Assembly: GCA_948567375.1 (NCBI GenBank)
Contig: CAOYZS010000005.1
Coordinates: forward strand, 310,001-374,000
DNA: 64,000 nucleotides
Reading direction: 5' to 3'
Origin: Lunularia cruciata
Lineage: Eukaryota; Streptophyta; Marchantiopsida; Lunulariales; Lunulariaceae
Shown: positions 1 through 64,000 of the stretch, piece after piece
Layout of the letters: every line of letters starts with the position of its first letter
Numbering within the stretch: the first letter of the stretch is position 1
Made by a program: the position numbers and the translations under genes
The notes under the pieces: generated by a model
What the model was told of the DNA's origin: nothing
Database searches by the model: none
Seen by the model: only the letters and a program-made list of their open reading frames with translations

Positions 1-109
1 AAAGGTCTAGGTTGCTCCAAGATTTCTATAGCAACATCAAATCCTAGAGTGCATATTAATCGAACCCTCATGGATAGTTTATCCTTAAGTTGAAAGATTA
101 TCTCCATCA

Positions 110-742
110 CTAATCTTGAGAACTAGCTGATGAAGGTGGTAGTATTTCTGTAGCTGTACTAAGACTCTCTCCAAGATCCTTCACCAAAGTCTCCAAAAGT
201 GATGTTACTCCACTACATTCATGTCCTTTTGGAAGTCTTTCAACTCCACAAACCTCACACAACTCCTTGGTCTTAGATCTTCTCCCTCCCAATCTTGGTG
301 AAGAAGGTCCAACATGCAAACCCAAGTCAAGTAAGCATCTCCTTTCCCTCAATCTCTTGCTCTCAAAGGTCAATGGACATGAACTTGCCTTATGTTCCTT
401 TTCTCCACACAGAAAGCACTTAGACTCACTCTTTCTTCCAAGTGATGTAGGTTTTTGGATCCTCTCAACACTCTCTTCAAATTCTATTATAAACTCTCTT
501 TCCTCAAATCCACCTCTAAAATCACCTCAAACCCTTGGGGAACCTTGCATAATCTCAATTTCCACTCTTAATGACCCTCCATGTTCCCAAGATGAATCTA
601 AATACTCAAACATGCTTTTTGTTGATCTCAAACTCCTCATGCATGAGATCTCCACTCTGCAGAATTGACACTTCCTCACAATGTCACTCAAATCTCCCAA
701 CCAGTATGTCCTAGTCCTCTGAAATTTTGCACACTTGATCAC
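110..742 (-). pseudogene. CCHC zinc-knuckle protein, gag-like, one in-frame stop
   Basis: One minus-strand frame runs from about 742 to its stop at 110 and is broken only by a TGA near 525. It carries a perfect zinc knuckle C-x2-C-x4-H-x4-C (CFLCGEKEHKASSC) at about 380-420, and about 60 residues later a second Cys/His cluster, C-x2-C-x8-H-x-C (CEVCGVERLPKGHEC). The N-terminal part has another Cys pair (CQFC) and the motif RSTKSMFEYLDSSWEHGG. CCHC knuckles are typical of retrotransposon Gag nucleocapsids and some plant RNA-binding proteins. I do not recognise the rest. A pyrimidine-rich stretch ending in CAG precedes the frame near 725-735, so it could be the last exon of a spliced gene. Gag remnant or decayed host gene cannot be separated here. 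Confidence 0.45.
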
Positions 743-2164
743 AACTCTAAGGCATCCCTCCCTGCAAAATTTAAGATCTTTTTATCAAGCCATTTGGCCT
801 AGGCACCTTTCTATTCAGCACACATATTTCAGATTTGGTCTAAAAACCACCCCCCTCACTTCAGAAACTCATAACTCCCTGTGCAAGAATGATCTCTCTC
901 TAATTTTTGTGGCAGCAGGTAGGATACAATGAACTGACTTTTTCCATAAAATTTTCAGGACAATTCACTGAAAATTGAAGAAATGGCAGACTTTGTACAA
1001 GTTTCTAGAGAGCATGCAGTTGCGGGAGCACTTTACCCTATCAACTTTCAAAAATCTAGCCTAGTGTGCATAGTAGCTCTCACAATAATTTCAAGTTTGC
1101 TAACTGAAAGATAACCCAAGCTATCATGTGTATAAATTTCAAGTCCAGATCTCAAACTTGAGATTTTGCCCAAAATCACCTTAATCCCCAAAATCTGCAA
1201 TCCACCTCACACAATCTCTCCAATTCCTCTCATGTGTACAAGATGTACAAAATCACCTCAAAGACATCATAATGAACTATAGGGTATACAAATGGATCTT
1301 GGTTCTCTAACATAAATTCAGCCCTCTCCTTTCCTAATGTTCTCTCCAAGTGAGCTCTCATAGCCTCCTTCTTCCTAATGTAGAATTGAATGCGGAACAT
1401 TATCTTGCCTTCTAGAGAGGTCCCAGCAACGGAAGCAAAAATGTGAGCCGGCCTATCTCTCACTCAAGATGAATCTCTGATGGCTATTATGGTAGTGCAC
1501 CATGGACTAAGAAGGCAAGGAACCCCAACTCCATCATACTCCTCCAAGGCTAACACTCCAAGACTCAAGACATTGCTCACTAGAGAACTCAATGAGAGAG
1601 AGATAGTTGCAAATGAAAGGATGATGAGTCCTTCCTCACCCCTTGTTTATATACTTGTGAAATAGTTATGTACCAAAGTTACTAATTATCGTAGTAACTC
1701 AAGTTACTAGACTAAAATTCAAGTAAAGTCAAAAAGTAGAAAGGAATATCCATTCACATGGGCATAATCCCCTAAGCATGTGGTCTTATCTTGACCCAAC
1801 CATTAAGTCAAGGATTCCTTCACATGGGCTACCCTTGGACTAAAGAAGAATCCAAAACAAAAAGGCTTGCGGGCCCCAGAGTTCTCTACTCTTTCCTCAA
1901 AGCCAAACACCTAGGAATAATACCAAGTCAACACACTAAAAGCCAAAATAGTGGTGCTCATCTTTTCTACTTCCTCTAAAGTAAGGTCCCTCTATCTTAG
2001 GTATGACTAACTTTAGCTAATCATGACTAATGTAGAACCATCCTTTATCTCTTTATAAATAATATCTCTCAAGTACTTGTAATACCAAGCTAAATATCAC
2101 AATACCACACACATGCATAAATGGGTGTTATAGTCCACACTCCCTGGTAGTTCTGCCTCAAACA
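743..2164. other. No recognised gene; possible LTR remnant
   Basis: A 77-codon minus-strand frame lies at 1230-1463 and may be an upstream exon or N-terminal part of the zinc-knuckle gene, but I see no motif in it. Near 2030-2150 the minus strand begins TGTGGACTATAACACCC and contains TTTATAAAGAG, which looks like an LTR start followed by a TATA box. I could not find its partner LTR. The rest is low-complexity AT-rich sequence. Confidence 0.25.
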
Positions 2165-2840
2165 TTAGAAGAACTCCACCATGGGGTTAAACCCCAATAC
2201 CACACCACCTCTTGTAGTGGTACCCCCACTCATAGTAGCACTATCTCTAGCTACTGCACCTCCACTAGGTCCAATAACACTACTCGAGCTAGAACTTGTA
2301 GGTACAACCAATCTACTCTTGGCCACCAAACTTGAAGTGATAGAGACATAGTTCAAAGACCAATATTGTCTTCATAACTTGATCTCCTCCAAATGAGCTC
2401 TCCTGAACTCATGGTAGTCATCTATCAACAGACCCTCTAGATGCTGAAACAATCCCTTCTATGCCATGAAGGGTGTAAACAGAGTTGGGTTTTGCATCTA
2501 TTGTAGATCACACCAACTATCAAACTCCTAGATGAATTCATCTAACTCAATGGTACCTATTGTACCAGAATAATGCCTAGGGCCTTTGGAAGCCCCATAA
2601 ATCTAGTTTATGTCCACACAAAGTGCACTCTCAACTGAATCAGCTCTTGTGTCAAACTCCAACTTAGAGTCAATCTCCTCCTTCATTGGGACCTAAGATA
2701 CAAGCTGATACAAAGTACCACTCCAAGTAAACCCACTATGTACTGTAGGGCTATCTCCTCTAGAATCCCCAAAGAACTCCATCATGCCAAAGTAACTGCA
2801 ACAGCAAGTACCCCACCTAGTGCCAACACCAACTTAGCAC
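2165..2840 (-). pseudogene. gypsy Gag-like remnant
   Basis: The minus strand reads in one frame, with several stops, through patches such as YSGTIGTIELDEF, FTPFMA, KGLFQHLEGLLIDDYHEFRRAH and YVSITSSL, then a Ser/Gly-rich linker and FNPMVEFF before the final stop at 2165. Patches of this kind occur in the N-terminal half of plant Ty3/gypsy Gag proteins, where a linker is followed by the Gag core. The Gag core itself is absent, so the frame is truncated. It may belong to the same family as the G2 integrase/PHD elements later in the window, because G2 LTR sequence lies nearby at 4.07-4.51 kb. That link is inference. Confidence 0.4.
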
Positions 2841-4070
2841 CACCAAGTGCCAATATCCACAAAAAACCACCCGCTAATATAACTCAAACAGAGATAACTA
2901 CACTAGGAAAAAAGGGCAACTTGTAACCTGCCATCACAACATGCACTCTCATGGTCTATAGGTCATCACTTCCTACATCACCGGAGAGAAAAAAAGGTAG
3001 TCTAATTGGTCATCACTCCAGTCTCACTATCGAGAGCACACTAGAGCACCAACGCTCCAAAAGTCAGGGCACCTCACACAAATGTGGTGCACAAACAGGA
3101 GAATGGAGGAGCTCTAATCACAAGAAATCTAAACAGAAACCCTCCATCTCATAAAACAATACGGGATTGACTCTGCCACCATCTGGCATTTGACATCAGA
3201 GAAGTTTGTGTCTAAGTCCTAAGCTACCAAGATCACCAAGAATGGGATCAAACTGCCTCTACCAACCAAAGCTACAAGTGTATAGATAATAGTGGCACAA
3301 TCACTAGGACAACAAGTGAGGGTGGACCAGTTGGCTAGGGCACCAGTTTAGGAACAAGAGATTTAGGAGTCAAACCTTGTTGCGCACAATCTAGTAGGAT
3401 GGGCAAATGTTGCCAACCAATGACCATGATCTACTCTAAACCAATGGCTTGTTGGCCATTTTGGCCCTTCTAGGTCTTCATAGCCTTTCATAGCCCACAA
3501 CTCTATGCCTCAAAGCCTCTAAATGCCGGAATTCAGCCACATGAGGCCTTTCTTCTTGCCACGTTGAACCTCCTCCAAAATTTGGCAACAGTCCTCCAAC
3601 TTGGTGAAACTCCTCCAAATTTGGCCATCCAACAAAACTCCTCCAAATCTGACATAAAATTTGACATAAACCCTAAAGTTGGCTGACCGCCAAATCCCTG
3701 CTAACTCTTTACTTGAGCTAAATTGAAAACACAAGTTTCTCCAAATCACAAATTCACAAGAATAACTTCCCAATTCCACCTTCAGTTTTACTTTCAAAGA
3801 GCCCAAATCGCAACAAATTGGTCTTGCCTTCACCTCTTGAGCTCAAAATCACAACCACTCCTCAAAATTTGCTCTTTTTGTGCTCAAAAATTGGCCAGCC
3901 GTTTTGCACACTGTCTGCCTTACTGCCAAATCTTCATCAAGCAACGAGCTTTTGCACACCAAGGAAAAACTGAACTTCAATGAAGCTACAACGATCCACC
4001 AAGCTTGGAGATACCACCAACACTCAAAGTTCCTTCACCCGATTTCCCCCTGATTTCACTTCTTTGATGT
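2841..4070. other. No recognised gene
   Basis: Both strands carry only short frames. Positions 3535-3670 contain several imperfect copies of a CTCCTCCAAA-type word, giving a weakly repetitive proline/serine-rich or leucine-rich reading depending on frame. I see no conserved domain, RNA gene or repeat boundary. Confidence 0.3.
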
Positions 4071-4508
4071 AATCAGATTGTTAACAACTCTTGAATCCAC
4101 TCAATTTAGATTAATACTTGATCTATCACTCTATACACTACCAACAACTGGGCACTGATTACAATCAAGCCACACCCACTCTAGCTAAGAGAATCCAGGT
4201 CATGCTCGCCGGCCTCTGTCCACCATAGCCAAGAACTTGAAGGCTCAACATCAGAGAAGTGAGCTCTCTGGAGCTGCACTTCAAAAGTATACCCCTTGGA
4301 CTTGAGCTAGGTCTGAAACCCTAACGGTCTTACTGATGGCACACTCGACGGCGCAAATAATGCAAAGTGACAATGGGCCCCACCATGAAGTCAATACTCC
4401 AAGCACAAAATCTGATTGTCAAAAAATAGTCTCTGAGAAACTGCTGAAATAAATAGAACTTGAGTGTCTGAGCAATCTAGATGTGATACTACAAATGGCA
4501 TGACAAAG
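4071..4508 (-). repeat. LTR core of gypsy family B/G2
   Basis: This stretch matches, with many substitutions, the central part of the G2 LTRs at 29.2-31.7 kb and 58.94-59.59 kb. Shared words include GATCTATCACTCTATACACT, AGCTAAGAGAATCCAGGT and GTGAGCTCTCTGG. Both ends of the LTR are missing, so it is a fragment. It stops where A1 begins. Confidence 0.6.
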
Positions 4509-5079
4509 TACTAGTTGAATGTCTCATTTATGAGTGTATGGAGAAATTTGGATGTCAATTGAGAAGTCATTAGATGTTGGATCTTATGACTTTGCATTTC
4601 ATTTCTATGTATTTGATCCTAAGTGGAGCACATTTGAAGCAATACCTTGAGTATAGATCTATGAGAACTGTAGTATTGTCATTCATAGCTATAGACAAGA
4701 AATTGAGGCAAAGTTATCACATTGAACTGGGAAGTTGTACCTTTTATGGAGGGATGGAACACAATTTCCAAGCCAAAGTCACTTCATAGTGAAGTAGCCT
4801 TCTTTGTATCAATAGAATCATCATATAGATTCATAGATGTCAATTTGGACTAAAATTGAAGAATTGTAATTTTAAATGATAATTATTTATAGCAAGACAT
4901 CTAACAAGCATTTGCTACTCTCTTTTGGGTGTTGTTTCTGTCCAAGAGATTAAAGATGTAATCAAGAGAATTACACAGTTACTTTCATTTTGTATTTGAA
5001 CATTCTTGACCTATATCTTTGTGGGAAAATATGATTACTCATACCTTATTACAAAAGTTATCCATGTTGTGTTGACACA
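4509..5079 (+). mobile_element. A1: 3' part of a family A LTR, old
   Basis: The sequence follows the R-U5 part of family A LTRs (TTTGATCCTAAGTGGAG, GGAGGGATGGAACACAATT, CTACTCTCTTTTGGGTG) and ends GTTGACACA, the family end with one change. Its 5' part is gone. It is among the most diverged copies. It ends directly against a scrap of reverse transcriptase. Confidence 0.7.
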
Positions 5080-5141
5080 AATAGCAATCTGATTGTACCC
5101 AGAATATCCATCCATGAAGGAAAAACATTGAGTATGGGCTA
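5080..5141 (-). pseudogene. 62-bp scrap of gypsy reverse transcriptase
   Basis: The minus strand reads CFSFMDGYSGYNQIAI, which matches the conserved Ty3/gypsy RT block containing the first catalytic aspartate (xSFxDGYSGYNQI). It closely parallels CYSFLDGFSGYNQVSI in the larger G1 fragment. The scrap is trapped between the 3' ends of A1 and A2, so a former pol gene was cut by insertions on both sides. Confidence 0.7.
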
Positions 5142-7076
5142 TGTGGCAACCCGGCAAGTATCATTTTTGTGGTAATTAGTAAGTAAAGTTTGTTTCCATA
5201 GAGATACAAGTCAAAAATGGTCAAATACAAAGTAAACAATCACAATTTAGCTCTTTTTAGTTCATCTTTAGTCTCTCAAGTAGAAACCACACCCAGAGGA
5301 GAGCAACAAGCACTAATCATAATCTCATCACAAATTAACACTACATAATCACAACTCCGTCAAATGTTTTCAAAAAATCTTGGTTGTGATGATTCAAATT
5401 CTTTCAAAGAAGGCTTCTTCACTACAAAATAACTTTGCTTCAAAATTTTGTTTTATCCCTCCACTGAAGGCACAACTTCCTTGATCAAAATTGCTTTGCA
5501 TCAACACCATACTATGCTCACCAATGTAGAATACTACCAACACTAGAGTTCCTCAAAAATCTATCATGGCATTGCTTTGATTGCTATTCACTTAGGATCA
5601 AACACATAGAATGAAATCAAAGTTGCAAAATCTAACATCCAACAATCTAACTTGCAATTCAAATTTCTCCAAACACCTCACAAACACACATACAAGATTG
5701 ATACTTGGAGTTAAGCTAAAATGATGAGCATTGAGTTAGAACACTTTGCTTTTCTCAACTTCAAAAATACAAATACTAAACAACACATTGCAAATGACTC
5801 CTTTAAATAGGCTCTGCAGTTCAATAGTTATCTAACTAATATATTATTTCCTAACAATCTCTAGATCCAAAATGGCAACCCACTCTTCATATCTATCAAT
5901 TCAAATCTCAAATTGGTTATGAATCCAATCCAATGTCTATCTCTTCCTCTTCTACTAAACCCAATGTAACTTCCTTTGCTTCCTATACTTTGTCTCTATC
6001 AACTTCTATAGCTTCTTCTATTTCTATTAGTTCTTCAATCTGAACTTCAATTGAACTCATGGGTATTCTATCTATCTCCTTATCTTCCAACCCACTTATC
6101 TTTCATATCTCAGACAACTCACCTAAAGGCACTTGCACTCCTACCTCTCTTACTTTGCCTTTGGTTCCTAACTTCATACTACTTTGAATCTGCTCTAACT
6201 CAAATTTCACTAAATCTAATCAGAGATAAACATTGTCTCCTACTTCACTATTTTTTCTATCTACTCTATCTCTCAGGAAAATCAAAAGATTTTTTAGAAC
6301 CATATCTTTCTCTTTCTCTTCCTCATCTCTTGCACTAACAATTTCAACTTGTGTAGACGTACTTCTTCTACTTTCACTTTGGCTTTGGCTTTCAACATCA
6401 CACTGAGCTTCTTTACTACTCCTTCCACTTGCTTTGATGTATGATCTCAAGCTCTCTCCACTACAACTCTTCACAATACATCTTTAATGCATCTCCAAAC
6501 TCAGCTTTCATGCTTCCTTTTCCTCCATGTATTGGGCAAGTTGGGCTTCTATGTTAATGACAAGTCTCGCAAACGCTCTTCTAACTCCCATTGCTAACTC
6601 TCATTGTTAGGCTTCATCCTTATGTGCTGCCATGGACTTCAAACTCTCTAACTCCTATTCCATCATAGTAGCAATTGCTTTCAAATGTATAACCTTGATG
6701 TGTGCTTCATCAAACTCTCCCTTCAACTTCTCCCAAGCTATCTTTTACTTACTTAGTTCTTCAACCTGGATTTCAATCTCACCTCCTTGCTTCTTGAAAG
6801 CCTCCTGCAAGTTCTCAACTCTCTTTGTTGTAGGACTTTGTCAATCTGAAGCTCCTCATCTTGCTTCCTGCCTTCGATTAACTTCTCTTTCAATTGCACT
6901 ATCTCTTCATTTAGATACTTCACCACCTACAGTTCATCCTTTACCTCCGGATGATCTTTCTTCAATTCTTCCTTCTTCTTCTTCAACATCATCAGCAAGG
7001 GACAGAAAATATTGGATAAGTGTGATATTTCACCAAAATCTTCTTCTTTTTCTTCTTCTTCTTCTTCATTGCTTTG
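5142..7076 (-). mobile_element. A2: family A LTR, 3' portion with U3 ORF C-terminus
   Basis: It starts TGTGGCAACCCGG, the family 3' terminus read on the minus strand, and continues through R-U5 into the coiled-coil end of a U3 ORF at about 5.93-7.08 kb. The coding part is rich in Glu/Lys heptads (for example FLRDRVDRKNSEVGDNVYLR) and has many stops and frameshifts. It is cut at 7,076 by the insertion of A3; the rest of A2 is not found in the window. It belongs to a diverged subfamily, closer to A4 and A8 than to A6 or A17. Confidence 0.7.
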
Positions 7077-9672
7077 TGTGATAACCCAACAAATATCACT
7101 TTTGCGGTAATCAGGCAAGTAAAGTTTGATCTCACAAAGATACGAGTCAGAGTTGGTCAAATATGAAGTCAAATAGTAACAATGTAGTTCTTCTTGAGTT
7201 CTTCAATCTCTTAGGTAGAAACCACACCCAAAAGAGAGTAACAAGCACTAGATCGCAGTCTTGTCACAACAATTTGTCACCCATAATGACAAATATTTCA
7301 ATTATGTCCAAACAAACTTGATTGTGATGATTTAGTCTCTTCCAAAAATGGCTACTTTGCTGCAAAACAACTTCACCTCAAAATTGTGTTCCACCCCTCC
7401 ACTAAAGGCACAAATTCCTTGATCAAAATTGCTTCACATCAACACCACCTACACTCATAAATGTAGAATATTACCAACACTATAATTTCTCTCAGATTTG
7501 TCAAGATTTGTACACCCTAAATGATTGCACTTCACTCAAGACACATAGAATGAAGACCAAGGCTATGGAATCCAACATCCAACAAGCACATTGACTTGCA
7601 CTTTGAATTTCTCCCAACACTCACAAACACATACATAAGATTGATACTCGGAATTAAGCTCAAGCAACAAGCACTGCTATCTATTCTCAATAATATGAAA
7701 ATTGAACAACATTTCATTGTAAAGGCCTCCTCTAAATAGGAAAAGCTCTCCAGAAATTATATAACTTCTAGAACTATTTCCTAACAACTTTACCAACCTG
7801 CGGATCCAAAATGATAAAACACCTCTTCATATTTGCCTCTTCCTATCTCAATACTATTCCTAATCTGATCCAATGTCGACTTCTACTTTGAAATTCAAAC
7901 CCAAAGAAAATCCCTTCACCTCATGTACTTTGGGTTCTACAACTAATAACTATTCTACCAATTCTACCACACCTTCACTTTGATTTGCAATTAAACTCAT
8001 AGATAATCTATCTACCTCCTTATCTCACAACCCACTCTTCTCTAAAGTATCAAGCGTCAAATCCAAAGACACCTGCATTCCTAGCTCTCTTACTTTGGGT
8101 CTGATATATACAGTATTCCAATGATTATCTAAGTCCAATTTAATCAAACCCAGCCTGATAGAAATGTTATTCTCTACATCTAACATCTTTCTATTTATTT
8201 GTGTTCTAAGACTGATTAACAAGGCATTCAAGTCCTTTTCCTCACATTCTTACTCCATGTCTCCTGCACAAGCAATAGTAACTCTTGTAACCGCGAATCC
8301 TCCATTCTTACTTTAGCTTCAGTGATTAACCTCACCTTCATCTCTATGATTGCTTCTTCAATTGATTCCGCTGATTGCTTTTTTTTGTCTCTCTTACTCC
8401 ATCATAGCTCTACTTATCTTCAACTCCTCCTCATACTCCGCTGTGCAATCCTCCAACTCCTTCACATACTGATTGATCTTCACCGCCAATGTCTTCACAA
8501 GATCTCTCAACCTCCCTTCTTCTTGATGGCGCTTGGTTAATTTCCATTGCCAGGCTGATGTCTTCTCTTCTACCCTCTGTCAGAATGCATTGAGCTCTTC
8601 ATCCTTAGCTTCAACTAATTCCTTGCTACTATATTGCTCTAACATTACTTTGGCTTGTAACTTCTGTACCCGAAGTCTCTCTTGCGTGACTTCCTTCACT
8701 TTCAGTGCCAACTCTCAAAACTACTTCCTTACTTCTCAAAATTCTCTTGCAGATTTTCATTCATCTTCTCCTGCAATGCAACATCTACTTGTAATATTTC
8801 TCCTTCTTCTTCTCCTCTAATCAGACTCCTGCAACTCCAGATTCTCAAATTCTAATCTCTCCAACACCTGCAATACAATCTACACATTGGGATGTCTACT
8901 TTGCATCTCCTTCTTCTTCTCCATCTGCAAGAACAATGGACATACCACATCTCAATGGTACTATACTCCCTCACACCCTACTTCCTCTTCTTCCTTTTCT
9001 TCAGGGACTTCATCAATCTTGCTCTTTCCTTTTGAGTCCGATGCTTTACTACAAAGTCGGGATCTTTGTACTATTAACGATACATCATCCTCCAAACTTT
9101 CATTGTCATCCAAATTGATGATTTGATATGCCACCTTTGAAATTTCTCCTTTTTGTGTGTACTGCCTTGGCTTAGCCACCAATCCTTCCTCTTCTTTGAT
9201 CACTAACTCCGCCACAGTCCTTTCTTGTGCCTCTTGCTGCTCAAGTTCTTCCTACAAAGAAATCACCTTCTCTTGATCTTTTTGCACCTTGGCTTCACTC
9301 TCACTCTCTTTGTTGGACTCTTCACTTTCTAGGGTTAATTCTTCTTCCTCTTCCTTTGACTTCTCCGATGTAGACTCTGCTTTGCCTTCCGATTCAACCT
9401 CCTCTTCTCGTGCAATCTTCTAGATTTACTTTCCTTCTCTCTGTCCAATCCTTCTTAATTTTGGGGGTTGCGCTAGCAAGCTCTCCACCTCAAGTTAATT
9501 TCTCTTCTTCTTGCTTGGCAAGGGTATAGACATCTTCTATCTTGTCCCATTCCCGCATAATGGTCAGCAATAGCTCATTTGTCATTGCTTCTCAACTGCC
9601 GAATGTACTATCGCTCCTCATCATTGGCTTCTTGACATAGATTGCAATAGAAGTGAGATATAACTTTCTTCT
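7077..9672 (-). mobile_element. A3, left part: family A LTR split by A4
   Basis: It begins TGTGATAACCC and runs through R-U5 into a degraded U3 ORF (about 7.87-9.67 kb). The ORF resumes at 20,519 after the A4 insertion: the CTTCT duplication flanks A4 exactly, and the two coding parts join in order. The preceding 5 bp are CTTTG. The copy is truncated at about 20,797. Confidence 0.75.
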
Positions 9673-10015
9673 TGTAGTACCCAAATTTTTTCTTTTGGAT
9701 CTTTTTGGTAAAGTTTTGAAGAAGAAGTGCATTGGAAAAGCCAAAGGAGGGCTAAGCCGGGAAGAAATGAGAAGAATCGTGTGTTTAGCATAAACCCAAA
9801 GTCGGCCTTGGATCAAGTCCAAAGGACCCAAGATGGACAAGAGAGAAGTACAAAGACAAGGAGTTTGTAGTGGATAGTGCAACCTAATCCAAAGAACCTA
9901 TAAAAAATTTGGGGCTTGCCAATCAAGAAATATGCAAGAAGAAAGTGACTACCTCAAGATCAAGAAGTTCTTGATAGTGATAAGAAATAACTTTACAGAA
10001 TCCGTGAGTGGCACA

Positions 10016-10434
10016 AAGTAGCAATTGAAGAATGATCAATCAGCAAAGGGCTTTAAAATTGAGATTTCTATGAGGAAGTGTTGCAATGTCCAGACGCTAC
10101 CCTATTCCTATTTGAAGTCAAACCCAAAAGAATGCAAATTGCAAATTTGCAAGAAGAAGAGTGGGTTCAATCTCAAGTATGATATTTCACAAGAAGAGAG
10201 TGAGGAAACACACAATGGCCCTGAAAGTGAGTAAGTAGAGTGCTGTGAGATTGCAATGATGGGCCAAAGCACAAAGAGAAGAGAGGGAATCCACCTCAAT
10301 GGACTGAGTAGGATTGGAGATTAGTCTTAGGGAGAGAAGCATGAGAGGTAGGAGGTACCACCTTCTATTGGAAGTGTGATGCCTCAAAAGAGACTGCCAA
10401 GGTGAGGACTTCTTTTAATTGACCTTGCACCAAG
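10016..10434 (+). pseudogene. U3 ORF of A4, N-terminal part
   Basis: This plus-strand coding remnant matches the conserved N-terminal block of the U3 ORF: the patches around DWRLVLGREA and TTFYWKCDASKETAK correspond to FYQKCDATKETA in A13 and A24. There are several stops. It is cut after codons for PCTK by A5 (TSD CCAAG) and resumes at 13,850. Function is unknown, as for all copies. Assignment rests on the parallel with other copies in the window. Confidence 0.6.
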
Positions 10435-11230
10435 TGTGACAACCCGACAAATATCACTTTTGCGGTAATCAGGTAAGTAAAGTTTGTTCCCGTAGAGATA
10501 CGAGTCAGAAATGTCCAAATATGAAGTCAAACGGTACAATGTAGTTCTTCTTGGTTGCGTCTTTAATCTCTCAGGTAGAAACCACACCTAGAAGAGAGTA
10601 ACAAGCACTGACTTGTAGTCTTGTCACAAATTAGCACTCCTTAATCACAAATCCATCAATTTTTTCCAAACAATCTTGATTGTGATGATTCAGGCTCTCC
10701 CAAAAATAGCACTTCACTGCAAAACAACTTTGCCTCAGAATTGTGTTCCACCCCTTTACTGAAGGCACAACTTCCTTGATTGAAATTGCTTCACATCAAC
10801 TTTGCACTGCACTCACAAATGCAGAATACTACCAACACTACAATTCCTCTCTGATTTGTCAAGGCATTGCTTTGATTGCACTTCACTCAGGATCAAACAC
10901 ACAGAATGAAGATCAAGGCTACAGAATCCAGCATCCAACAAGCACTCTGACTTGCACTTTGAATTTCTCCAAACACTCACAAACATAGACACAAAGTTGA
11001 TACTTGGAATCAAGCTCAAGCATGAAGCACTGCTTCACAACACTTTGCTTTATCTACTCTCAGAAATAATGAGCACTGAACAATAATTCCATGCAAATGC
11101 CACTCTTAAATAGTGAAGCAATCAACAGTTATCTTCCTAATGCACCTCTTCCTTATGACTCTACAAACCTGTAGATCCGAAATGACAATGCACCTCTTCA
11201 TATCTGCCTATTCAAATCTCAAATCTGTTA

Positions 11231-12645
11231 CTAATCCGATCCGATGTCTACTTCTTCCTCTGCTTTCATACCCAAACCCGAAGTAACTGTACTTCCTACT
11301 CCTCTATCCTTGGGTTCACAACTCCTACATCCTCTACCAGATCTAACAATTCTCTTTCCAAATCTGACATTTCACTAGTGGGTAATCTATCTAACTCTTT
11401 ATCTGCTGACCCACTCTTCTCTAATGTCTCCAATGGTAACTCCGAAGACATCTGCACTCCTACTTCATCTACTTCGGGTTTTGCTCTAACATCTTTCCGT
11501 AGTTTATCTTTCTCTAACTTCACTACATCTAATCTTATTGTGATATTGTCTTCAACTGCCAATATCTTCCTATCTACCCAAGTTCTGAGACTAATTAACA
11601 TTCAAGTTTATATCCTTTGCATGTCTCCTCCTCATCTCCTGCACCAACAATTTCAACTCGTGCAGCCTCATCTCTTCAATACAAACACTGGCCTTTGTAC
11701 TCAACATCGCATTCATCCTGATTATGATCTCCTTCAATGGCTCCAATCTCATCTTCCTTCACGCTCCCGATCTGCAAGCCAATCTTCCCTGTACATTGCC
11801 AACTCTGCCTCAAACTCGGCTTTCATAGTTTCCTTCTCCTTCTCCTTATGCACAATCTTCTCCTCTTGATTACGAAGTAACTCTCGTAATCTCTCTTCTT
11901 CCCTATATCTCATTGTCAACTCCCGTTGCCACGGTTGCTTCTTCTCTTCTACACTCTCCATCACTCTATCAAGCTCTTGTGCCTTCTCTACTACCCTCAC
12001 CATAGCCTAGATAATTTCTAGTCTTGAATCAACAAACTATTGCTTCAAGATTTTGTACTCTGCTACTTGTCTCTCCCTTGCTATGTCACTCTTCTTCACA
12101 AGTTCTTCTCGATACCTCGCTTCTCTCTTCAAGTTCTCAATAACTTGACATTGCACAACTGCATCCCCTCATAGTACTTCCCTTTCCTCCTCACCTCGGA
12201 TTATACTCCTCTTCAACTTCAAGTTCTCTTCGTCTAGTCTTGCTAATACTTGCAACACAGTCTTCACCTCCGGACATTTTGACTGCATCTCTTTATTCTT
12301 GTGCTCTAACTTCACTAACAATGGGCACACAATTTCTTACAGGTACTCCACTCCATCACTTGCAACTACTTCTACCCGCGGAGTGATCTCCTTCTTTACC
12401 TCTTCTTCTCCCAATACTCGCCTTCTTCTCCCAATACTCGCCTTCTTCTCTGTAGTTGTTGTATCAGAATAGACGCTTCACTTCTCAAACTAGCATTCTC
12501 CTCTTCCCTTGCCTTGCTTGGACCTGCTTCACACTTCGCCTTGCGTCTCGACCAAACTCCCCTTTGAATCATAATCTTCTTCTCCTCCGGCTTGAGTACC
12601 TCGTCCTCCAACTTCACATTATTTTCTTCCTTGAGCTCCACCCAA

Positions 12646-12676
<31 letters not shown>

Positions 12677-13295
12677 CTTCTTCTTCTTCTTCTGCAGCAG
12701 GTACCGACGTCATCTCCCTACCTTCATCACTATTGCTACTCGTATCCCCACTTTGTAGCGTAAGCTCAGGTTCTTCCTCGTGTTCCGAGTCTTTGGACTT
12801 GCACTCAGCTTTGCCTTTTGAGTCTTCCTCTGATGATACAATCACCACCATGCCTTTCCTTGGGTTTCCTCTACTGGTCTTTCAAGGTCTTGTCTTCTCT
12901 ACATCTTTGCCTTTGCCTTGTCAACTCTGCTTCTTCAACTTCAAAGTACTCACTTCTACCTCCGCACTCTTGCCTGTCTACGTCTAGTACTCATCAATGC
13001 TTCGGATTTGAAGAATATATTGTTGCTCCTCCTCATCGACTTCTCTTCCGAGCACCAATCTCCAATCCGACTCTATCCAGTGAGCCGGATTTCCTCTCTT
13101 CCCCTCTTCCTTGGGGCCATCAAGACACTTACTCTTGATTATCTCGATCATGAAACCTGGAAAACTTATGTTCCAGTTCCACGCCAAGAATGTGATCCAA
13201 AGTCGGCTCAAAACTTCAATTCTTGCGATCACATCTAACCTCCAAATCGCATGATTTCTCACTGCAAATTTGGAGTTCTTCTTTCCTCCTCCCAT
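11231..13295 (-). pseudogene. U3 ORF of A5, internal deletion, poly-Glu expansion
   Basis: The frame begins at the conserved MGGGKKNSKF start (13,295) and ends at the family C-terminus (VDIGSD) with a stop at 11,231. The N-terminal block runs normally to DWRLVLGRE and then jumps to VDEEEQQYILQIRS, so about 110 codons present in A6 are missing. The acidic middle carries a run of about 15 GAA codons at 12,647-12,693 (poly-Glu), where A6 and A17 have only a few Glu. A short tandem duplication sits near 12,404-12,445. The C-terminal coiled coil is kept but shifted in frame several times. No known domain is recognised. Confidence 0.75.
12647..12693. repeat. (TTC/GAA)n microsatellite inside the U3 ORF
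   Basis: About 15 uninterrupted CTT/TTC units. On the coding (minus) strand this is a poly-glutamate run in the acidic region of the A5 U3 ORF. Other copies have four to five Glu codons here, so the expansion is copy-specific. Confidence 0.95.
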
Positions 13296-13452
13296 CTTTC
13301 CTGCTTCCTCATTGTATCTTGGTTTAACTCTCTTGAATTCTCCTCTACACACTAGCGCATCTTCAACTCTACTTCCTTTCCCACAATCTCCTACAAGGTG
13401 ACTCCTCAACGGCAAAGGAGAATTGCTCGATATTGCTTCGTTGTTAGCCCGA

Positions 13453-13460
13453 TTTTTATA
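13453..13460 (-). promoter_or_regulatory. TATA box upstream of U3 ORF (A5)
   Basis: TATAAAAA on the minus strand, in the context GACTCTATAAAAATC, about 155 bp upstream of the MGGG start codon. The same context is found in A6, A17 and A23, so it is conserved across copies. Confidence 0.6.
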
Positions 13461-13849
13461 GAGTCACACCTTCTTTGTCTCTCTTCAATTTGAGTTTCTA
13501 TCAAGAAATCACACCTCTTGCATGCACTTGCCATTGTCAAGTATACTTCACGCATATGACCACCGGTTTTGAACGGTCCCTTCTTGAATTTCTCACCCCG
13601 AAGAAAGGTTGTTACACTGTGTTTGCCTTGGGTTGAGCTCCCCCCAATACAAAGACTTCTTACTTTGGGTTGTATGCTGATAGGGAAAGTCCGAGTACTT
13701 TGCCTTATGACCCGAAGCCACGTTACCTTGGGTTTCATCCCGAAGATGATTTTCTTTGCCTTCTTTGGCTATACAAGCGCAATCCGACTTCTCTATACAC
13801 TTCTTCTTCTTCATTTCAAAAAAACAAAAAATGTGGGTACCACACCAAG

Positions 13850-13957
13850 AACATGTATAAGGTGGATAGTTATAGAGACCCAGAGTGGAGAAGGTTCATG
13901 AGCACAATGATGGCAATGTTCAAAGCAGAGCAAACCACCTATGTCATGATGCAAAAG
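13850..13957 (+). pseudogene. U3 ORF of A4, middle part
   Basis: A short plus-strand exon-like island between A5 and A6. It reads MYKVDSYRDPEWRRF and then AMFKAEQTTYVMMQK, which aligns to GYKVESYKDP and AILKPERTTYVMKHQ in A6. It is in frame with the next part at 17,737. Its edges are the CCAAG and AAAAG duplications, so the gaps are insertions, not introns. Confidence 0.8.
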
Positions 13958-14625
13958 TATGACAACCCGGCAAATATCACTTTTGCGGTAATCAGGTAAG
14001 TAAAGTTTGTTCCCGCAGAGATACGAGTCAGAATTGGTCAAATACGAAGCAAAGTAACAATGTAGTTCTTCTTGAGTTCTTCTTTAGTCTCTCAGGTAGA
14101 AACCACATCCAGAAGAGAGTAACAAGCACTGACTCGCAATCTTGTCACAAATTAACACTCCATAATCACAACTCCTTCAAATCTTTCCAAACAATCTTGA
14201 TTTGTGATGATTCAGGCTCTCCCAAAAACGGCACTTCACTGCAAAACGACTTCGCCTCAGAATTGTGTTCTACCCCTCCACTGAAGGCACAACTTCCTTG
14301 ATCAAAATTGCTTCACATCAACCTTGCACTGCACTCCCAAATGCAAAATACTACCAACACTACAATTCCTCTCAGATCTGTCAAAGCATTGCTTCGATTG
14401 CACTTCACTCAGGATCAAACACACAAAATGAAGATCAAGGTTGTGGAATCCAACATCCAACAAGCACTCTGACTTGCACTTCGAATTTCTCCGAACACTC
14501 ACAAACACAATTGCAAAATTGATACTCGCAATCAAGCTCAAGCGACGAGCACTGCTTCATAGCACTTCGCTTTATCTATTCTTAGAAATAATGAGCACTG
14601 AACAACAATTTCCTACAAATGCCAC

Positions 14626-14635
14626 TCTTAAATAG
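14626..14635 (-). promoter_or_regulatory. Second TATA box (TATTTAAG), probable genomic RNA promoter, A6
   Basis: The minus strand reads CTATTTAAGAG about 120 bp after the U3 ORF stop, followed by GTTGTTCAGTGCTCAT. The same TATTTAA(A/G) box at the same place occurs in A7, A17, A19, A22 and A24. This places the U3 ORF in U3 and the following 650 bp in R-U5. Confidence 0.6.
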
Positions 14636-14750
14636 TGAACAATCAACAGTTCTAACAACTATACCGTTTCTACAACAACTGTTCTAACCTGCAGATCCGA
14701 AATGACAATGCACCTCTTCATATCTGCCCCTTCAAATCTCAAATCAGTTA

Positions 14751-17180
14751 CTAATCCGATCCGATGTCTACTTCTTCCTTGGCTTTCAAACCCAAACCCG
14801 AAGTAATCTTACTTCCTACTATCTTTTCCTCGGGTTTTAGATCTTCTACTTCTTTGACCAGATCCAGCAATTCTCTTTCCTGCTCTGAAATTGCACTAGT
14901 GGGTAACCTATCTAACTCTTCATCTTTCGACCCACTCTTCTCTAATGTCTCTGAGGGCAACTCCGAAGACATTTGGATTCCTATGTTATCTACTTCGGGG
15001 TTTGCCTTAACATCTTGCCGAAGCTTTTCTAACTCTATTCTCACTAAGTCTAATCTAATCGCAATATTGTCTTCTACTTCTAAGATCTTCCTGTCTACAC
15101 GAGTTCTAAGACTAATCAACAAGGCATTCAAATCTGTATCTTTTGCTTGTCTTCGCCTCGTCTCTTGCACCAACAACTTCAACTCGTGCAACCTTGTTTC
15201 TTCAATCCGAACGCTGGCTTCTGTACTGAACATTGCGTTCACTTTGAGGACTATCTCCTTCAATGGCTCCAATCTTGTCTTTTGTTCTTGTTCCCGATCT
15301 GCAAGCCATTCCTCTCTGTACATTGCCAACTCTTTTGCGAACTCGGCCTTCACCGCTTCCTTCTCCTTCTGTACAATTTTCTCTTCCTGATTACGAAGTA
15401 ATTCTCATAATCTCTCTTCTTCTCTATACTACACAGACAACTCTCTTTGCCAGAGTTGCTTCTTCTCCTCCATACTCTCCATCACTAGATCGAGCTCTTG
15501 ATCCTTCGATGCTACCCTTGCCATAGCATGGATAAGCTCTACTCTTGAATCAGCAAACTGCTGCTTCAAGATTTCGAATTCAGCTACTTGTCTCTCCCTT
15601 GCAATGTCACTCTTCCTCGCAAGACCCTCTCGATAACTCACTTCTCTCTTCAGGTCTTTGATTACCTGACTTCTCTCTACTGCTTCCGCTCACAGTACTT
15701 CTCTCTCCTTCTCACCTCGGGTTATACTCTTCTTCAACTCCGAGTTTTCTTCTTCTAATCTCGCTACCACCTGCAATATAGTCTTTACCTCTAGACAAGT
15801 CAACTGCATCTCCTTCTTCTTCTTCTCCAACTTCACTAACAGCAGGCACACTACTTCTTGCAGGTAATCTACTCCATTATTGGCAACTTCTTCCTCCCAC
15901 GGAGTGGTCTCTCTTCTCTCTTTGTGTTCTCCCAATACTCGCCTTCTTCTCTGGAGTGTTTGTATCGGAATTGATGCCTCACTGCCCGAGCTTTCTTCTA
16001 CCTCTTCCTTCACTCTACTCGGCCCCGCTTCACACTTTGCCTTACATCTCGAGCGAACTCCTCGCTGCACTGCGATCTTCTTCTCCTCTAGCACCGGTAC
16101 TTCGTCTTCCAGCGCCGCATTGTCTTTGGCTTCTACTTTGGCTTGCACTTCTTCTTTGTATTCTTCAGCCGCTGGTGCCGAGGTCATTTCTCCACCGTCT
16201 TCACTGTCACTGCTAGGATCTCCACTCTGCAGTGTCAACTCAGGTTCCTCCTCACATTCCGAGTCCTCTGTCTTGAGCTTGGCTTCGCCTTCTGAGTCTT
16301 CATCTTCTGACTCAATCACCACCATTCCTTGCCTCGGGTTATTTTTCTGTATCTTCTGAGGTTTCTTGTTTTCTTCGGCTTCTGCGTGCCGAGTTCTCTT
16401 CTTCGTCGGGGTACTTACCATGACCTCCACGTTTTTCCCTATCTTCGCGTAGTAATCGTCCGTGCTCCGGATTTGGAGAATGTATTGCTGCTCCTCCGCG
16501 TCGACTTCTCTTCTCAAGTCAGGATGGAAATGAGACACCATTCTATTGCACTCCGCCATATTGAGCAAATTCAACCCAAGGTAGAAATGTGCTGCAAATG
16601 GTATGATGTAGTGTGGAGGCGACTTATCCCGCAGATTCCACACCATCTGCCGCGTTCTCCCGTGAAAGCACCTTGCCCAATTGATCGGTTCTCCTGCAAA
16701 TAACTTGTGAAAGAACATTGCTTGGTGTTTCATCACATAAGTGGTTCTCTCTGGCTTCAGGATGGCCATTAGTGCACTCACAATTCCTCTCCTCACAGGG
16801 TCTTTGTAGCTCTCAACTTTGTACCCATTCTTCGTTCTCTTCGACGAGAAGGCATCTCTCACCTCCTACGTTTCTTGGGCTATCTCTCCTTTCCCCAAGA
16901 ACGTGGCTCCCTGCTCCAAACCCGCGTCCTTCCCGAGTACGAGTCTCCAATCCGACTCTGTCCAGCGAGCTGGATTTCCTATCTTTCCTTCTTCCTCGGG
17001 ACCATCGAGACACTTACTCTTGATGATTTCTGTCATGAATCCTGGAAAACTTACGTTCCAGTTCCATGCCAAAAAGGTGATCCAAAGTTGGCTCAAGACT
17101 TCGATCCTCGCTACTACATCTAATCTCCAAATTGCATGATTTCTCACTGCAAATTTAGAGTTCTTCTTCCCTCCTCCCAT
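14751..17180 (-). pseudogene. U3 ORF of A6: about 809 codons, one frame, four premature stops
   Basis: Reference copy of the LTR-encoded gene. From MGGGKKNSKF (17,180) to VDIGSD-stop (14,751) all parts lie in one frame with no net frameshift. Premature stops are at 16,866 (TAG, Gln in relatives), 15,690 (TGA, Arg), 15,429 (TAG, Gln) and 15,405 (TGA, Arg). Layout: residues 1-240, conserved block with FLAWNWNVSFPGFM, ESDWRLVLG, TTYVMKHQA, PPHYIIPFAAHFYLGLNLL and EEQQYILQIRS; about 250-420, acidic then basic low-complexity; about 425-720, heptad-rich coiled coil including RERQVAEFEILKQQFADSR; about 745-809, conserved tail LEKSGS...LDRLPTS...VDIGSD. An earlier ATG at 17,318 (MLSNF) lies only about 20 bp from the TATA box, so I prefer MGGG. 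I know no family match. A distant relation to the 'plant transposon protein' domains of other plant elements is possible. Confidence 0.85.
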
Positions 17181-17337
17181 CTCTTCTGCTTTCTTATTGT
17201 CTCTCAATTTCTCTCTCGCGACTTCTCCCTTGCGCACTAACACGAGTCCAACTCTATTTCCCTTTCCCCGATCACCTGCAAGACGACTCCTCAACGGCGA
17301 AGGAAAATTGCTCAACATTTTGTCGTTGCAGTTTTGA

Positions 17338-17345
17338 TTTTTATA
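17338..17345 (-). promoter_or_regulatory. TATA box upstream of U3 ORF (A6)
   Basis: TATAAAAA on the minus strand, in the context AACTCTATAAAAATC, about 160 bp before the MGGG start. Conserved with A5, A17 and A23. Confidence 0.65.
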
Positions 17346-17736
17346 GAGTTGCACTTCTTCGTCTTCCGTCACTTCGAGTTTCTACCGAGAAATCACACCT
17401 CCGGCATGCACTTGTCACTGTCAATCAACCTTCGTGCATATGAGCCGCCAGTTTTGAAACAGCCCCTTCTTGAATTTCTCTCCCCGACGAAAGGTTGTTA
17501 GACTGTCTTCGCCTCGGGTTGAGCTCCCCCCGATCCGAAGACAATTTACTTCGTATTGTATGCTGACACGGCATTTCCGAGTACTTCACCTTATGACCTG
17601 AAGTCACTTTACTTTGGGTTTCATCCCGAAGACAATTTTCTTCACCTTCTTCGGCCATACAAGCACAATCCGTCTTCTTTATACACTTCTTCTCCTTTAT
17701 TTTGAAAAAAACAAAAAATGTGGGCACCACAAAAAG

Positions 17737-19721
17737 GTAGTGTTCTTTCATCAAATGTTTGCAAGAGAAGTAGTGGATTAGGCAATGTGTCTGCATCAGT
17801 GAGTGGAGCAGATGATTACATGTTGGAAGATGGACTTGCAACCACACTAATTCATGCCCTTTGTAGCTCATTTCTACTTTGGACTGAACTTGCTAACTTT
17901 GGAGGAGAGAAATAGGATGCGGTCGCATGTTTATTTGGATCTATGCAAGGAGGCAGATTATGGATGAACAATATTACATGGAGAGGGTGCAAGAAGGGGA
18001 TGATTATTACACAAAGAGTGGAAAGGAGAGGATCATAGCAGTTGACATCCCCATGCTAAGAAAGAGAGATAAACCCAAAGGTCACATTGTGTCAATACAA
18101 CCGCAAAAGATGCAAAAGCTTAATCCAAAGGCAATATTGGTGAAGGCAAAGGAATCAACATCAGAGGAGGAGGAGTCAGAAGGAGAAAACAAGTCAAAGG
18201 GAGAAGCCTTGAGAGGAGAAGAAGAGTTCACACTACGAAGCAAGGAGTCGAGTACTGGTAGTGATGGCAAGGAGGAGGTTCAACAAACAAGAAGAAGGAT
18301 TGTGGATGCCAAGAGAAGCCAAGTCCACATGTGTCTACCATTGAGCAAGGATGTGAGAAGGAAAAAGCAAGGTCTTTGTGTGTCCAGGAGCTGCCAAGGG
18401 AAAGAGAAGTGTTCAAACAGCCGATGTCAGACCCAGTAAAGTTACCATTGAGGAGGAGGAGAGCTTAAATGAGGAGACATTGAAGATATGAAGATCTTGA
18501 CTTTGGGGTAAGGTGCCAGTAGAGGAGTTACCTGCGGAAGGCAAAGAAGTCAAGGCCGATGATAGGAAGTACAATGGCATGAAATACCTATCAAAAGTTG
18601 TATGTCCTTTGTTAGTGTTTCTGTAGCAAAAGAAAGCAGAGATGCAAGCGCTAATCTAGATATGACGGGAGTTTAGGGGTGAGATGGCAAGCACTAATCT
18701 GGATGAGTTGTCGTTGTAGCAAAGTAGAGTGCAGAGACCTTGCTATTGAGAAGTAAGTTAATGCAAGTAGAGATGGAAGCTGAAGAACTTTGGGTAGAGG
18801 AAATTCTTTGGAGTAAGCACTTAGAAGCAATGAGGGAGGATTTGGTGAAGTGTTGTGAGGAAGCCAAGGAGAAGACAACATTGGTAGCAGTGCTGAAGGG
18901 AGAAATTGCTGATGCACGAGTGGAGTTAATACATTTGAAGGCAAGTGTGGCAATAATGGAGCAAGAACTAGAGAGTTTGAAGAAGAAGGCAGCCGAGAAA
19001 GATCAAGCCTGGCAGCGGGAGTTCAGAACATAGTCAGGAGGAAGATCAATTGCAAGGATTGTTGAGGGTGGCTGAAGATCAACTCATGTTAAATCAACAA
19101 GAGAAGGAGGCGATGAAGGCTGAGTTTGAGGATGAGTTGCAGATGTATCGCAATGAGTTGGAGGAGGAAAGAAGAAGGAGAAGGTTGAGACAATGGTGGA
19201 ATCCAATGTCATAGCAGCAATGGTAATCGAGATGAAGATGCTACTCAGCACAAAAGTAGAAGGGAAGTTGGAGGAAGCTAGACTGCACAAGTTGAAGTTG
19301 TTGGTGCAAGAGACAAGGAAGAGGAAGGCAAAGTACATGGGGTTGAATAATCTTCTGATTTGTATGCAGTATCGTGTAGATAGAAAGATGCTAGAAGTAG
19401 GCGACAATGTTTGTCTCAGATTAGATCTTATTAGATCAAACGGATAAACTTCATAATGAGATGAAGTTAGAGAAGAAGTCCATAGTGGTAGAAGTAGGCA
19501 TACAAGTGTCTTCGGGTGAGCCACCTAAGATAGTCAAAGGGAATCGGTCAATAGAAAATGATGTAGATATAGTAGATAGGAATGCAATTGTAGTTCATAG
19601 TGAAGAAATTGTAGAAATAGAAGAGTTAGAAGTAGAATTAAGTAGATCCAAAGAAGGAGAAATACTTGAGGGAACATTGGGTTTAGAAGCCAAAGTTGAG
19701 GTTGACATCGGATTTGAGTAG
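17737..19721 (+). pseudogene. U3 ORF of A4, C-terminal part
   Basis: It continues the A4 coding sequence after A6 (VVFFHQMFAREV; then FVAHFYFGLNLLTLEERNRM). It passes through an acidic stretch (SEEEESEGENKSKGE), then a coiled coil at about 18.7-19.5 kb (ELESLKKKAAEKDQAWQREF, RLHKLKLLVQETRKRKAK), and ends VDIGFE-stop at 19,721. There are numerous stops and frameshifts. It is a diverged subfamily, closer to A13, A14 and A24. Older than A5 and A6, which sit inside it. Confidence 0.7.
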
Positions 19722-20518
19722 AAACAAATTGGAGATTTGAAGAGGTAGATATGAAGAGATGCATTGTCATTTTGGATTTGCAGGTTGGTAAAGTTGTAGA
19801 ACGGTATTTTTGTTAGTAATTGTCAATTGCTCTCTTATTTAAAGGAAGCATTTGTAGTCTAATGTTGTTCAATATCATTTTCCTAAGAATAGATAAATTG
19901 AAGTTCTGATTTTAGTGCTCATTGCTTGAGCTTAATTCCGAGTATCAATTATGTGTTTCTGTGCTTGCAAGTATTGAGAGAATTTTGAATTGCAAGTCAG
20001 TGTGTTTTTGGATGTAAGATTTCATGGCCTTGATCTCCATTCTCTGTATTTGATTCTGAATGAGGTGCAATCAAAGGAATGCCTTGATAGATCTGAGACG
20101 AATTGTAGTGTTGGTGGTATTTTGAATTTGTGAGTGTAGTGCTGAGTTAATGTGAAGCAATTTTGATTGAGGAAGTTGTGCCTTCAGTGGAGGGGTGGAA
20201 CATAATTCAGGGGTGTAGTCATCTTATAGCAAAGTAGCCATTTTCCAGAGAGACTGAATCATCACAATCAAGATTGTTTGGAAAGATTCAAATCAATTTT
20301 GATTATGGATTACAAATTTTGTTGTGATGAGGCTGCAAGTCAATGCTTATTACTCTCTTTTGGGTGTAGTTTCTAGTTGAGAGATTAAAGACACAAGCAA
20401 GAAGAACTACATTGTTACTTTGCTTTGTATTTAACCATTTCTAACTTGTATCTCTATGGGAACAAACTTTACTTACTTGTTACCACAAAAATGATATTTG
20501 CTCTGTTGTCACACTTCT

Positions 20519-20797
20519 CATTGCTACTCAGAAAATTAAACTTGAGGTAGAAATGCACTGCAAAAGGAATGAAATAGTGCGGTGGTGTCAAACTCCTCCA
20601 ATTTAGCATCATCTGCTGCATCCGCTGATAGAAAAACTTTGCACAATTGATCTGCTCTCTTGCAAACATCTTCTGGAAGAACACCACTTGTTGCTTCATA
20701 ACATAGGTAGTGAGCTTGGATTTAAACAATGTCATCATCGCTACTACAATACTTCTTTGCATTTGTCCCAATAAGTTTCCACCTTGTACCAATTCTA
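20519..20797 (-). mobile_element. A3, right part: U3 ORF N-terminal portion
   Basis: It resumes A3 after the A4 insertion. The minus strand reads WYKVETYWD, RSIVVAMMTLFKSKLTTYVMKQQ, VVFFQKMFAREQINCAKFF and HYFIPFAVHFYLKFNFL, all in the order of the conserved U3 ORF block. It stops at about 20,797, where the sequence flips to a plus-strand copy (A7) at a different point of the same gene. Confidence 0.75.
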
Positions 20798-22904
20798 ATG
20801 GGGGCTGAACTTGCTCAATGTGGTGGAGAGACACAAGATGGTGTCCCATTTCCACCCTGACTTGAGAAGAGATGTCGACGTGGAAGAGCAGTGGAGAGTG
20901 GAAGTTTGGGGAGCAAAGAATCCATTCCAATAAGGCAATTGTGGTTGAGAAGGTGAGGGTCAAGTGAGGATGATGCAAAGGAGACAAGTCCGCAAGCCGA
21001 GGTAATTACAAGTGAAGGAGTGGAGTATCTATGGGAGATTGTGTGCCTATTGTTAGTAAAATTGGAGCACAAGAAGAAGGAGATGTAGTCAAAGTGAAGA
21101 CTGTATTGCACGTGTTAGCTCGATTAGAAGAAGAGAACTTGGAATTGAAGAAGAGTATAATCCGAGGTGAGGAGGAAAAGGAGGTGCTACGAGTTGATGC
21201 AGAAGTACAGAATCAAGTGGTCAAGAACTTGAAGAAAGAAGTGGGGGGTAGAGAGAGGATAATAGAGCAAAACGACATAGCAAGAGAAAGACAAGTAGCT
21301 GAGTATGAAATCTTGAAGCAACAGTTTGCTGATTCAAGATTAGAAATTATCCATGCTATGGTGAGGGTAGCAGAGAAGGAGCAAGAGCTTGATAGAGTGA
21401 TGGAGAGTGTAGAGGGGAAGAAGCAACTCTAGCAAAGAGAGTTGACAGTGCGATATAGAGAGGAGGAAAGATTAAGAGAGTTACTTCATAATCTGGAGGA
21501 GAAGATTGCACAAAAGGAGAAGGAGAAGGAGATAGTGAAAGCTGAGTTCAAGGCGGAATTTGCAATGTATAGAGAAGATTGGCTTGCAGATTGAGAATGG
21601 GAGAGAAGAATGCAATTGGAGCCATTGAAGGAGATAGTGATAAAGATGAATGCAATGTTGAGTATAGAAGCCAACGTGCAAATTGAAGAAAAACAACTGC
21701 ACGAGTTGAAGTTGTTGGTACAGGAGAGGAGGAGGAGAAATGCAAAGGATAAAGATTTGAATGCCTTACTTATCAGTCTCAGAACTCGTGTGGATAAGAA
21801 GATATTGGAAGTGGAAAATAATATCACGATTAGATTAGACTTAGTGAAATTAGAGATAGATAAACTTTGAAAGGAGGTAAAAGTGAAGCCCAAAGTAGAT
21901 GACATAGGAGTACAAATATCTTAGGAATTACCATCAGAGATATTAGAGAAGAGTGGGTTGGAAGATAAGGAGTTAGATGGATTACCCATGAGAGTAATTG
22001 TAAATCAGAGTGAAGAAGTAGTAAAATTGGTAGAAGAGTTAGAAGTTGTGAAACCCAAGGACAGAGTAGTGAAGATACTTCGGGATTGGAAGCCAAGGAA
22101 GAGGTAGACATTGGATCGGAGTAGTAACAAATTTGAGATTTGAAGAGGTAGATATGAAGAGGTGGGTTGTGTTTCGGATCTACAGGTAGAAAGAGTTGTT
22201 AGGAAACAATATAGTTGTTAGCAACTATCGTTTGCTTCACTATTTAAAGTGGCATTCATAGGAAAATGTTGTTCAATGCTCATTATTTTTGAGAATAGAT
22301 AAAGTGAAGTGTTGTGAAGCAATGCTTGTCGCTTGAGCTTGATTTCGAGTATCAACATTGTGATTGTGTGGAGAAATTTGAAGTGCAAATCAATGTGTTT
22401 GTTGGAGGTTGGATTCCGTAGCCTTGGTCTTCATTTTGTGTGTTTGATCTTGAGTGTAGTGCAATCGAAGCAATGCCTTGACAGATCTAAGAGGTATTGT
22501 AGTGTTGGTAGTATTTTGCATGTGGAGTGCAGCGTAGTGTTGATGTGAAGCAATTTCAATCGAGGAAGTTGTGCCTTTAGTGGAGGGGTGGAACACAATT
22601 CTGAGGCAAAGTCATTTTGTAGTGAACTGTCGTTTTCAAGAGAGACTAAATCATCACAATCAAGATTGTTTAGAAAGATTTGATGGAGTTGTGATTAAGA
22701 AGTGTTAATTCGTGACAAGACTGCGAGTCAATGCTTGTTACTCTCTTTTGGGTGTAGTTTCTACCTGAGAGACTAAAGACACAACCAAGAAGAACTACAT
22801 TGTTACTGTTTGCTTTGTATTTGACCAATTTTGAATCGTATCTTTGTGGAAACAAACTTTACTTACCTGATTACCGCAAAAGTGATATTTGCCAGGTTGT
22901 CACA
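20797..22904 (+). mobile_element. A7: family A LTR, 5' part missing, plus orientation
   Basis: It starts abruptly inside the U3 ORF (GLNLLNVVERHKMVSHFHPD) and runs to a perfect LTR end, CCAGGTTGTCACA. Shortly after the start it has a further deletion from EEQ to WRVEVWG. From there it is nearly the same sequence as A19 (48.96-51.21 kb). The next five bases are CAAAG, inside the RT gene of G1. Confidence 0.8.
20800..22124 (+). pseudogene. U3 ORF of A7, middle to C-terminus
   Basis: Coding remnant with a few stops and frameshifts. It retains the whole coiled coil, including RLEEENLELKKSIIRGEEEK, RERQVAEYEILKQQFADSR and RTRVDKKILEVENNITIRLD, and the C-terminal tail up to a TAG at 22,122. The N-terminal block is absent apart from about 35 residues. 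A TATTTAAAG box follows the stop, as in other copies. Confidence 0.75.
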
Positions 22905-23290
22905 CAAAGTCATCAATAAAGACTTCCACAAATTTCCATAAATCTTAAAAATTTGCATTCATCATCAATTGGAAAGTAGCTAGACCATTACACAACTTGA
23001 AGGGCATTTGATTATCAACAAAAGTGCCCCAATTGGTGGTGAATGTGGTTTTAACCTTGTCTTCTTCTCAAATAGATACTTGATTATAGCCTGAAAATCC
23101 ATCCAAAAAACTATAGCAAGGATGACCAACTACTTGGTCCAGAATTATATCAGTAAATGACAAAGGATGATGATCCTTCCTCTTAATTGTGTTTAGCTTG
23201 CTGACATCTTGGCACACATGAATCTTCTCAATCTTCTTCTTTGGAACAATGACAATGGGAGAAACCCACTCACTACTGAAGACAAAGAAA
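22905..23290 (-). pseudogene. G1 reverse transcriptase, Ty3/gypsy, cut at the catalytic FIDDF motif
   Basis: The minus strand reads SEWVSPIVIVPKKKIEKI, HVCQDVSKLNTIKRKDHHPL, CYSFLDGFSGYNQVSI, TTNWGTFVDNQMPFKLCNG and VEVFIDDF, the conserved Ty3/gypsy RT blocks in order. The FIDDF motif (YxDD box of RT, here with Ile) lies at 22,906-22,920, and the frame ends there because A7's LTR end abuts it. A TGA and frameshifts show it is dead. RNase H and integrase, expected downstream, are missing. The block set and the tRNA-Asp-like primer site resemble the Athila/Tat group; that placement is tentative. Confidence 0.85.
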
Positions 23291-23880
23291 GATTATTCCA
23301 GCCACTAAGTACTTATTGATTTCATCTTTCACTAAAGCGAGTACTTTGAGTTCATGTGATATTGTCTTTGCTAAACTAGAATTGCACTTTCAACAAGATC
23401 AATCTTATGTTCCCCAAATTTTTTGGGAATTCCTTGCATTTGATTGATAGTCTAGGTGAATATATCCTAGTACTCAAAGAACAAGGTAGTGTATCCTATC
23501 AACTCGTCTGAAGTGACTATATTTGAAAATTTCAAAATTCTGCCTTTGGACAAGACTACATCTTGAGAGTCATCAGGGTTGATAGCTCCTTAAACATGGT
23601 TGACTCAGCTCAACCCAGTTATATGGAGTTCAAATCCCTTTTCCTCCAAATCGTTTTCACCCAAGGTGATGTCATAGGGATCTTTGTCTTTGACCTCTAC
23701 CTCGTAGCACTCCAAGTAATTAACTTGGACTTCTTCATTTGAGTCATTGAAGACAAAGATGATGGATCTTCAGATTCATCTTTGTCTTCTAACAACATTC
23801 ATTCTCCAAGGTGGAGAACCTTTGTTCAACTCACCGTCACCGGCTTTTGGTCCTCAAAGATGTCCTTTAACCTCAACTTC
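23291..23880 (-). pseudogene. G1 protease-RT linker
   Basis: Heavily decayed linker between protease and RT. The minus strand retains CKEFPKNLGNIRLILLKVQF just upstream of RT, a position where gypsy pol genes have the segment leading into the first RT block. There are many stops. No other domain is visible. Confidence 0.5.
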
Positions 23881-24260
23881 TATTGGTGCCAATCCACAAT
23901 AACTTGAGTGATGTATAACCAAGGACCTCTGATCAACAATGGATTACTAGTCTTTTTCATTGGTTTGAACATGATGTAATTCAACTTAAATGGCACTCCA
24001 CTGATGATCATAGCAATGTTTGACAACATGCCCAAAGGTCATCTCCAAGGTTGATCTGCAAACTTCAACATTTGGGGTGTAGGTTCAAATGTCTAATACC
24101 CCAATCTATCCGCTGTATCTTTTATCATCACATTCACACCTCAACCCGAGTCAATGGGTATAAATGTTATATGCATCCCCTAATCTCCACATCCAGTTTA
24201 AGAGATCCCAAATCTTCTTGTTTAATACAATAAATGGCAGGCAATTCTTTCTTGGTCATC
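23881..24260 (-). pseudogene. G1 aspartic protease
   Basis: The minus strand reads FIPIDSG, one stop, then GVNVMIKDTADRLGY: the D-S-G active site of a retroelement aspartic protease (24,144-24,152) and the following conserved N-V-M stretch. Further on, NPLLIRGPWLYITQVIVDWHQ matches the C-terminal protease region of plant gypsy elements (xxGRPWL-type block). The order gag-protease-RT is that of Ty3/gypsy. It is non-functional because of stops and frameshifts. Confidence 0.75.
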
Positions 24261-24970
24261 ACCCTTACTTTCTTGAGGGCCATACTTAGTTGCTTCTTAT
24301 ATAGCTTGTTGTCCTCTCATAGTTGGCCTAGGTAGATGCCAAATCTGCCACAATGTTGTAATGCCAAATCTGTCATATTGTAGTACTACTCCAAGTTCCA
24401 CCTTCTTGCCCTTTGTTTTTGGATTCAAGGTTCTCTCCTTCTCTAGCCTTTCTTCAAAATGTTGTAGGATAATAGCTAGAGTACCAACAGTTTGAACCCA
24501 AAATTCTTCAGGGTTTACCTACCTTGGCTTGTATGAGATCCTCTAATTTGGATTGCATGTCTGCCAGAAAAATCGGAGGCTTAGTCATTTCTTGAGTCCA
24601 TTGTACTACCTCTTGTATCTCTTTTTGCAAGGCTTTGGCCTTAGATTTAGCCAAGATCTTCTCTTCATTTAAAGATAAGATTGCTTAGGGCCAACGTCTC
24701 TTCACCTTTCTAGAAGATGAAGAAGTGGTACTCACTTCTTTAGGATCGTGCTTCTTTTTCCTTGAGCATGTTTCAACTCATAATACCTCAAGATCCAGCC
24801 ATTCCTATTCTGGAGCCGGCCTTCCTCCTTGAGGCCTCTCTTCTTCCAAAGTTATACAATTTATAGTGGCCTCTCCTTTGGACTGAAGTGCAGCAAGCTC
24901 AAAAGGAGTCTGTATTCTCAAGTGCAGCATGTCAGTAGGAGTCATATTTCACATGAGATTTTGGGTTGGG
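24261..24970 (-). pseudogene. G1 gag-protease spacer
   Basis: Decayed sequence between nucleocapsid and protease. The minus strand is lysine- and glutamate-rich with short frames. I see no domain. It is expected as linker by position. Confidence 0.35.
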
Positions 24971-26463
24971 TGGTTGAGGACATTGACATCCAACATGGTC
25001 TGACCCTTTACAATTTCCACAAAGTGAAACATACCTAATCGGCCGCCTCAGCTCAGGACAATTTGGAGACCAATAGCCCATAGAGCTACAATTGTAACAT
25101 GCCCTTGGGCAACATTTTGAGGCCTATTTTGGTTACATATTGGCGGTCTTTGTTGAGGAGCACTATTGTTATACCTTAGTCCATACCTCAGATCTTGATA
25201 CGATGTGCTTGCTTGAGGTTGTACCTCTTGTGTTTGGTACACTGCCTCTTCTTCCTCATTTTGATCGCAACTTAGGATCCAATCAATCCACTACACTGGA
25301 AATGCAGTTTGGGCTTAACACTTTGAATTAGCATGGCCTAACTAGCCACACACAATGCACCATACATTTGGTCTTCCAAATGAACATTTCTTTGGTACTT
25401 TGTCCCAATCATTTGGATCTTAAAATGTACAAACTCTTTAATAAGAGTCTTCAGCGTAGTGTCAATCTTATTTACACCTTAGTTGGGGGTGTCAATACTC
25501 TCTTTCCTCCTTGCCTTTTTATTCTTCTTGGCTTTGAATCTCCTTTGGATTCCAAAGAAGAAATAGAAGACATGGAGGCTTCTTCCAAAGAAGAGAAGGT
25601 ATTGTGAGAAGCTTTACATTTGGTCTTCTTGCCTTTCTTCTCTTGATTTCTTTGGTTACTAGAAGAGTGAGAGTGAGCCACCTCGTATTGGGCAATGTGT
25701 TTGAGTACCTTGTTTAGGGAAGTTACATTCCTCTCCCTAGCAAAGATGCATATCTTTGTGACAAACTACCAAGGAACCAAGTAATGGCTTGGGCATTGGA
25801 GTAACTCACCACATTGGATTGCTTAAGCTCTTGGTTCAATAAGGCCATGAACCGCTCAAAGTAGTCTCTTTACTTCTCCTTCTTTCCTTGTTCCAAATCA
25901 TTGAGTGCCATGAAGACACTCATATCATAATCAACTTCTTGGAATCATTCCAAGAAGTTGTTTCACAAGTCTACCCAGTAGACTAGTCTGAACTCCTTTT
26001 GGGTTACATGAGTGTACCAACTCCTTGCATTCTTTCAAAGTAGACTTGGGAAAATCTGCAACCAATCAATAGAGTCATATTCCTTATTGGCAAAGGAGAT
26101 GATTTTGGATTCCTTGATGAATTCATCAAGATCTTTGTCTTGTTCCGTCCCCTTATACTTTTGGTATGCATGTTTAGTGATGGGTAATAAAGTCATCCTA
26201 TAACTCTGAGGGGTAGGTCACAATAGTGTGGAACTTGATGGACCCAAGCTATTGGCTGGTGATTTGGCATAAGTGTCAACCCAAGGGTTCCAATTCTCCA
26301 AATTCAAAACTTGGTCTTCATAGACAAGTTCTTCTTCAAAAGGTATGGCAATGTCAACCCAAGTTGGAGAAAGAGGTTCAATATCATCAGATGGCTCTTT
26401 AAGATCCCTTTGAGCTAGTCGAGGAATTGTGTGTAAGATATATTGACACTCTTCTTCTGTCAA
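24971..26463 (-). pseudogene. G1 Gag with two zinc knuckles
   Basis: A frame starting near 26,463 (MTEEECQYILHTIPRLAQRD) is followed by a Gag core with DLDEFIKESKIISFANKEY, DWLQIFPSLL, ARSWYTHV and KEFRLVYWVDL, the W..IFP / A..WY pattern of the retrotransposon Gag domain. The nucleocapsid end has a degenerate knuckle C-x2-C-x4-Y-x4-C (CYNCSSMGYWSPNC, 25,058-25,099) with Tyr in place of His, then a perfect C-x2-C-x4-H-x4-C (CGNCKGSDHVGCQC, 24,980-25,021). Stops and frameshifts break it. Gag coats the RNA in virus-like particles in the cytoplasm. Its N-terminus is paralleled at 58.6-58.93 kb after A22. Confidence 0.8.
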
Positions 26464-26863
26464 AATTTTGCCATCTTCTCACGGATGAATTCTTTTATGA
26501 AACCAACTCCCTTGATAGCTTTAGAGGAAGTCGGTGTATTGGGTCACAACGAATATGTTTGTCCACTTGTGTCTTTCTTCTTCTTGGGATTTGGAGATGC
26601 AAAGAAGAACTCACCACCGAACTTCATGTTTCCTTTTTTTGAGGTCCTTCAATGCTTCTTGAACTTCATGAAGAAGTTATAAACCTAATGCCTCCTTTTC
26701 AGATTTGTCATTGGTGGATTGGCTCTTCTAACTTTCTTCTCTTCATGATGCAAAGTTTATTTATAAGCTCTCTCTTCCTATTGCTCTCTCAATGCAAACA
26801 TTCATATTTGCTGGACACTTAGTGTAAGATTCAATTTCAAATTCTTCCACTCTTGAGATTTGT
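26464..26863 (-). other. G1 leader and Gag N-terminal region
   Basis: Region between the primer-binding site and Gag on the minus strand. It shares leader sequence with 48.72-48.87 kb and 58.43-58.58 kb (GATACAAATCT...GTGGAAGAAT, GAATGT.TGCAT.GAGAG), and Gag N-terminal sequence with 58.6-58.93 kb. This shared leader ties all three loci to one family. Confidence 0.7.
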
Positions 26864-26882
26864 ATCCTCAGTAGCAATGTCA
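26864..26882 (-). promoter_or_regulatory. Primer-binding site of G1, decayed tRNA-Asp type
   Basis: The minus strand reads TGACATTGCTACTGAGGAT, 7 bases inside the A8 LTR end. It is a decayed form of TGGCGCCGTTGCCGGGGAT, the complement of the plant tRNA-Asp 3' end. Position and the better-kept versions at 48.87 and 58.41 kb support the call. Confidence 0.65.
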
Positions 26883-26889
26883 AAAATCA

Positions 26890-29170
26890 TGTGACAACCC
26901 AACAAGTATCACTTTTGCGGTAATCAGTAAGTAATAGTCTGTTCCTACGGAGATACAATTCAGAACTAGTCAAATGCAAAGTAAAATGTCACCAATTGGT
27001 TCTTCTTGAATTTAGTCTTTCATGTAAAAACCACACCTAGAAGAGAGTAACAAGTGCTCAATTCACAATCTTGTCACAAATCACAACACCCATAATCATT
27101 AATCTCAATCTCTTTCCAATTCAGCTTCAATTGTGATGATTTAGTTCTCCAAAGAAGGCTACTTCACTACAAAATGACTTTGCCTCATAGTTGTGTTCCA
27201 TCCCTCCATAGAAGGCACAACTTCCTCAACTTGCTTTGCATCAATCCAATATTGCACTCACAATTGTAGAATACTACCTACACTACAAATCCTTATAGAT
27301 CTTTCAAGGCATTGCTTCAATTGCCATCCACTCAGGATCAAACAACCAAAATGAAATCAGATATGCAAAATCCAATATCTAACAAGCTCACTAACTTGCA
27401 CTTTGAAATTCTCCAAGCACTCACAAACTCACACACACAGTTGATACTTGGAATTAAGCTGAAATGACAAGCATTGAGTTACAACACTTTGCTATACTCA
27501 ACTTGAAATAAAAAAAATATGAATATTGAACAACAAAACATTGCAAATGATTACTTTAAATAGGTAGAGCACTTGACAATTATCTAACTAAATACCATTT
27601 CCTAACAGTCTCTAGATCCAAAATGGCAACCCACTCTTCATATCTATTGATTCAAATCTCAAATCAATTATGAATTTTACAATGATGTCTACCTCTTCTC
27701 CAACTTCTACTACTGCCAAATCTTCTTCTACTTCAATCACCTCTTCAGTCTGAATTGAAATTGAAGTCATGGGTAATCTATCTACATCCTTATTCTCTAA
27801 CCCAATATCTTCAATGCCTCAAATAGCTCAGTTGAAGACACTTGCACTCCTACTTCTAGTACTTCATATCAACTTTTCTTGTTCTCCTTACTCCAAAGCT
27901 CATCTAACTCACATCTAGGTAAATCTTATATGAGACAAACCTTGTCTCCTATCTCTAAAATTTTCCTATCTACTCTCTCTCTCTCAAGCAATCAACAATT
28001 TGTTCATATTTGTGTCTTTTTCTTTCTTCTTCCTGGTCTCTTGCACTAACAATTTCAACTTGTGTAGTCTGGCTTCCTCCCACTGAACTTCAGCCAAAGT
28101 ATTGAGCATCTCTCTTACCCTCACAATCACTTTAGTTTCCATCTCCAACTTACTCTTTTCTTCACACTCTTTCTCTCTCCCTACAACTCCTCCAGATATA
28201 TCTGCAACTCAATTTCAAACTCTACTTTTAGTGCTTCCTTCTCCTGCACATGTTGACCAAGTTGAGCTTCCATGCTTCTGATCAACCCTCTTAATCTTTC
28301 TTCTTCTTGATTTCTTATTGTCAATTCATGTTGCCAAGCTTGATCCTTCTTTGCCGCCCTCAACTTTAACCTCTCCAACACTTGCTCCATTACTGTTGTG
28401 ATAGCTTTTGAATGTATGACTTCAACTTGGGCTTAATCAAATTCCACCTTTGACTTCTCAGTTGATGCCTTCTACTTTTGCAATTCTTCAACTTGCCTTT
28501 CAATCTTATCCCTTTGCTTCACAAATTCTTTGTGCAGATTGTTGAAAATTTTCCTCCAAAGTATTGCATCCACCTAAAGTTCTTTGGCTTCTTCTTCTCC
28601 TTGGGTTAACTTCTTCTTTAACTCCAAGATCTCTTCACTCCAATATGTCACTACTTGCAGTTCATCCTGCACTTCAAGATGATCTTTCTTCAACTCTACC
28701 TTCTACTTCTGCAATTGCAATAACAATGGACATACAATCTTTGATAAGTACGCTATTGAATCAACAACCTCCTCTTTGTCATTGTCTTTGTACTCAGCTT
28801 TGACAAGCTCTTCTTTGACCAGTGTCTTACCCCAAAGTCTTGGTCTTCTCACCTTCAGAGTAACTACTTCCAAGCTTTCTTCATCTTCATCCGCTTTAAT
28901 TACTTTGCTCGGTCCTTAAGGTACAAGCTGCATACTTCTCTTCAACCTCATCCCTCACTAGATTTCCAACCTTGGCCTTCTTCTTGGTGTTCTTCTATCT
29001 CCATTGCAAGCAATTCCAAACAAGGAATATCTCCACCTTCCATATGATCAATCACCGCATGGAATTCCTAATCTTCCTCTTCATCATCTTTCTCCCCCAT
29101 CTGCTGGACTTTGGGTTCTCCATCACTCTCATTGTTGGATTCTCCACTTCACAACGTGATTTTTGCCTCT
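26890..29170 (-). mobile_element. A8: 5' LTR of G1 (partial)
   Basis: It begins TGTGACAACCC next to the primer site, so it is the 5' LTR of the gag-protease-RT element on its left. It contains R-U5 and the coiled-coil and acidic parts of a U3 ORF (about 27.68-29.17 kb; ATKKDQAWQHELTIRNQEEE-like heptads). The G2a element's LTR B1 interrupts it at about 29,171, and the LTR start is not recovered. It shows directly that the 5' LTR of the gag-pol element carries the U3 ORF. Confidence 0.8.
27680..29170 (-). pseudogene. U3 ORF of A8, partial
   Basis: Middle and C-terminal parts of the U3 ORF with many stops. Visible patches are RAAKKDQAWQHELTIRNQEE, RGLIRSMEAQLGQHVQEKEA and an acidic stretch near 29.05-29.15 kb. 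It belongs to the diverged subfamily of A2, A4 and A13. Identification rests on parallel order with better copies. Confidence 0.6.
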
Positions 29171-29346
29171 TGGCGTGAGTATATACATCACTACACAACA
29201 TACATTGTTGTCAACATTATACACTATAGACACATAACTCACACATAAGTCATACATAGACTCGAAAGTGCCAGAATTAATCAGTTTGTTTACACCACTC
29301 GAATCAAATCAACTCAGATTAGTACTTGATCTATCACTCTATACAC
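29171..29346 (-). mobile_element. LTR B1 of gypsy G2a, left part
   Basis: On the plus strand this is the left end of the G2a LTR (GTATATACATCACTACACAAC...). It is interrupted by A9 in the sequence CTCTATACACTG and resumes at 31,214. On the minus strand it is the 3' end of the 3' LTR, since integrase and the polypurine tract lie to the right. Confidence 0.75.
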
Positions 29347-31213
29347 TATGACAACCCAACATCAGGTAATCAGGTAAGTAAGTTTGTTCCGGCAGAGATA
29401 CTAGTCAAAAATGTCCAAATACAAAGCAAACAATAACAATGTAGTTCTTCTTGGGTTCTTCTTTAATCTCTTAGGTAGAAACCACACCTAGAAGAGAGTA
29501 ACAAGCACTAATTTGCAGTCTCATCACAAATTAACATTGCTTAATCACAACTCCTTCAAATCTTTCCATACAATCTTGATTGTGATGATTCAATCTCTCA
29601 TGAAAATGGCACTTCAATGCAAAACAACTTTACCTCAAAATTGTGTTCCACCTCTCCATTGAAGGCACAACTTCCTTGATCTAAATTGCTTCACATCAAC
29701 ACTGCACTACACTCACAAATGCAGAATACTACCAACACTACAATTCCTCTCAGATCTGTCAAGACTTTGCTTTGATTGCACTTCACTCAGGATCAAACAC
29801 ATAGAATGGAGATCATGGCTACAAAATCCAACATCTAACAACCACACTTATTTGCACTTTGAAATTCTCCAAACACTCACAAACACACACAATGTTGATA
29901 CTTGGAATCAAGCTCAAGCAACGAGCACTAAAATCAACACTTCACTTTATCTATTCTCAAAAATAATGAGCATTGAACAACATTTTCCTACAAATGCCTC
30001 CTTTAAATCGGCAAAGCTCTCGACTGTTATCTAACAACTATACCATTTCCTAACAACTCTTCCTACTTGTAGATCCAAAATGACAATGCACCTCTTCATA
30101 TTTGCCTCTTCAAATCTCAAAACTGTTACTACTCCGATCCCATGTCAACTTCTTCCTCGGCTTCCAATCCCAATGATCTTCCTATCACTTCTCCTTCTTC
30201 AGGTATATCTGATTCTACCAAATCCTTCACTATTTCTACTACTTCTTCACTCAGATCCGCAATTACACTAATAGGCAATCTATCTAACTCTTTTTCTCCC
30301 AACCCACTCTTCTCTAATGTCCCAAATATCAAATCCAAAGACACATGCACTCTTACTTCTGCAACTTTAGGTCTAACTACTATCAATTCCTTCGCTAATT
30401 CTATTATGTACTCATCAAAAATTGTAATTGAAAGCATGGGTACACTATCTACGCCTTCAATTTGCAACCCACTTTCCCCTAATCACTCATGTTACTGACC
30501 CAAAGACACTTACTATCTAATCTTGCACTTCAGGTTTATTCATTACTGCTACTTCTCCGCGAATCTATCTTATCTTCAATCAGAACTGAAATTGAAGTCA
30601 TGGGTATCCTAACTATCTTCTTTCTCTATCCTAACTATTTCAGGTGCTTTAGATATTTGACCCAAATACTTCTACATCAGATGTTTGACTATCCTGGATT
30701 GAATCACATTTGTCTTGAGGCAAAGTCTTTAGACCCAAAGTCATGTAAAACTGAAATCCAAAGTCGTATAAACCCGAAGACACCAACCCAAGGACATTAA
30801 ACTACTTTGTACATCTACTCTCTAAACTTCACATGCTTGTAAATTTTGCTACAGACCTCCAAACTTTGAGATTTTGGTGGCAATGGAAAGCCCTAAACAA
30901 GACACTTCCAGAAAAATATAGCACATATGATTTGGACTTTTTGTCAATGAGATACAGCCCCCGCAAGAATCCCAACATGTAACTTCCATTCCTCCTTCGA
31001 GTGTGCACTCCTTCAACGTCTGATCCAAGTTTTTTCTCTCTCTGACATGAAGTAAGCTTCTTTGGGTCTGATTCAATCTGAGTCCTTCTTCCAATATGAA
31101 GTTGACTTCCTCAGGCTTGATCAAAACATAGGTTTCCACTCATTTCTTCTCCATTTGCTTTCAGCAAGGCACTTCTTCAAAACTCGTCTAAAATGAAAAA
31201 TGCGGGTACCACA
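29347..31213 (-). mobile_element. A9: short solo LTR of family A, 1.87 kb, TSD TACAC
   Basis: It starts TATGACAACCC and ends GGTACCACA. TACAC at 29,342-29,346 recurs at 31,214-31,218. It lies inside LTR B1. The U3 ORF is reduced to its C-terminal 110 or so codons. The rest of U3 is replaced by about 700 bp of decayed sequence shared with A10 and A12, so a short-LTR subfamily exists. Confidence 0.92.
30129..30467 (-). pseudogene. U3 ORF of A9, C-terminal remnant (112 codons open)
   Basis: This open stretch ends with the family tail: LEKSGLGEKELDRLPIS, then EEGEVIGRSLGLEAEEEVDMGSE-type sequence before the stop at 30,129. It is of the second sequence type, shared with A12 and A24. Residues before it (SVPMLSITIFDEY) are specific to the short LTRs. 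No coiled-coil core or N-terminal block remains. Confidence 0.7.
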
Positions 31214-31708
31214 TACACTGCCAACAGTTGGGCACTTATTATAGTCAAGCCACATCCACTCTAGCTAAGAGAATCCAGGTGATGCTCTCAAGCCTTTGTC
31301 CACCATAGCCAAGAACTCGAGGGCTCAACATTAGAGAAGTAAGCTCTCTGGTGTTGCACTTCAAAGATATACCCCTAGGCTTGAGCTAGGTCTGAAACCC
31401 TAATGGTCCCATTGATGGCACACCCAATGGTGCAAAGGGTGCAAAGTGATGGTGGGCCCCACCATGAAGTCAGTACCCCAAACACAAAATCTGACCGTCG
31501 GAAAGTAGTCTATGAGTGATTGCTAAAATACCTCTAATACCACCATCATTGCAACTCTAGTGTCCAAGCAATCTAAATGCAACACTACAAATGGTATGAT
31601 AGTTAGCATGCATATATACATTGCTACATAACATACATCATTGTCAACATCGTACACTATAGGCACATAACTCACACACAAGTCATCCATAGACTCTAAA
31701 GTGCCACA
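31214..31708 (-). mobile_element. LTR B1 of gypsy G2a, right part
   Basis: Remainder of the G2a 3' LTR after the A9 insertion. It ends (LTR start, minus strand) TGTGGCACTTTAGAG at 31,708. The first 100 bp of the LTR at 31,612-31,708 are repeated, diverged, at the other end (29,176-29,275). LTR B2 has the same arrangement, so the duplication is ancestral. Total length without A9 is about 0.67 kb. Confidence 0.75.
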
Positions 31709-31721
31709 ATTGCTCCCCTAG
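31709..31721 (-). promoter_or_regulatory. Polypurine tract of G2a
   Basis: The minus strand reads CTAGGGGAGCAAT directly before the LTR start. The same position in G2b reads CTAGGGGGATGAT. The place and G-run fit plus-strand priming of an LTR element. Confidence 0.55.
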
Positions 31722-31881
31722 TTGGCAGTTAGGTCCCTCTAGATAGCCATCTATTCCAAGTATATGGTATACCCTATGATGGGCAAAGATCAAGAAGCCA
31801 AGTGCTATTGAGCCCCATTGTTAGTCGCCTGTCTACAATCTATACCATAAAAAGGATGAACTAGCTATAGGTCAAGTTCAT
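31722..31881. other. G2a 3' untranslated spacer
   Basis: Non-coding stretch between the PHD-finger end and the polypurine tract. It is closely paralleled at 59.61-59.82 kb in G2b (shared words: CCAAGTATATGGTATACCCTA, AACTAGCTATAGGTCAAGT). Confidence 0.6.
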
Positions 31882-32229
31882 CTAAGACATAACCACTATC
31901 CCTAAGGAACCATTGAGGGGGGGAGTCATACATGCCATATGCCATCCTCTCAAATAGCTATCACACACTAACATAATAGTAGCTCTACCAGAAGAGCCAC
32001 ATAATATACATCTCAAGCCTACAAGTACAAGTGCCAAGCTTGGGTGCATGGTGCCATCGATGTTTGGGAGGTGGCATGGCACACAATATTGCACACATGA
32101 TCTTTCCAAACAACACCATCACATGCTTCCCACACAAGGACTCCAAATGGCAAAACCTGTGCACTCTCAAAATATCAAGTGTTGTTGGTGTTGTCTATTG
32201 TAGATATATATAGTCACCTTGATGAAATC
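31882..32229 (-). pseudogene. G2a Pol C-terminus with PHD finger
   Basis: The minus strand first carries the integrase tail (NCVPCHLPNIDGTM in the better G2b copy; CVPCHLPNIDGTMHPSLAL here). It then has a PHD-type Cys/His cluster: C-x2-C (CILC), CDSY, then GWHMACMTPPL. In a PHD finger (Cys4-His-Cys3) the pattern is CxxC...C(D)xxC...H..C followed by W-C-P-x-C. Here the fourth Cys is Tyr (CDSC in G2b) and the last pair is lost. PHD fingers bind histone H3 tails, so a role in choosing chromatin targets is a reasonable inference. The frame is broken upstream. Confidence 0.7.
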
Positions 32230-32984
32230 AACGGATTGAAGGTATATAACCTCCTCCTCAAAAAGTAGCATAAAATTAGGTATCCTTATGCTGAGCAATC
32301 ACCTAGTTCTCAAAGGCTATTGGCATCACTCTCTGAAAGATCTCTACTTATTGAGAACATGCGCTCATCCATACATTTGGATCATCCAAGTCCAAAACTA
32401 CAATAGCATCTCAACAAATGAGTGCAGGTAAATTAGGATCTTGTCCATGAGTAGAAAGTAAGGAGAGAAGGATGCTAAGGAGGCTTGCTAGTTAAACCAA
32501 TAGCCCATGGTCAACCAAGGTAATTAGAGATCCCAATCTCCCAAGTGGCCTCTTTGCAAACCATACTTTCTCAATCCTCTCTTCACTGTCTAGACCACTC
32601 TCTCTGCTAAACCATCTGCCTCAGAGCAATCTTGGGAGGTAGTACAATGATCAATCAAAGCCTTGTCACACAAGACCTATACTCCCCCAAGAACTCTATA
32701 CCTTAATCAGTCAAAACTTTAATTGGTGCACCAAAATGACTAAGAACCCAATTTAGGAAGGAATAAGCCATCCCTTCATTGGACTTGTCAGGAAGTGCTA
32801 CCAACTCAATCCACTTGAAGAAGTGCTCCACTATCACCAAAACATACACAATGATGTCTCACAATCAACAACATAGGTCTAGTGAAGTCCAAAATCCAAT
32901 GGTAACCCAATCCCGTAATAGGTAATGGGTGTAACTATGGCATGGGAGCATTGAATGATGCTCTAACTTGGTCATAAACCACAT
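32230..32984 (-). pseudogene. G2a integrase core, DDE
   Basis: Over several frames the minus strand reads VRASFNAPMP, HPLPITGLGYHWILDFTRP, SFLNWVLSHFGAPIKVLTD, a stop, GIEFLGEYRS, HCTTSQDCSEADGLAERVV, TVKRGLRKYGLQRGHLGDWD, SFSPYFLLMDKDPNLPAL and LDDPNVWMSAC. These are the Ty3/gypsy integrase blocks with D (LDF), D (LTD) and E (LAERV). Stops and frameshifts are frequent. The 5' part continues at 34,676 after the A10 insertion. This is a different element family from G1. Confidence 0.85.
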
Positions 32985-34675
32985 TTTCTTGTTTTGTTAT
33001 ATTTTGACAATGAAATGTATAGTTAAGGCAAAATTGAACCCAAATGGAGACAAAAGAAGAAGAATTGAGTCTACATGTCAAACCAAAGGAAATTGACTTC
33101 ATGTTAGAGGAAGAAGGACTTGGATTGGATCAGACCCAAAGAAGCTTACTTTGTGTTAGAGGAAGAGGAAGAAGGAGGAATGGAAGTTGCAGGTCATGAT
33201 TCTTGAGGGAGCTATATCTCATTGACAACAAGTTCAAATTAGTCTTTTGTTTAGGGCTTTCAATTGCCACCAACATCGATGAGTTTGGAGGTTTGTAGCA
33301 AAAGTTACAAGCATTTCAAGTTTCTATAATAGATGTATAGAGTAGTTGATTGACTTTGGGTTGAGGTTCTTTGGGTCCATATTACTTCAAGTCTATGTTC
33401 TTTGGGTGTAGAGACTTTGGGTCTTTATGACTTTGGGTTAGAAACTTCTTTGCCTTAGGACAAAGGTGACCAGATTTGAGGTAGTTGGACCTTGGAGTGT
33501 AGTGAAGGTGACTTTGGGGGACTTGCAAGAGGTATGATAAGAAATTAGAGTAGGAAAAGAAGATATTTAGGATACCCATGACTTCAATTTTAGTTTAGAT
33601 AGAAGATGGGATAGAAATTGAAGGAAAAGTAGCAATAATGAATGAACTCAAAGTGCAAGATCATATAATATGTATCTTTGGATCAATTTTTTGAGACATT
33701 AGAGAGGAGTGGGTCAGAAGATAAAGATGTAGATAGATTAGACATGAGTGCAATTGTAGTTTAGAGTGCAGATATAGTAGAAATAGAAAAGGAATTAGTA
33801 GTATTAGATAGACCCAAAGATATAGAAGTGCAAGAAGTTACTTTGGGTTTAGAAGACAAGGTAGAAGTAGCATTGGATCGGATTCATGACCAATTTGAGA
33901 TAGGAATCGACAGATGTGAAGAAGTGGATTGCCATTTCAGATCTGGAGATAGTTAGGAAATAGTTTAGGAAGTTAGATAACTATCAAGTAATCTTCCTAA
34001 TTAAAGGAGGCCTTTGCAATAAAATGTTGTTTATTATTCATATTCTTGAGAGTAGATAAAGCAAAGTGATGGGAAGCAATGCTCATCGCTTGAGCTTAAT
34101 TCCGAGTATCAATTCTATTTGTGTGTTTGTGAGTGTTGAGAGAAATTTGAAGTGCAAGTTAGTGTGCTTGTTGGATGTTAGATTCTACTACCTTGATCTT
34201 CATTTTGTGTGTTTGATCCTGAGTGAAGTGCAATCAAAGCAATGACTTGATAGATTTGAGAGGAATTGTAGTGTTGGTAGTATTTTGCATTTGTAAGTGA
34301 AGCATTGAGTTGTTGTGAAGCAATTTTGATTGAGGATTTTATGCTTTCAATGGAGGGGTGAAACAAAATTTTAAGGCAAAGTCATCTTACAATGAAGCAG
34401 CCATTTTAAGGAAAGACTGAATCATCACAATTGAGTTTGTTTCGATGGATTTGAATGATTTGTGACTGTGGGTGTCAAATTGTTGTGACAAGACTATGAA
34501 TCAGTGCTTGTTACTCTCTTTTCAATGTGCTTTCTACTTGAGATATTAAGACACAACCAAGAAAAACTAATTGTTACTATTTGCTTTGTATTTGACCAAT
34601 TCTGAATCATATCTCTATGGGAACAAACTATACTTACTTGATTGCCACAAAAGTGATATTTTCTATGTTGTCACA
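32985..34675 (+). mobile_element. A10: short family A LTR inside the G2a integrase, about 1.69 kb
   Basis: It ends GTTGTCACA at 34,675; the start is damaged (CACATTTTCTTG fits the start minus TGTGGTAC). The integrase sequence joins across it: ...VARC on the right with V(V/Y)DQVRASFNAP on the left. Flanks CACAT and CACAC are consistent with a 5-bp duplication with one change. The structure is that of the short subfamily (A9, A12), with only a C-terminal U3 ORF remnant near 33.69-33.88 kb. Confidence 0.75.
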
Positions 34676-35077
34676 CACACATCTGGCAACAAACTATTGT
34701 ACCTCAATTTGCATACCGTGCCACCAATAATGACTCTAGAGCAAGCTATATGTATGCTTTACTCCAAAATGTTCTAGCTCCTATGTGAGCATGACGGACC
34801 AACTATGGTCTTTGAGATGGAAGTGGTACTACCCGCACTCTACCATCCCCTGTACATGCAAAAGGTTTCTGCACTCCAATCTGAACCATTTGGCTGACTA
34901 GCAAACACGGTCTCTCTCCTTGGCCCCAATTGTGCTACTCACAACACTAGTGCAAAGATAGTCGATCACTAAGATGCCATCATGAATGTCTCATTGAATT
35001 GTACCAATATCTTCACTCTCTGGATCTGTGACCGTAATAACTTCTCCTGTATGCATTGAGAGAGATACCACCAAAGC
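34676..35077 (-). pseudogene. G2a integrase zinc-binding domain and preceding linker
   Basis: The minus strand reads GRVRVVPLPSQRPQLVRHAH, then in the neighbouring frame ELEHFGVKHTYSLL, SHYWWHGMQIEVQ and FVARC: the HHCC zinc-binding domain (H...H...C..C) that precedes the gypsy integrase core. Upstream is a decayed RNase H-integrase linker (IGAKERDRVC). The left edge is A10 and the right edge is the start of A11. Confidence 0.75.
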
Positions 35078-35237
35078 TGTGGTACCCACATTTTATTTTA
35101 TTTTTAAATGAAGAAGAAGAAGTGCATAAAGAAGTCGGATTGTGCCTATATGGCCAAAGAAGGCAAAGAAAAGTGACTTCGGGATGAAACCCAAGGTAAC
35201 ATGGCTTCGGGTCATAAGGTGAAGTACTCAGACTTGA
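35078..35237 (+). mobile_element. A11, left part: first 160 bp of a family A LTR
   Basis: It starts TGTGGTACCCACATTTTATTTT and matches the first part of A17, A22 and A23 (GAAGTCGGATTGTGCCTATATGGCCAAAGAAGG). It then breaks abruptly into the opposite-strand A12. Preceding bases are AAAGC. No plus-strand LTR end followed by AAAGC occurs in the window. Confidence 0.75.
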
Positions 35238-36839
35238 AAACTTCATTGCAAAGAACAATTTTGCCTCAGAATTGTGTTCCACCACTCCACTGAAAGCACA
35301 ACTTCCTCGACCGAAATTGCTTCACATCAACTTCATGCTGCACTCACAAATGCAGAATACTACCAACACTACAATTCTTCTCAGATCTATCAAGGCATTG
35401 CTTTGATGCACTTCACTTAGGATCAAACACACAGAATCAAGGCTGTAGAATCCAACATCCACAGACACATTGACTTGCACTTCGGAATTCTCCATACACT
35501 CACAAACACCAACACGGAATTGACAATTGGAATTAAGCTCAAGGGACGAGCACTGAAAATAGCACTTTGCTTTATCTATTTCTGAAATATGAATACTGAA
35601 CAACATAATATTGCGAATGCTCCCCCTTAAATACTGAAGCAAATGGCAGTTCTTCCTACCTATGCACCACTTCCTAACATCTTTTCCTACTTGCAGATCC
35701 AAACTGACAATTCATATTTGCCTCTTCCTATCTCAAAACTGTTTCTTACCCCGATCCGATGTCTACCTCATCATCGGCTTCCAAACCCAATGATCTTCCT
35801 AGTACTTCTCCTTCTTTGGGTATATCTAATTCTACTAATTCCTTCACTACTTCTACTACTTCTACACTAGGAACTACAATTGCACTAAGGAGCGACTTAT
35901 CTAACTCTTTATCTCCTGACCCACTCTTCTCTAATGTCTCAAATAATAAGTCCGATGACCCTTGAATTCCTACTTTTGCAACATCGGGTCTAATTACAAT
36001 CAATTCCATCGGGTCTAATTACAATCAATTCCTTTGCTAATTCTATTATATCCTCATCATAAATTGTAATTGAAAGCATGGGTACACTATCTACACCTTC
36101 AATTTGTAACCCACTTTCCCCTAATCACTCATGTTATTGACCCGAAGACACTTACAGTCTGATATTGCACTTTGGGTTTATTCACAACTACTACTTCTCC
36201 TTCAATTCCTATTCCATCTTCAATCAGAATTGAAATTGAAGTCATGGGTATCCTAACTATCTATTCTTTTCTATCCTAACTCTCTCTAATGCCTTTGGCA
36301 AGATTCTCAAAGTCATCTTCATTGCACTCTGAGGTCCGGCTATCTCAAATACAATCATCTTTGTCTTGAGGCGAAGAAGCTTCTAACTTGAAGTTGTGTA
36401 AGCTAGAAGTCCAAAGTCCAAAGTCTGAAATCCAAAGTCACAAGTCCGAAGTCCGAAGACACTATCTTATTATGTACATCTTATCCCAAAACTTCAAATA
36501 CTTGTAACTTCTTCTACATACCTCCAAACTTTGCGATTTTAGTGGCAACGGAAAGCCCTAAATGACACGCTTCCAACAAAATATAGCACGCTTGATTTGG
36601 ACTTGTGAGAATTGAGATATAGCCCCCACAAGAATCTCGACTTGTAACTTCCATTCCTCCTTTGGGTCTGCCCTCTTTCAATCCTAATTGAGTCCGTCTT
36701 CATCTGACAGAAAGTTGACTTCCTCGGGCTTGATCAAATATAAATTTCCTCTCATTTCTTCCCCATTTGGTTTCAATTTGGTTTCAGCAAGGCATTTCTT
36801 CTTCAAAACTCGTCTAAAATGAAAAATGTGGGTACCACA
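35238..36839 (-). mobile_element. A12: short family A LTR, 3' end missing
   Basis: Right end GGGTACCACA at 36,839. The left end begins inside R-U5 (AAAACTTCATTGC), so about 350 bp of the 3' end is missing. It has the same short-U3 structure as A9. The C-terminal U3 ORF remnant lies at 35,746-36,009 (LEKSGSGDKELDKSLLS...LGLEADDEVDIGSG). A tandem duplication of about 26 bp lies at 35,986-36,036. Confidence 0.8.
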
Positions 36840-37862
36840 AGTGCAAATGTTCTCGGAGTTACCAATGGAGACATAAGAGTGGAGTGGGTTGGGAGATAAG
36901 GAGTTAGATAGATTACCCACTAGTGAAATTTCAGATCAGGAAAGAGAATTGTTAGATTTAGTAGAGGACTTAGTAGTTGTGAAACCCGAGGAAAGAGTAG
37001 TAGGAAGTAAAGTTACTTCGGGTCCGGGTTTGAAAGCCGAGGAAGAACTAGACGTTGGATCGGATTAGTAACATTCTTGAGATAGGAAGAGGCAGATATG
37101 AAGAGGTGCATTGTCATTTTGGATCTGCAGGTTTGTAGAGTTGTTAGAAAGAGGTACATTAGGAAGATAATTGTCAATTGCTTCACTATTTAAGAGTGGC
37201 ATTTGCAAGAAATTGTTGTTCAGTGCTCATAATTTTGAGAATAGATAAAGCAAAGTGTTGTGAAGCAATGCTTGTTGCTTGAGCTTGATTTTGAGTATTA
37301 ACTCTTTGTTTGTGTTTGTAAGTGTGTGGAGAAATTTGAAGTGCAAGTCAGTGTGTTTGTCGGATGTAGGATTCCATAGCCCTGATCTTCATTTTGTCTG
37401 TTTGATCCTGAGTGAAGTGCAATCAAAGCAATGCCTTGACAGATCTGAGAGGAATTGTAGTGTTGGTAGTATTTTGCATTTGTGAGTGCAGCACAAAGTT
37501 GATATGAAGCAATTTTGATCAAGGAAGTTGTGCCTTTAGTGGAGGGGTAGAAAGAAATTCTAAGGCGAAGTTGTTTTGCAGTGAAGTGCCATTTTCAAGA
37601 AAGCCTAAATCATCACAATCAAGATTTTTTGGAAGGAATTGAAGGTGTTGTGATTAAGAGGTGTTAATTCGTGACAAGACTGCAAGTCAGTGCTTGTTAC
37701 TCTCTTTTGGGTGTGGTTTCTACCTGAGAGATTAAAGATGCAACCAAGAAGAACTACATGTTACTATTTGACTTTGCATTTGACCAATTTTGTATCGTGT
37801 CTTTGCGGGAACAAACTTTACTTACCCAATTATTGCAAAAGTGATATTTGCTGGTTGTCACA
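36840..37862 (+). mobile_element. A11, right part: U3 ORF tail, R-U5 and LTR end
   Basis: The plus strand reads the U3 ORF tail (ELDRLPTSEISDQERELLDL, then KVTSGPGLKAEEELDVGSD with TAG at 37,066), a TATTTAAG box near 37,187, R-U5 and the LTR end GGTTGTCACA at 37,862. It may be the other half of A11, with most of the LTR deleted where A12 lies. The flanking bases (TTCTA right, AAAGC left) do not match, so this pairing is uncertain. Confidence 0.65.
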
Positions 37863-40251
37863 TTCTACCTCTTCTTTGGCTTCCAAACCTGATGATCTTC
37901 CTATCAATTCTCCTTCTTTGGGTGTATCTTCAACTACCAAATCCTTCACTATTTCTACTACTTCTTCATTATGATCAGCAATTGCACTAGTAGGTACCTT
38001 ATCTAACTCTTTATCTCCTGACCCACTCTTCTCTAATGTCTCAAATGACAACTCTAAAACATACCTTTAGTCCTACTTCTACAACTTTGGATTTCTTATC
38101 TTCTTGCACACTACTCCTAATTCTCCCTAACTCTGAATTCACTAAATCTAATCCGAGAGAGACATTGTCTCCTACTTCCAACATCTTTCTATCTACTCTG
38201 TCCCTAAACGAATCAGAAGGCTGTTCATATCAACATCCTCCGCTCTTCTTTTCCGAGTTTCCTACACAAGCAATTTCAATTTGTATAGTCTTGCTTCTTC
38301 CAATCTTCCTTCAGCCTCCATGCTTAGCATTGCTCATAGCCTCCAACAACTTCTCCTACTGATTTTGATGCATATCCCTGAGATCACTCTGCCCTTAACT
38401 CTTCCCAATACATCTTCAACTTGTCTTTGTACTCAACAACAAGCATCTTCTTCTCCTCCACATACTGAGAACTCTATAACTCAGCAGTTCTTACCAAGTC
38501 TCTCAATCTTTCTTATTCTTGATGGCAGATTGACAGCTCTCTCTGCCATGCTTGATCTCTCCCTATTGCACTCTTCTTTAGGCCTTCTAACTCCTGCTCC
38601 ATCAGTGCTGCTATCGCCTTCAAATGAATACTTTCAATGCATGCTTCACTAACTTCTTTCTTAATCTTTGTTAGCAACATTGTCTGCTCCTTCAACGCTT
38701 TAGCTTGATGTTGCATCTCTCTTCCCCTTGACTCAAAACTCTCTTGTAACTTCTTGAATGTCTTCTTCTTCAAGACTGTATCCACCTGAAGCTCCTCAAC
38801 TTCTTCTTCTCTTTGAGCTACATGTTCTCGCAATCTCTTTACTTTGTCTAGTAGAGACTTCACCATCTGCAACTCATTCTTCACCTTTCTTTGATTCTGC
38901 AAGATAACCTTCTATTGTGCTTTCAATAACTCCAACAATGGAGTCACAACTTGCATTAAATACTATACTCCTCTAAATTTCTCTTTGTCTTTGGCCATGT
39001 CTTTGTACTTCATCTCTTCTTCCGGCTCCTTTTCCCAAAGTCTTGATCTTCATACTTTCAATGATATTGTGTCTGAGCTTCCTTCTTCCTTACCAGTTGA
39101 ACTAGGTCCTTTAGGGTCTTCCTTCTTTTGCTGGGTCTCTATCTCTTCCATGACCAGGGCTACACAAGGATTATCACTTCTATCCATACGTTCAATCGCC
39201 ACATGAAATTCTTGATCTTCTTCAGCTTCAGCCGATTGCTAAACTTGTTCTTCTCCATCACTCTCACTTCCGGATTCCTCACTTTGTAATGTGAGCTCCA
39301 CTTCTTCTGAGTCTCCTCCTCTAGAATCTATCTCCCTTTCAGACTTGGTTTCCAAAGTCTCTTCTCTCACCACCTTCTTACCTCACAGAGTTAGTCTTTA
39401 GGTCTTCCATTGTGCTTGAGGCAACTCTTCCTCTTCTTAGTCTACTTCTTCGCCTTTGGACTTCTTACTTCTTCCCTCTCTTGCTGTCACGTTTTGATAA
39501 AGTGATCATCATTGGCTTGTAGGTGTGTCATGTAGTGTTGCTCTTCTTCATCCGCTTCTCATTGTAGGTCAAGATGGAAATGTGACACCATGTGTCACCT
39601 CTCCTCTACAGTCAAAAAATTTAACCCAAAGTAGAAATTTGCTATGAACAGTGTGAAATAATGTGGAGGTAAATTAGTTCTCCAATTGACAACCATCTGC
39701 CTTGTTTGCTCATGGAAGCACTTCTCCCAATTCACCTTCACTCTTGGAAACATCTAGTGGAAGAAGATGGCTTGCAGCATATTCACGTATGTTGTTTGTT
39801 CAAGTTTGAACATAACCATTATTGATCCAACAATGCTTTGTTTAATCGAGTCCTGATAGTACTCCACTTTGTGACCATTAGTCATACATGGAGGAAAGAA
39901 CAAATTGCAAATTTCTGCAGTCTCCTTTGTAGCATCACACTTTTGATAGAAGGTGATCCTAGTTGCCTCTCCTGCTTCCTTCCCCAATACTAACCTCCAA
40001 TCCAACTCAATCTATCAAGCTGAATTTCCTCTCTTCCCCTTGACTTTAGTGCCTTCCTCACAATTACTGGCAGCTATCTCTGCCTTGACTCGTGGGAAGC
40101 TGAAATTCCAGTTCCAGGCAAAAAATATAATACAAAGTCTATTCAAGACTTTGATCCTTGCTACGACATCTAACATTGAATTGCAAAGCTCCTTACTGCA
40201 AGTGCATTCTTGACCTTGTCGCCATGATTTGATCTCTTGTTCTTTTGGCAT
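37863..40251 (-). pseudogene. U3 ORF of A13, second subfamily
   Basis: From the N-terminus on the minus strand: ARIKVLNRLCIIFFAWNWNF, DWRLVLGKEAGEATRITFYQ, KCDATKETAEICNLFFPP, KLEQTTYVNMLQAIFFH, then acidic sequence and a coiled coil at 38.28-38.90 kb (IHLKAIAALMEQELEGLKKS, GRDQAWQRELSICHQE), then the tail LEKSGSGDKELDKVPTS. Stops and frameshifts occur throughout. The second subfamily is defined by FYQKCDATKETA in place of the FLGKGEVAEETQE of A6 and A23. Product function is unknown. Confidence 0.7.
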
Positions 40252-40782
40252 CAGAAAACTATTCCCTCTCCTGGATGCAACACTCTAACCCCTTCTGGAC
40301 TTCAGAAAATTTCACTCTCAATTGGCTTCTTGACATGCATTACTACAAGAAAACTACTCAGAGGAATAGGATATCTACTTGACATATTCGATTTCCCCCT
40401 ATGCAGTCATAGTTTTATATTACTCCAAATTGTAGTCAATTTCAAAATCAACTCCCATTTCTTCTACATGTTGATTTTTTGTCACTATCAAGGCATGCTT
40501 CTCCTGCCTCCGCCATTTCTTGAAGCGTACTTTCTTGCCATGTAGAAAGGTTGTTAGACTGTCTTTGTATTGGCCTTCACTTCTTGGTCCAAAGACGAGT
40601 TCTTCTTTAGACTTGTCTCTTTGTAACCCCCATCCGAGTACTTTTGCTTTCCGACCCAAAGTTGACTTCTTTGGGCTTACTTTGAAGACACTCGTGCATT
40701 CTTTCCTTCATAATTCAGCTTTCTTACTAACTTCTTCTTCAAAAACTCTAACAAAACACAAGAAAACAGAAAATGTGGTTGT
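37863..40782 (-). mobile_element. A13: family A LTR lacking its 3' end
   Basis: It begins inside the U3 ORF tail and continues to the LTR start near 40,782 (CAGAAAATGTGGTTG, a damaged AAAATGTGGGTACCACA). It contains nearly the whole U3 ORF on the minus strand. It is inserted in A14, whose coding sequence continues to the right. Confidence 0.75.
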
Positions 40783-41429
40783 CTCCTACTAATGACCCTA
40801 AACTCAGGTCTATCTAATCCTACTCCTAACTCTTCTATTTCTACAATTTCTTCACTACAAACTACAATTGAGGTCTCAAGTAATCTTTCCAACTCTGTAT
40901 CTTCCAACCCACTCTTCTCTAAGGTTTCAAAGAACAACTCCGAAGACACTTATACTCCTACTTCTACAGCTTTGGGTCTTTGTACTTCTTGTACCTCACT
41001 ACTAAGTTTATCTAACTCTGTTCTAACAAGATCTAGTCTGAGACACACATTGTCTCCCACCTCTAACATCTTCTTATCTACACGATCTTGTAGAAAAATT
41101 AAAAAATTATTCAACTCTGTGTCCTTCGCCTTTCTCTTGCACGTCTCCTGCACTAATAACCTCAGCTCATGCAATCTAGCCTCCTTGAGCTTACCTTCAA
41201 CTTCCGTGCTCAGCATTGCCTTGATTTCATTGACAACTCCAACTACCCCATCAACTTCTCCTAAGACCGTAAGCTTCTCCTTCTTCCTTTCTTCCTCCAA
41301 TTCACTACAATACACCTGAAGCTTGTCTTCAAATTCGGCCTTCAATGCCTCATTCTCCCTCTAATTCACAAAGATTTTCTCCTCTACTACCCGCACCAAT
41401 CCTCACTAACGATCTTCTTCTCTACTATT
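40783..41429 (-). mobile_element. A14: fragment of family A LTR (U3 ORF coiled coil and tail)
   Basis: The minus strand reads two long open stretches (40,950-41,345 and 40,677-40,949, the latter running across the A13 junction). They encode coiled coil (RLHELRLLVQETCKRKAKD, FLQDRVDKKMLEVGDNVCLR) and the tail (LEKSGLEDTELERLLETS). It is cut on the right by A15, which starts at 41,430. No LTR ends are present. Confidence 0.7.
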
Positions 41430-43502
41430 GTGACAACCTGGCAAATATCACTTTTGGGGTAATTGGGTAAGTAAAGTTTGTTCCCGCAGAGATATGAGTC
41501 AGAAATGTCCAAATACAAAGTCAAACAGTAACATGTAGTTCTTCTTGGTTGTGTCTTTAATCTCTCAGGTAGAAACCACACCCAGAAGAGAGTAACAAGC
41601 ATTGATTCACAATCTTGTCACAAATTCACACTCCTTAATCACAACACCTTCAATTCTTTCCAAACAATCTTGATTGTGATGATTCAAGCTCTCCCAAAAA
41701 TGGCACTTCACTGCAAAACGACTTTGCCTCCGAATTCTTTTCCATCCCTCCACTGAAGGTGCAACTTCCTTGATCAAAATTGCTTCACATCAACTTTGCA
41801 CTGCACTCACAAACGTAGAATACTACCAACACTACAATTCCTCTCAGATCTATCAAGGCATTGCTTCGATTGCACCTCACTTAGGATCAAACACACAAAA
41901 TGAAGATCAAGGCTGCAGAATCCAACATCCAACAAGCATATTGACTTGCACTTCAAAATTCTCCCAACACTCATAGACACAATCACAACATTGATACTCG
42001 GAATCAAGCTCAAGCGATGAGCACTGCTTCACAACACTTCACTTTATCTATTCTTAGAATTATGAGCACTGAACAACATATGACTGTGAATACCACTCTT
42101 AAATAGTGAAGCAATTGATAGTTATCTTCCTAATGTACCTCTTCCTAACAACTCTACAAACCTACAGATCCAAAATGACAATGCACTTCTTAATATTTGC
42201 CTCTTTCTATCTCAAAATTGTTATTTAGCCGACCCGATGTCTACTTCTTCCTCGGCTTTCAAACCAAAACCCAAAGTAACTTTACTTCCTACTACTCTTT
42301 CCTTGGGTTTCAAAACTCCTATATCCTCTACCAAATCTAACAATTCTCTTTCTTGATCTAAAATTTCACTAGTAGGTAATCTATCTAACTCCTTATCTCT
42401 CGACCCACTCTTCTCTAATATCCCCGATGGTAACTTCAAAGACATATGCATTCCTACTTCATCTACTTTGGGTTTTTCTCTAACATCCGTCCGAAGTTTA
42501 TCTATCTCCAATTTCACTAAGTCTAATCTAATCGTGATATTGTCTTCTACTTCCAATATCTTCCTATCTACACAAGTTTTGAGACTGATCAACAAAGCAT
42601 TCAAGTCTATGTCCTTTGCATGTCTTCTCCTCATCTCTTGCACCAACAACTTCAACTTGTGCAGCCTTGTCTCTTCAATACGCACACTGGCCTCTATACT
42701 CAGCATTGCATTCATCCGGATTACGATCTCCTTCAATGGCTCCAATCTCATTTTCCTCTCCCGTTCTTGATCTGCAAGCCAATCTTCTTGGTACATTGCC
42801 AATTCTGCTTCAAACTCGGCTTTCATAGCCTCCTTCCCCTTCTTCTTCTGTACAATCTTCTCCTCCTGATTGCGAAGTAACTCTCTCAACATCTCTTCTT
42901 CTCTATATCACATTGTCAACACTTGTTGCCACAACTGCTTCTTCTCTTCTACACTCTCCATCACCCTATCAAACTCTTGTTCTTTCTTGGCTACTCTTGC
43001 CATAGCATATATAATCTCAAATCTCGAGTCAGCAAACTGCTGCTTCAAGATTTCATTCTCAGCTACTTGTCTTTCCCTTGCTATGTCACTCTGCTTTATG
43101 AGTTCCTCTCAATTCCTTGCTTCTCTCTTCAAGTTCTCAATTACTTGATTCTATACTACTCCATCTACTCGTAGTACTTCCCTTTCCTCCTCACCTCGGA
43201 TTATACTCTGCTTCAATTTCGAGTTCCCTTCTTCTAATCGGGCTAATACTTGCAACACAGTCTTCACCTCCGGACACTTTGATTGCATTTCCTTCTTCCG
43301 GTGTTCCAACTTCACCATTAAGGGACACACAATCTTCCTCAGGTACTCCACTCCTTCACTCGTGGGCTACTTCAACTTGCGGAGTGATCTCCTTCTTCAC
43401 CTCTCTTCTCTCGATACTCGCCTTCTTCGCTACAACCATCGTATCGGAATAGATGCTTCACTTCCCAAACTTGCATTCTCCTCTTATCTTACCTTGCTCG
43501 GA
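41430..43502 (-). mobile_element. A15: family A LTR, 3' part to mid-U3 ORF
   Basis: It begins TGTGACAACCTGG with full R-U5 and continues into the U3 ORF. The preceding 5 bp are ACTAT. It is interrupted at 43,503 by A16. Its 5' remainder is not found in the window. Confidence 0.8.
42221..43502 (-). pseudogene. U3 ORF of A15, C-terminal half
   Basis: Minus strand, first subfamily. It contains an open stretch of 223 codons (42,221-42,892) covering the second half of the coiled coil and the tail: RLHKLKLLVQEMRRRHAKD, LKTCVDRKILEVEDNITIRL, GILEKSGSRDKELDRLPTSE. Upstream are RLEEGNSKLKQSIIRGEEER and LVKLEHRKKEMQSKCPEV with a few stops. The gene continues N-terminally to the A16 insertion. Confidence 0.75.
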
Positions 43503-43899
43503 TGTGAGAACCTGGCAAATATCACTTTTGTGGTAATCGGGTAAGTAAAGTTTGTTCCCACAGAGATACGAGTCAGAATTGGTCAAATACAATGTCAAAA
43601 AGTAACAATGTAGTTCCTCTTGATTGCGTCTTTAATCTCGCAAGTAGAAACCACAAATCTGTTACTAATCCGATCCGATGTCTACTTCTTCCTCGGCTTT
43701 TAAACCTGATCCCAAAGTAATTGTACTTCCTACTATTCTATTCTTGGGTTTCATAACTCCTACATCTTGTACCAAATCTAATAGTTCTCTTTCCTGATCT
43801 GAAATTTCACTAGTGGGTAATCTTTCTAACTCCTTATCTCTTGACCCACTCTTCTCTAATGTCTCCAATGGTAACTCTGAAGACATCTTTACTCCTACT
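43503..43899 (-). mobile_element. A16, left part: LTR end and U3 ORF tail
   Basis: It begins TGTGAGAACCTGG; the preceding 5 bp are TCGGA. Most of R-U5 is deleted between TAGAAACCACA and AATCTGTTACTAATCC. The U3 ORF tail follows (stop near 43,665). A17 interrupts it at 43,899 and it resumes at 47,661. Confidence 0.8.
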
Positions 43900-44283
43900 T
43901 GTGGCACCCACATTTTTTTTTCTTCAAAATAAAGACGAAGAAGTGTATAGAGAAGTCGGATTGCGCTTGTATGGCCAAAGAAGGCAAAGAAAAGAGTCTT
44001 CGGGATGAACCTGAAGTAAAGTGACTTTGGGTCATAAGGCAAAGTACTCGGAAATGCCCTGTCAGCATACAACCCAAAGTAAGGAGTCTTCGTATTGGGG
44101 GGAACTCAACCCGGGGTGAAGTCAGTCTAACAACCTTTTGTCGTGGCAAGAAATTCAAGAAGGGACTGTTCAAAAACCTGCGGCCCATACGCGCGAAGTA
44201 TGATTGACAGTGATAGGTGCATGCAAGAGGTGTGATTTCTCGGTAGAAACTCAAAATGAAGAGAGACAAAGAAAGTGCAACTC

Positions 44284-44291
44284 TATAAAAA
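44284..44291 (+). promoter_or_regulatory. TATA box upstream of U3 ORF (A17)
   Basis: TATAAAAA in AACTCTATAAAAATC, 27 bp before the first ATG (44,311) and 165 bp before the MGGG ATG (44,449). Plant transcription usually starts about 30 bp after TATA, so the first ATG would lie at or before the transcript start. This supports the MGGG start. Confidence 0.65.
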
Positions 44292-44448
44292 TCAAGCTCG
44301 CGACAAAGCAATGTCGAGCAATTTTCCTTTGCTGTTGAGAAGTCCTCCTGCAGGTGATCGTGGGAAGGGAAATAGAGTTGGCAACGCGCTAGTGTGTAAG
44401 GGAGAAGTCGCAAGAGTGAAACCGAGAGACAGTGAGAAAGCAAGAGAG

Positions 44449-46860
44449 ATGGGAGGAGGAAAGAAGAACTCCGAATTTTGCAATGAGGAATCATGCGATT
44501 CGGAGGTTAGATGTAATCGCAAGAATAGAAGTCTTGAGCCGACTTCAGATTACATTCTTGGCATGGAACTGGAATGTTAGTTTTCCAGGGTTCATGACTG
44601 AGATCATCGAGAGCAAGTGTCTCGATGGACCCGAGGAAGAAGGGAAGAGAGGAAATCCGGCTCGTTCGACAGAGTCGGATTGGAGATTAGTACTCGGGAA
44701 GGAAGCAAGCTCGGAGCAGGGGGCCACGTTCTTGGGGAGGGGAGAGATAGCCAAGGAAACCCAAGAAGTGAGAGATGCATTCTCGTCAAAGCGGACAAAG
44801 AATGGGTACAAAGTCAAGAGCTACAAAGATCTTGTCAAGAGGGGAATTGATGGCAATCCTGAAGCCGAAGAGAACAACCTATGTGATGAAACACCAAGCG
44901 GTGTTCTTTCACAAATTGTTTGCAGGAGAGCCAATCAATTGGGCAAGGTGTTTCCATGGGAGAACACGACAAATGGTGTGGAATCTGCGGGATAAATCGC
45001 ATCCACACTACATCGTGCCATTTGCAGCTCATTTCTACCTCAGGTTGAATTTGCTGAACTCGACGGAGCGTAGTAGGATGGTGTTGCATTTTCATCCTGA
45101 TTTGAGAAGGGAAGTTGACATAGAGGAGCAGCAGTACATCCTACAAATTAGAAGCACCGACGAGTACTACAAGAAGACAGGGAAGAATGTGGAGAGCAAA
45201 GTGAGTACTCCAAAATCAAAGAAGAGAAGTCGGGAGGGCAAAGTCAAAGATACGACAAAACCGTGGAAGACCAGAAGAGGAAACCCGAGGTGAGGAATGA
45301 TGGTGATTGAGTTGGAAGATGAAGACTCGGAAGCAAAAGCCGAGTGCAAGTCCAAAGATTCGGAACACGAGGAGGAGCCCGAGCTAACGCTACAGAGTGG
45401 AAATACAAGTAGTGACAACGATGAGGGTGGAGAAATGACATCGGTGCCAGCTGCTGGAGAGGAGGAAGAAGAAGTGCAGGCAGAAATCAAGGCCGAGGAC
45501 AACACAAAGTTGGAAGATGAAGTACCCGAGGCAGAAGAGAAAAAGATCGCAGTTCAGAGGGGAGTTTGCTCGAGACGCAAGGCGAAGTGTGATGGTCCAA
45601 GTAACTTGAAAGAAGAGATGAATGTAAGCTCAAGAAGCGAGGCGTTAGTTCCGATACAAAGACTATAGAGAAGAAGGTGAGTATCGGATGAAAAAGAAGT
45701 GCAAAGAGAAGTTGCTATGCAAGAAGAGGTAACCCCGAATGATGGAGTCAAGTACCTGCGGGAGGTGGTGTATCCTCTGTTGGTGAAGTTAGAACACAAG
45801 AAGAAGGAGATGCAATCAAGGTGTCCGGAAGTGAAGACTGTGTTGTAGGTCTTAGCGCGATTAGAAGAAGAGAACTCAAAGTTGAAGAAGAGTATAACCC
45901 GAGGTGAGGAGGAAAGGGAACTACTACGAGTAGAGGCAGTAGTGAAGACTCAGGTAATTGAAGACCTGAAGAGAGAAGTGAGTTATCGAGAAGATCTTGT
46001 TAAGAAGAGTGACATTGCAAGGGAGAGACAAGTAGCAGAATATGAGATCTTGAAGCAGCAGTTTGCTGATTCAAGAGTAGAAGTTATCCATGCTATGGCG
46101 AGAGTAGCAGCAAAGGAACAAGAGCTCGATAGGGTGATAGAGAGTGTAGAAGAGAAGAAGCAGCTCTGGCAAAGAGAGTTGGCAACACAATATAGGGAAG
46201 AAGAGAGATTATGAGAGTTACTTTGTAGTCAGGAGGAGAAGATTGTATAGAAGGAGAAGGAGAAGGAGACGGTGAAAGCCGAGTTTGAAGCGGAATTGGC
46301 AATGTATAGGGGGGATTGGCTTGTAGATCGAGAGCAAGAAAGGAAGATGCAATTGGAGCCGTTGAAGGAGATAGTCCTCAGAATGAACGCGATGTTGAGT
46401 ATAGAGGCCAGCATTTGGATTGAAGAGACACGGCTGCACGAGTTGAAGTTGTTGGTGTAGGAGACGAGGCGATACAGATTTGAATGTGTTGTTAATTAGT
46501 CTCAAGACTCGTGTAGACAGGAAGATTTTAGAGGTAGAAGACAATATTTTGATTAGATTAGACATAGTGAAATTGGAGATAGAAAAACTTTGGAAGGATG
46601 TTAGAGCCAAACCCAAAGTAGATAATATAGGAGTGCAGATGTCTTTGGAGTTAGAGAGAGAGACATTGGAGAAGAGTGGGTTGAGAGATGAAGAGTTAGA
46701 AGGGTTACCCACTAGTGCAATTTCAGATCAGGAAAGAGAATTGTTGGATCAAGTAGAAGAAGTAGAAGATGTGAAACCCGAGGATAGAGTAGTAGGAAGT
46801 AAAATTACTTCGGGTTCGGGTTTGAAAGCCAAAGAAGAAGTAGACATCGGATCGGACTAG
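44449..46860 (+). pseudogene. U3 ORF of A17, about 800 codons, several breaks
   Basis: Plus-strand counterpart of the A6 gene. A 1-bp shift lies soon after MGGGKKNS. The N-terminal block then reads FLAWNWNVSFPGFMTEIIES, ESDWRLVLGKEASSEQGATF, TTYVMKHQAVFFHKLFAG, INWARCFHGRTRQMVWNLRD and HYIVPFAAHFYLRLNLLN. Then come an acidic region at about 45.3-45.5 kb, a basic patch (QRGVCSRRKAKC), the coiled coil at about 45.8-46.6 kb and the tail to VDIGSD, TAG at 46,858. Stops include TGA after GNPR, TAG in VKTVL, TGA in EERL and TAG in EKIV, mostly at codons that are Gln or Arg in other copies. Function is unknown. Confidence 0.85.
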
Positions 46861-46976
46861 TAACAGTTTTGAGATTTGAAGAGGCAAATATGAAGAGGTG
46901 CATTGTCATTTTGGATCTACATGTTAGAAGAGTTGTTATAGAATGGTATAGTTGTTAGAACTGTCAATTTGTTCAC

Positions 46977-46984
46977 TATTTAAG
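46977..46984 (+). promoter_or_regulatory. Second TATA box (TATTTAAG), A17
   Basis: TATTTAAG 117 bp after the U3 ORF stop. It is followed by ATGTTGTTCAGTGCTCATTA, conserved in all copies. It is the likely promoter of the genomic RNA in an LTR that has gag-pol behind it. About 670 bp remain to the LTR end (R-U5). Confidence 0.6.
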
Positions 46985-47660
46985 AGTGGCATTTGCAGTC
47001 TCATGTTGTTCAGTGCTCATTATTTCTGAGAATAGATAAAGCAAAGTGCTGTGAAGTAGTGCTCGTTGCTTGAGCTTGATTCCGAGTATCAATGTTGTAC
47101 TTGTGTTTGTGAGTGTGTAAAGAAATTTGAAGTGTAAGTCAGTGTGCTTGTTGGATGTTGGATTCCATAGCCTTGATCTTCATTTTGTGTGTTTGATCCT
47201 GAGTGAACTGTAATCGAAGCAATACCTTGACAGATCTGAGAGGAATTGTAGTGTTGGTAGTATTCTGCATTTGTGAGTGCAATGCGAAGTTGATGTGAAG
47301 CAATTTTGATCAAGGAAGTTGTGCCTTCAGTGGAGGGGTGGAACACAATTCTGAGGCGAAGTCATTTTGCAGTGAAGTGCCATTTTCGAGAGAGCCTAAA
47401 TCATCACAATCAAGATTGTTTGGAAAGATTTGATGGAGTTGTGATTAAGGAGTGTGAATTTGTGACAAGACTGCAAATCAGTGCTTGTTACTCTCTTTTG
47501 GGTGTGGTTTCTACCTGAGAGACTAAAGAAGAACTCAAGAAGAACTGAAATTGCTATTTTTGCTTTGTATTTGGAAATTTTTGACTCGTATCTCTGCGGG
47601 AACAAACTTTACTTACCTGATTAACCGCAAAAGTAATATTTGCCGGGTTGTCACACTACT

Positions 47661-48718
47661 TCATCTACTTCGGGTTTTGCTCTAACATCTTTCTGAAGTT
47701 TATGTATCTCCAAGTTTACCAAGTCTATTCTGATTGTGATATTGTCTTCTACCTCCAATATCTTCCTATCTACACAAGTTCTGAGATTAATCAACAATGT
47801 GTTCAAATCGGTATCCTTTGCATGGCTCGTCCTTGTCTCTTGCACCAACAACTTCAACTCGTGCAGCCTAGTCTCCTCAATACGCACATTGGCCTTTGTA
47901 CTTAGCATCACATTCATCCTGATTACAATCTCCTTCAAGGGCTCCAGTCTCATCTTCCTCTTGTGCTCCGAATCTGCAAGCCAATCCTGCCGGTACATTG
48001 CCAATTTTGCTTCAAACTTGGCTTTCATAATTTTCCTTCTCCTTCTCCTTTTGTACAATCTTTTCTTCTTGATTACAAAGTAACTCTCGCAATCTCTCTT
48101 CTTCCCTATATCTCACTGTCAACTCTTGTTGCAATATTTGCTTCTTCTCTTCTACACTCTCCATTACCCTATTGAGCTCTTGTTCCTTCTCTACTACTCT
48201 TGCCATAGCATGGATAATTTCTAGTCTCGAATCAGCAAACTGCTGCTTCAAGATCTCATATTCAGCAATTTGTCTTTCCTTTGCTATGTCACTCTGCTTC
48301 ACAAGTTCCTCTTGATACTTCACTTCTCTCTTCAAGTTTTCTACCACTTGACTCTGCACTACTGCATCCACTTGCAGTACTTCCATTTCCTCCTCACCTT
48401 GGATTATACTCTTCTTCAACTCTGAGTTCTCTTCTTCTAGTCGTGCTAATACCTGCAATATAGTCTTCACCTCCGGGTACTTTGACTGCATCTCCCTCTT
48501 CTTGTGTTCTAATTTCACCAACAGAGGACACATAACTTAGTGTAGGTACTCCACTCCATCACTTGCAACTATTTCCACTTGCAGAGTGATCTCCTTCTTT
48601 ACCTCTTCTTCTCTCGATACTTGCCTCCTTCTATGTAGTTGTCATATTGGAATGGACGCTTCACTCCCCGAATTGGCATTCTCCTCTTCCCTTGCCTTGC
48701 TTGGACCCGCTTCAAAAG
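47661..48718 (-). mobile_element. A16, right part: U3 ORF coiled coil
   Basis: It continues A16 after A17. The minus strand is open for 173 codons at 48,012-48,533 (LVKLEHKKREMQSKYPEVKT, SDIAKERQIAEYEILKQQFA) and then, after a shift, 135 codons at 47,651-48,058. It stops at about 48,718 in the basic middle region, where it is joined directly to the element's 5' leader. Everything between (gag, pol and the start of the 3' LTR) is deleted. Confidence 0.8.
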
Positions 48719-48868
48719 TGGCTTGGATCTTCAGATGTTTGTCTTCTTCACAATGCAATGTTTGTCTTCAAACTCTCTCTTCCCATTGTTCTCTCGATGC
48801 AGACATTCATATTGCTTTGATACCCAATTTTGAATTTGGCTTTGTATTCTTCCACTTCCAAGATTTGT
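48719..48868 (-). other. 5' leader of the A16/A18 element
   Basis: The minus strand reads GATACAAATCTTGGAAGTGG, GAATACAAAGCC and ATGAATGTCTGCATCGAGAG, near-identical to the leader after A22 (58.43-58.56 kb). It lies between the primer site and the deletion joint at 48,718. Confidence 0.8.
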
Positions 48869-48887
48869 ATCCCTGACAACGGTGCCA
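48869..48887 (-). promoter_or_regulatory. Primer-binding site, tRNA-Asp type
   Basis: The minus strand reads TGGCACCGTTGTCAGGGAT, 16 of 19 bases identical to the complement of the plant tRNA-Asp 3' end (TGGCGCCGTTGCCGGGGAT), 7 bases after the A18 LTR end. It primes minus-strand DNA synthesis in reverse transcription. Confidence 0.85.
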
Positions 48888-48894
48888 AAAATCA

Positions 48895-48958
48895 TGCAAC
48901 AACCCGGCAAATATCACTTTTGCGGTAATCAGGTAAGTAAAGTTTGTTTGCGCAGAGA
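48895..48958 (-). mobile_element. A18: last 64 bp of a 5' LTR
   Basis: TGCAACAACCCGGC...GCAGAGATG is the family LTR 3' end on the minus strand. With the primer site on its left it is the 5' LTR of the A16 element. The rest is missing and A19 begins in the opposite orientation. Confidence 0.8.
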
Positions 48959-50418
48959 TGAACAAACTACTATGATAGTGATGATGGAGTGGAGATGCCG
49001 TTGGTACCCAAAGAGAAGGAAACAAAGATGGAGACGGAGGAGAAAGGAAATCCGAACCCTGAAGATGAAGTTCCACAACAAGAGGAGAAGAGAGTTACAA
49101 TTCAGAGGGGAGTCCGTTCCAAATGTAAGGCAAAGTACAAAGTGGAGCCGAGTAACGTAAGAGAAGTGGAGAGTGGAAGTTTGGGGAGCAAAGAATCCAT
49201 TCCAATAAGGCAATTGTGGCTAAGAAGGCAAGTGTCAAGTGAGGATAATGCAAAGAAGAAGACAAGTCTGCAAGCCGAGGTAATTATGAGTGAAGGAGTG
49301 GAGTATCAGCAGGAGGTTGTGTGCCCATTGCTAGTAAAATTGGAGCATAAGAAGAAGGAGATGTAGTCAAAGTGTCCGGAGGTGAAGACTCTATTGTAGG
49401 TGTTAGCTCGATTAGAAGAAGAGAACTTGGAATTGAAGAGCAATATAATCCGAGATGAGGTGGAAAAGGAAATGCTATGAGTCGATGCAGTAGTACAGAA
49501 TCAAGTGATCAAGAACTTGAAGAGAGAAGTGGGGAGTATAGAGAGGATAATAGAGCAAAACAACATAGCAAGAGAAAGACAAGTAGCTGAGTATGAAATC
49601 TTGAAGCAATAGTTTGCTGATTCAAGATTAGAAATTATCATGCTATGGCAAGGGTAGTAGAGAAGGAGCAAGAGCTCGATAGAGTGATGGAGAGTGTAGA
49701 GGAGAAGAAGCAACTTTGACAAAGAGAGTTGACAATGCGATAAAGAGAGGAGGAAAGATTAAGAGAGTTACTACATAATCAAGAGGAGAAGATTGCATAG
49801 AAGGAGAAGGAGAAGGAGACAATGAAAGGTGAGTTCAAGGCAAAATTTGCAATGTATAGAGAAGATTGGCTTGCAGATTGAGAACAGGAGAGAAGAATGT
49901 GATTGGAGCCATTGAAGGAGATAGTGATAAAGATGAATGCAATGCTGAGTACAGAAGCCAGTGTGTGAATTGAAGAAACACAACTGCACGAGTTGAAGTT
50001 GTTGGTGCAGGAGACGAGGAGGAGAAATGCGAAGGATAAAGATATGAATGCCTTACTTATCAGTCTCAGAACTCATGTAGATAGGAAGATATTGGAAGTG
50101 GAAGACAATATCACGATTAGATTAGACTTAGTGAAATTAGAGATAGATAAACTTTGGAAGGAGGTAAAAGCAAAGGCCAAAGTAGATGACATAAGAGTAC
50201 AAATATCTTTGGAATTACCATCAAAGATATTAGAGAAGAGTGGGTCGGAAGATAAGGAGTTAGATGGATTACCCACAAGAGTAATTGTAAATCAGAGCAA
50301 AGAAGTAGTAGAATTGGTAGAAGAGTTAGAAGTTGTGAAACCCGATGATAGAGTAGTGTGTGAAGATACTTCAGGATTGGAAGCCGAGGATGAGGCGATT
50401 GACATCGGATCGGAGTAG
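48959..50418 (+). pseudogene. U3 ORF of A19, middle to C-terminus
   Basis: Open stretches of 125 codons (48,989-49,366) and 141 codons (49,993-50,418) with stops between. Order: acidic (EMPLVPKEKETKMETEEKGN), basic (TIQRGVRSKCKAKY), coiled coil (RLEEENLELKSN, RERQVAEYEILKQ), then SLRTHVDRKILEVEDNITIR and a tail to IDIGSE with TAG near 50,416. No N-terminal block. First subfamily. Confidence 0.75.
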
Positions 50419-51213
50419 TAACAATTTGAGATTTGAAGAGGCAGATATGAAGAAGTGGGTTGTTATTTTGGATCTGTAGGTAGGAAGAGTTGTTGTAGAA
50501 CAATATAGTTGTTAGATAACTATCAAGAGCTCTGCCTATTTAAAGGAGGCATTCATAGTCAAATGTTATTCAATGCTCATTATTTCTGAGAATAGATAAA
50601 GCAAAGTGCTGATTTCAGTGCTTGTTGCTTGAGCTTGATTCTAAGTATCAATGTTGTGATTGTGTTTGTGAGTGTGTGGAGAAATTCAAAGTGCAAATCA
50701 ATGTGCTTGTTGGATGTTGGATTCCGTAGCCATGGTTTTCATTCTGTGTGTTTGATCCTGAGTGAAGTGCAATCGGAGCAATGCCTTGACAGATCTAAGA
50801 CAAATTGTAGTGTTGGTAGTATTCTGCATTTGTGAGTGCAGTGTAGTGTTGATGTGAAGCAATTTTGATCAAAGAAGTTGTGCCTTTAGTGGAAGGGTAG
50901 AACACAATTCCAAGGTGAAGTCATTTTGCATTGAAGTGCCATTTTTAGGAGAGACTGAATCATCACAATCAAGATTGTTTGGAAAGATTTGATAGTGTTG
51001 TGATTAAGAAGTGCTAATTTGTGACAAGATTGAGAGTCAGTGCTTGTTACTCTCTTTTGGGTGTAGTTTCTACTTGAGAGACTAAAGACGCAACCAAGAA
51101 AAAATGAATTGTTATTGTTTGCTTTGTATTTTACCAATTCTAAATTGTATGTTTGCGGAAACAAACTTTACTTACCTGATTACGATGAAAGTGATATTTG
51201 CCGGGTTGTCAAA
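48959..51213 (+). mobile_element. A19: family A LTR, 5' part missing
   Basis: It starts in the acidic region of the U3 ORF and runs to a damaged LTR end (GGGTTGTCAAA). It is a close relative of A7, with identical stretches around GAGAGTGGAAGTTTGGGGAG. A TATTTAAA box lies at 50,537-50,544. R-U5 is complete. Confidence 0.8.
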
Positions 51214-51645
51214 ACACTCAATAGGAATAGGATAGCATCGAGACATTGTAGTGATTCCTCATGGAAATCTCAATTTTATAGTCCTTTGCTGATTGGTCAT
51301 TCTTCAGTCGCTGCTCCGTGCCACTCACTAATTCTATGAAGTTGTTTCCTATCACTTTCAAGAACATCTTGGTCTCAAGGTATTCACTTTCTTCTCACAT
51401 ACTTTCTTGATTGGTAGAACCCAAAGAAGTTTGGTCTTCGGATCAGGTCATGCTACCCGATACAAAGTCCTTGTCTTTGTATTTTATCTTGTCCAACCCA
51501 GGTGCTTTAGACTTGACCCGAGGTTGACTTCAGGTTTATGCCAAACATATGATTCTCCACATTTCTTCCCTATTTAGCTCTCTTTCGGCTTCACCAATGC
51601 ACTTCTTCTTTAAAACTTAAAAAAACAACAAATATGGGTACCATA
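51214..51645 (-). mobile_element. A20: first 430 bp of a family A LTR
   Basis: Right end ATATGGGTACCATA (damaged GTGGGTACCACA) at 51,645. On the minus strand this is the LTR start and the untranslated region before the U3 ORF. The left end is broken against A19. No coding part remains. Confidence 0.65.
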
Positions 51646-51909
51646 AATACTTACAAGGACTTAATGAGGTGAAGTATTGTTAGGGCTGTCATGGCAATGC
51701 TAAAGCTTGAGTGTACCACCTATGTGACAAAACAACAAGCGGTGTTCTTCCATCAATTTTTTGTAGGAGAAAGAGTGAATTGAGCAAGATGTTTCACCAA
51801 CAAACAAGGTAGATCATCGTAAATTGGAGGACATAAACCCTCACATTATATTTTACCATTTGCAGCCCACTTTTAATTGGGATTGAACTTGCTGAACTCG
51901 GAGGAGAAG
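51646..51909 (+). pseudogene. A21: U3 ORF fragment
   Basis: The plus strand reads AVMAMLKLECTTYVTKQQAV, FFHQFFVGERVN, HYILPFAAHF and LGLNLLNSEEKY with stops: about 85 codons of the conserved N-terminal block. It is the host sequence into which A22 inserted. Confidence 0.7.
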
Positions 51910-54900
51910 TATGGTACCCACATTTTTTTTCCTTATTTTTGAAGAAGTGTACAAAAGAAGTCATATTGCACCTGGCAGCAAAAGGCAAAGAATGGCAGAA
52001 AAAGGCAAAGAATGGTGTCTTTGGGGTGAAACCCAAAGTAAAGTGACTTCATGTCAAAAGACAAAGTCCTCGGATTTTCCCTATCAGCATGCAACCCAAA
52101 GTAAGGAAACTTCATCTCGGGGGTGCTCAACCTGAGGCGAGGATAGTGTAACAACTTTTCTTTGGGGTTGACCATTTAAAAAGGTAACCACACAAAAAAT
52201 GGCTGTCATACGAGTGGGGGAAAATTGAGAGTGATAGGAGCATGAAGGAGGTGTGATTTCTTGGTAGAAACTCAAAGTGGAGAAAGACGGAGAAGGCACG
52301 CCACTATGAGACTTGGGATAGAGACGAAGGGATGATGAGTAATTTTCCATTGCCGTTAAGAAGTCGTTTGAGGGAGATTATGGAAAGGGAAGTGTAGTAA
52401 GAGACGATCTGGTGTGTCAAGAGGAAGTCAGGAAAGTTAGTCTGGGAATCAGTTGGAAGAGTAGCCATAAACCCAGAGTGGAAGAGAGTAAGATGGGAGG
52501 TGGGAAGAAGAACTCTAAATTTGCAATGAGAGGTCATGCAATTTAAGGATGTGATGTGATTGCAAGAATCAAAGTCTTGAATAGGCTTTGGATCACATTC
52601 ATAGCATGGAACTAGAACATTACGGAAATCATTGAGAGTAAGTGCCTCAATGGACCCGAGGAAGAAGGGAAGGGAGGGAATCAGGCTTGATAGATAAAGT
52701 CGGATTGGAGATTAGTACTCAAAAGAGATGCGGGCACGGAGCATGGAGCCATGTTCTTGGAGAAGGAAGAAGTAGCAGAAGAAACCCAAGAAGTGAGAGA
52801 CCCTTTCTCTTCAAAGTGCACGAAGAATGGCTACAAAGTGAAGAATTATAAAGATCTTGTGAGGAGAGGCATCATAAGTGCAATGATGGCTATCTTCAAG
52901 CCGGAGCAAACAACCTATGAAATGGAACATCAAGTGGTGTTCTTCCACAAGATGTTTGTAGGAGAGCCAATCAATTGTGCAAAGTGCTTTCATCAAAGGA
53001 CAAGGCATGGTGTGGAACTTGCAAGACAGGTCACCTCCACACTACATTGTGCCGTTTGCGGCCCACATCTACTTGGGACTAAACTTGCTGAATTCAGCGG
53101 ATAGACACAAGATGGTGTCATACTTCCACCCCAATTTGAGACAAGATACTGATGCGGAGGAGCAGCAGTACATCTTGCAAATAAGGAGCAATGACAAGTA
53201 CTACGTGCAGATGGGGCAGAGCATGTAGTTGAAGGTGAACACTCTGAAGACAAAGAAGAGGAGTCAACAAGAAGAAGAAGAAGAAGAAGTAGCGGAGGCA
53301 AGACCTCAAAAGACCAAAAGGGTGAACCCAAGGAAAGACTTAGTGGTAATCATATTGTCGGGCAAAGAGTCAAAAGGGGAGGCCAAGTGCAAGTCTGAAG
53401 ACTCAGAGTAGGAAGAAGAATCCAAATTCACGTTGCAGAGTGGTGAAACAAGCAGCAAAAGTGAAGATGGAATGGAGATGCGGTCGGTACTCGAGGAGGA
53501 AGAAGTAAAGATGGAGATGGAAGAAGGTAACCCGAGACCTGAAGATGAAGTGCCAGAGCAAGAGGAGAAGAGGGTGACTATTCAGAGAGGAGTCCGTTCT
53601 AGAAGGATGAAGTATGGAGTGGGACCAAGTAAGGTAAGAGAAGTGGAGAGTGGAAGTTCAGGGAGTGAAGAATCCATTCCCGTAAGGCAATTGTGGTTGA
53701 GAAGACAAGTATCAAGTGAAGAAGAGACAAAGAAGGAGAAAAGTCCACAAGGTGAGGTAAATTCAAGCAAGGGAGTAGAGTATCTATGGGAGGTTGTGTG
53801 CTCTTTGTTAGTGAAGTTGGAGCAAAAGAAGAAAGAAATGTAGTCAAAGTGTCTGGAGGTGAAGACTGTGTTGCAAGTGTTAGCAAGTTAGAGGAAGAGA
53901 ACTTGGAGTTGAAGAAGAGTATAATCCAAGGTGAAGAGGAGAGAGAAGTACTACGAGTAGACGCAATAGTATAGAATCAGGTAAAGAAACTTAAAGAAGG
54001 AAGTGGGGAGTAGAGAGAGAATAATAAAGCAAAATGTCATAGCAAGAGAAAGATACATAGAGGAGAATGAGATCTTGAAACAGTAGTTTGCTAATTTGCG
54101 ATTAGAGATTATTCATGCTATGGCAAGAGTAGCAAAGAAGGAGTAAGAGCTTGATAGGATGATGGAGAATGTAGAAGAGAAGAAGCAACTCTAGAAAAGA
54201 GAGTTGATTGTGAGATATAGAGAGGAAGAAAGACAAGAGAGTTACTTCATAGTCTGGTGGAGAAGATAATTCAGAAGGAGAAGGAGAAGGAGAAGGAGAC
54301 AATGAAAGCCGAGTTCAAGGCAGAACTGGCAATGTTTAGAGAAGATTGGCTTGCAGATCAAGAACGGGAGAGGAGAATGAGACTTGAGCCATTGAAGGAG
54401 AAATTTAAGATGATGAACACGATGTTGAGTACAGAAGCCAGCGTGTGGATTGAAGAAACAAGACTACAAGAGTTGAAGTTGTTGGTGCAAGAGACGGGGA
54501 GGAGGAATGCAAAGCATAAGGACTTGAATGGCATGCTTATTAGTTTCAGAACTCATGTGGATAGGAAGATATTAGAAGTGGAAGATAATATTATGATCAG
54601 ATTAGATTTAGTGAAGTTGGAGATAGATAAACTCCAGAAGGATGTAAGAGTGAAGCCCGAAGTAGATGACATAGGAGTACAGATATCTTCAAAATTACCA
54701 TTGGAGATATTAGAGAAGAGTGGGTTAGGAGATAGAGAAGTAGAAGAAGTACTTGTAATGGGAATTGTAGATCAGGAAGGAGAAAAGTTAGAATTTGTAA
54801 AGGAATTAGTAGTTGTGAAACCCGAGGACAGAGTAGTGGGTGAAGTTACTTTGGGATTTGAAGCCGACGAAGAAGTAGACATCAGATCAGAGTAGTAACA

Positions 54901-55150
54901 ATTTTGAGATTTGAAGAGGCAGATATGAGGTGGTTTGTCAGTTTGGATCTACAGGTAGGAAAAGTTGTTGTAGAATGCTATAGTTGTGAGATAACTGCTA
55001 AAGAGCTTTGCCTATTTAAAGGAAGCATTCACAAGAAAATGTTGTTCAATGCTCATTATTTCTAAGAATAGATAAAGCAAAGTGCTGATTTCAATGCTTG
55101 TTGGTTGAGCTTGATTCAGAGTATCAATGTTGTGTGTGTGTTTGTGAGTG
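51910..55150 (+). mobile_element. A22, main part: 5' LTR of a family A element
   Basis: It starts TATGGTACCCACATTTT (one change from TGTGG) after AGAAG, contains the U3 ORF and the second TATA box (55,013-55,020), and is interrupted by A23 at 55,150. It resumes at 57,865 and ends at 58,406, followed by a primer-binding site and leader, so it is a true 5' LTR. Length without A23 is about 3.8 kb. Confidence 0.9.
52493..54895 (+). pseudogene. U3 ORF of A22
   Basis: It starts at ATG 52,493 (MGGGKKNSKFAMRGHAI) and ends at TAG 54,893. The N-terminal block has a short deletion (WNITEII where others have WNWNVSFPGFMTEII). It then reads DWRLVLKRDAGTEHGAMFLE, CTKNGYKVKNYKDLVRRGI, PEQTTYEMEHQVVFFHKMF. 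The acidic/basic middle is at 53.23-53.6 kb, the coiled coil is open for 212 codons at 54,257-54,895 (RLQELKLLVQETGRRNAKH, FRTHVDRKILEVEDN), and the tail follows. Frameshifts and stops separate the parts. The gene lies in the 5' LTR directly upstream of gag. Confidence 0.8.
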
Positions 55151-55535
55151 TGTGGTACTCACAATTTTTGTTTCTTTTTTAAATGTGGAAGAAGAAGTGT
55201 ATAGAGAAGTTGAATTGCGCCTGTATGGCCAAAGAAGGCAAAGAAAAGTGTCCTTGGGATGAAACCCAAGGTAACGTGGCTTTGGGTCATAAGGCAAAGT
55301 ACTCGGAATTGCCTTGTTAGCATACAACCCAAAGTAAGGAGTCTTTGCATCGGGGGTCCTCAACCTGAGGCAAGGACAGTGTAACAACTTTCCTTCAAGG
55401 TGAGAGATTCAAGAAAGGTCTATTCAAAAATGGTAGTCATTCGCATGAAGAACACTTGACAGTGATAAGAGCATGCATGAGGTGTGATTTCTCGGTAGAA
55501 ACTTGAATTGAAGAGAGACAAAGAAGGCGTGACTC

Positions 55536-55543
55536 TATAAAAA
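55536..55543 (+). promoter_or_regulatory. TATA box upstream of U3 ORF (A23)
   Basis: TATAAAAA in GACTCTATAAAAATTGG, about 190 bp before the MGGG ATG. Conserved with A5, A6 and A17. Confidence 0.6.
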
Positions 55544-55724
55544 TTGGGCTAAAGACAAAGTGATGACAAGCAATTTTCCCTCGCCGTTAAGAAGTCATCC
55601 TGCATGAGATCATGGAAAGGGAAGTAGAGTCAAAGACGCATTGGTGTGTAGAGGAGAATTTGAGAGAGCTAATCCAAGAATCAATAGCAAGAATAGTCCC
55701 CAGCCCAGAGTGGAAGAGAGAAAT

Positions 55725-57228
55725 ATGGGAGGAGGGAAGAAGAACTCCAAATTTGTAGTGAGAAATCATGCAATTTGGAAGTTAGATGTGATCGCAAGAA
55801 TTGAAGTCTTCAGCAGACTTCGGATCACATTCTTGGCATGGAATTGGAATGTACGCTTTCCAGGGTTCATGACTGAGATAATCAAGAGTAGATGTCTTGA
55901 TGGCTCCAAGGAAGAGAGGAAGAGAGGTAATCTGGCTCGTTGGACGGAGTCGGATTGGAGGTTAGTACTTGGAAGAGAAGCAGGCACAGAGCATGGTACC
56001 ATGTTCTTGGGGAAGGGAGAAGTAGCAGAAGAAACCCAGGAGGTGAGAGATGCTTTCTCTTCAAAAGCGCACAAAGAATGGTTACAAAGTAGAGAGTTAC
56101 AAGGATCCTGTCAAGCAAGGGATCGCGAGTGCTCTAATGGCAATCTTGAAGCCAGAGAGAACAACTTATGTGATGAAGCACCAAGCGGTGTTCTTCCATA
56201 AGATGTTTGCAGGAGAGTTGATTAATTGGGCAAAGTATTTTCAAGGGCAAACAAGACAAATGGTGTGGAATTTGCGGGATAAATTGCCTCCGCATTACAT
56301 TGTGCCATTTGCAGCTCATTTTTATCTAGGGCTGAACTTGCTCAATGCGGCGGAATGCAACAAAATGGTGTTGCATTTCCATCCCGACTTAAGAAAGGAT
56401 GTTGACACGGAGGAACAACAATACATTCTTCAGATCAAGAGCAGCAATGAGTACTACACGCAGACAAGGAAGAGTGTGCAATTGGATGTGAGTACTCCAA
56501 AGTCAAAGAAGAGGAGTCGACAAGGAGAAGGAGAAGATGTTGAGAAAATAAGACCTCAGAAGACTAAAAGAGTAAACCCAAGGAAAGGTATGGTGGTAAT
56601 TGCATTGTTGGAGGAAGAATCAAAGGGTGAAGCCAAGTGCAAGTCCAAAGACTCAGAAAGAGATGAAGAACCCAAGCTCACAATGCAGAGTGGAGATACA
56701 AGTAGTGACAATGACAATGGAGGGGAGATGACATCAATACCCGATGAAGAAAAAGCCACAATAGAGATGGAGGAGAAAGGTAACTCGAAGTTGGAAGACG
56801 GAGTGCCAGAGCAGGAAGAAAGGAAAGTTACCATTCAACAAGGAGTTCCTTCCAGGCGAAAGGCAAAGTGTGAAGTTGGGCCGAGTAAGGTAAGAGAAGA
56901 GGAGAATGAAAGTTTAGGGAGTGAAGCATCCATTCCTATACTGCAACTATGGTTCAAAAGGCGAGTGTCGAGTGAAGAAGAGGTGAAGAAGGAGATCACT
57001 CCGCAAGTTGAGGTAACTTTGAGTGAAGGAGTGGAGTACCTGTGGGAGGTTGTGTGCCCCTTATTAGTGAAGTTAGAGCACAAGAAGAAGGAGATGCAGT
57101 CGAAGTGTCCAGAGGTGAAGAGTGTGTTGCAAATGTTAGCACAATTAGAAGAAGAGAACTTGGAATTGAAGAAGAGTATAATCCTAGGTGAGGAGGAAAG
57201 GGAAGTACTACGAGTAGATGCAGTATAG
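55725..57228 (+). pseudogene. U3 ORF of A23: longest open copy of the N-terminal half
   Basis: It starts MGGGKKNSKFVVRNHAIWKL at 55,725 and needs one 1-bp shift near 56,066 (an extra A in TTCAAAAGCGC). After that it is open for 392 codons from 56,050 to TAG at 57,226. It shows the complete conserved block: FLAWNWNVRFPGFM, ESDWRLVLGREAGTEHGTMF, KNGYKVESYKDPVKQGI, TTYVMKHQAVFFHKMFAG, GQTRQMVWNLRDK, PPHYIVPFAAHFYLGLNLL, EEQQYILQIKSSNEYY. It also has the acidic/basic middle and the start of the coiled coil. The C-terminal third is deleted; the stop comes from the deletion joint. Best copy for structure prediction of the N-terminal half. Confidence 0.8.
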
Positions 57229-57864
57229 ATAAAGCAAAGTGCTTTGAAGCAGTGCTCGTTGCTTAAGCTTGATTCTGAGTATCAACTTTGTGTTTGTAAT
57301 TGTGAGTGTGGAGAGAAATTCAAAGTGCAAGTCAATGTGCTTGCTGGATGTTGGATTCCATAGCCTTGATCATCATTCTGTGTATTTGATCCTAAGTTGA
57401 AGTGCAATCAAAGCAATGCATTGACAAATCTAAGAAGAATTGTAGTGTTTGTAGTATTCTGCATTTGTGAGTGCAGCGTGAAGTTGATGTGAAGCAATTT
57501 TGATTGAGAAAGTTGTGCCTTCAGTGGAGGGGTAGAACACAATTCTAAGGTGAAGTTGTTTTGCAATGAAGTGCCATTTTCAGGAGAGCCTGAATCATCA
57601 CAATCAAGATTTTTTGGAAAGAATTGAAGGTGTTGTGATTAAGGAGTGTTACTTCGTGATGAGACAGTGAGTTAGTGCTTGTTACTCTCTTTTGGGTGTG
57701 GTTTACACCTGAGAGATTGAAGACGCAACCAAGAAGAAAAAATGCCACGATGTATTGTGACATTTGACTTCATATTTGACTTATTTTGAATCATATCTCT
57801 GTGAGAACAAACTTTACTTACCCGATTACCGCAAAAGTGATATTTGCCAGGTTGTCACAGAGTG

Positions 57865-58406
57865 TGTGTAGAATTTCAAAGTGCAAGTCAATAGGCTAGA
57901 TGTTGGATTCCGCAGCCTTGATCTTCATTCTGTGTGTTTGATCCTAAGTGAAGTGCAATCGAAGCAATGCCTTGATAGATCTGAGAGGAATTGTAGTGTT
58001 GGTAGTATTTTTCATTTGTGAGTGCAGCATTGAGTTGATCTGAAGCAATTTCAATCAAGGAAGTTGTGGTTGTGCCTTTAGTGGAGTGGTGGAGCACAAT
58101 TCTAAGACGAGGTCATTTTGTAGTGAAGTGCCATTTTCAAGAGAGATTGAATCATCACAATCAAGATTGTTTGGAAAGATTTGATGGAGTTGTGATTGTG
58201 GGTGACAAATTGTTGTGACAAGACTGCGAGTCAGTGCTTGTTACTTTCCTCTAGGTGTAGTTTCTACTTGAGAGATTAAAGAAGAACCCAAGAAGAACTG
58301 AGATTGTTACTTTGCTTTGTATTTGACCAATTCTGACTTGTATCTCTGTGGGAACAAACTTTACTTACCTGATTAACGCAAAAGTGATATTTGTTGGGTT
58401 GTCACA
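57865..58406 (+). mobile_element. A22, right part: R-U5 and LTR end
   Basis: It continues A22 after A23 (GTGTGTAGAATTTCAAAGTGC joins ...TTTGTGAGTG) and ends GGGTTGTCACA at 58,406, seven bases before the primer-binding site. Confidence 0.85.
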
Positions 58407-58413
58407 TGATTTT

Positions 58414-58432
58414 TGGCACTGCTGCCGGGGAT
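58414..58432 (+). promoter_or_regulatory. Primer-binding site of A22 element, tRNA-Asp type
   Basis: TGGCACTGCTGCCGGGGAT, 16 of 19 bases identical to the complement of the plant tRNA-Asp 3' end. Spaced from the LTR end by TGATTTT, exactly as in the A18 element. Confidence 0.88.
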
Positions 58433-58935
58433 ACAAATCTTGGGAGTGGAAGAATACAAAGCTAAACTTAAAACTGGGTGTCAAAGTGATATGAATGTCT
58501 GCATTGAGAGAACAACAGGAAGAGAGAGTTTGAAGATGAATGTTGCATCGTGAAGAAGAAGAACACCTAAACAACTAATCCACTTTTGAAGAAACCAAAT
58601 GAGAGGTGTTGGACTTACAACTTCTTCATGAAGTGCAAGAAGCCTTGTGAGAACTTGACCAAAAGAAACATGAAGGCAGTTGGCAAGGCTACTTCTCGTC
58701 TCCATCTTCCAAGAAGAAGAAAGACTCAAGCAGGCGGACATATTCATTACAACCCAATACACCAACTTCCCCTAAAGCTATAAAGGAAGTCACATTTATA
58801 AAGAACTTTGTTTGAGGACGGACAGCATAGACACTAACAAAAGAAGAGTGTTAACACCTTTTAAGCACGATTCCTCGATTGTCTCAAAGGAATTTTGAAG
58901 AACACTCCGAAGGTGTAGAGCCTGATTCTTCCTGT
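58433..58935 (+). pseudogene. Leader and start of gag of the A22 element
   Basis: The leader (58,433-58,580) matches those at 26.7 and 48.8 kb. From about 58,600 the sequence parallels the G1 Gag start (CTTCTTCATGAAGT.CAAGAA, AACCCAATACACC.ACTTCC, AAGAAGAGTGT.AA), including a counterpart of the ECQYILHTIPRLAQRD region near 58,850. Stops and small indels prevent translation. It is cut at 58,935 by G2b's LTR. It shows the gene order LTR (with U3 ORF), primer site, leader, gag. Confidence 0.7.
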
Positions 58936-59592
58936 TGTGCGTATATACATTGCTACACAACAAACATTGCTGTCAACATCATACACTATAGAAGCACAAC
59001 TCATACATAAGTCATACATAGACTCTAAAGTGCTATAATAATCAGATTGTTTACCACTCTCAACTCATCTCAGATTAGTACTTGATCTATCACTCTATAA
59101 ACTGCCAACAACTAGGCTCTGATTATAGTTAGCCACACCCACTCTAGCTAAGAGAATCCAGGTGATGCTCACCGGCCTTTGTCCACCATAGCCAGGAACT
59201 CAAAGGCTCAACATTAGAGAAGTGAGCTCTCTGGAGCTCACTTTGAAAGTATACCCCCTGGACTTGAGCTAGGACTGAAACCCTAGTGGTCCAATTGACA
59301 ACACACTTGACGGTGCAAATGGTGCAAAGTGACGGTGGGCCTCACCGTGAAGTCAATACCCCAGACACAAAATCTGACCGTCTGAAAGTAGTCTTTGAGG
59401 AGCTGCTGAAATAACTCTAACTACTATCACTGGAACTCTAGTGTCCAAGCAATCTAGATGCGACACTACAAATGGCGTGATAGCTATCATGGGAATATAC
59501 ATTGCTACACAACATACATTGCTATCAACATCATACACTATAGAAGCACAACTCACACATAAGTCATACATAGACTCTTCTAAAGTGCCATA
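58936..59592 (-). mobile_element. LTR B2 of gypsy G2b (complete, 0.66 kb)
   Basis: On the minus strand the LTR runs from TATGGCACTTTAG (59,592) to GTATATACGCACA (58,936). The polypurine tract CTAGGGGGATGAT lies just outside, and the integrase/PHD end further right, so it is a 3' LTR. About 100 bp at one end (59,493-59,592) are repeated, diverged, at the other (58,940-59,035). Confidence 0.8.
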
Positions 59593-59605
59593 ATCATCCC
59601 CCTAG
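59593..59605 (-). promoter_or_regulatory. Polypurine tract of G2b
   Basis: The minus strand reads CTAGGGGGATGAT immediately before the LTR B2 start; counterpart of the G2a tract at 31,709. Confidence 0.6.
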
Positions 59606-59816
59606 CTGGCGGTTAGGTCCCTCTAACTCCCAATAGCCATCTACTCCAAGTATATGGTATACCCTATGATATGCAAAGATTAGAAGACCGGGTGCTATGG
59701 AGCTCCATTGTTAGTTGCCTATCTACAATCTATACCATATAAAGAATGAACTAGCTATAGGTCAAGTACATCAGGACATAACCACTATCCTCGAGGAACC
59801 ACCGTGAAGGGAGGAG
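59606..59816. other. G2b 3' untranslated spacer
   Basis: Non-coding; collinear with 31,722-31,881. The minus strand at its right end still reads the PHD C-terminal part (MTPPFTVVPRG, stop, WLCPDV), so the finger originally extended to about 59,755. Confidence 0.55.
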
Positions 59817-60088
59817 TCATCCTCTCAAACAACTATCACACACTAACATAGTAGTAGCTCCACCAAAAGAGCCACATAACATACACCTCAAGCCTGCATG
59901 TACAAGTGCCAAGCTTGGATCCATAGTACCATCAATGTTTGGGAGGTGGCATGGCACACAATTGCGCACATGATCCTTCCAAACAACACCATCACGTCCT
60001 TCCAACACAAGGACTCCAGATGGCAAAACCTCATGCACTCTCAAGATAGTGTTCCTTGTCCAAACATCAAGTGTCATTGGTGCAATAT
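59750..60088 (-). pseudogene. G2b integrase tail with PHD finger
   Basis: The minus strand is open for 95 codons from 60,104: TLDVWTRNTILRVHEVLPSG, VLVLEGRDGVVWKDHVRN, CVPCHLPNIDGTMDPSLAL, then CMLCGSFGGATTMLVCDSC. It has a stop after LRG where G2a has GWHMACMTPPL; MTPPFTVVPRG and WLCP follow just beyond. Together the two G2 copies show all parts of a PHD finger (CxxC, CDxC, GWHxxC, WLCP). The domain sits at the very end of Pol, after the integrase C-terminal region. It was cut upstream by the 3' end of A24 at 60,089. Confidence 0.75.
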
Positions 60089-60759
60089 TGTGACAACCCA
60101 GCAAATATCACTTTTGCGGTAATTGGATAAGTAAAGTTCATTCCCGCAAAGATACTATGCAGAAATGTCCAAATACAAAGTCAAAAGTCACAATTGCAGT
60201 TCTTCTTGGTTTCTTCTTTAATCTCTCAGGTAGAAACTACACCCAAAAGAGAGTAATAAACTCACAATCTTGACAACTTGTCACGAATACACACACATAA
60301 TCACATCATAGCAAATTCTGTCCAAACAACTCTTGAGTGTGATGATTCAGATTCTCCCAAAGATGGCACTTCACTGCGAAGCACAATTTCACCTCAGAAT
60401 TGTGTTCCACCCTTCCACTAAAGGCACAACTTCCTCGATCAAAATTGCTTCACATCAACTTCATGCTGCACTCACAAATGCAGAATACTACCAACACTAC
60501 AATTCCTCTCAGATTTGTCAAGGCATTGCTCCTATGCACTTCACTCAGGATCAAACACACAGAATGAAGATCAAGGCTACAGATTCCAACATCCACAGAC
60601 ACACTGACTTGCTCTTTGGAATTCTCCACACACTCACAACTACAAACATGAAATTGACAATTGGAATTAAGCTTAAGCGATGAGCACTGAGAACAACACT
60701 TTGTTTTATCTATCTTTAGAAATATAAATACTGAATAACATAGGACTGCGAATGCTCCC

Positions 60760-60767
60760 TTTAAATA
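60760..60767 (-). promoter_or_regulatory. Second TATA box (TTTAAATA region), A24
   Basis: The minus strand reads AGTATTTAAAGGG about 130 bp after the U3 ORF stop, at the same place as TATTTAA(A/G) in A6, A17, A19 and A22. Confidence 0.5.
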
Positions 60768-60887
60768 CTAAAGCAAATGGTAGACCTCCCTACCTATGCA
60801 CCGCTTCCTAACATCTCTTTCTACTTGCAGATCCCAAGAGGCAATCTATCTCTTCATATCCGCCTCTTCCTATCTCAAAATAGATAC

Positions 60888-63435
60888 TTATCCTGATCCG
60901 ATGTCTACCTCATCATTGGCTTCCAAACCCAATGATCTTCCCACTACTTCTCCTTCCTCAAGTATAGTTAAGTCTACCAATTCCTTCACTAATTCTACTA
61001 CTTCTACACTAGGAACTACAATTGAGCTCAGGAGTGACTTATCTAACTCTCTATCTCCTGACCCACTCTTCTCTAATGTGTCAATTATCAAGTCCGATGA
61101 CGCTTGAATTCCTATTTTTGCAATATCCGGTTTCTTCTCCAATGTCACACTATTCCAAATCTTCTCTAACTCCGAATTGACTAAATCTAATCTAAGACTA
61201 ACATTGTTCTCTACTTCTAACATTTTCCTATCTACGTGTTCCCTCAATCGGATCAACAAGGTGTTCATGTCCACATCCTTGGCTTTTCTATTCCGAGTTT
61301 CTTGCACAAGTAACTTCAACTCATGTAGGCGGGCTTCTTCCAATCTCCCTTCAGCCTCCATGCTTAAGATTGCTCTCAACTTCCCCGCAACTTCACCCAC
61401 TGATTCTGATGCATATCCTCGAGAACGTTCTACCTTCAACTCCTCACGATACATCTTCAACTCGTCTTCGTACTCCACAGCAAGCATCTTCTTCTCCTCT
61501 GCATACTGCATGCTCTGCCTTTCCATGCTCTTGACAAGTTCTCGTAATTGTTCATCTTCTTCTTGCCTAGCTGCCAACTCTCTCTGCCATGCTTGATCTT
61601 TCGCCGCTGCACTCTTCTTCAAACTATCCAACTCTTGCTCCATTACAATGGTCATCGCCTTCAAATGAACATTCTCAATGCACACATCACTCACTTCCTC
61701 CTTCATCTTGCTGAGGCACATTGCCTGTTCTGTTAATTCTCTGGCTCGCCTCTGCAGTTCCTTCTCTTTTACCTCGTAGCTTTCTTGTAACATGGTAAGA
61801 GTCTTCTTTGTCAAGCCTTCCTCCCTCCGGAGTTCTTCCACTCTTCAATTCTTTGGACTTGTTGCTCCTACAACTCCTTCACTTCACTCATCAAATACAT
61901 CACCACTTGCAACTCGTTCATCCCCTTTGTGCAATCTTGGGGAATTACCTTCCGATGATCCTTCAGTAGCTCCAGCACGGTGTGACCACCTTTGTCAAAT
62001 ACGATATTCTGCCAAAGTTCCCTTCCTCTTTATCATCATCTTCGTCTTGAGTCTTCACCTCCGTCATCAGCTCCTTCATCTGAAGTTGCGATCTTCGTAT
62101 CTTCATCATTTCGGTACTTTCTTTGTCTTGGCCTCTTCAACTCGGCCCCATGGGATTCCCCTCTTTCTCTTCTGGTCTTGGCTTGTTCACCTCCATCACC
62201 TGACAAGCCTCACTGACTGCCACGGATTGCTGAACTTCTGGCTCCCCATTGCTATCACTCTCGGACTCCTCACTTTTTAAGGTGAGCTCTTCTTCTTTAG
62301 ATTCCTCCTCTTGCGACTTGGTTTCTTCCCCAGACTCCGATCCCGATGATGCATCTTTCACCATCTTTGTAGTCTTTAAAATCAGCCGCCGAGTCTTTCT
62401 TTGAGTGGGAGGTGACTTTGCTTCTTTGGGTTTGCCACATTTCTTTGTCTTTGGACTGGTAATTTCTTTGACCTTCCACTGTCCGATCTTCAAGAAATAT
62501 TCATCATTTGCTTGAAGATGCAGCGTATATTGGCGCTCTTCCTCGTCTGCTTCCCGTTGTAAATCCGGATGAACGTGGGACACCATACAATGATGCTCCT
62601 CTTCGGTCAGCAGGTTCAATCTGAAGTAGAAATTTGCTGCAAACGGTGCAAAGTAATGCGGTGGCGAGCCCGTCCGCCAATTAACCACCATCTGCCTTGT
62701 GCGGTGGTGAAAGCACTTCACCCAATTCACTGGAACTCTTGCAAACATCTAATGGAAGAGCACGGCTTGCTGCATGTTCACATAGGTGGTTTGTTATGGC
62801 TTGAACATGGCCATCATCGCCCCCACAATGCTTCTTCGGATCGGATCCCGATAGGACTCCACCTTGTATCCATTCGTTGTTCTTGGAGCGAAAAATGAGT
62901 TGCAGATCTTTGCGGTCTCCTTTGTAGCATCACACTTCTGATAGAAGGTGATCCCCATCGGCTCTCCTACTTATCTCCCCAATACTAACCTCCAATCCGA
63001 CTCAATCCATCGAGCAGGGTTGCCTCTCTTCCCTTCCACCTCGGGACCCTCTTCACAATTACTGGCAACAATCTTTGCCATCACTCCCGAGAAACTAAAA
63101 TTCCAGTTCCATGCTAAAAATGTAATACGAAGTCTAGTCAAGACTTTGATTCTAGCTACTACATCTAATCTTTGGATTGCAAAACCTCACACCGCCAGCG
63201 CATTGGCCACCTTCTTCGCCATGATCTGTTCTCTCGTTCTACGATGCTGGAAGATGAGACCCTCTCTTGGATGAGACACTCTAACTCCCTCGGGGTTTCG
63301 GAAAATCTCACTCTTGATGGGCTTCTGGACACGCATTACTACATGACGACTACTCAAAAGGATTGGAAATTTACTCGGAACATTCAACTTGTCCCTACAC
63401 AGTCGCAATTTTATATTACCCCGAATCATAATCAT
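60888..63435 (-). pseudogene. U3 ORF of A24, second subfamily, two long open parts
   Basis: N-terminal part in one frame from 63,435 to 62,137 with a few stops: MAKKVANALAV, RLRITFLAWNWNFSFSGVMA, ESDWRLVLGR, GITFYQKCDATKETAKICNS, then an open 203 codons (MFARVPVNWVKCFHHRTRQM, HYFAPFAANFYFRLNLLTEE, EERQYTLHLQANDEYFLKIG, acidic EEESKEEELTLKSEESESDS). After a frame change, 317 codons are open at 60,888-61,841. These hold the coiled coil (ENVHLKAMTIVMEQELDSLK, RLHELKLLVQETRNRKAKD, RLREHVDRKMLEVENNVSLR) and the tail (LEKSGSGDRELDKSLLSS...VDIGSG). Start uncertain (63,435 or MAKKV near 63,220). The same architecture as A6 despite wide sequence divergence argues for a selected protein. Confidence 0.82.
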
Positions 63436-63788
63436 TCTTTAGTCAATTTCAGCTTCGAACATCTCTCTTCTGCGTGCAAATCCCGGTCACTATCAAGACA
63501 TGCTTCTTCTGCCCCCGCCGTTTCTTGAAATGTACTTTCTTGCCACGTACCAAGGTTGTTAAATGGTCTTTGTATCTCCTGTGCCTTCCGACCCAAAGAC
63601 GGTGCTCTTTGGACTTCTTCTATCGTACTACTTTTCCGAGTACCTCCATCATCGGATCCGATGTCATCTTCTTCGGATGTCCTCCGAAGTTACTTTCGTC
63701 CATTCTTCATCCGCAATTTGACTTTTTGTGCTTACTTCTTCTCTTAAACACAAATAAACATAGAAAAAGAAAAAAAGTGGGTACCACA

Positions 63789-63803
63789 TACCCCCTCCCT
63801 CAA
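63789..63803 (-). promoter_or_regulatory. Polypurine tract before A24
   Basis: The minus strand reads TTGAGGGAGGGGGTA immediately before TGTGGTACCC. The TGA of this tract is also the stop codon of the integrase frame, so pol ends inside the polypurine tract. Confidence 0.85.
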
Positions 63804-63985
63804 ATGTGAGTGTCCCCACAAACACCGACAATTGGGTTTTTATACAAAGTCGGGTTTGGGGTCCAATATTTTCCAACCCTCCAACCATTGATGCAAGTTG
63901 CAAAAAGACTGCCATCCAGGTCTGCAAGTTGAATAGAACCATTAATATATAGGTGCATCACATGATACGGTCCCATCTACCTTAG
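63800..63985 (-). pseudogene. Integrase C-terminus (GPY/F-type) of the A24 element, partial
   Basis: The minus strand reads GPYHVMHLYINGSIQLADLD, then GSLFATCINGWRVGKYWTPN and a short tail to TGA at 63,800. G-P-Y followed by a hydrophobic strand, N-G, D-L-D-G and a final N-G-x-R-x-x-x-Y block is the GPY/F module at the integrase C-terminus of Ty3/gypsy elements. A TAG lies just upstream of GPY. The domain helps integrase bind DNA and multimerise. The rest of pol lies beyond the window. There is no other reading frame between pol and the LTR. Confidence 0.7.
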
Positions 63986-64000
63986 ATGTAATTTTCATGG

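Follow-up and report, generated by a model that had tools for sequence, protein, structure and literature searches.

A Ty3/gypsy family of the liverwort Lunularia cruciata with an 850-codon reading frame in its LTRs, probably within U3

We analysed a 64,000-nucleotide stretch of the Lunularia cruciata genome (the window), in which the LTR at 43900-47655, the cited copy, begins with TGTGGCACCCACA, finishes with GGGTTGTCACA and is flanked at both ends by CTACT (Table 1). The initial annotation had reported LTRs with TG...CA ends and exact 5-bp duplications, and this was borne out for the cited copy and for the LTRs at 10435-13844 and 13958-17731, which are presumably its A5 and A6 (these labels came without coordinates). 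Genomic copies that are colinear with the cited LTR measure 3758-3827 bp. LTR ends with an immediately adjoining primer-binding site occur at 26890 (−), 48895 (−) and 58406 (+). These LTRs in the window are broken and consist of partial LTR sequence only, so the claim that such 5' LTRs contain a coding region was examined in elements elsewhere in the genome, where the frame, or as much of it as the sequence read covers, is in both LTRs. A 3' LTR with an abutting polypurine tract and the frame inside, as had also been described, is present at 60089-63788 (−), presumably the copy labelled A24. The cited copy and LTR 13958-17731, both with the frame inside, are solo LTRs.

Table 1. Features of the LTR family in the window.
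Feature	Position	Strand	Remarks
Solo LTR, cited copy	43900..47655	+	3756 bp, TG...CA; from sequence and ends
CTACT, left 5-bp target-site duplication of cited LTR	43895..43899	.	exact
CTACT, right 5-bp target-site duplication of cited LTR	47656..47660	.	exact
LTR-borne reading frame of cited copy	44311..46860	+	849 codons nominal, decayed
TATTTAA box, downstream of frame	46977..46983	+	putative genomic-RNA promoter, end of U3
ATAGATAAA, A-rich	47032..47040	+	putative polyadenylation signal in R
Second solo LTR	13958..17731	-	CTTTT/CTTTT, exact 5-bp repeat
Frame of second solo LTR	14751-17318	-	855 codons, 4 stops
Naturally open 390-codon stretch, frame of second solo LTR	15690..16862	-	
Third LTR with exact duplication	10435..13844	-	CTTGG/CTTGG; interior ~400 bp shorter
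Internal remnant: primer-binding site, gag with CCHC motif, reverse transcriptase start, then another LTR	22905..26889	-	
Naturally open 392-codon stretch, frame of LTR copy starting at 55151	56050..57228	+	
Primer-binding site, abutting LTR end at 58406 (+)	58407..58431	+	
LTR of diverged subfamily, frame inside	60089..63788	-	3700 bp
Naturally open C-terminal stretch in LTR 60089-63788	60888..61841	-	317 codons
Polypurine tract GAGGGAGGGGGTA, abutting LTR start at 63788 (−)	63789..63801	-	

The one long sense coding region that had been noticed in the LTRs comprises about 850 codons, and its frame is nearly free of stops in 22 aligned LTRs, 20 of which are genome copies chosen for their resemblance to the central part of the predicted protein. 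Between LTR positions 451 and 2850 the proportion of stops per 150-bp bin is 0.1-2.2% in this sense frame and 2.3-18% in the remaining two (22 copies), a depletion that is more than chance. The ATG is present in 22/22 aligned copies and the TAG in 20/22, with a TGA twelve bases further in 22/22. Pairwise differences at codon positions 1, 2 and 3 were 0.119, 0.109 and 0.184 within the frame, 0.147, 0.126 and 0.140 upstream of it, and 0.118, 0.118 and 0.148 in the bin after it, in which the final 100 bp of frame sequence are still included. Indel cells were multiples of three in 117/143 cases within the frame, 2/107 before it and 2/59 after it; counted as distinct events the signal is weaker (24/50 in the frame versus 4/39 in the flanks). 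Relative to the 13958-17731 copy, the frame of the cited copy contains seven stops and three frame-breaking indels. No complete open copy was found, with stops in the matched part of 104 of the 105 scored genome matches, and the longest natural open stretch in 29 loci and the window is 477 codons. The C-terminal stretch in LTR 60089-63788 is 44% identical to subfamily 1. Subfamily 2 does not have the subfamily 1 ATG and, as far as its sequence indicates, seems to use a different one, upstream and in frame.

Within subfamily 1 the dN/dS ratios were 0.10-0.35 (5 pairs) and within subfamily 2 they were 0.13 and 0.28 (2 pairs), while between the subfamilies they were 0.19-0.28 in the three of ten pairs with unsaturated silent sites, silent sites being saturated in the other seven. 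The comparison of 5' and 3' LTRs that the initial annotation had proposed gave a ratio of 1.14 over 114 codons for one element. Low ratios between copies, together with a ratio of about 1.1 between the LTRs of a single element, point to selection before insertion and decay after it. Taken together, these codon comparisons show a signature of protein-level selection among the copies of both old subfamilies.

Searches of the 566 Mb genome found 1439 LTR-PBS junctions (up to 3 mismatches) and 1434 PPT-LTR junctions (up to 2 mismatches). Two elements read in pieces, C2 and C7 (L062/L061), have the organisation LTR-PBS-gag-pol-PPT-LTR with an interior of ~6.16 kb. The expected two copies of the frame per element were recovered in C2, where both LTRs contain it, and in C7, where the 3' LTR (read whole, in two pieces) has the frame inside and the last 2.16 kb of the 5' LTR holds its C-terminal end only; the LTR pair L063/L064 agrees with this. 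The true LTRs of these elements measure ~3.7-3.8 kb, which excludes for them an arrangement of short LTRs with the frame internal and after pol, and in C2 the pol stop lies ~100 bp ahead of the 3' LTR. Pairing of PBS and PPT junctions within 20 kb gave eight pairs, four of which have 6151, 6158, 6171 and 6188 bp between the LTRs, with space for gag-pol and little else, and four of which have 691, 5766, 9809 and 9907 bp; for the L051 element, 20 kb of flanking sequence did not extend as far as a 3' LTR. Among 20 LTR copies the target-site duplication matched at 5/5 positions in ten, 4/5 in four, 3/5 in one and 2/5 in two; one further copy is partial, and the remaining two adjoin a primer-binding site. 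The order of the RVT_1, RT_RNaseH and Integrase_H2C2 domains in L059 is that of gypsy elements, and liverworts gave the best of the named matches to the RNase H/integrase stretch, so that assignment to plant Ty3/gypsy elements, as initially made, is supported by sequence. The primer-binding site is of a type which we take to be common to Tat/Athila elements.

With regard to the position of the frame within the LTR, TATTTAA and ATAGATAAA follow its stop codon in 9/9 LTRs (8 insertions, both subfamilies), and from this we infer that the frame likely lies in U3, as first suggested. A candidate promoter of the frame itself, TATAAAAA before the start codon, was seen in 6/6 subfamily 1 copies shown and 0/2 of subfamily 2, and was not adopted since both subfamily 2 copies are without it. 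Rfam gave no match at gathering score.

Of the profile searches and structure prediction proposed for the protein, the former gave no Pfam match over cut-off and the latter a long C-terminal helix. The Pfam matches seen were all under the cut-offs (YqhG, E 0.0094; DDE_Tnp_1, E 0.2; GNAT, E 0.46), and a resemblance between the conserved block and plant transposon-protein domains, which had been suspected, was without Pfam support. There was no match in NCBIfam at E≤0.1 (3 stretches) or, for the N-terminal alignment, among PDB sequences at E≤1. Searches of 5.8 billion proteins, a set which contains Marchantia, Riccia and Calypogeia proteins, covered the N-terminal and middle parts; neither one 392-residue stretch nor a 12-row alignment drawn from both subfamilies had a relative there. 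A tblastn comparison of the protein with gag-pol from two elements gave no match at E≤1. No transmembrane segment was found, the highest 19-residue Kyte-Doolittle mean being 1.42 (3 stretches, covering all but a short middle part). AlphaFold2 gave no usable fold for the N-terminal stretch (pLDDT 46) and predicted the C-terminal stretch as one 264-residue helix (154 residues with pLDDT ≥90; pTM 0.29), which the model suggests to be coiled-coil-like; the middle of the predicted protein is charged.

We consider it probable that this Ty3/gypsy family has 3.7-kb LTRs with an 850-codon frame in U3 and that the protein is a trans-acting accessory factor; a helper role for the element itself is likely. 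A charged middle, a long predicted coiled-coil-like helix and the lack of a membrane span in the tested stretches fit an oligomeric regulator or an RNA or particle factor, and not an envelope. The same helix and charged middle would also suit a structural partner of Gag (in particle assembly, RNA packaging or as a chaperone) rather than a regulator, which we think unlikely; the protein has no similarity to gag-pol of the two elements, although such similarity is not required of a Gag partner. Another reading, in which an Athila/Bagy2-type envelope-like protein moved into U3, agrees with the sense orientation of the frame and its position after pol in genomic RNA, as in the env-like frames described in PMC7264820, but the hydropathy of the tested stretches and the Pfam results make it very unlikely.

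Few stops are seen in some antisense bins too, as might be expected if the frame were a by-product of a conserved DNA or RNA structure or of chance openness in purine-rich sequence; however, the depletion in one sense frame only, the greatest variation at third positions and the unsaturated pairs with dN/dS ≤0.35 argue that the frame is coding and make a by-product scarcely credible. Gene capture by plant retroelements has been described (PMC7264820, in the part consulted), but a captured host gene, or domestication of LTR copies by the host, is highly unlikely given N-terminal and middle parts without relatives in a protein set that includes liverworts and the neutral divergence of the 5' and 3' LTR in one element. 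A further alternative concerns origin and is compatible with a trans-acting accessory factor of the same function: the frame may once have been internal, between pol and an LTR shorter than the present one, and have been engulfed when the element began to use an upstream polypurine tract for priming. Its position in the RNA equals that of the additional frames after pol outlined in PMC7264820, and the short distance between pol and the 3' LTR in C2 agrees with this, but no case of the frame lying outside an LTR was encountered in L. cruciata; we regard such an origin as plausible, if not quite probable.

For a trans-acting accessory factor encoded in U3, genomic RNA would start in the 5' LTR at a point past the frame, and would for that reason hold a single copy, that of the 3' U3, as the last cistron; this copy would probably be translated from a message that is spliced or initiates internally. 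Since reverse transcription would write U3 into both ends, the gene would be doubled in every round, and LTR recombination would drop gag-pol and leave the LTR-borne gene. LTRs are generally regarded as regulatory DNA, and solo LTRs as lacking coding sequence. In the present family, with more than 1400 LTR-PBS junctions, a protein frame that shows signs of selection in both old subfamilies makes up most of the LTR. If the interpretation is right, the position of the polypurine tract determines whether an element has one or two copies of an accessory gene, and an element reduced to a solo LTR can retain that gene while losing gag-pol, which makes trans action of orphan LTRs directly testable. 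It is possible, though doubtful, that the LTR is the gene-carrying unit, with probably thousands of solo LTRs as portable cassettes that move and recombine apart from gag-pol and whose trans-acting product, a regulator of transcription, silencing or RNA export, serves the whole family. This would be the first case, beyond vertebrate retroviruses, of an accessory gene encoded in U3.

A gene inside an LTR is best known from mouse mammary tumour virus (MMTV), in which sag sits in U3 and hence in both LTRs. The liverwort frame lies inside the LTR as well, and its stop precedes a TATA-like box in all nine LTRs, which makes a place in U3 likely; MMTV is a mouse betaretrovirus and the liverwort element belongs with Ty3/gypsy. 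According to the sections of PMC11998498 used here, sag is termed LTR-encoded, is retained in endogenous copies and encodes a type II membrane protein, a feature that the three liverwort stretches, by hydropathy, do not share; the liverwort protein matched no Pfam model above the cut-offs, and its N-terminal and middle parts had no relative in the protein set. The literature searched, with most subscription journals and all of bioRxiv outside its scope, contained no report of a gene inside a plant LTR, and the gene described in the relevant passage of PMC1560396 lies within an element, not within an LTR. Retand, Grande and RIRE2 are likewise plant Ty3/gypsy elements with a conserved extra frame near the 3' end, but, in the parts of PMC11963269 and PMC7264820 consulted, these frames (TRP28) are antisense, are located between pol and LTRs of small size (315-1194 bp for Retand) and mostly belong to PF04195, whereas the liverwort frame is sense, lies inside a 3.7-kb LTR and does not have PF04195 among its matches. 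Athila and Bagy2 carry an extra frame in sense orientation that follows pol in the RNA, but their env-like frames are internal to the LTRs, with membrane spans reported in some (PMC7264820, same sections), in contrast to a frame within the LTR, without a span in the tested stretches and with a pol-LTR gap as short as that of C2. The rice elements Retrosat2, RIRE3 and RIRE8 resemble the liverwort family in having ~3-kb LTRs and a fast-evolving extra frame; in the excerpt of PMC3485330 this ORF0 is placed upstream of the gag-pol frame, and not in the LTR as in the liverwort. Bursts of Ty3/Gypsy elements have been published for L. cruciata itself (PMC9985172, in the part seen).

The stretch proposed in the initial annotation as a Ty3/gypsy LTR is one, starting with TGTGGCACCCACA, ending with GGGTTGTCACA and flanked by CTACT on either side. 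Matches to one of two query LTRs (E<=1e-5) make up 47.0 of the 64 kb of the window; seen as a whole (1-64000) it is a solo-LTR graveyard, in which nested LTRs of one family cover 47 kb and very little gag-pol is left. A primer-binding site (PBS) directly follows three LTR ends in the window, and a polypurine tract (PPT) directly precedes one LTR start. As the window LTRs with a PBS are broken copies, the main claims were put to the test with other copies from the 566-Mb genome that includes the window (contig C14).

We aligned 22 LTR copies, two from the window and 20 from the genome, the latter picked for their resemblance to the 392 codons in the middle of the reading frame (LTR positions 877-2054). 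Between LTR positions 451 and 2850, one sense frame contained 0.1-2.2% stops per 150-bp bin, and the remaining two sense frames 2.3-18%. The frame starts with an ATG at LTR position 414 in all 22 copies and ends with TAG in 20/22, followed 12 bases further by TGA in 22/22. Within it, codon positions 1/2/3 differ between copies at 0.119/0.109/0.184 per site, compared to 0.147/0.126/0.140 in the LTR upstream and 0.118/0.118/0.148 in the downstream bin, into which the frame extends by 100 bp. Indel cells came in multiples of three in 117/143 cases within the frame, 2/107 before and 2/59 after it (113/135, 2/108 and 6/66 with looser borders), and distinct indel events in 24/50 cases within the frame vs 4/39 in the flanks, so that the contrast is weaker by events than by cells. 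Because the genome copies were chosen with the 392-codon query, the parts of the frame outside it were examined separately: stop depletion and third-position excess persist there, with 21/30 and 31/44 indel cells and 4/13 and 11/24 distinct events in threes in the two parts. The stop depletion, common ATG and third-position excess in the 22 copies thus bear out the claim that these LTRs contain one long sense coding region.

The LTR-borne reading frame in two window copies
Feature	Window position	Strand	Codons
Frame, cited LTR	44311-46860	+ (LTR sense)	849 (nominal)
Frame, LTR at 13958-17731			855

Among 20 LTR copies taken from the genome, the 5-bp target-site duplication was perfect in ten and matched at 4/5 bases in four, at 3/5 in one and at 2/5 in two; one copy was partial, and two (L050 and L051) lead into a PBS. 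The element on contig C2 reads 5' LTR (L050), PBS, gag, RT, RNase H, integrase, pol stop, PPT (GAGAGAGGGGGTA) and 3' LTR, with an internal region of 6164 bp, approximately 100 bp from pol stop to 3' LTR, GCATG and ACATG as flanks, and 86-92% identity between its LTRs (three pieces); the frame recurs in its 3' LTR, into which approximately 700 bp of foreign sequence is inserted. A third LTR pair, L063/L064 on contig C7, has the frame in both LTRs (93.8% identity over 2921 aligned bases, the 3' LTR read short of its end). Both thus agree with the proposal that the coding region is present in each of the two LTRs. In the C7 element (L062, L061), a member of the same family near L051 with PBS, PPT, an inter-LTR distance of ~6.16 kb and LTRs 95.3% identical across 2.0 kb, the proposal stands for the 3' LTR, where the frame runs along the whole length (read in two pieces), and for the C-terminal end of the frame in the 5' LTR, of which the last 2.16 kb was read. 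Its frame protein is 41-48% identical to that of subfamily 1, the group of the cited copy. L051 has ~2.7 kb of internal region followed by an unrelated gypsy element, and was read without its 3' LTR; within these remains, the minus strand of L061 (~2.1-5.8 kb of the locus) holds a Ty3/gypsy-like element that is not related to the family and whose pol is open over long stretches.

Genome-wide there were 1439 LTR-PBS junctions (<=3 mismatches) and 1434 PPT-LTR junctions (<=2 mismatches), and the reversed control patterns of both gave no matches. Among the junctions listed (66/100 PBS and 96/100 PPT used for pairing), at least eight same-strand pairs lie in element order <=20 kb apart, with inter-LTR distances of 6151, 6158, 6171, 6188, 5766, 691, 9809 and 9907 bp, and one pair lies in reverse order. 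The two 9.8-9.9 kb spacings would fit an inserted solo LTR. In the 691-bp pair (C2:53037048-53037761), what lies between the PBS and PPT junctions is an internal region that is deleted or non-autonomous.

Downstream of the stop of the frame, TATTTAA and ATAGATAAA were found in 9/9 LTRs (eight insertions, both subfamilies), ~55 bp apart in the cited copy. With TATTTAA as predicted promoter and ATAGATAAA as predicted polyadenylation signal, the frame would lie wholly in U3, and genomic RNA would therefore contain one copy of it, close to the 3' end. In the retroviral cycle U3 is copied to both LTRs by reverse transcription, which would likewise copy the frame from genomic RNA into both LTRs here. 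Start codons differ between the subfamilies, and that of the diverged subfamily 2 seems to be an in-frame ATG further upstream.

The N-terminal and middle parts of the predicted protein have no relative in a large protein set (including Marchantia, Riccia and Calypogeia proteins), PDB sequences or NCBIfam, and Pfam matches to the protein were below cut-off only. Tblastn against the gag-pol of the element gave no match, and hydropathy predicted no membrane span in three stretches. The N-terminal structure prediction was poor, and the C-terminal stretch was predicted as a single 264-residue helix (mean pLDDT 73.8, pTM 0.29). The protein would most likely serve as a trans-acting accessory factor with a regulatory or structural role. 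The available portion of PMC7264820 assigns the extra frames of plant LTR elements to the internal region, and no gene within a plant LTR is described in the available portions of that paper, PMC3485330, PMC11963269, PMC11998498, PMC9985172 and PMC1560396.

The gag-pol pieces of the C2 (L059) and C7 (L062) elements gave a pS of 0.53, with matches <60% identity dropped beforehand, and a dN/dS of 0.15 (1256 codons), while their LTR frames (L025, the C2 5' LTR, vs L062) gave a pS of 0.82 (200 codons). Since silent sites are more alike in gag-pol than in the LTR frames, the LTRs may have a history of their own, distinct from that of the bodies, as though they had been swapped between lineages, and the dropped weak matches could explain part of this gap.

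Using Nei-Gojobori with Jukes-Cantor on open stretches of different copies, dN/dS was 0.10-0.35 for five pairs from subfamily 1, 0.13 and 0.28 for two pairs from subfamily 2, and 0.19-0.28 between subfamilies in the 3/10 pairs with unsaturated dS; the seven saturated pairs had pS 0.75-0.87 and pN 0.25-0.37. When the 5' LTR of a single element was compared with its 3' LTR, dN/dS was 1.14 (114 codons), and over their larger common stretch codon positions differ at 0.037/0.044/0.050, with 0.040 in the non-coding part. We read these substitution patterns as selection on the frame in mobile lineages and, judging from this one LTR pair, a lack of constraint once inserted. Each of the 22 aligned copies has 4-13 stops, and the matched part holds stops in 104 of the 105 scored genome matches, drawn from 23,930 first-look candidates of which only some were scored; the longest naturally open stretch among 29 loci and the window is 477 codons. 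Of the 179 stop changes in the 22 copies, 102 belong to classes explained by one C-to-T or G-to-A substitution, as from methylated cytosines.
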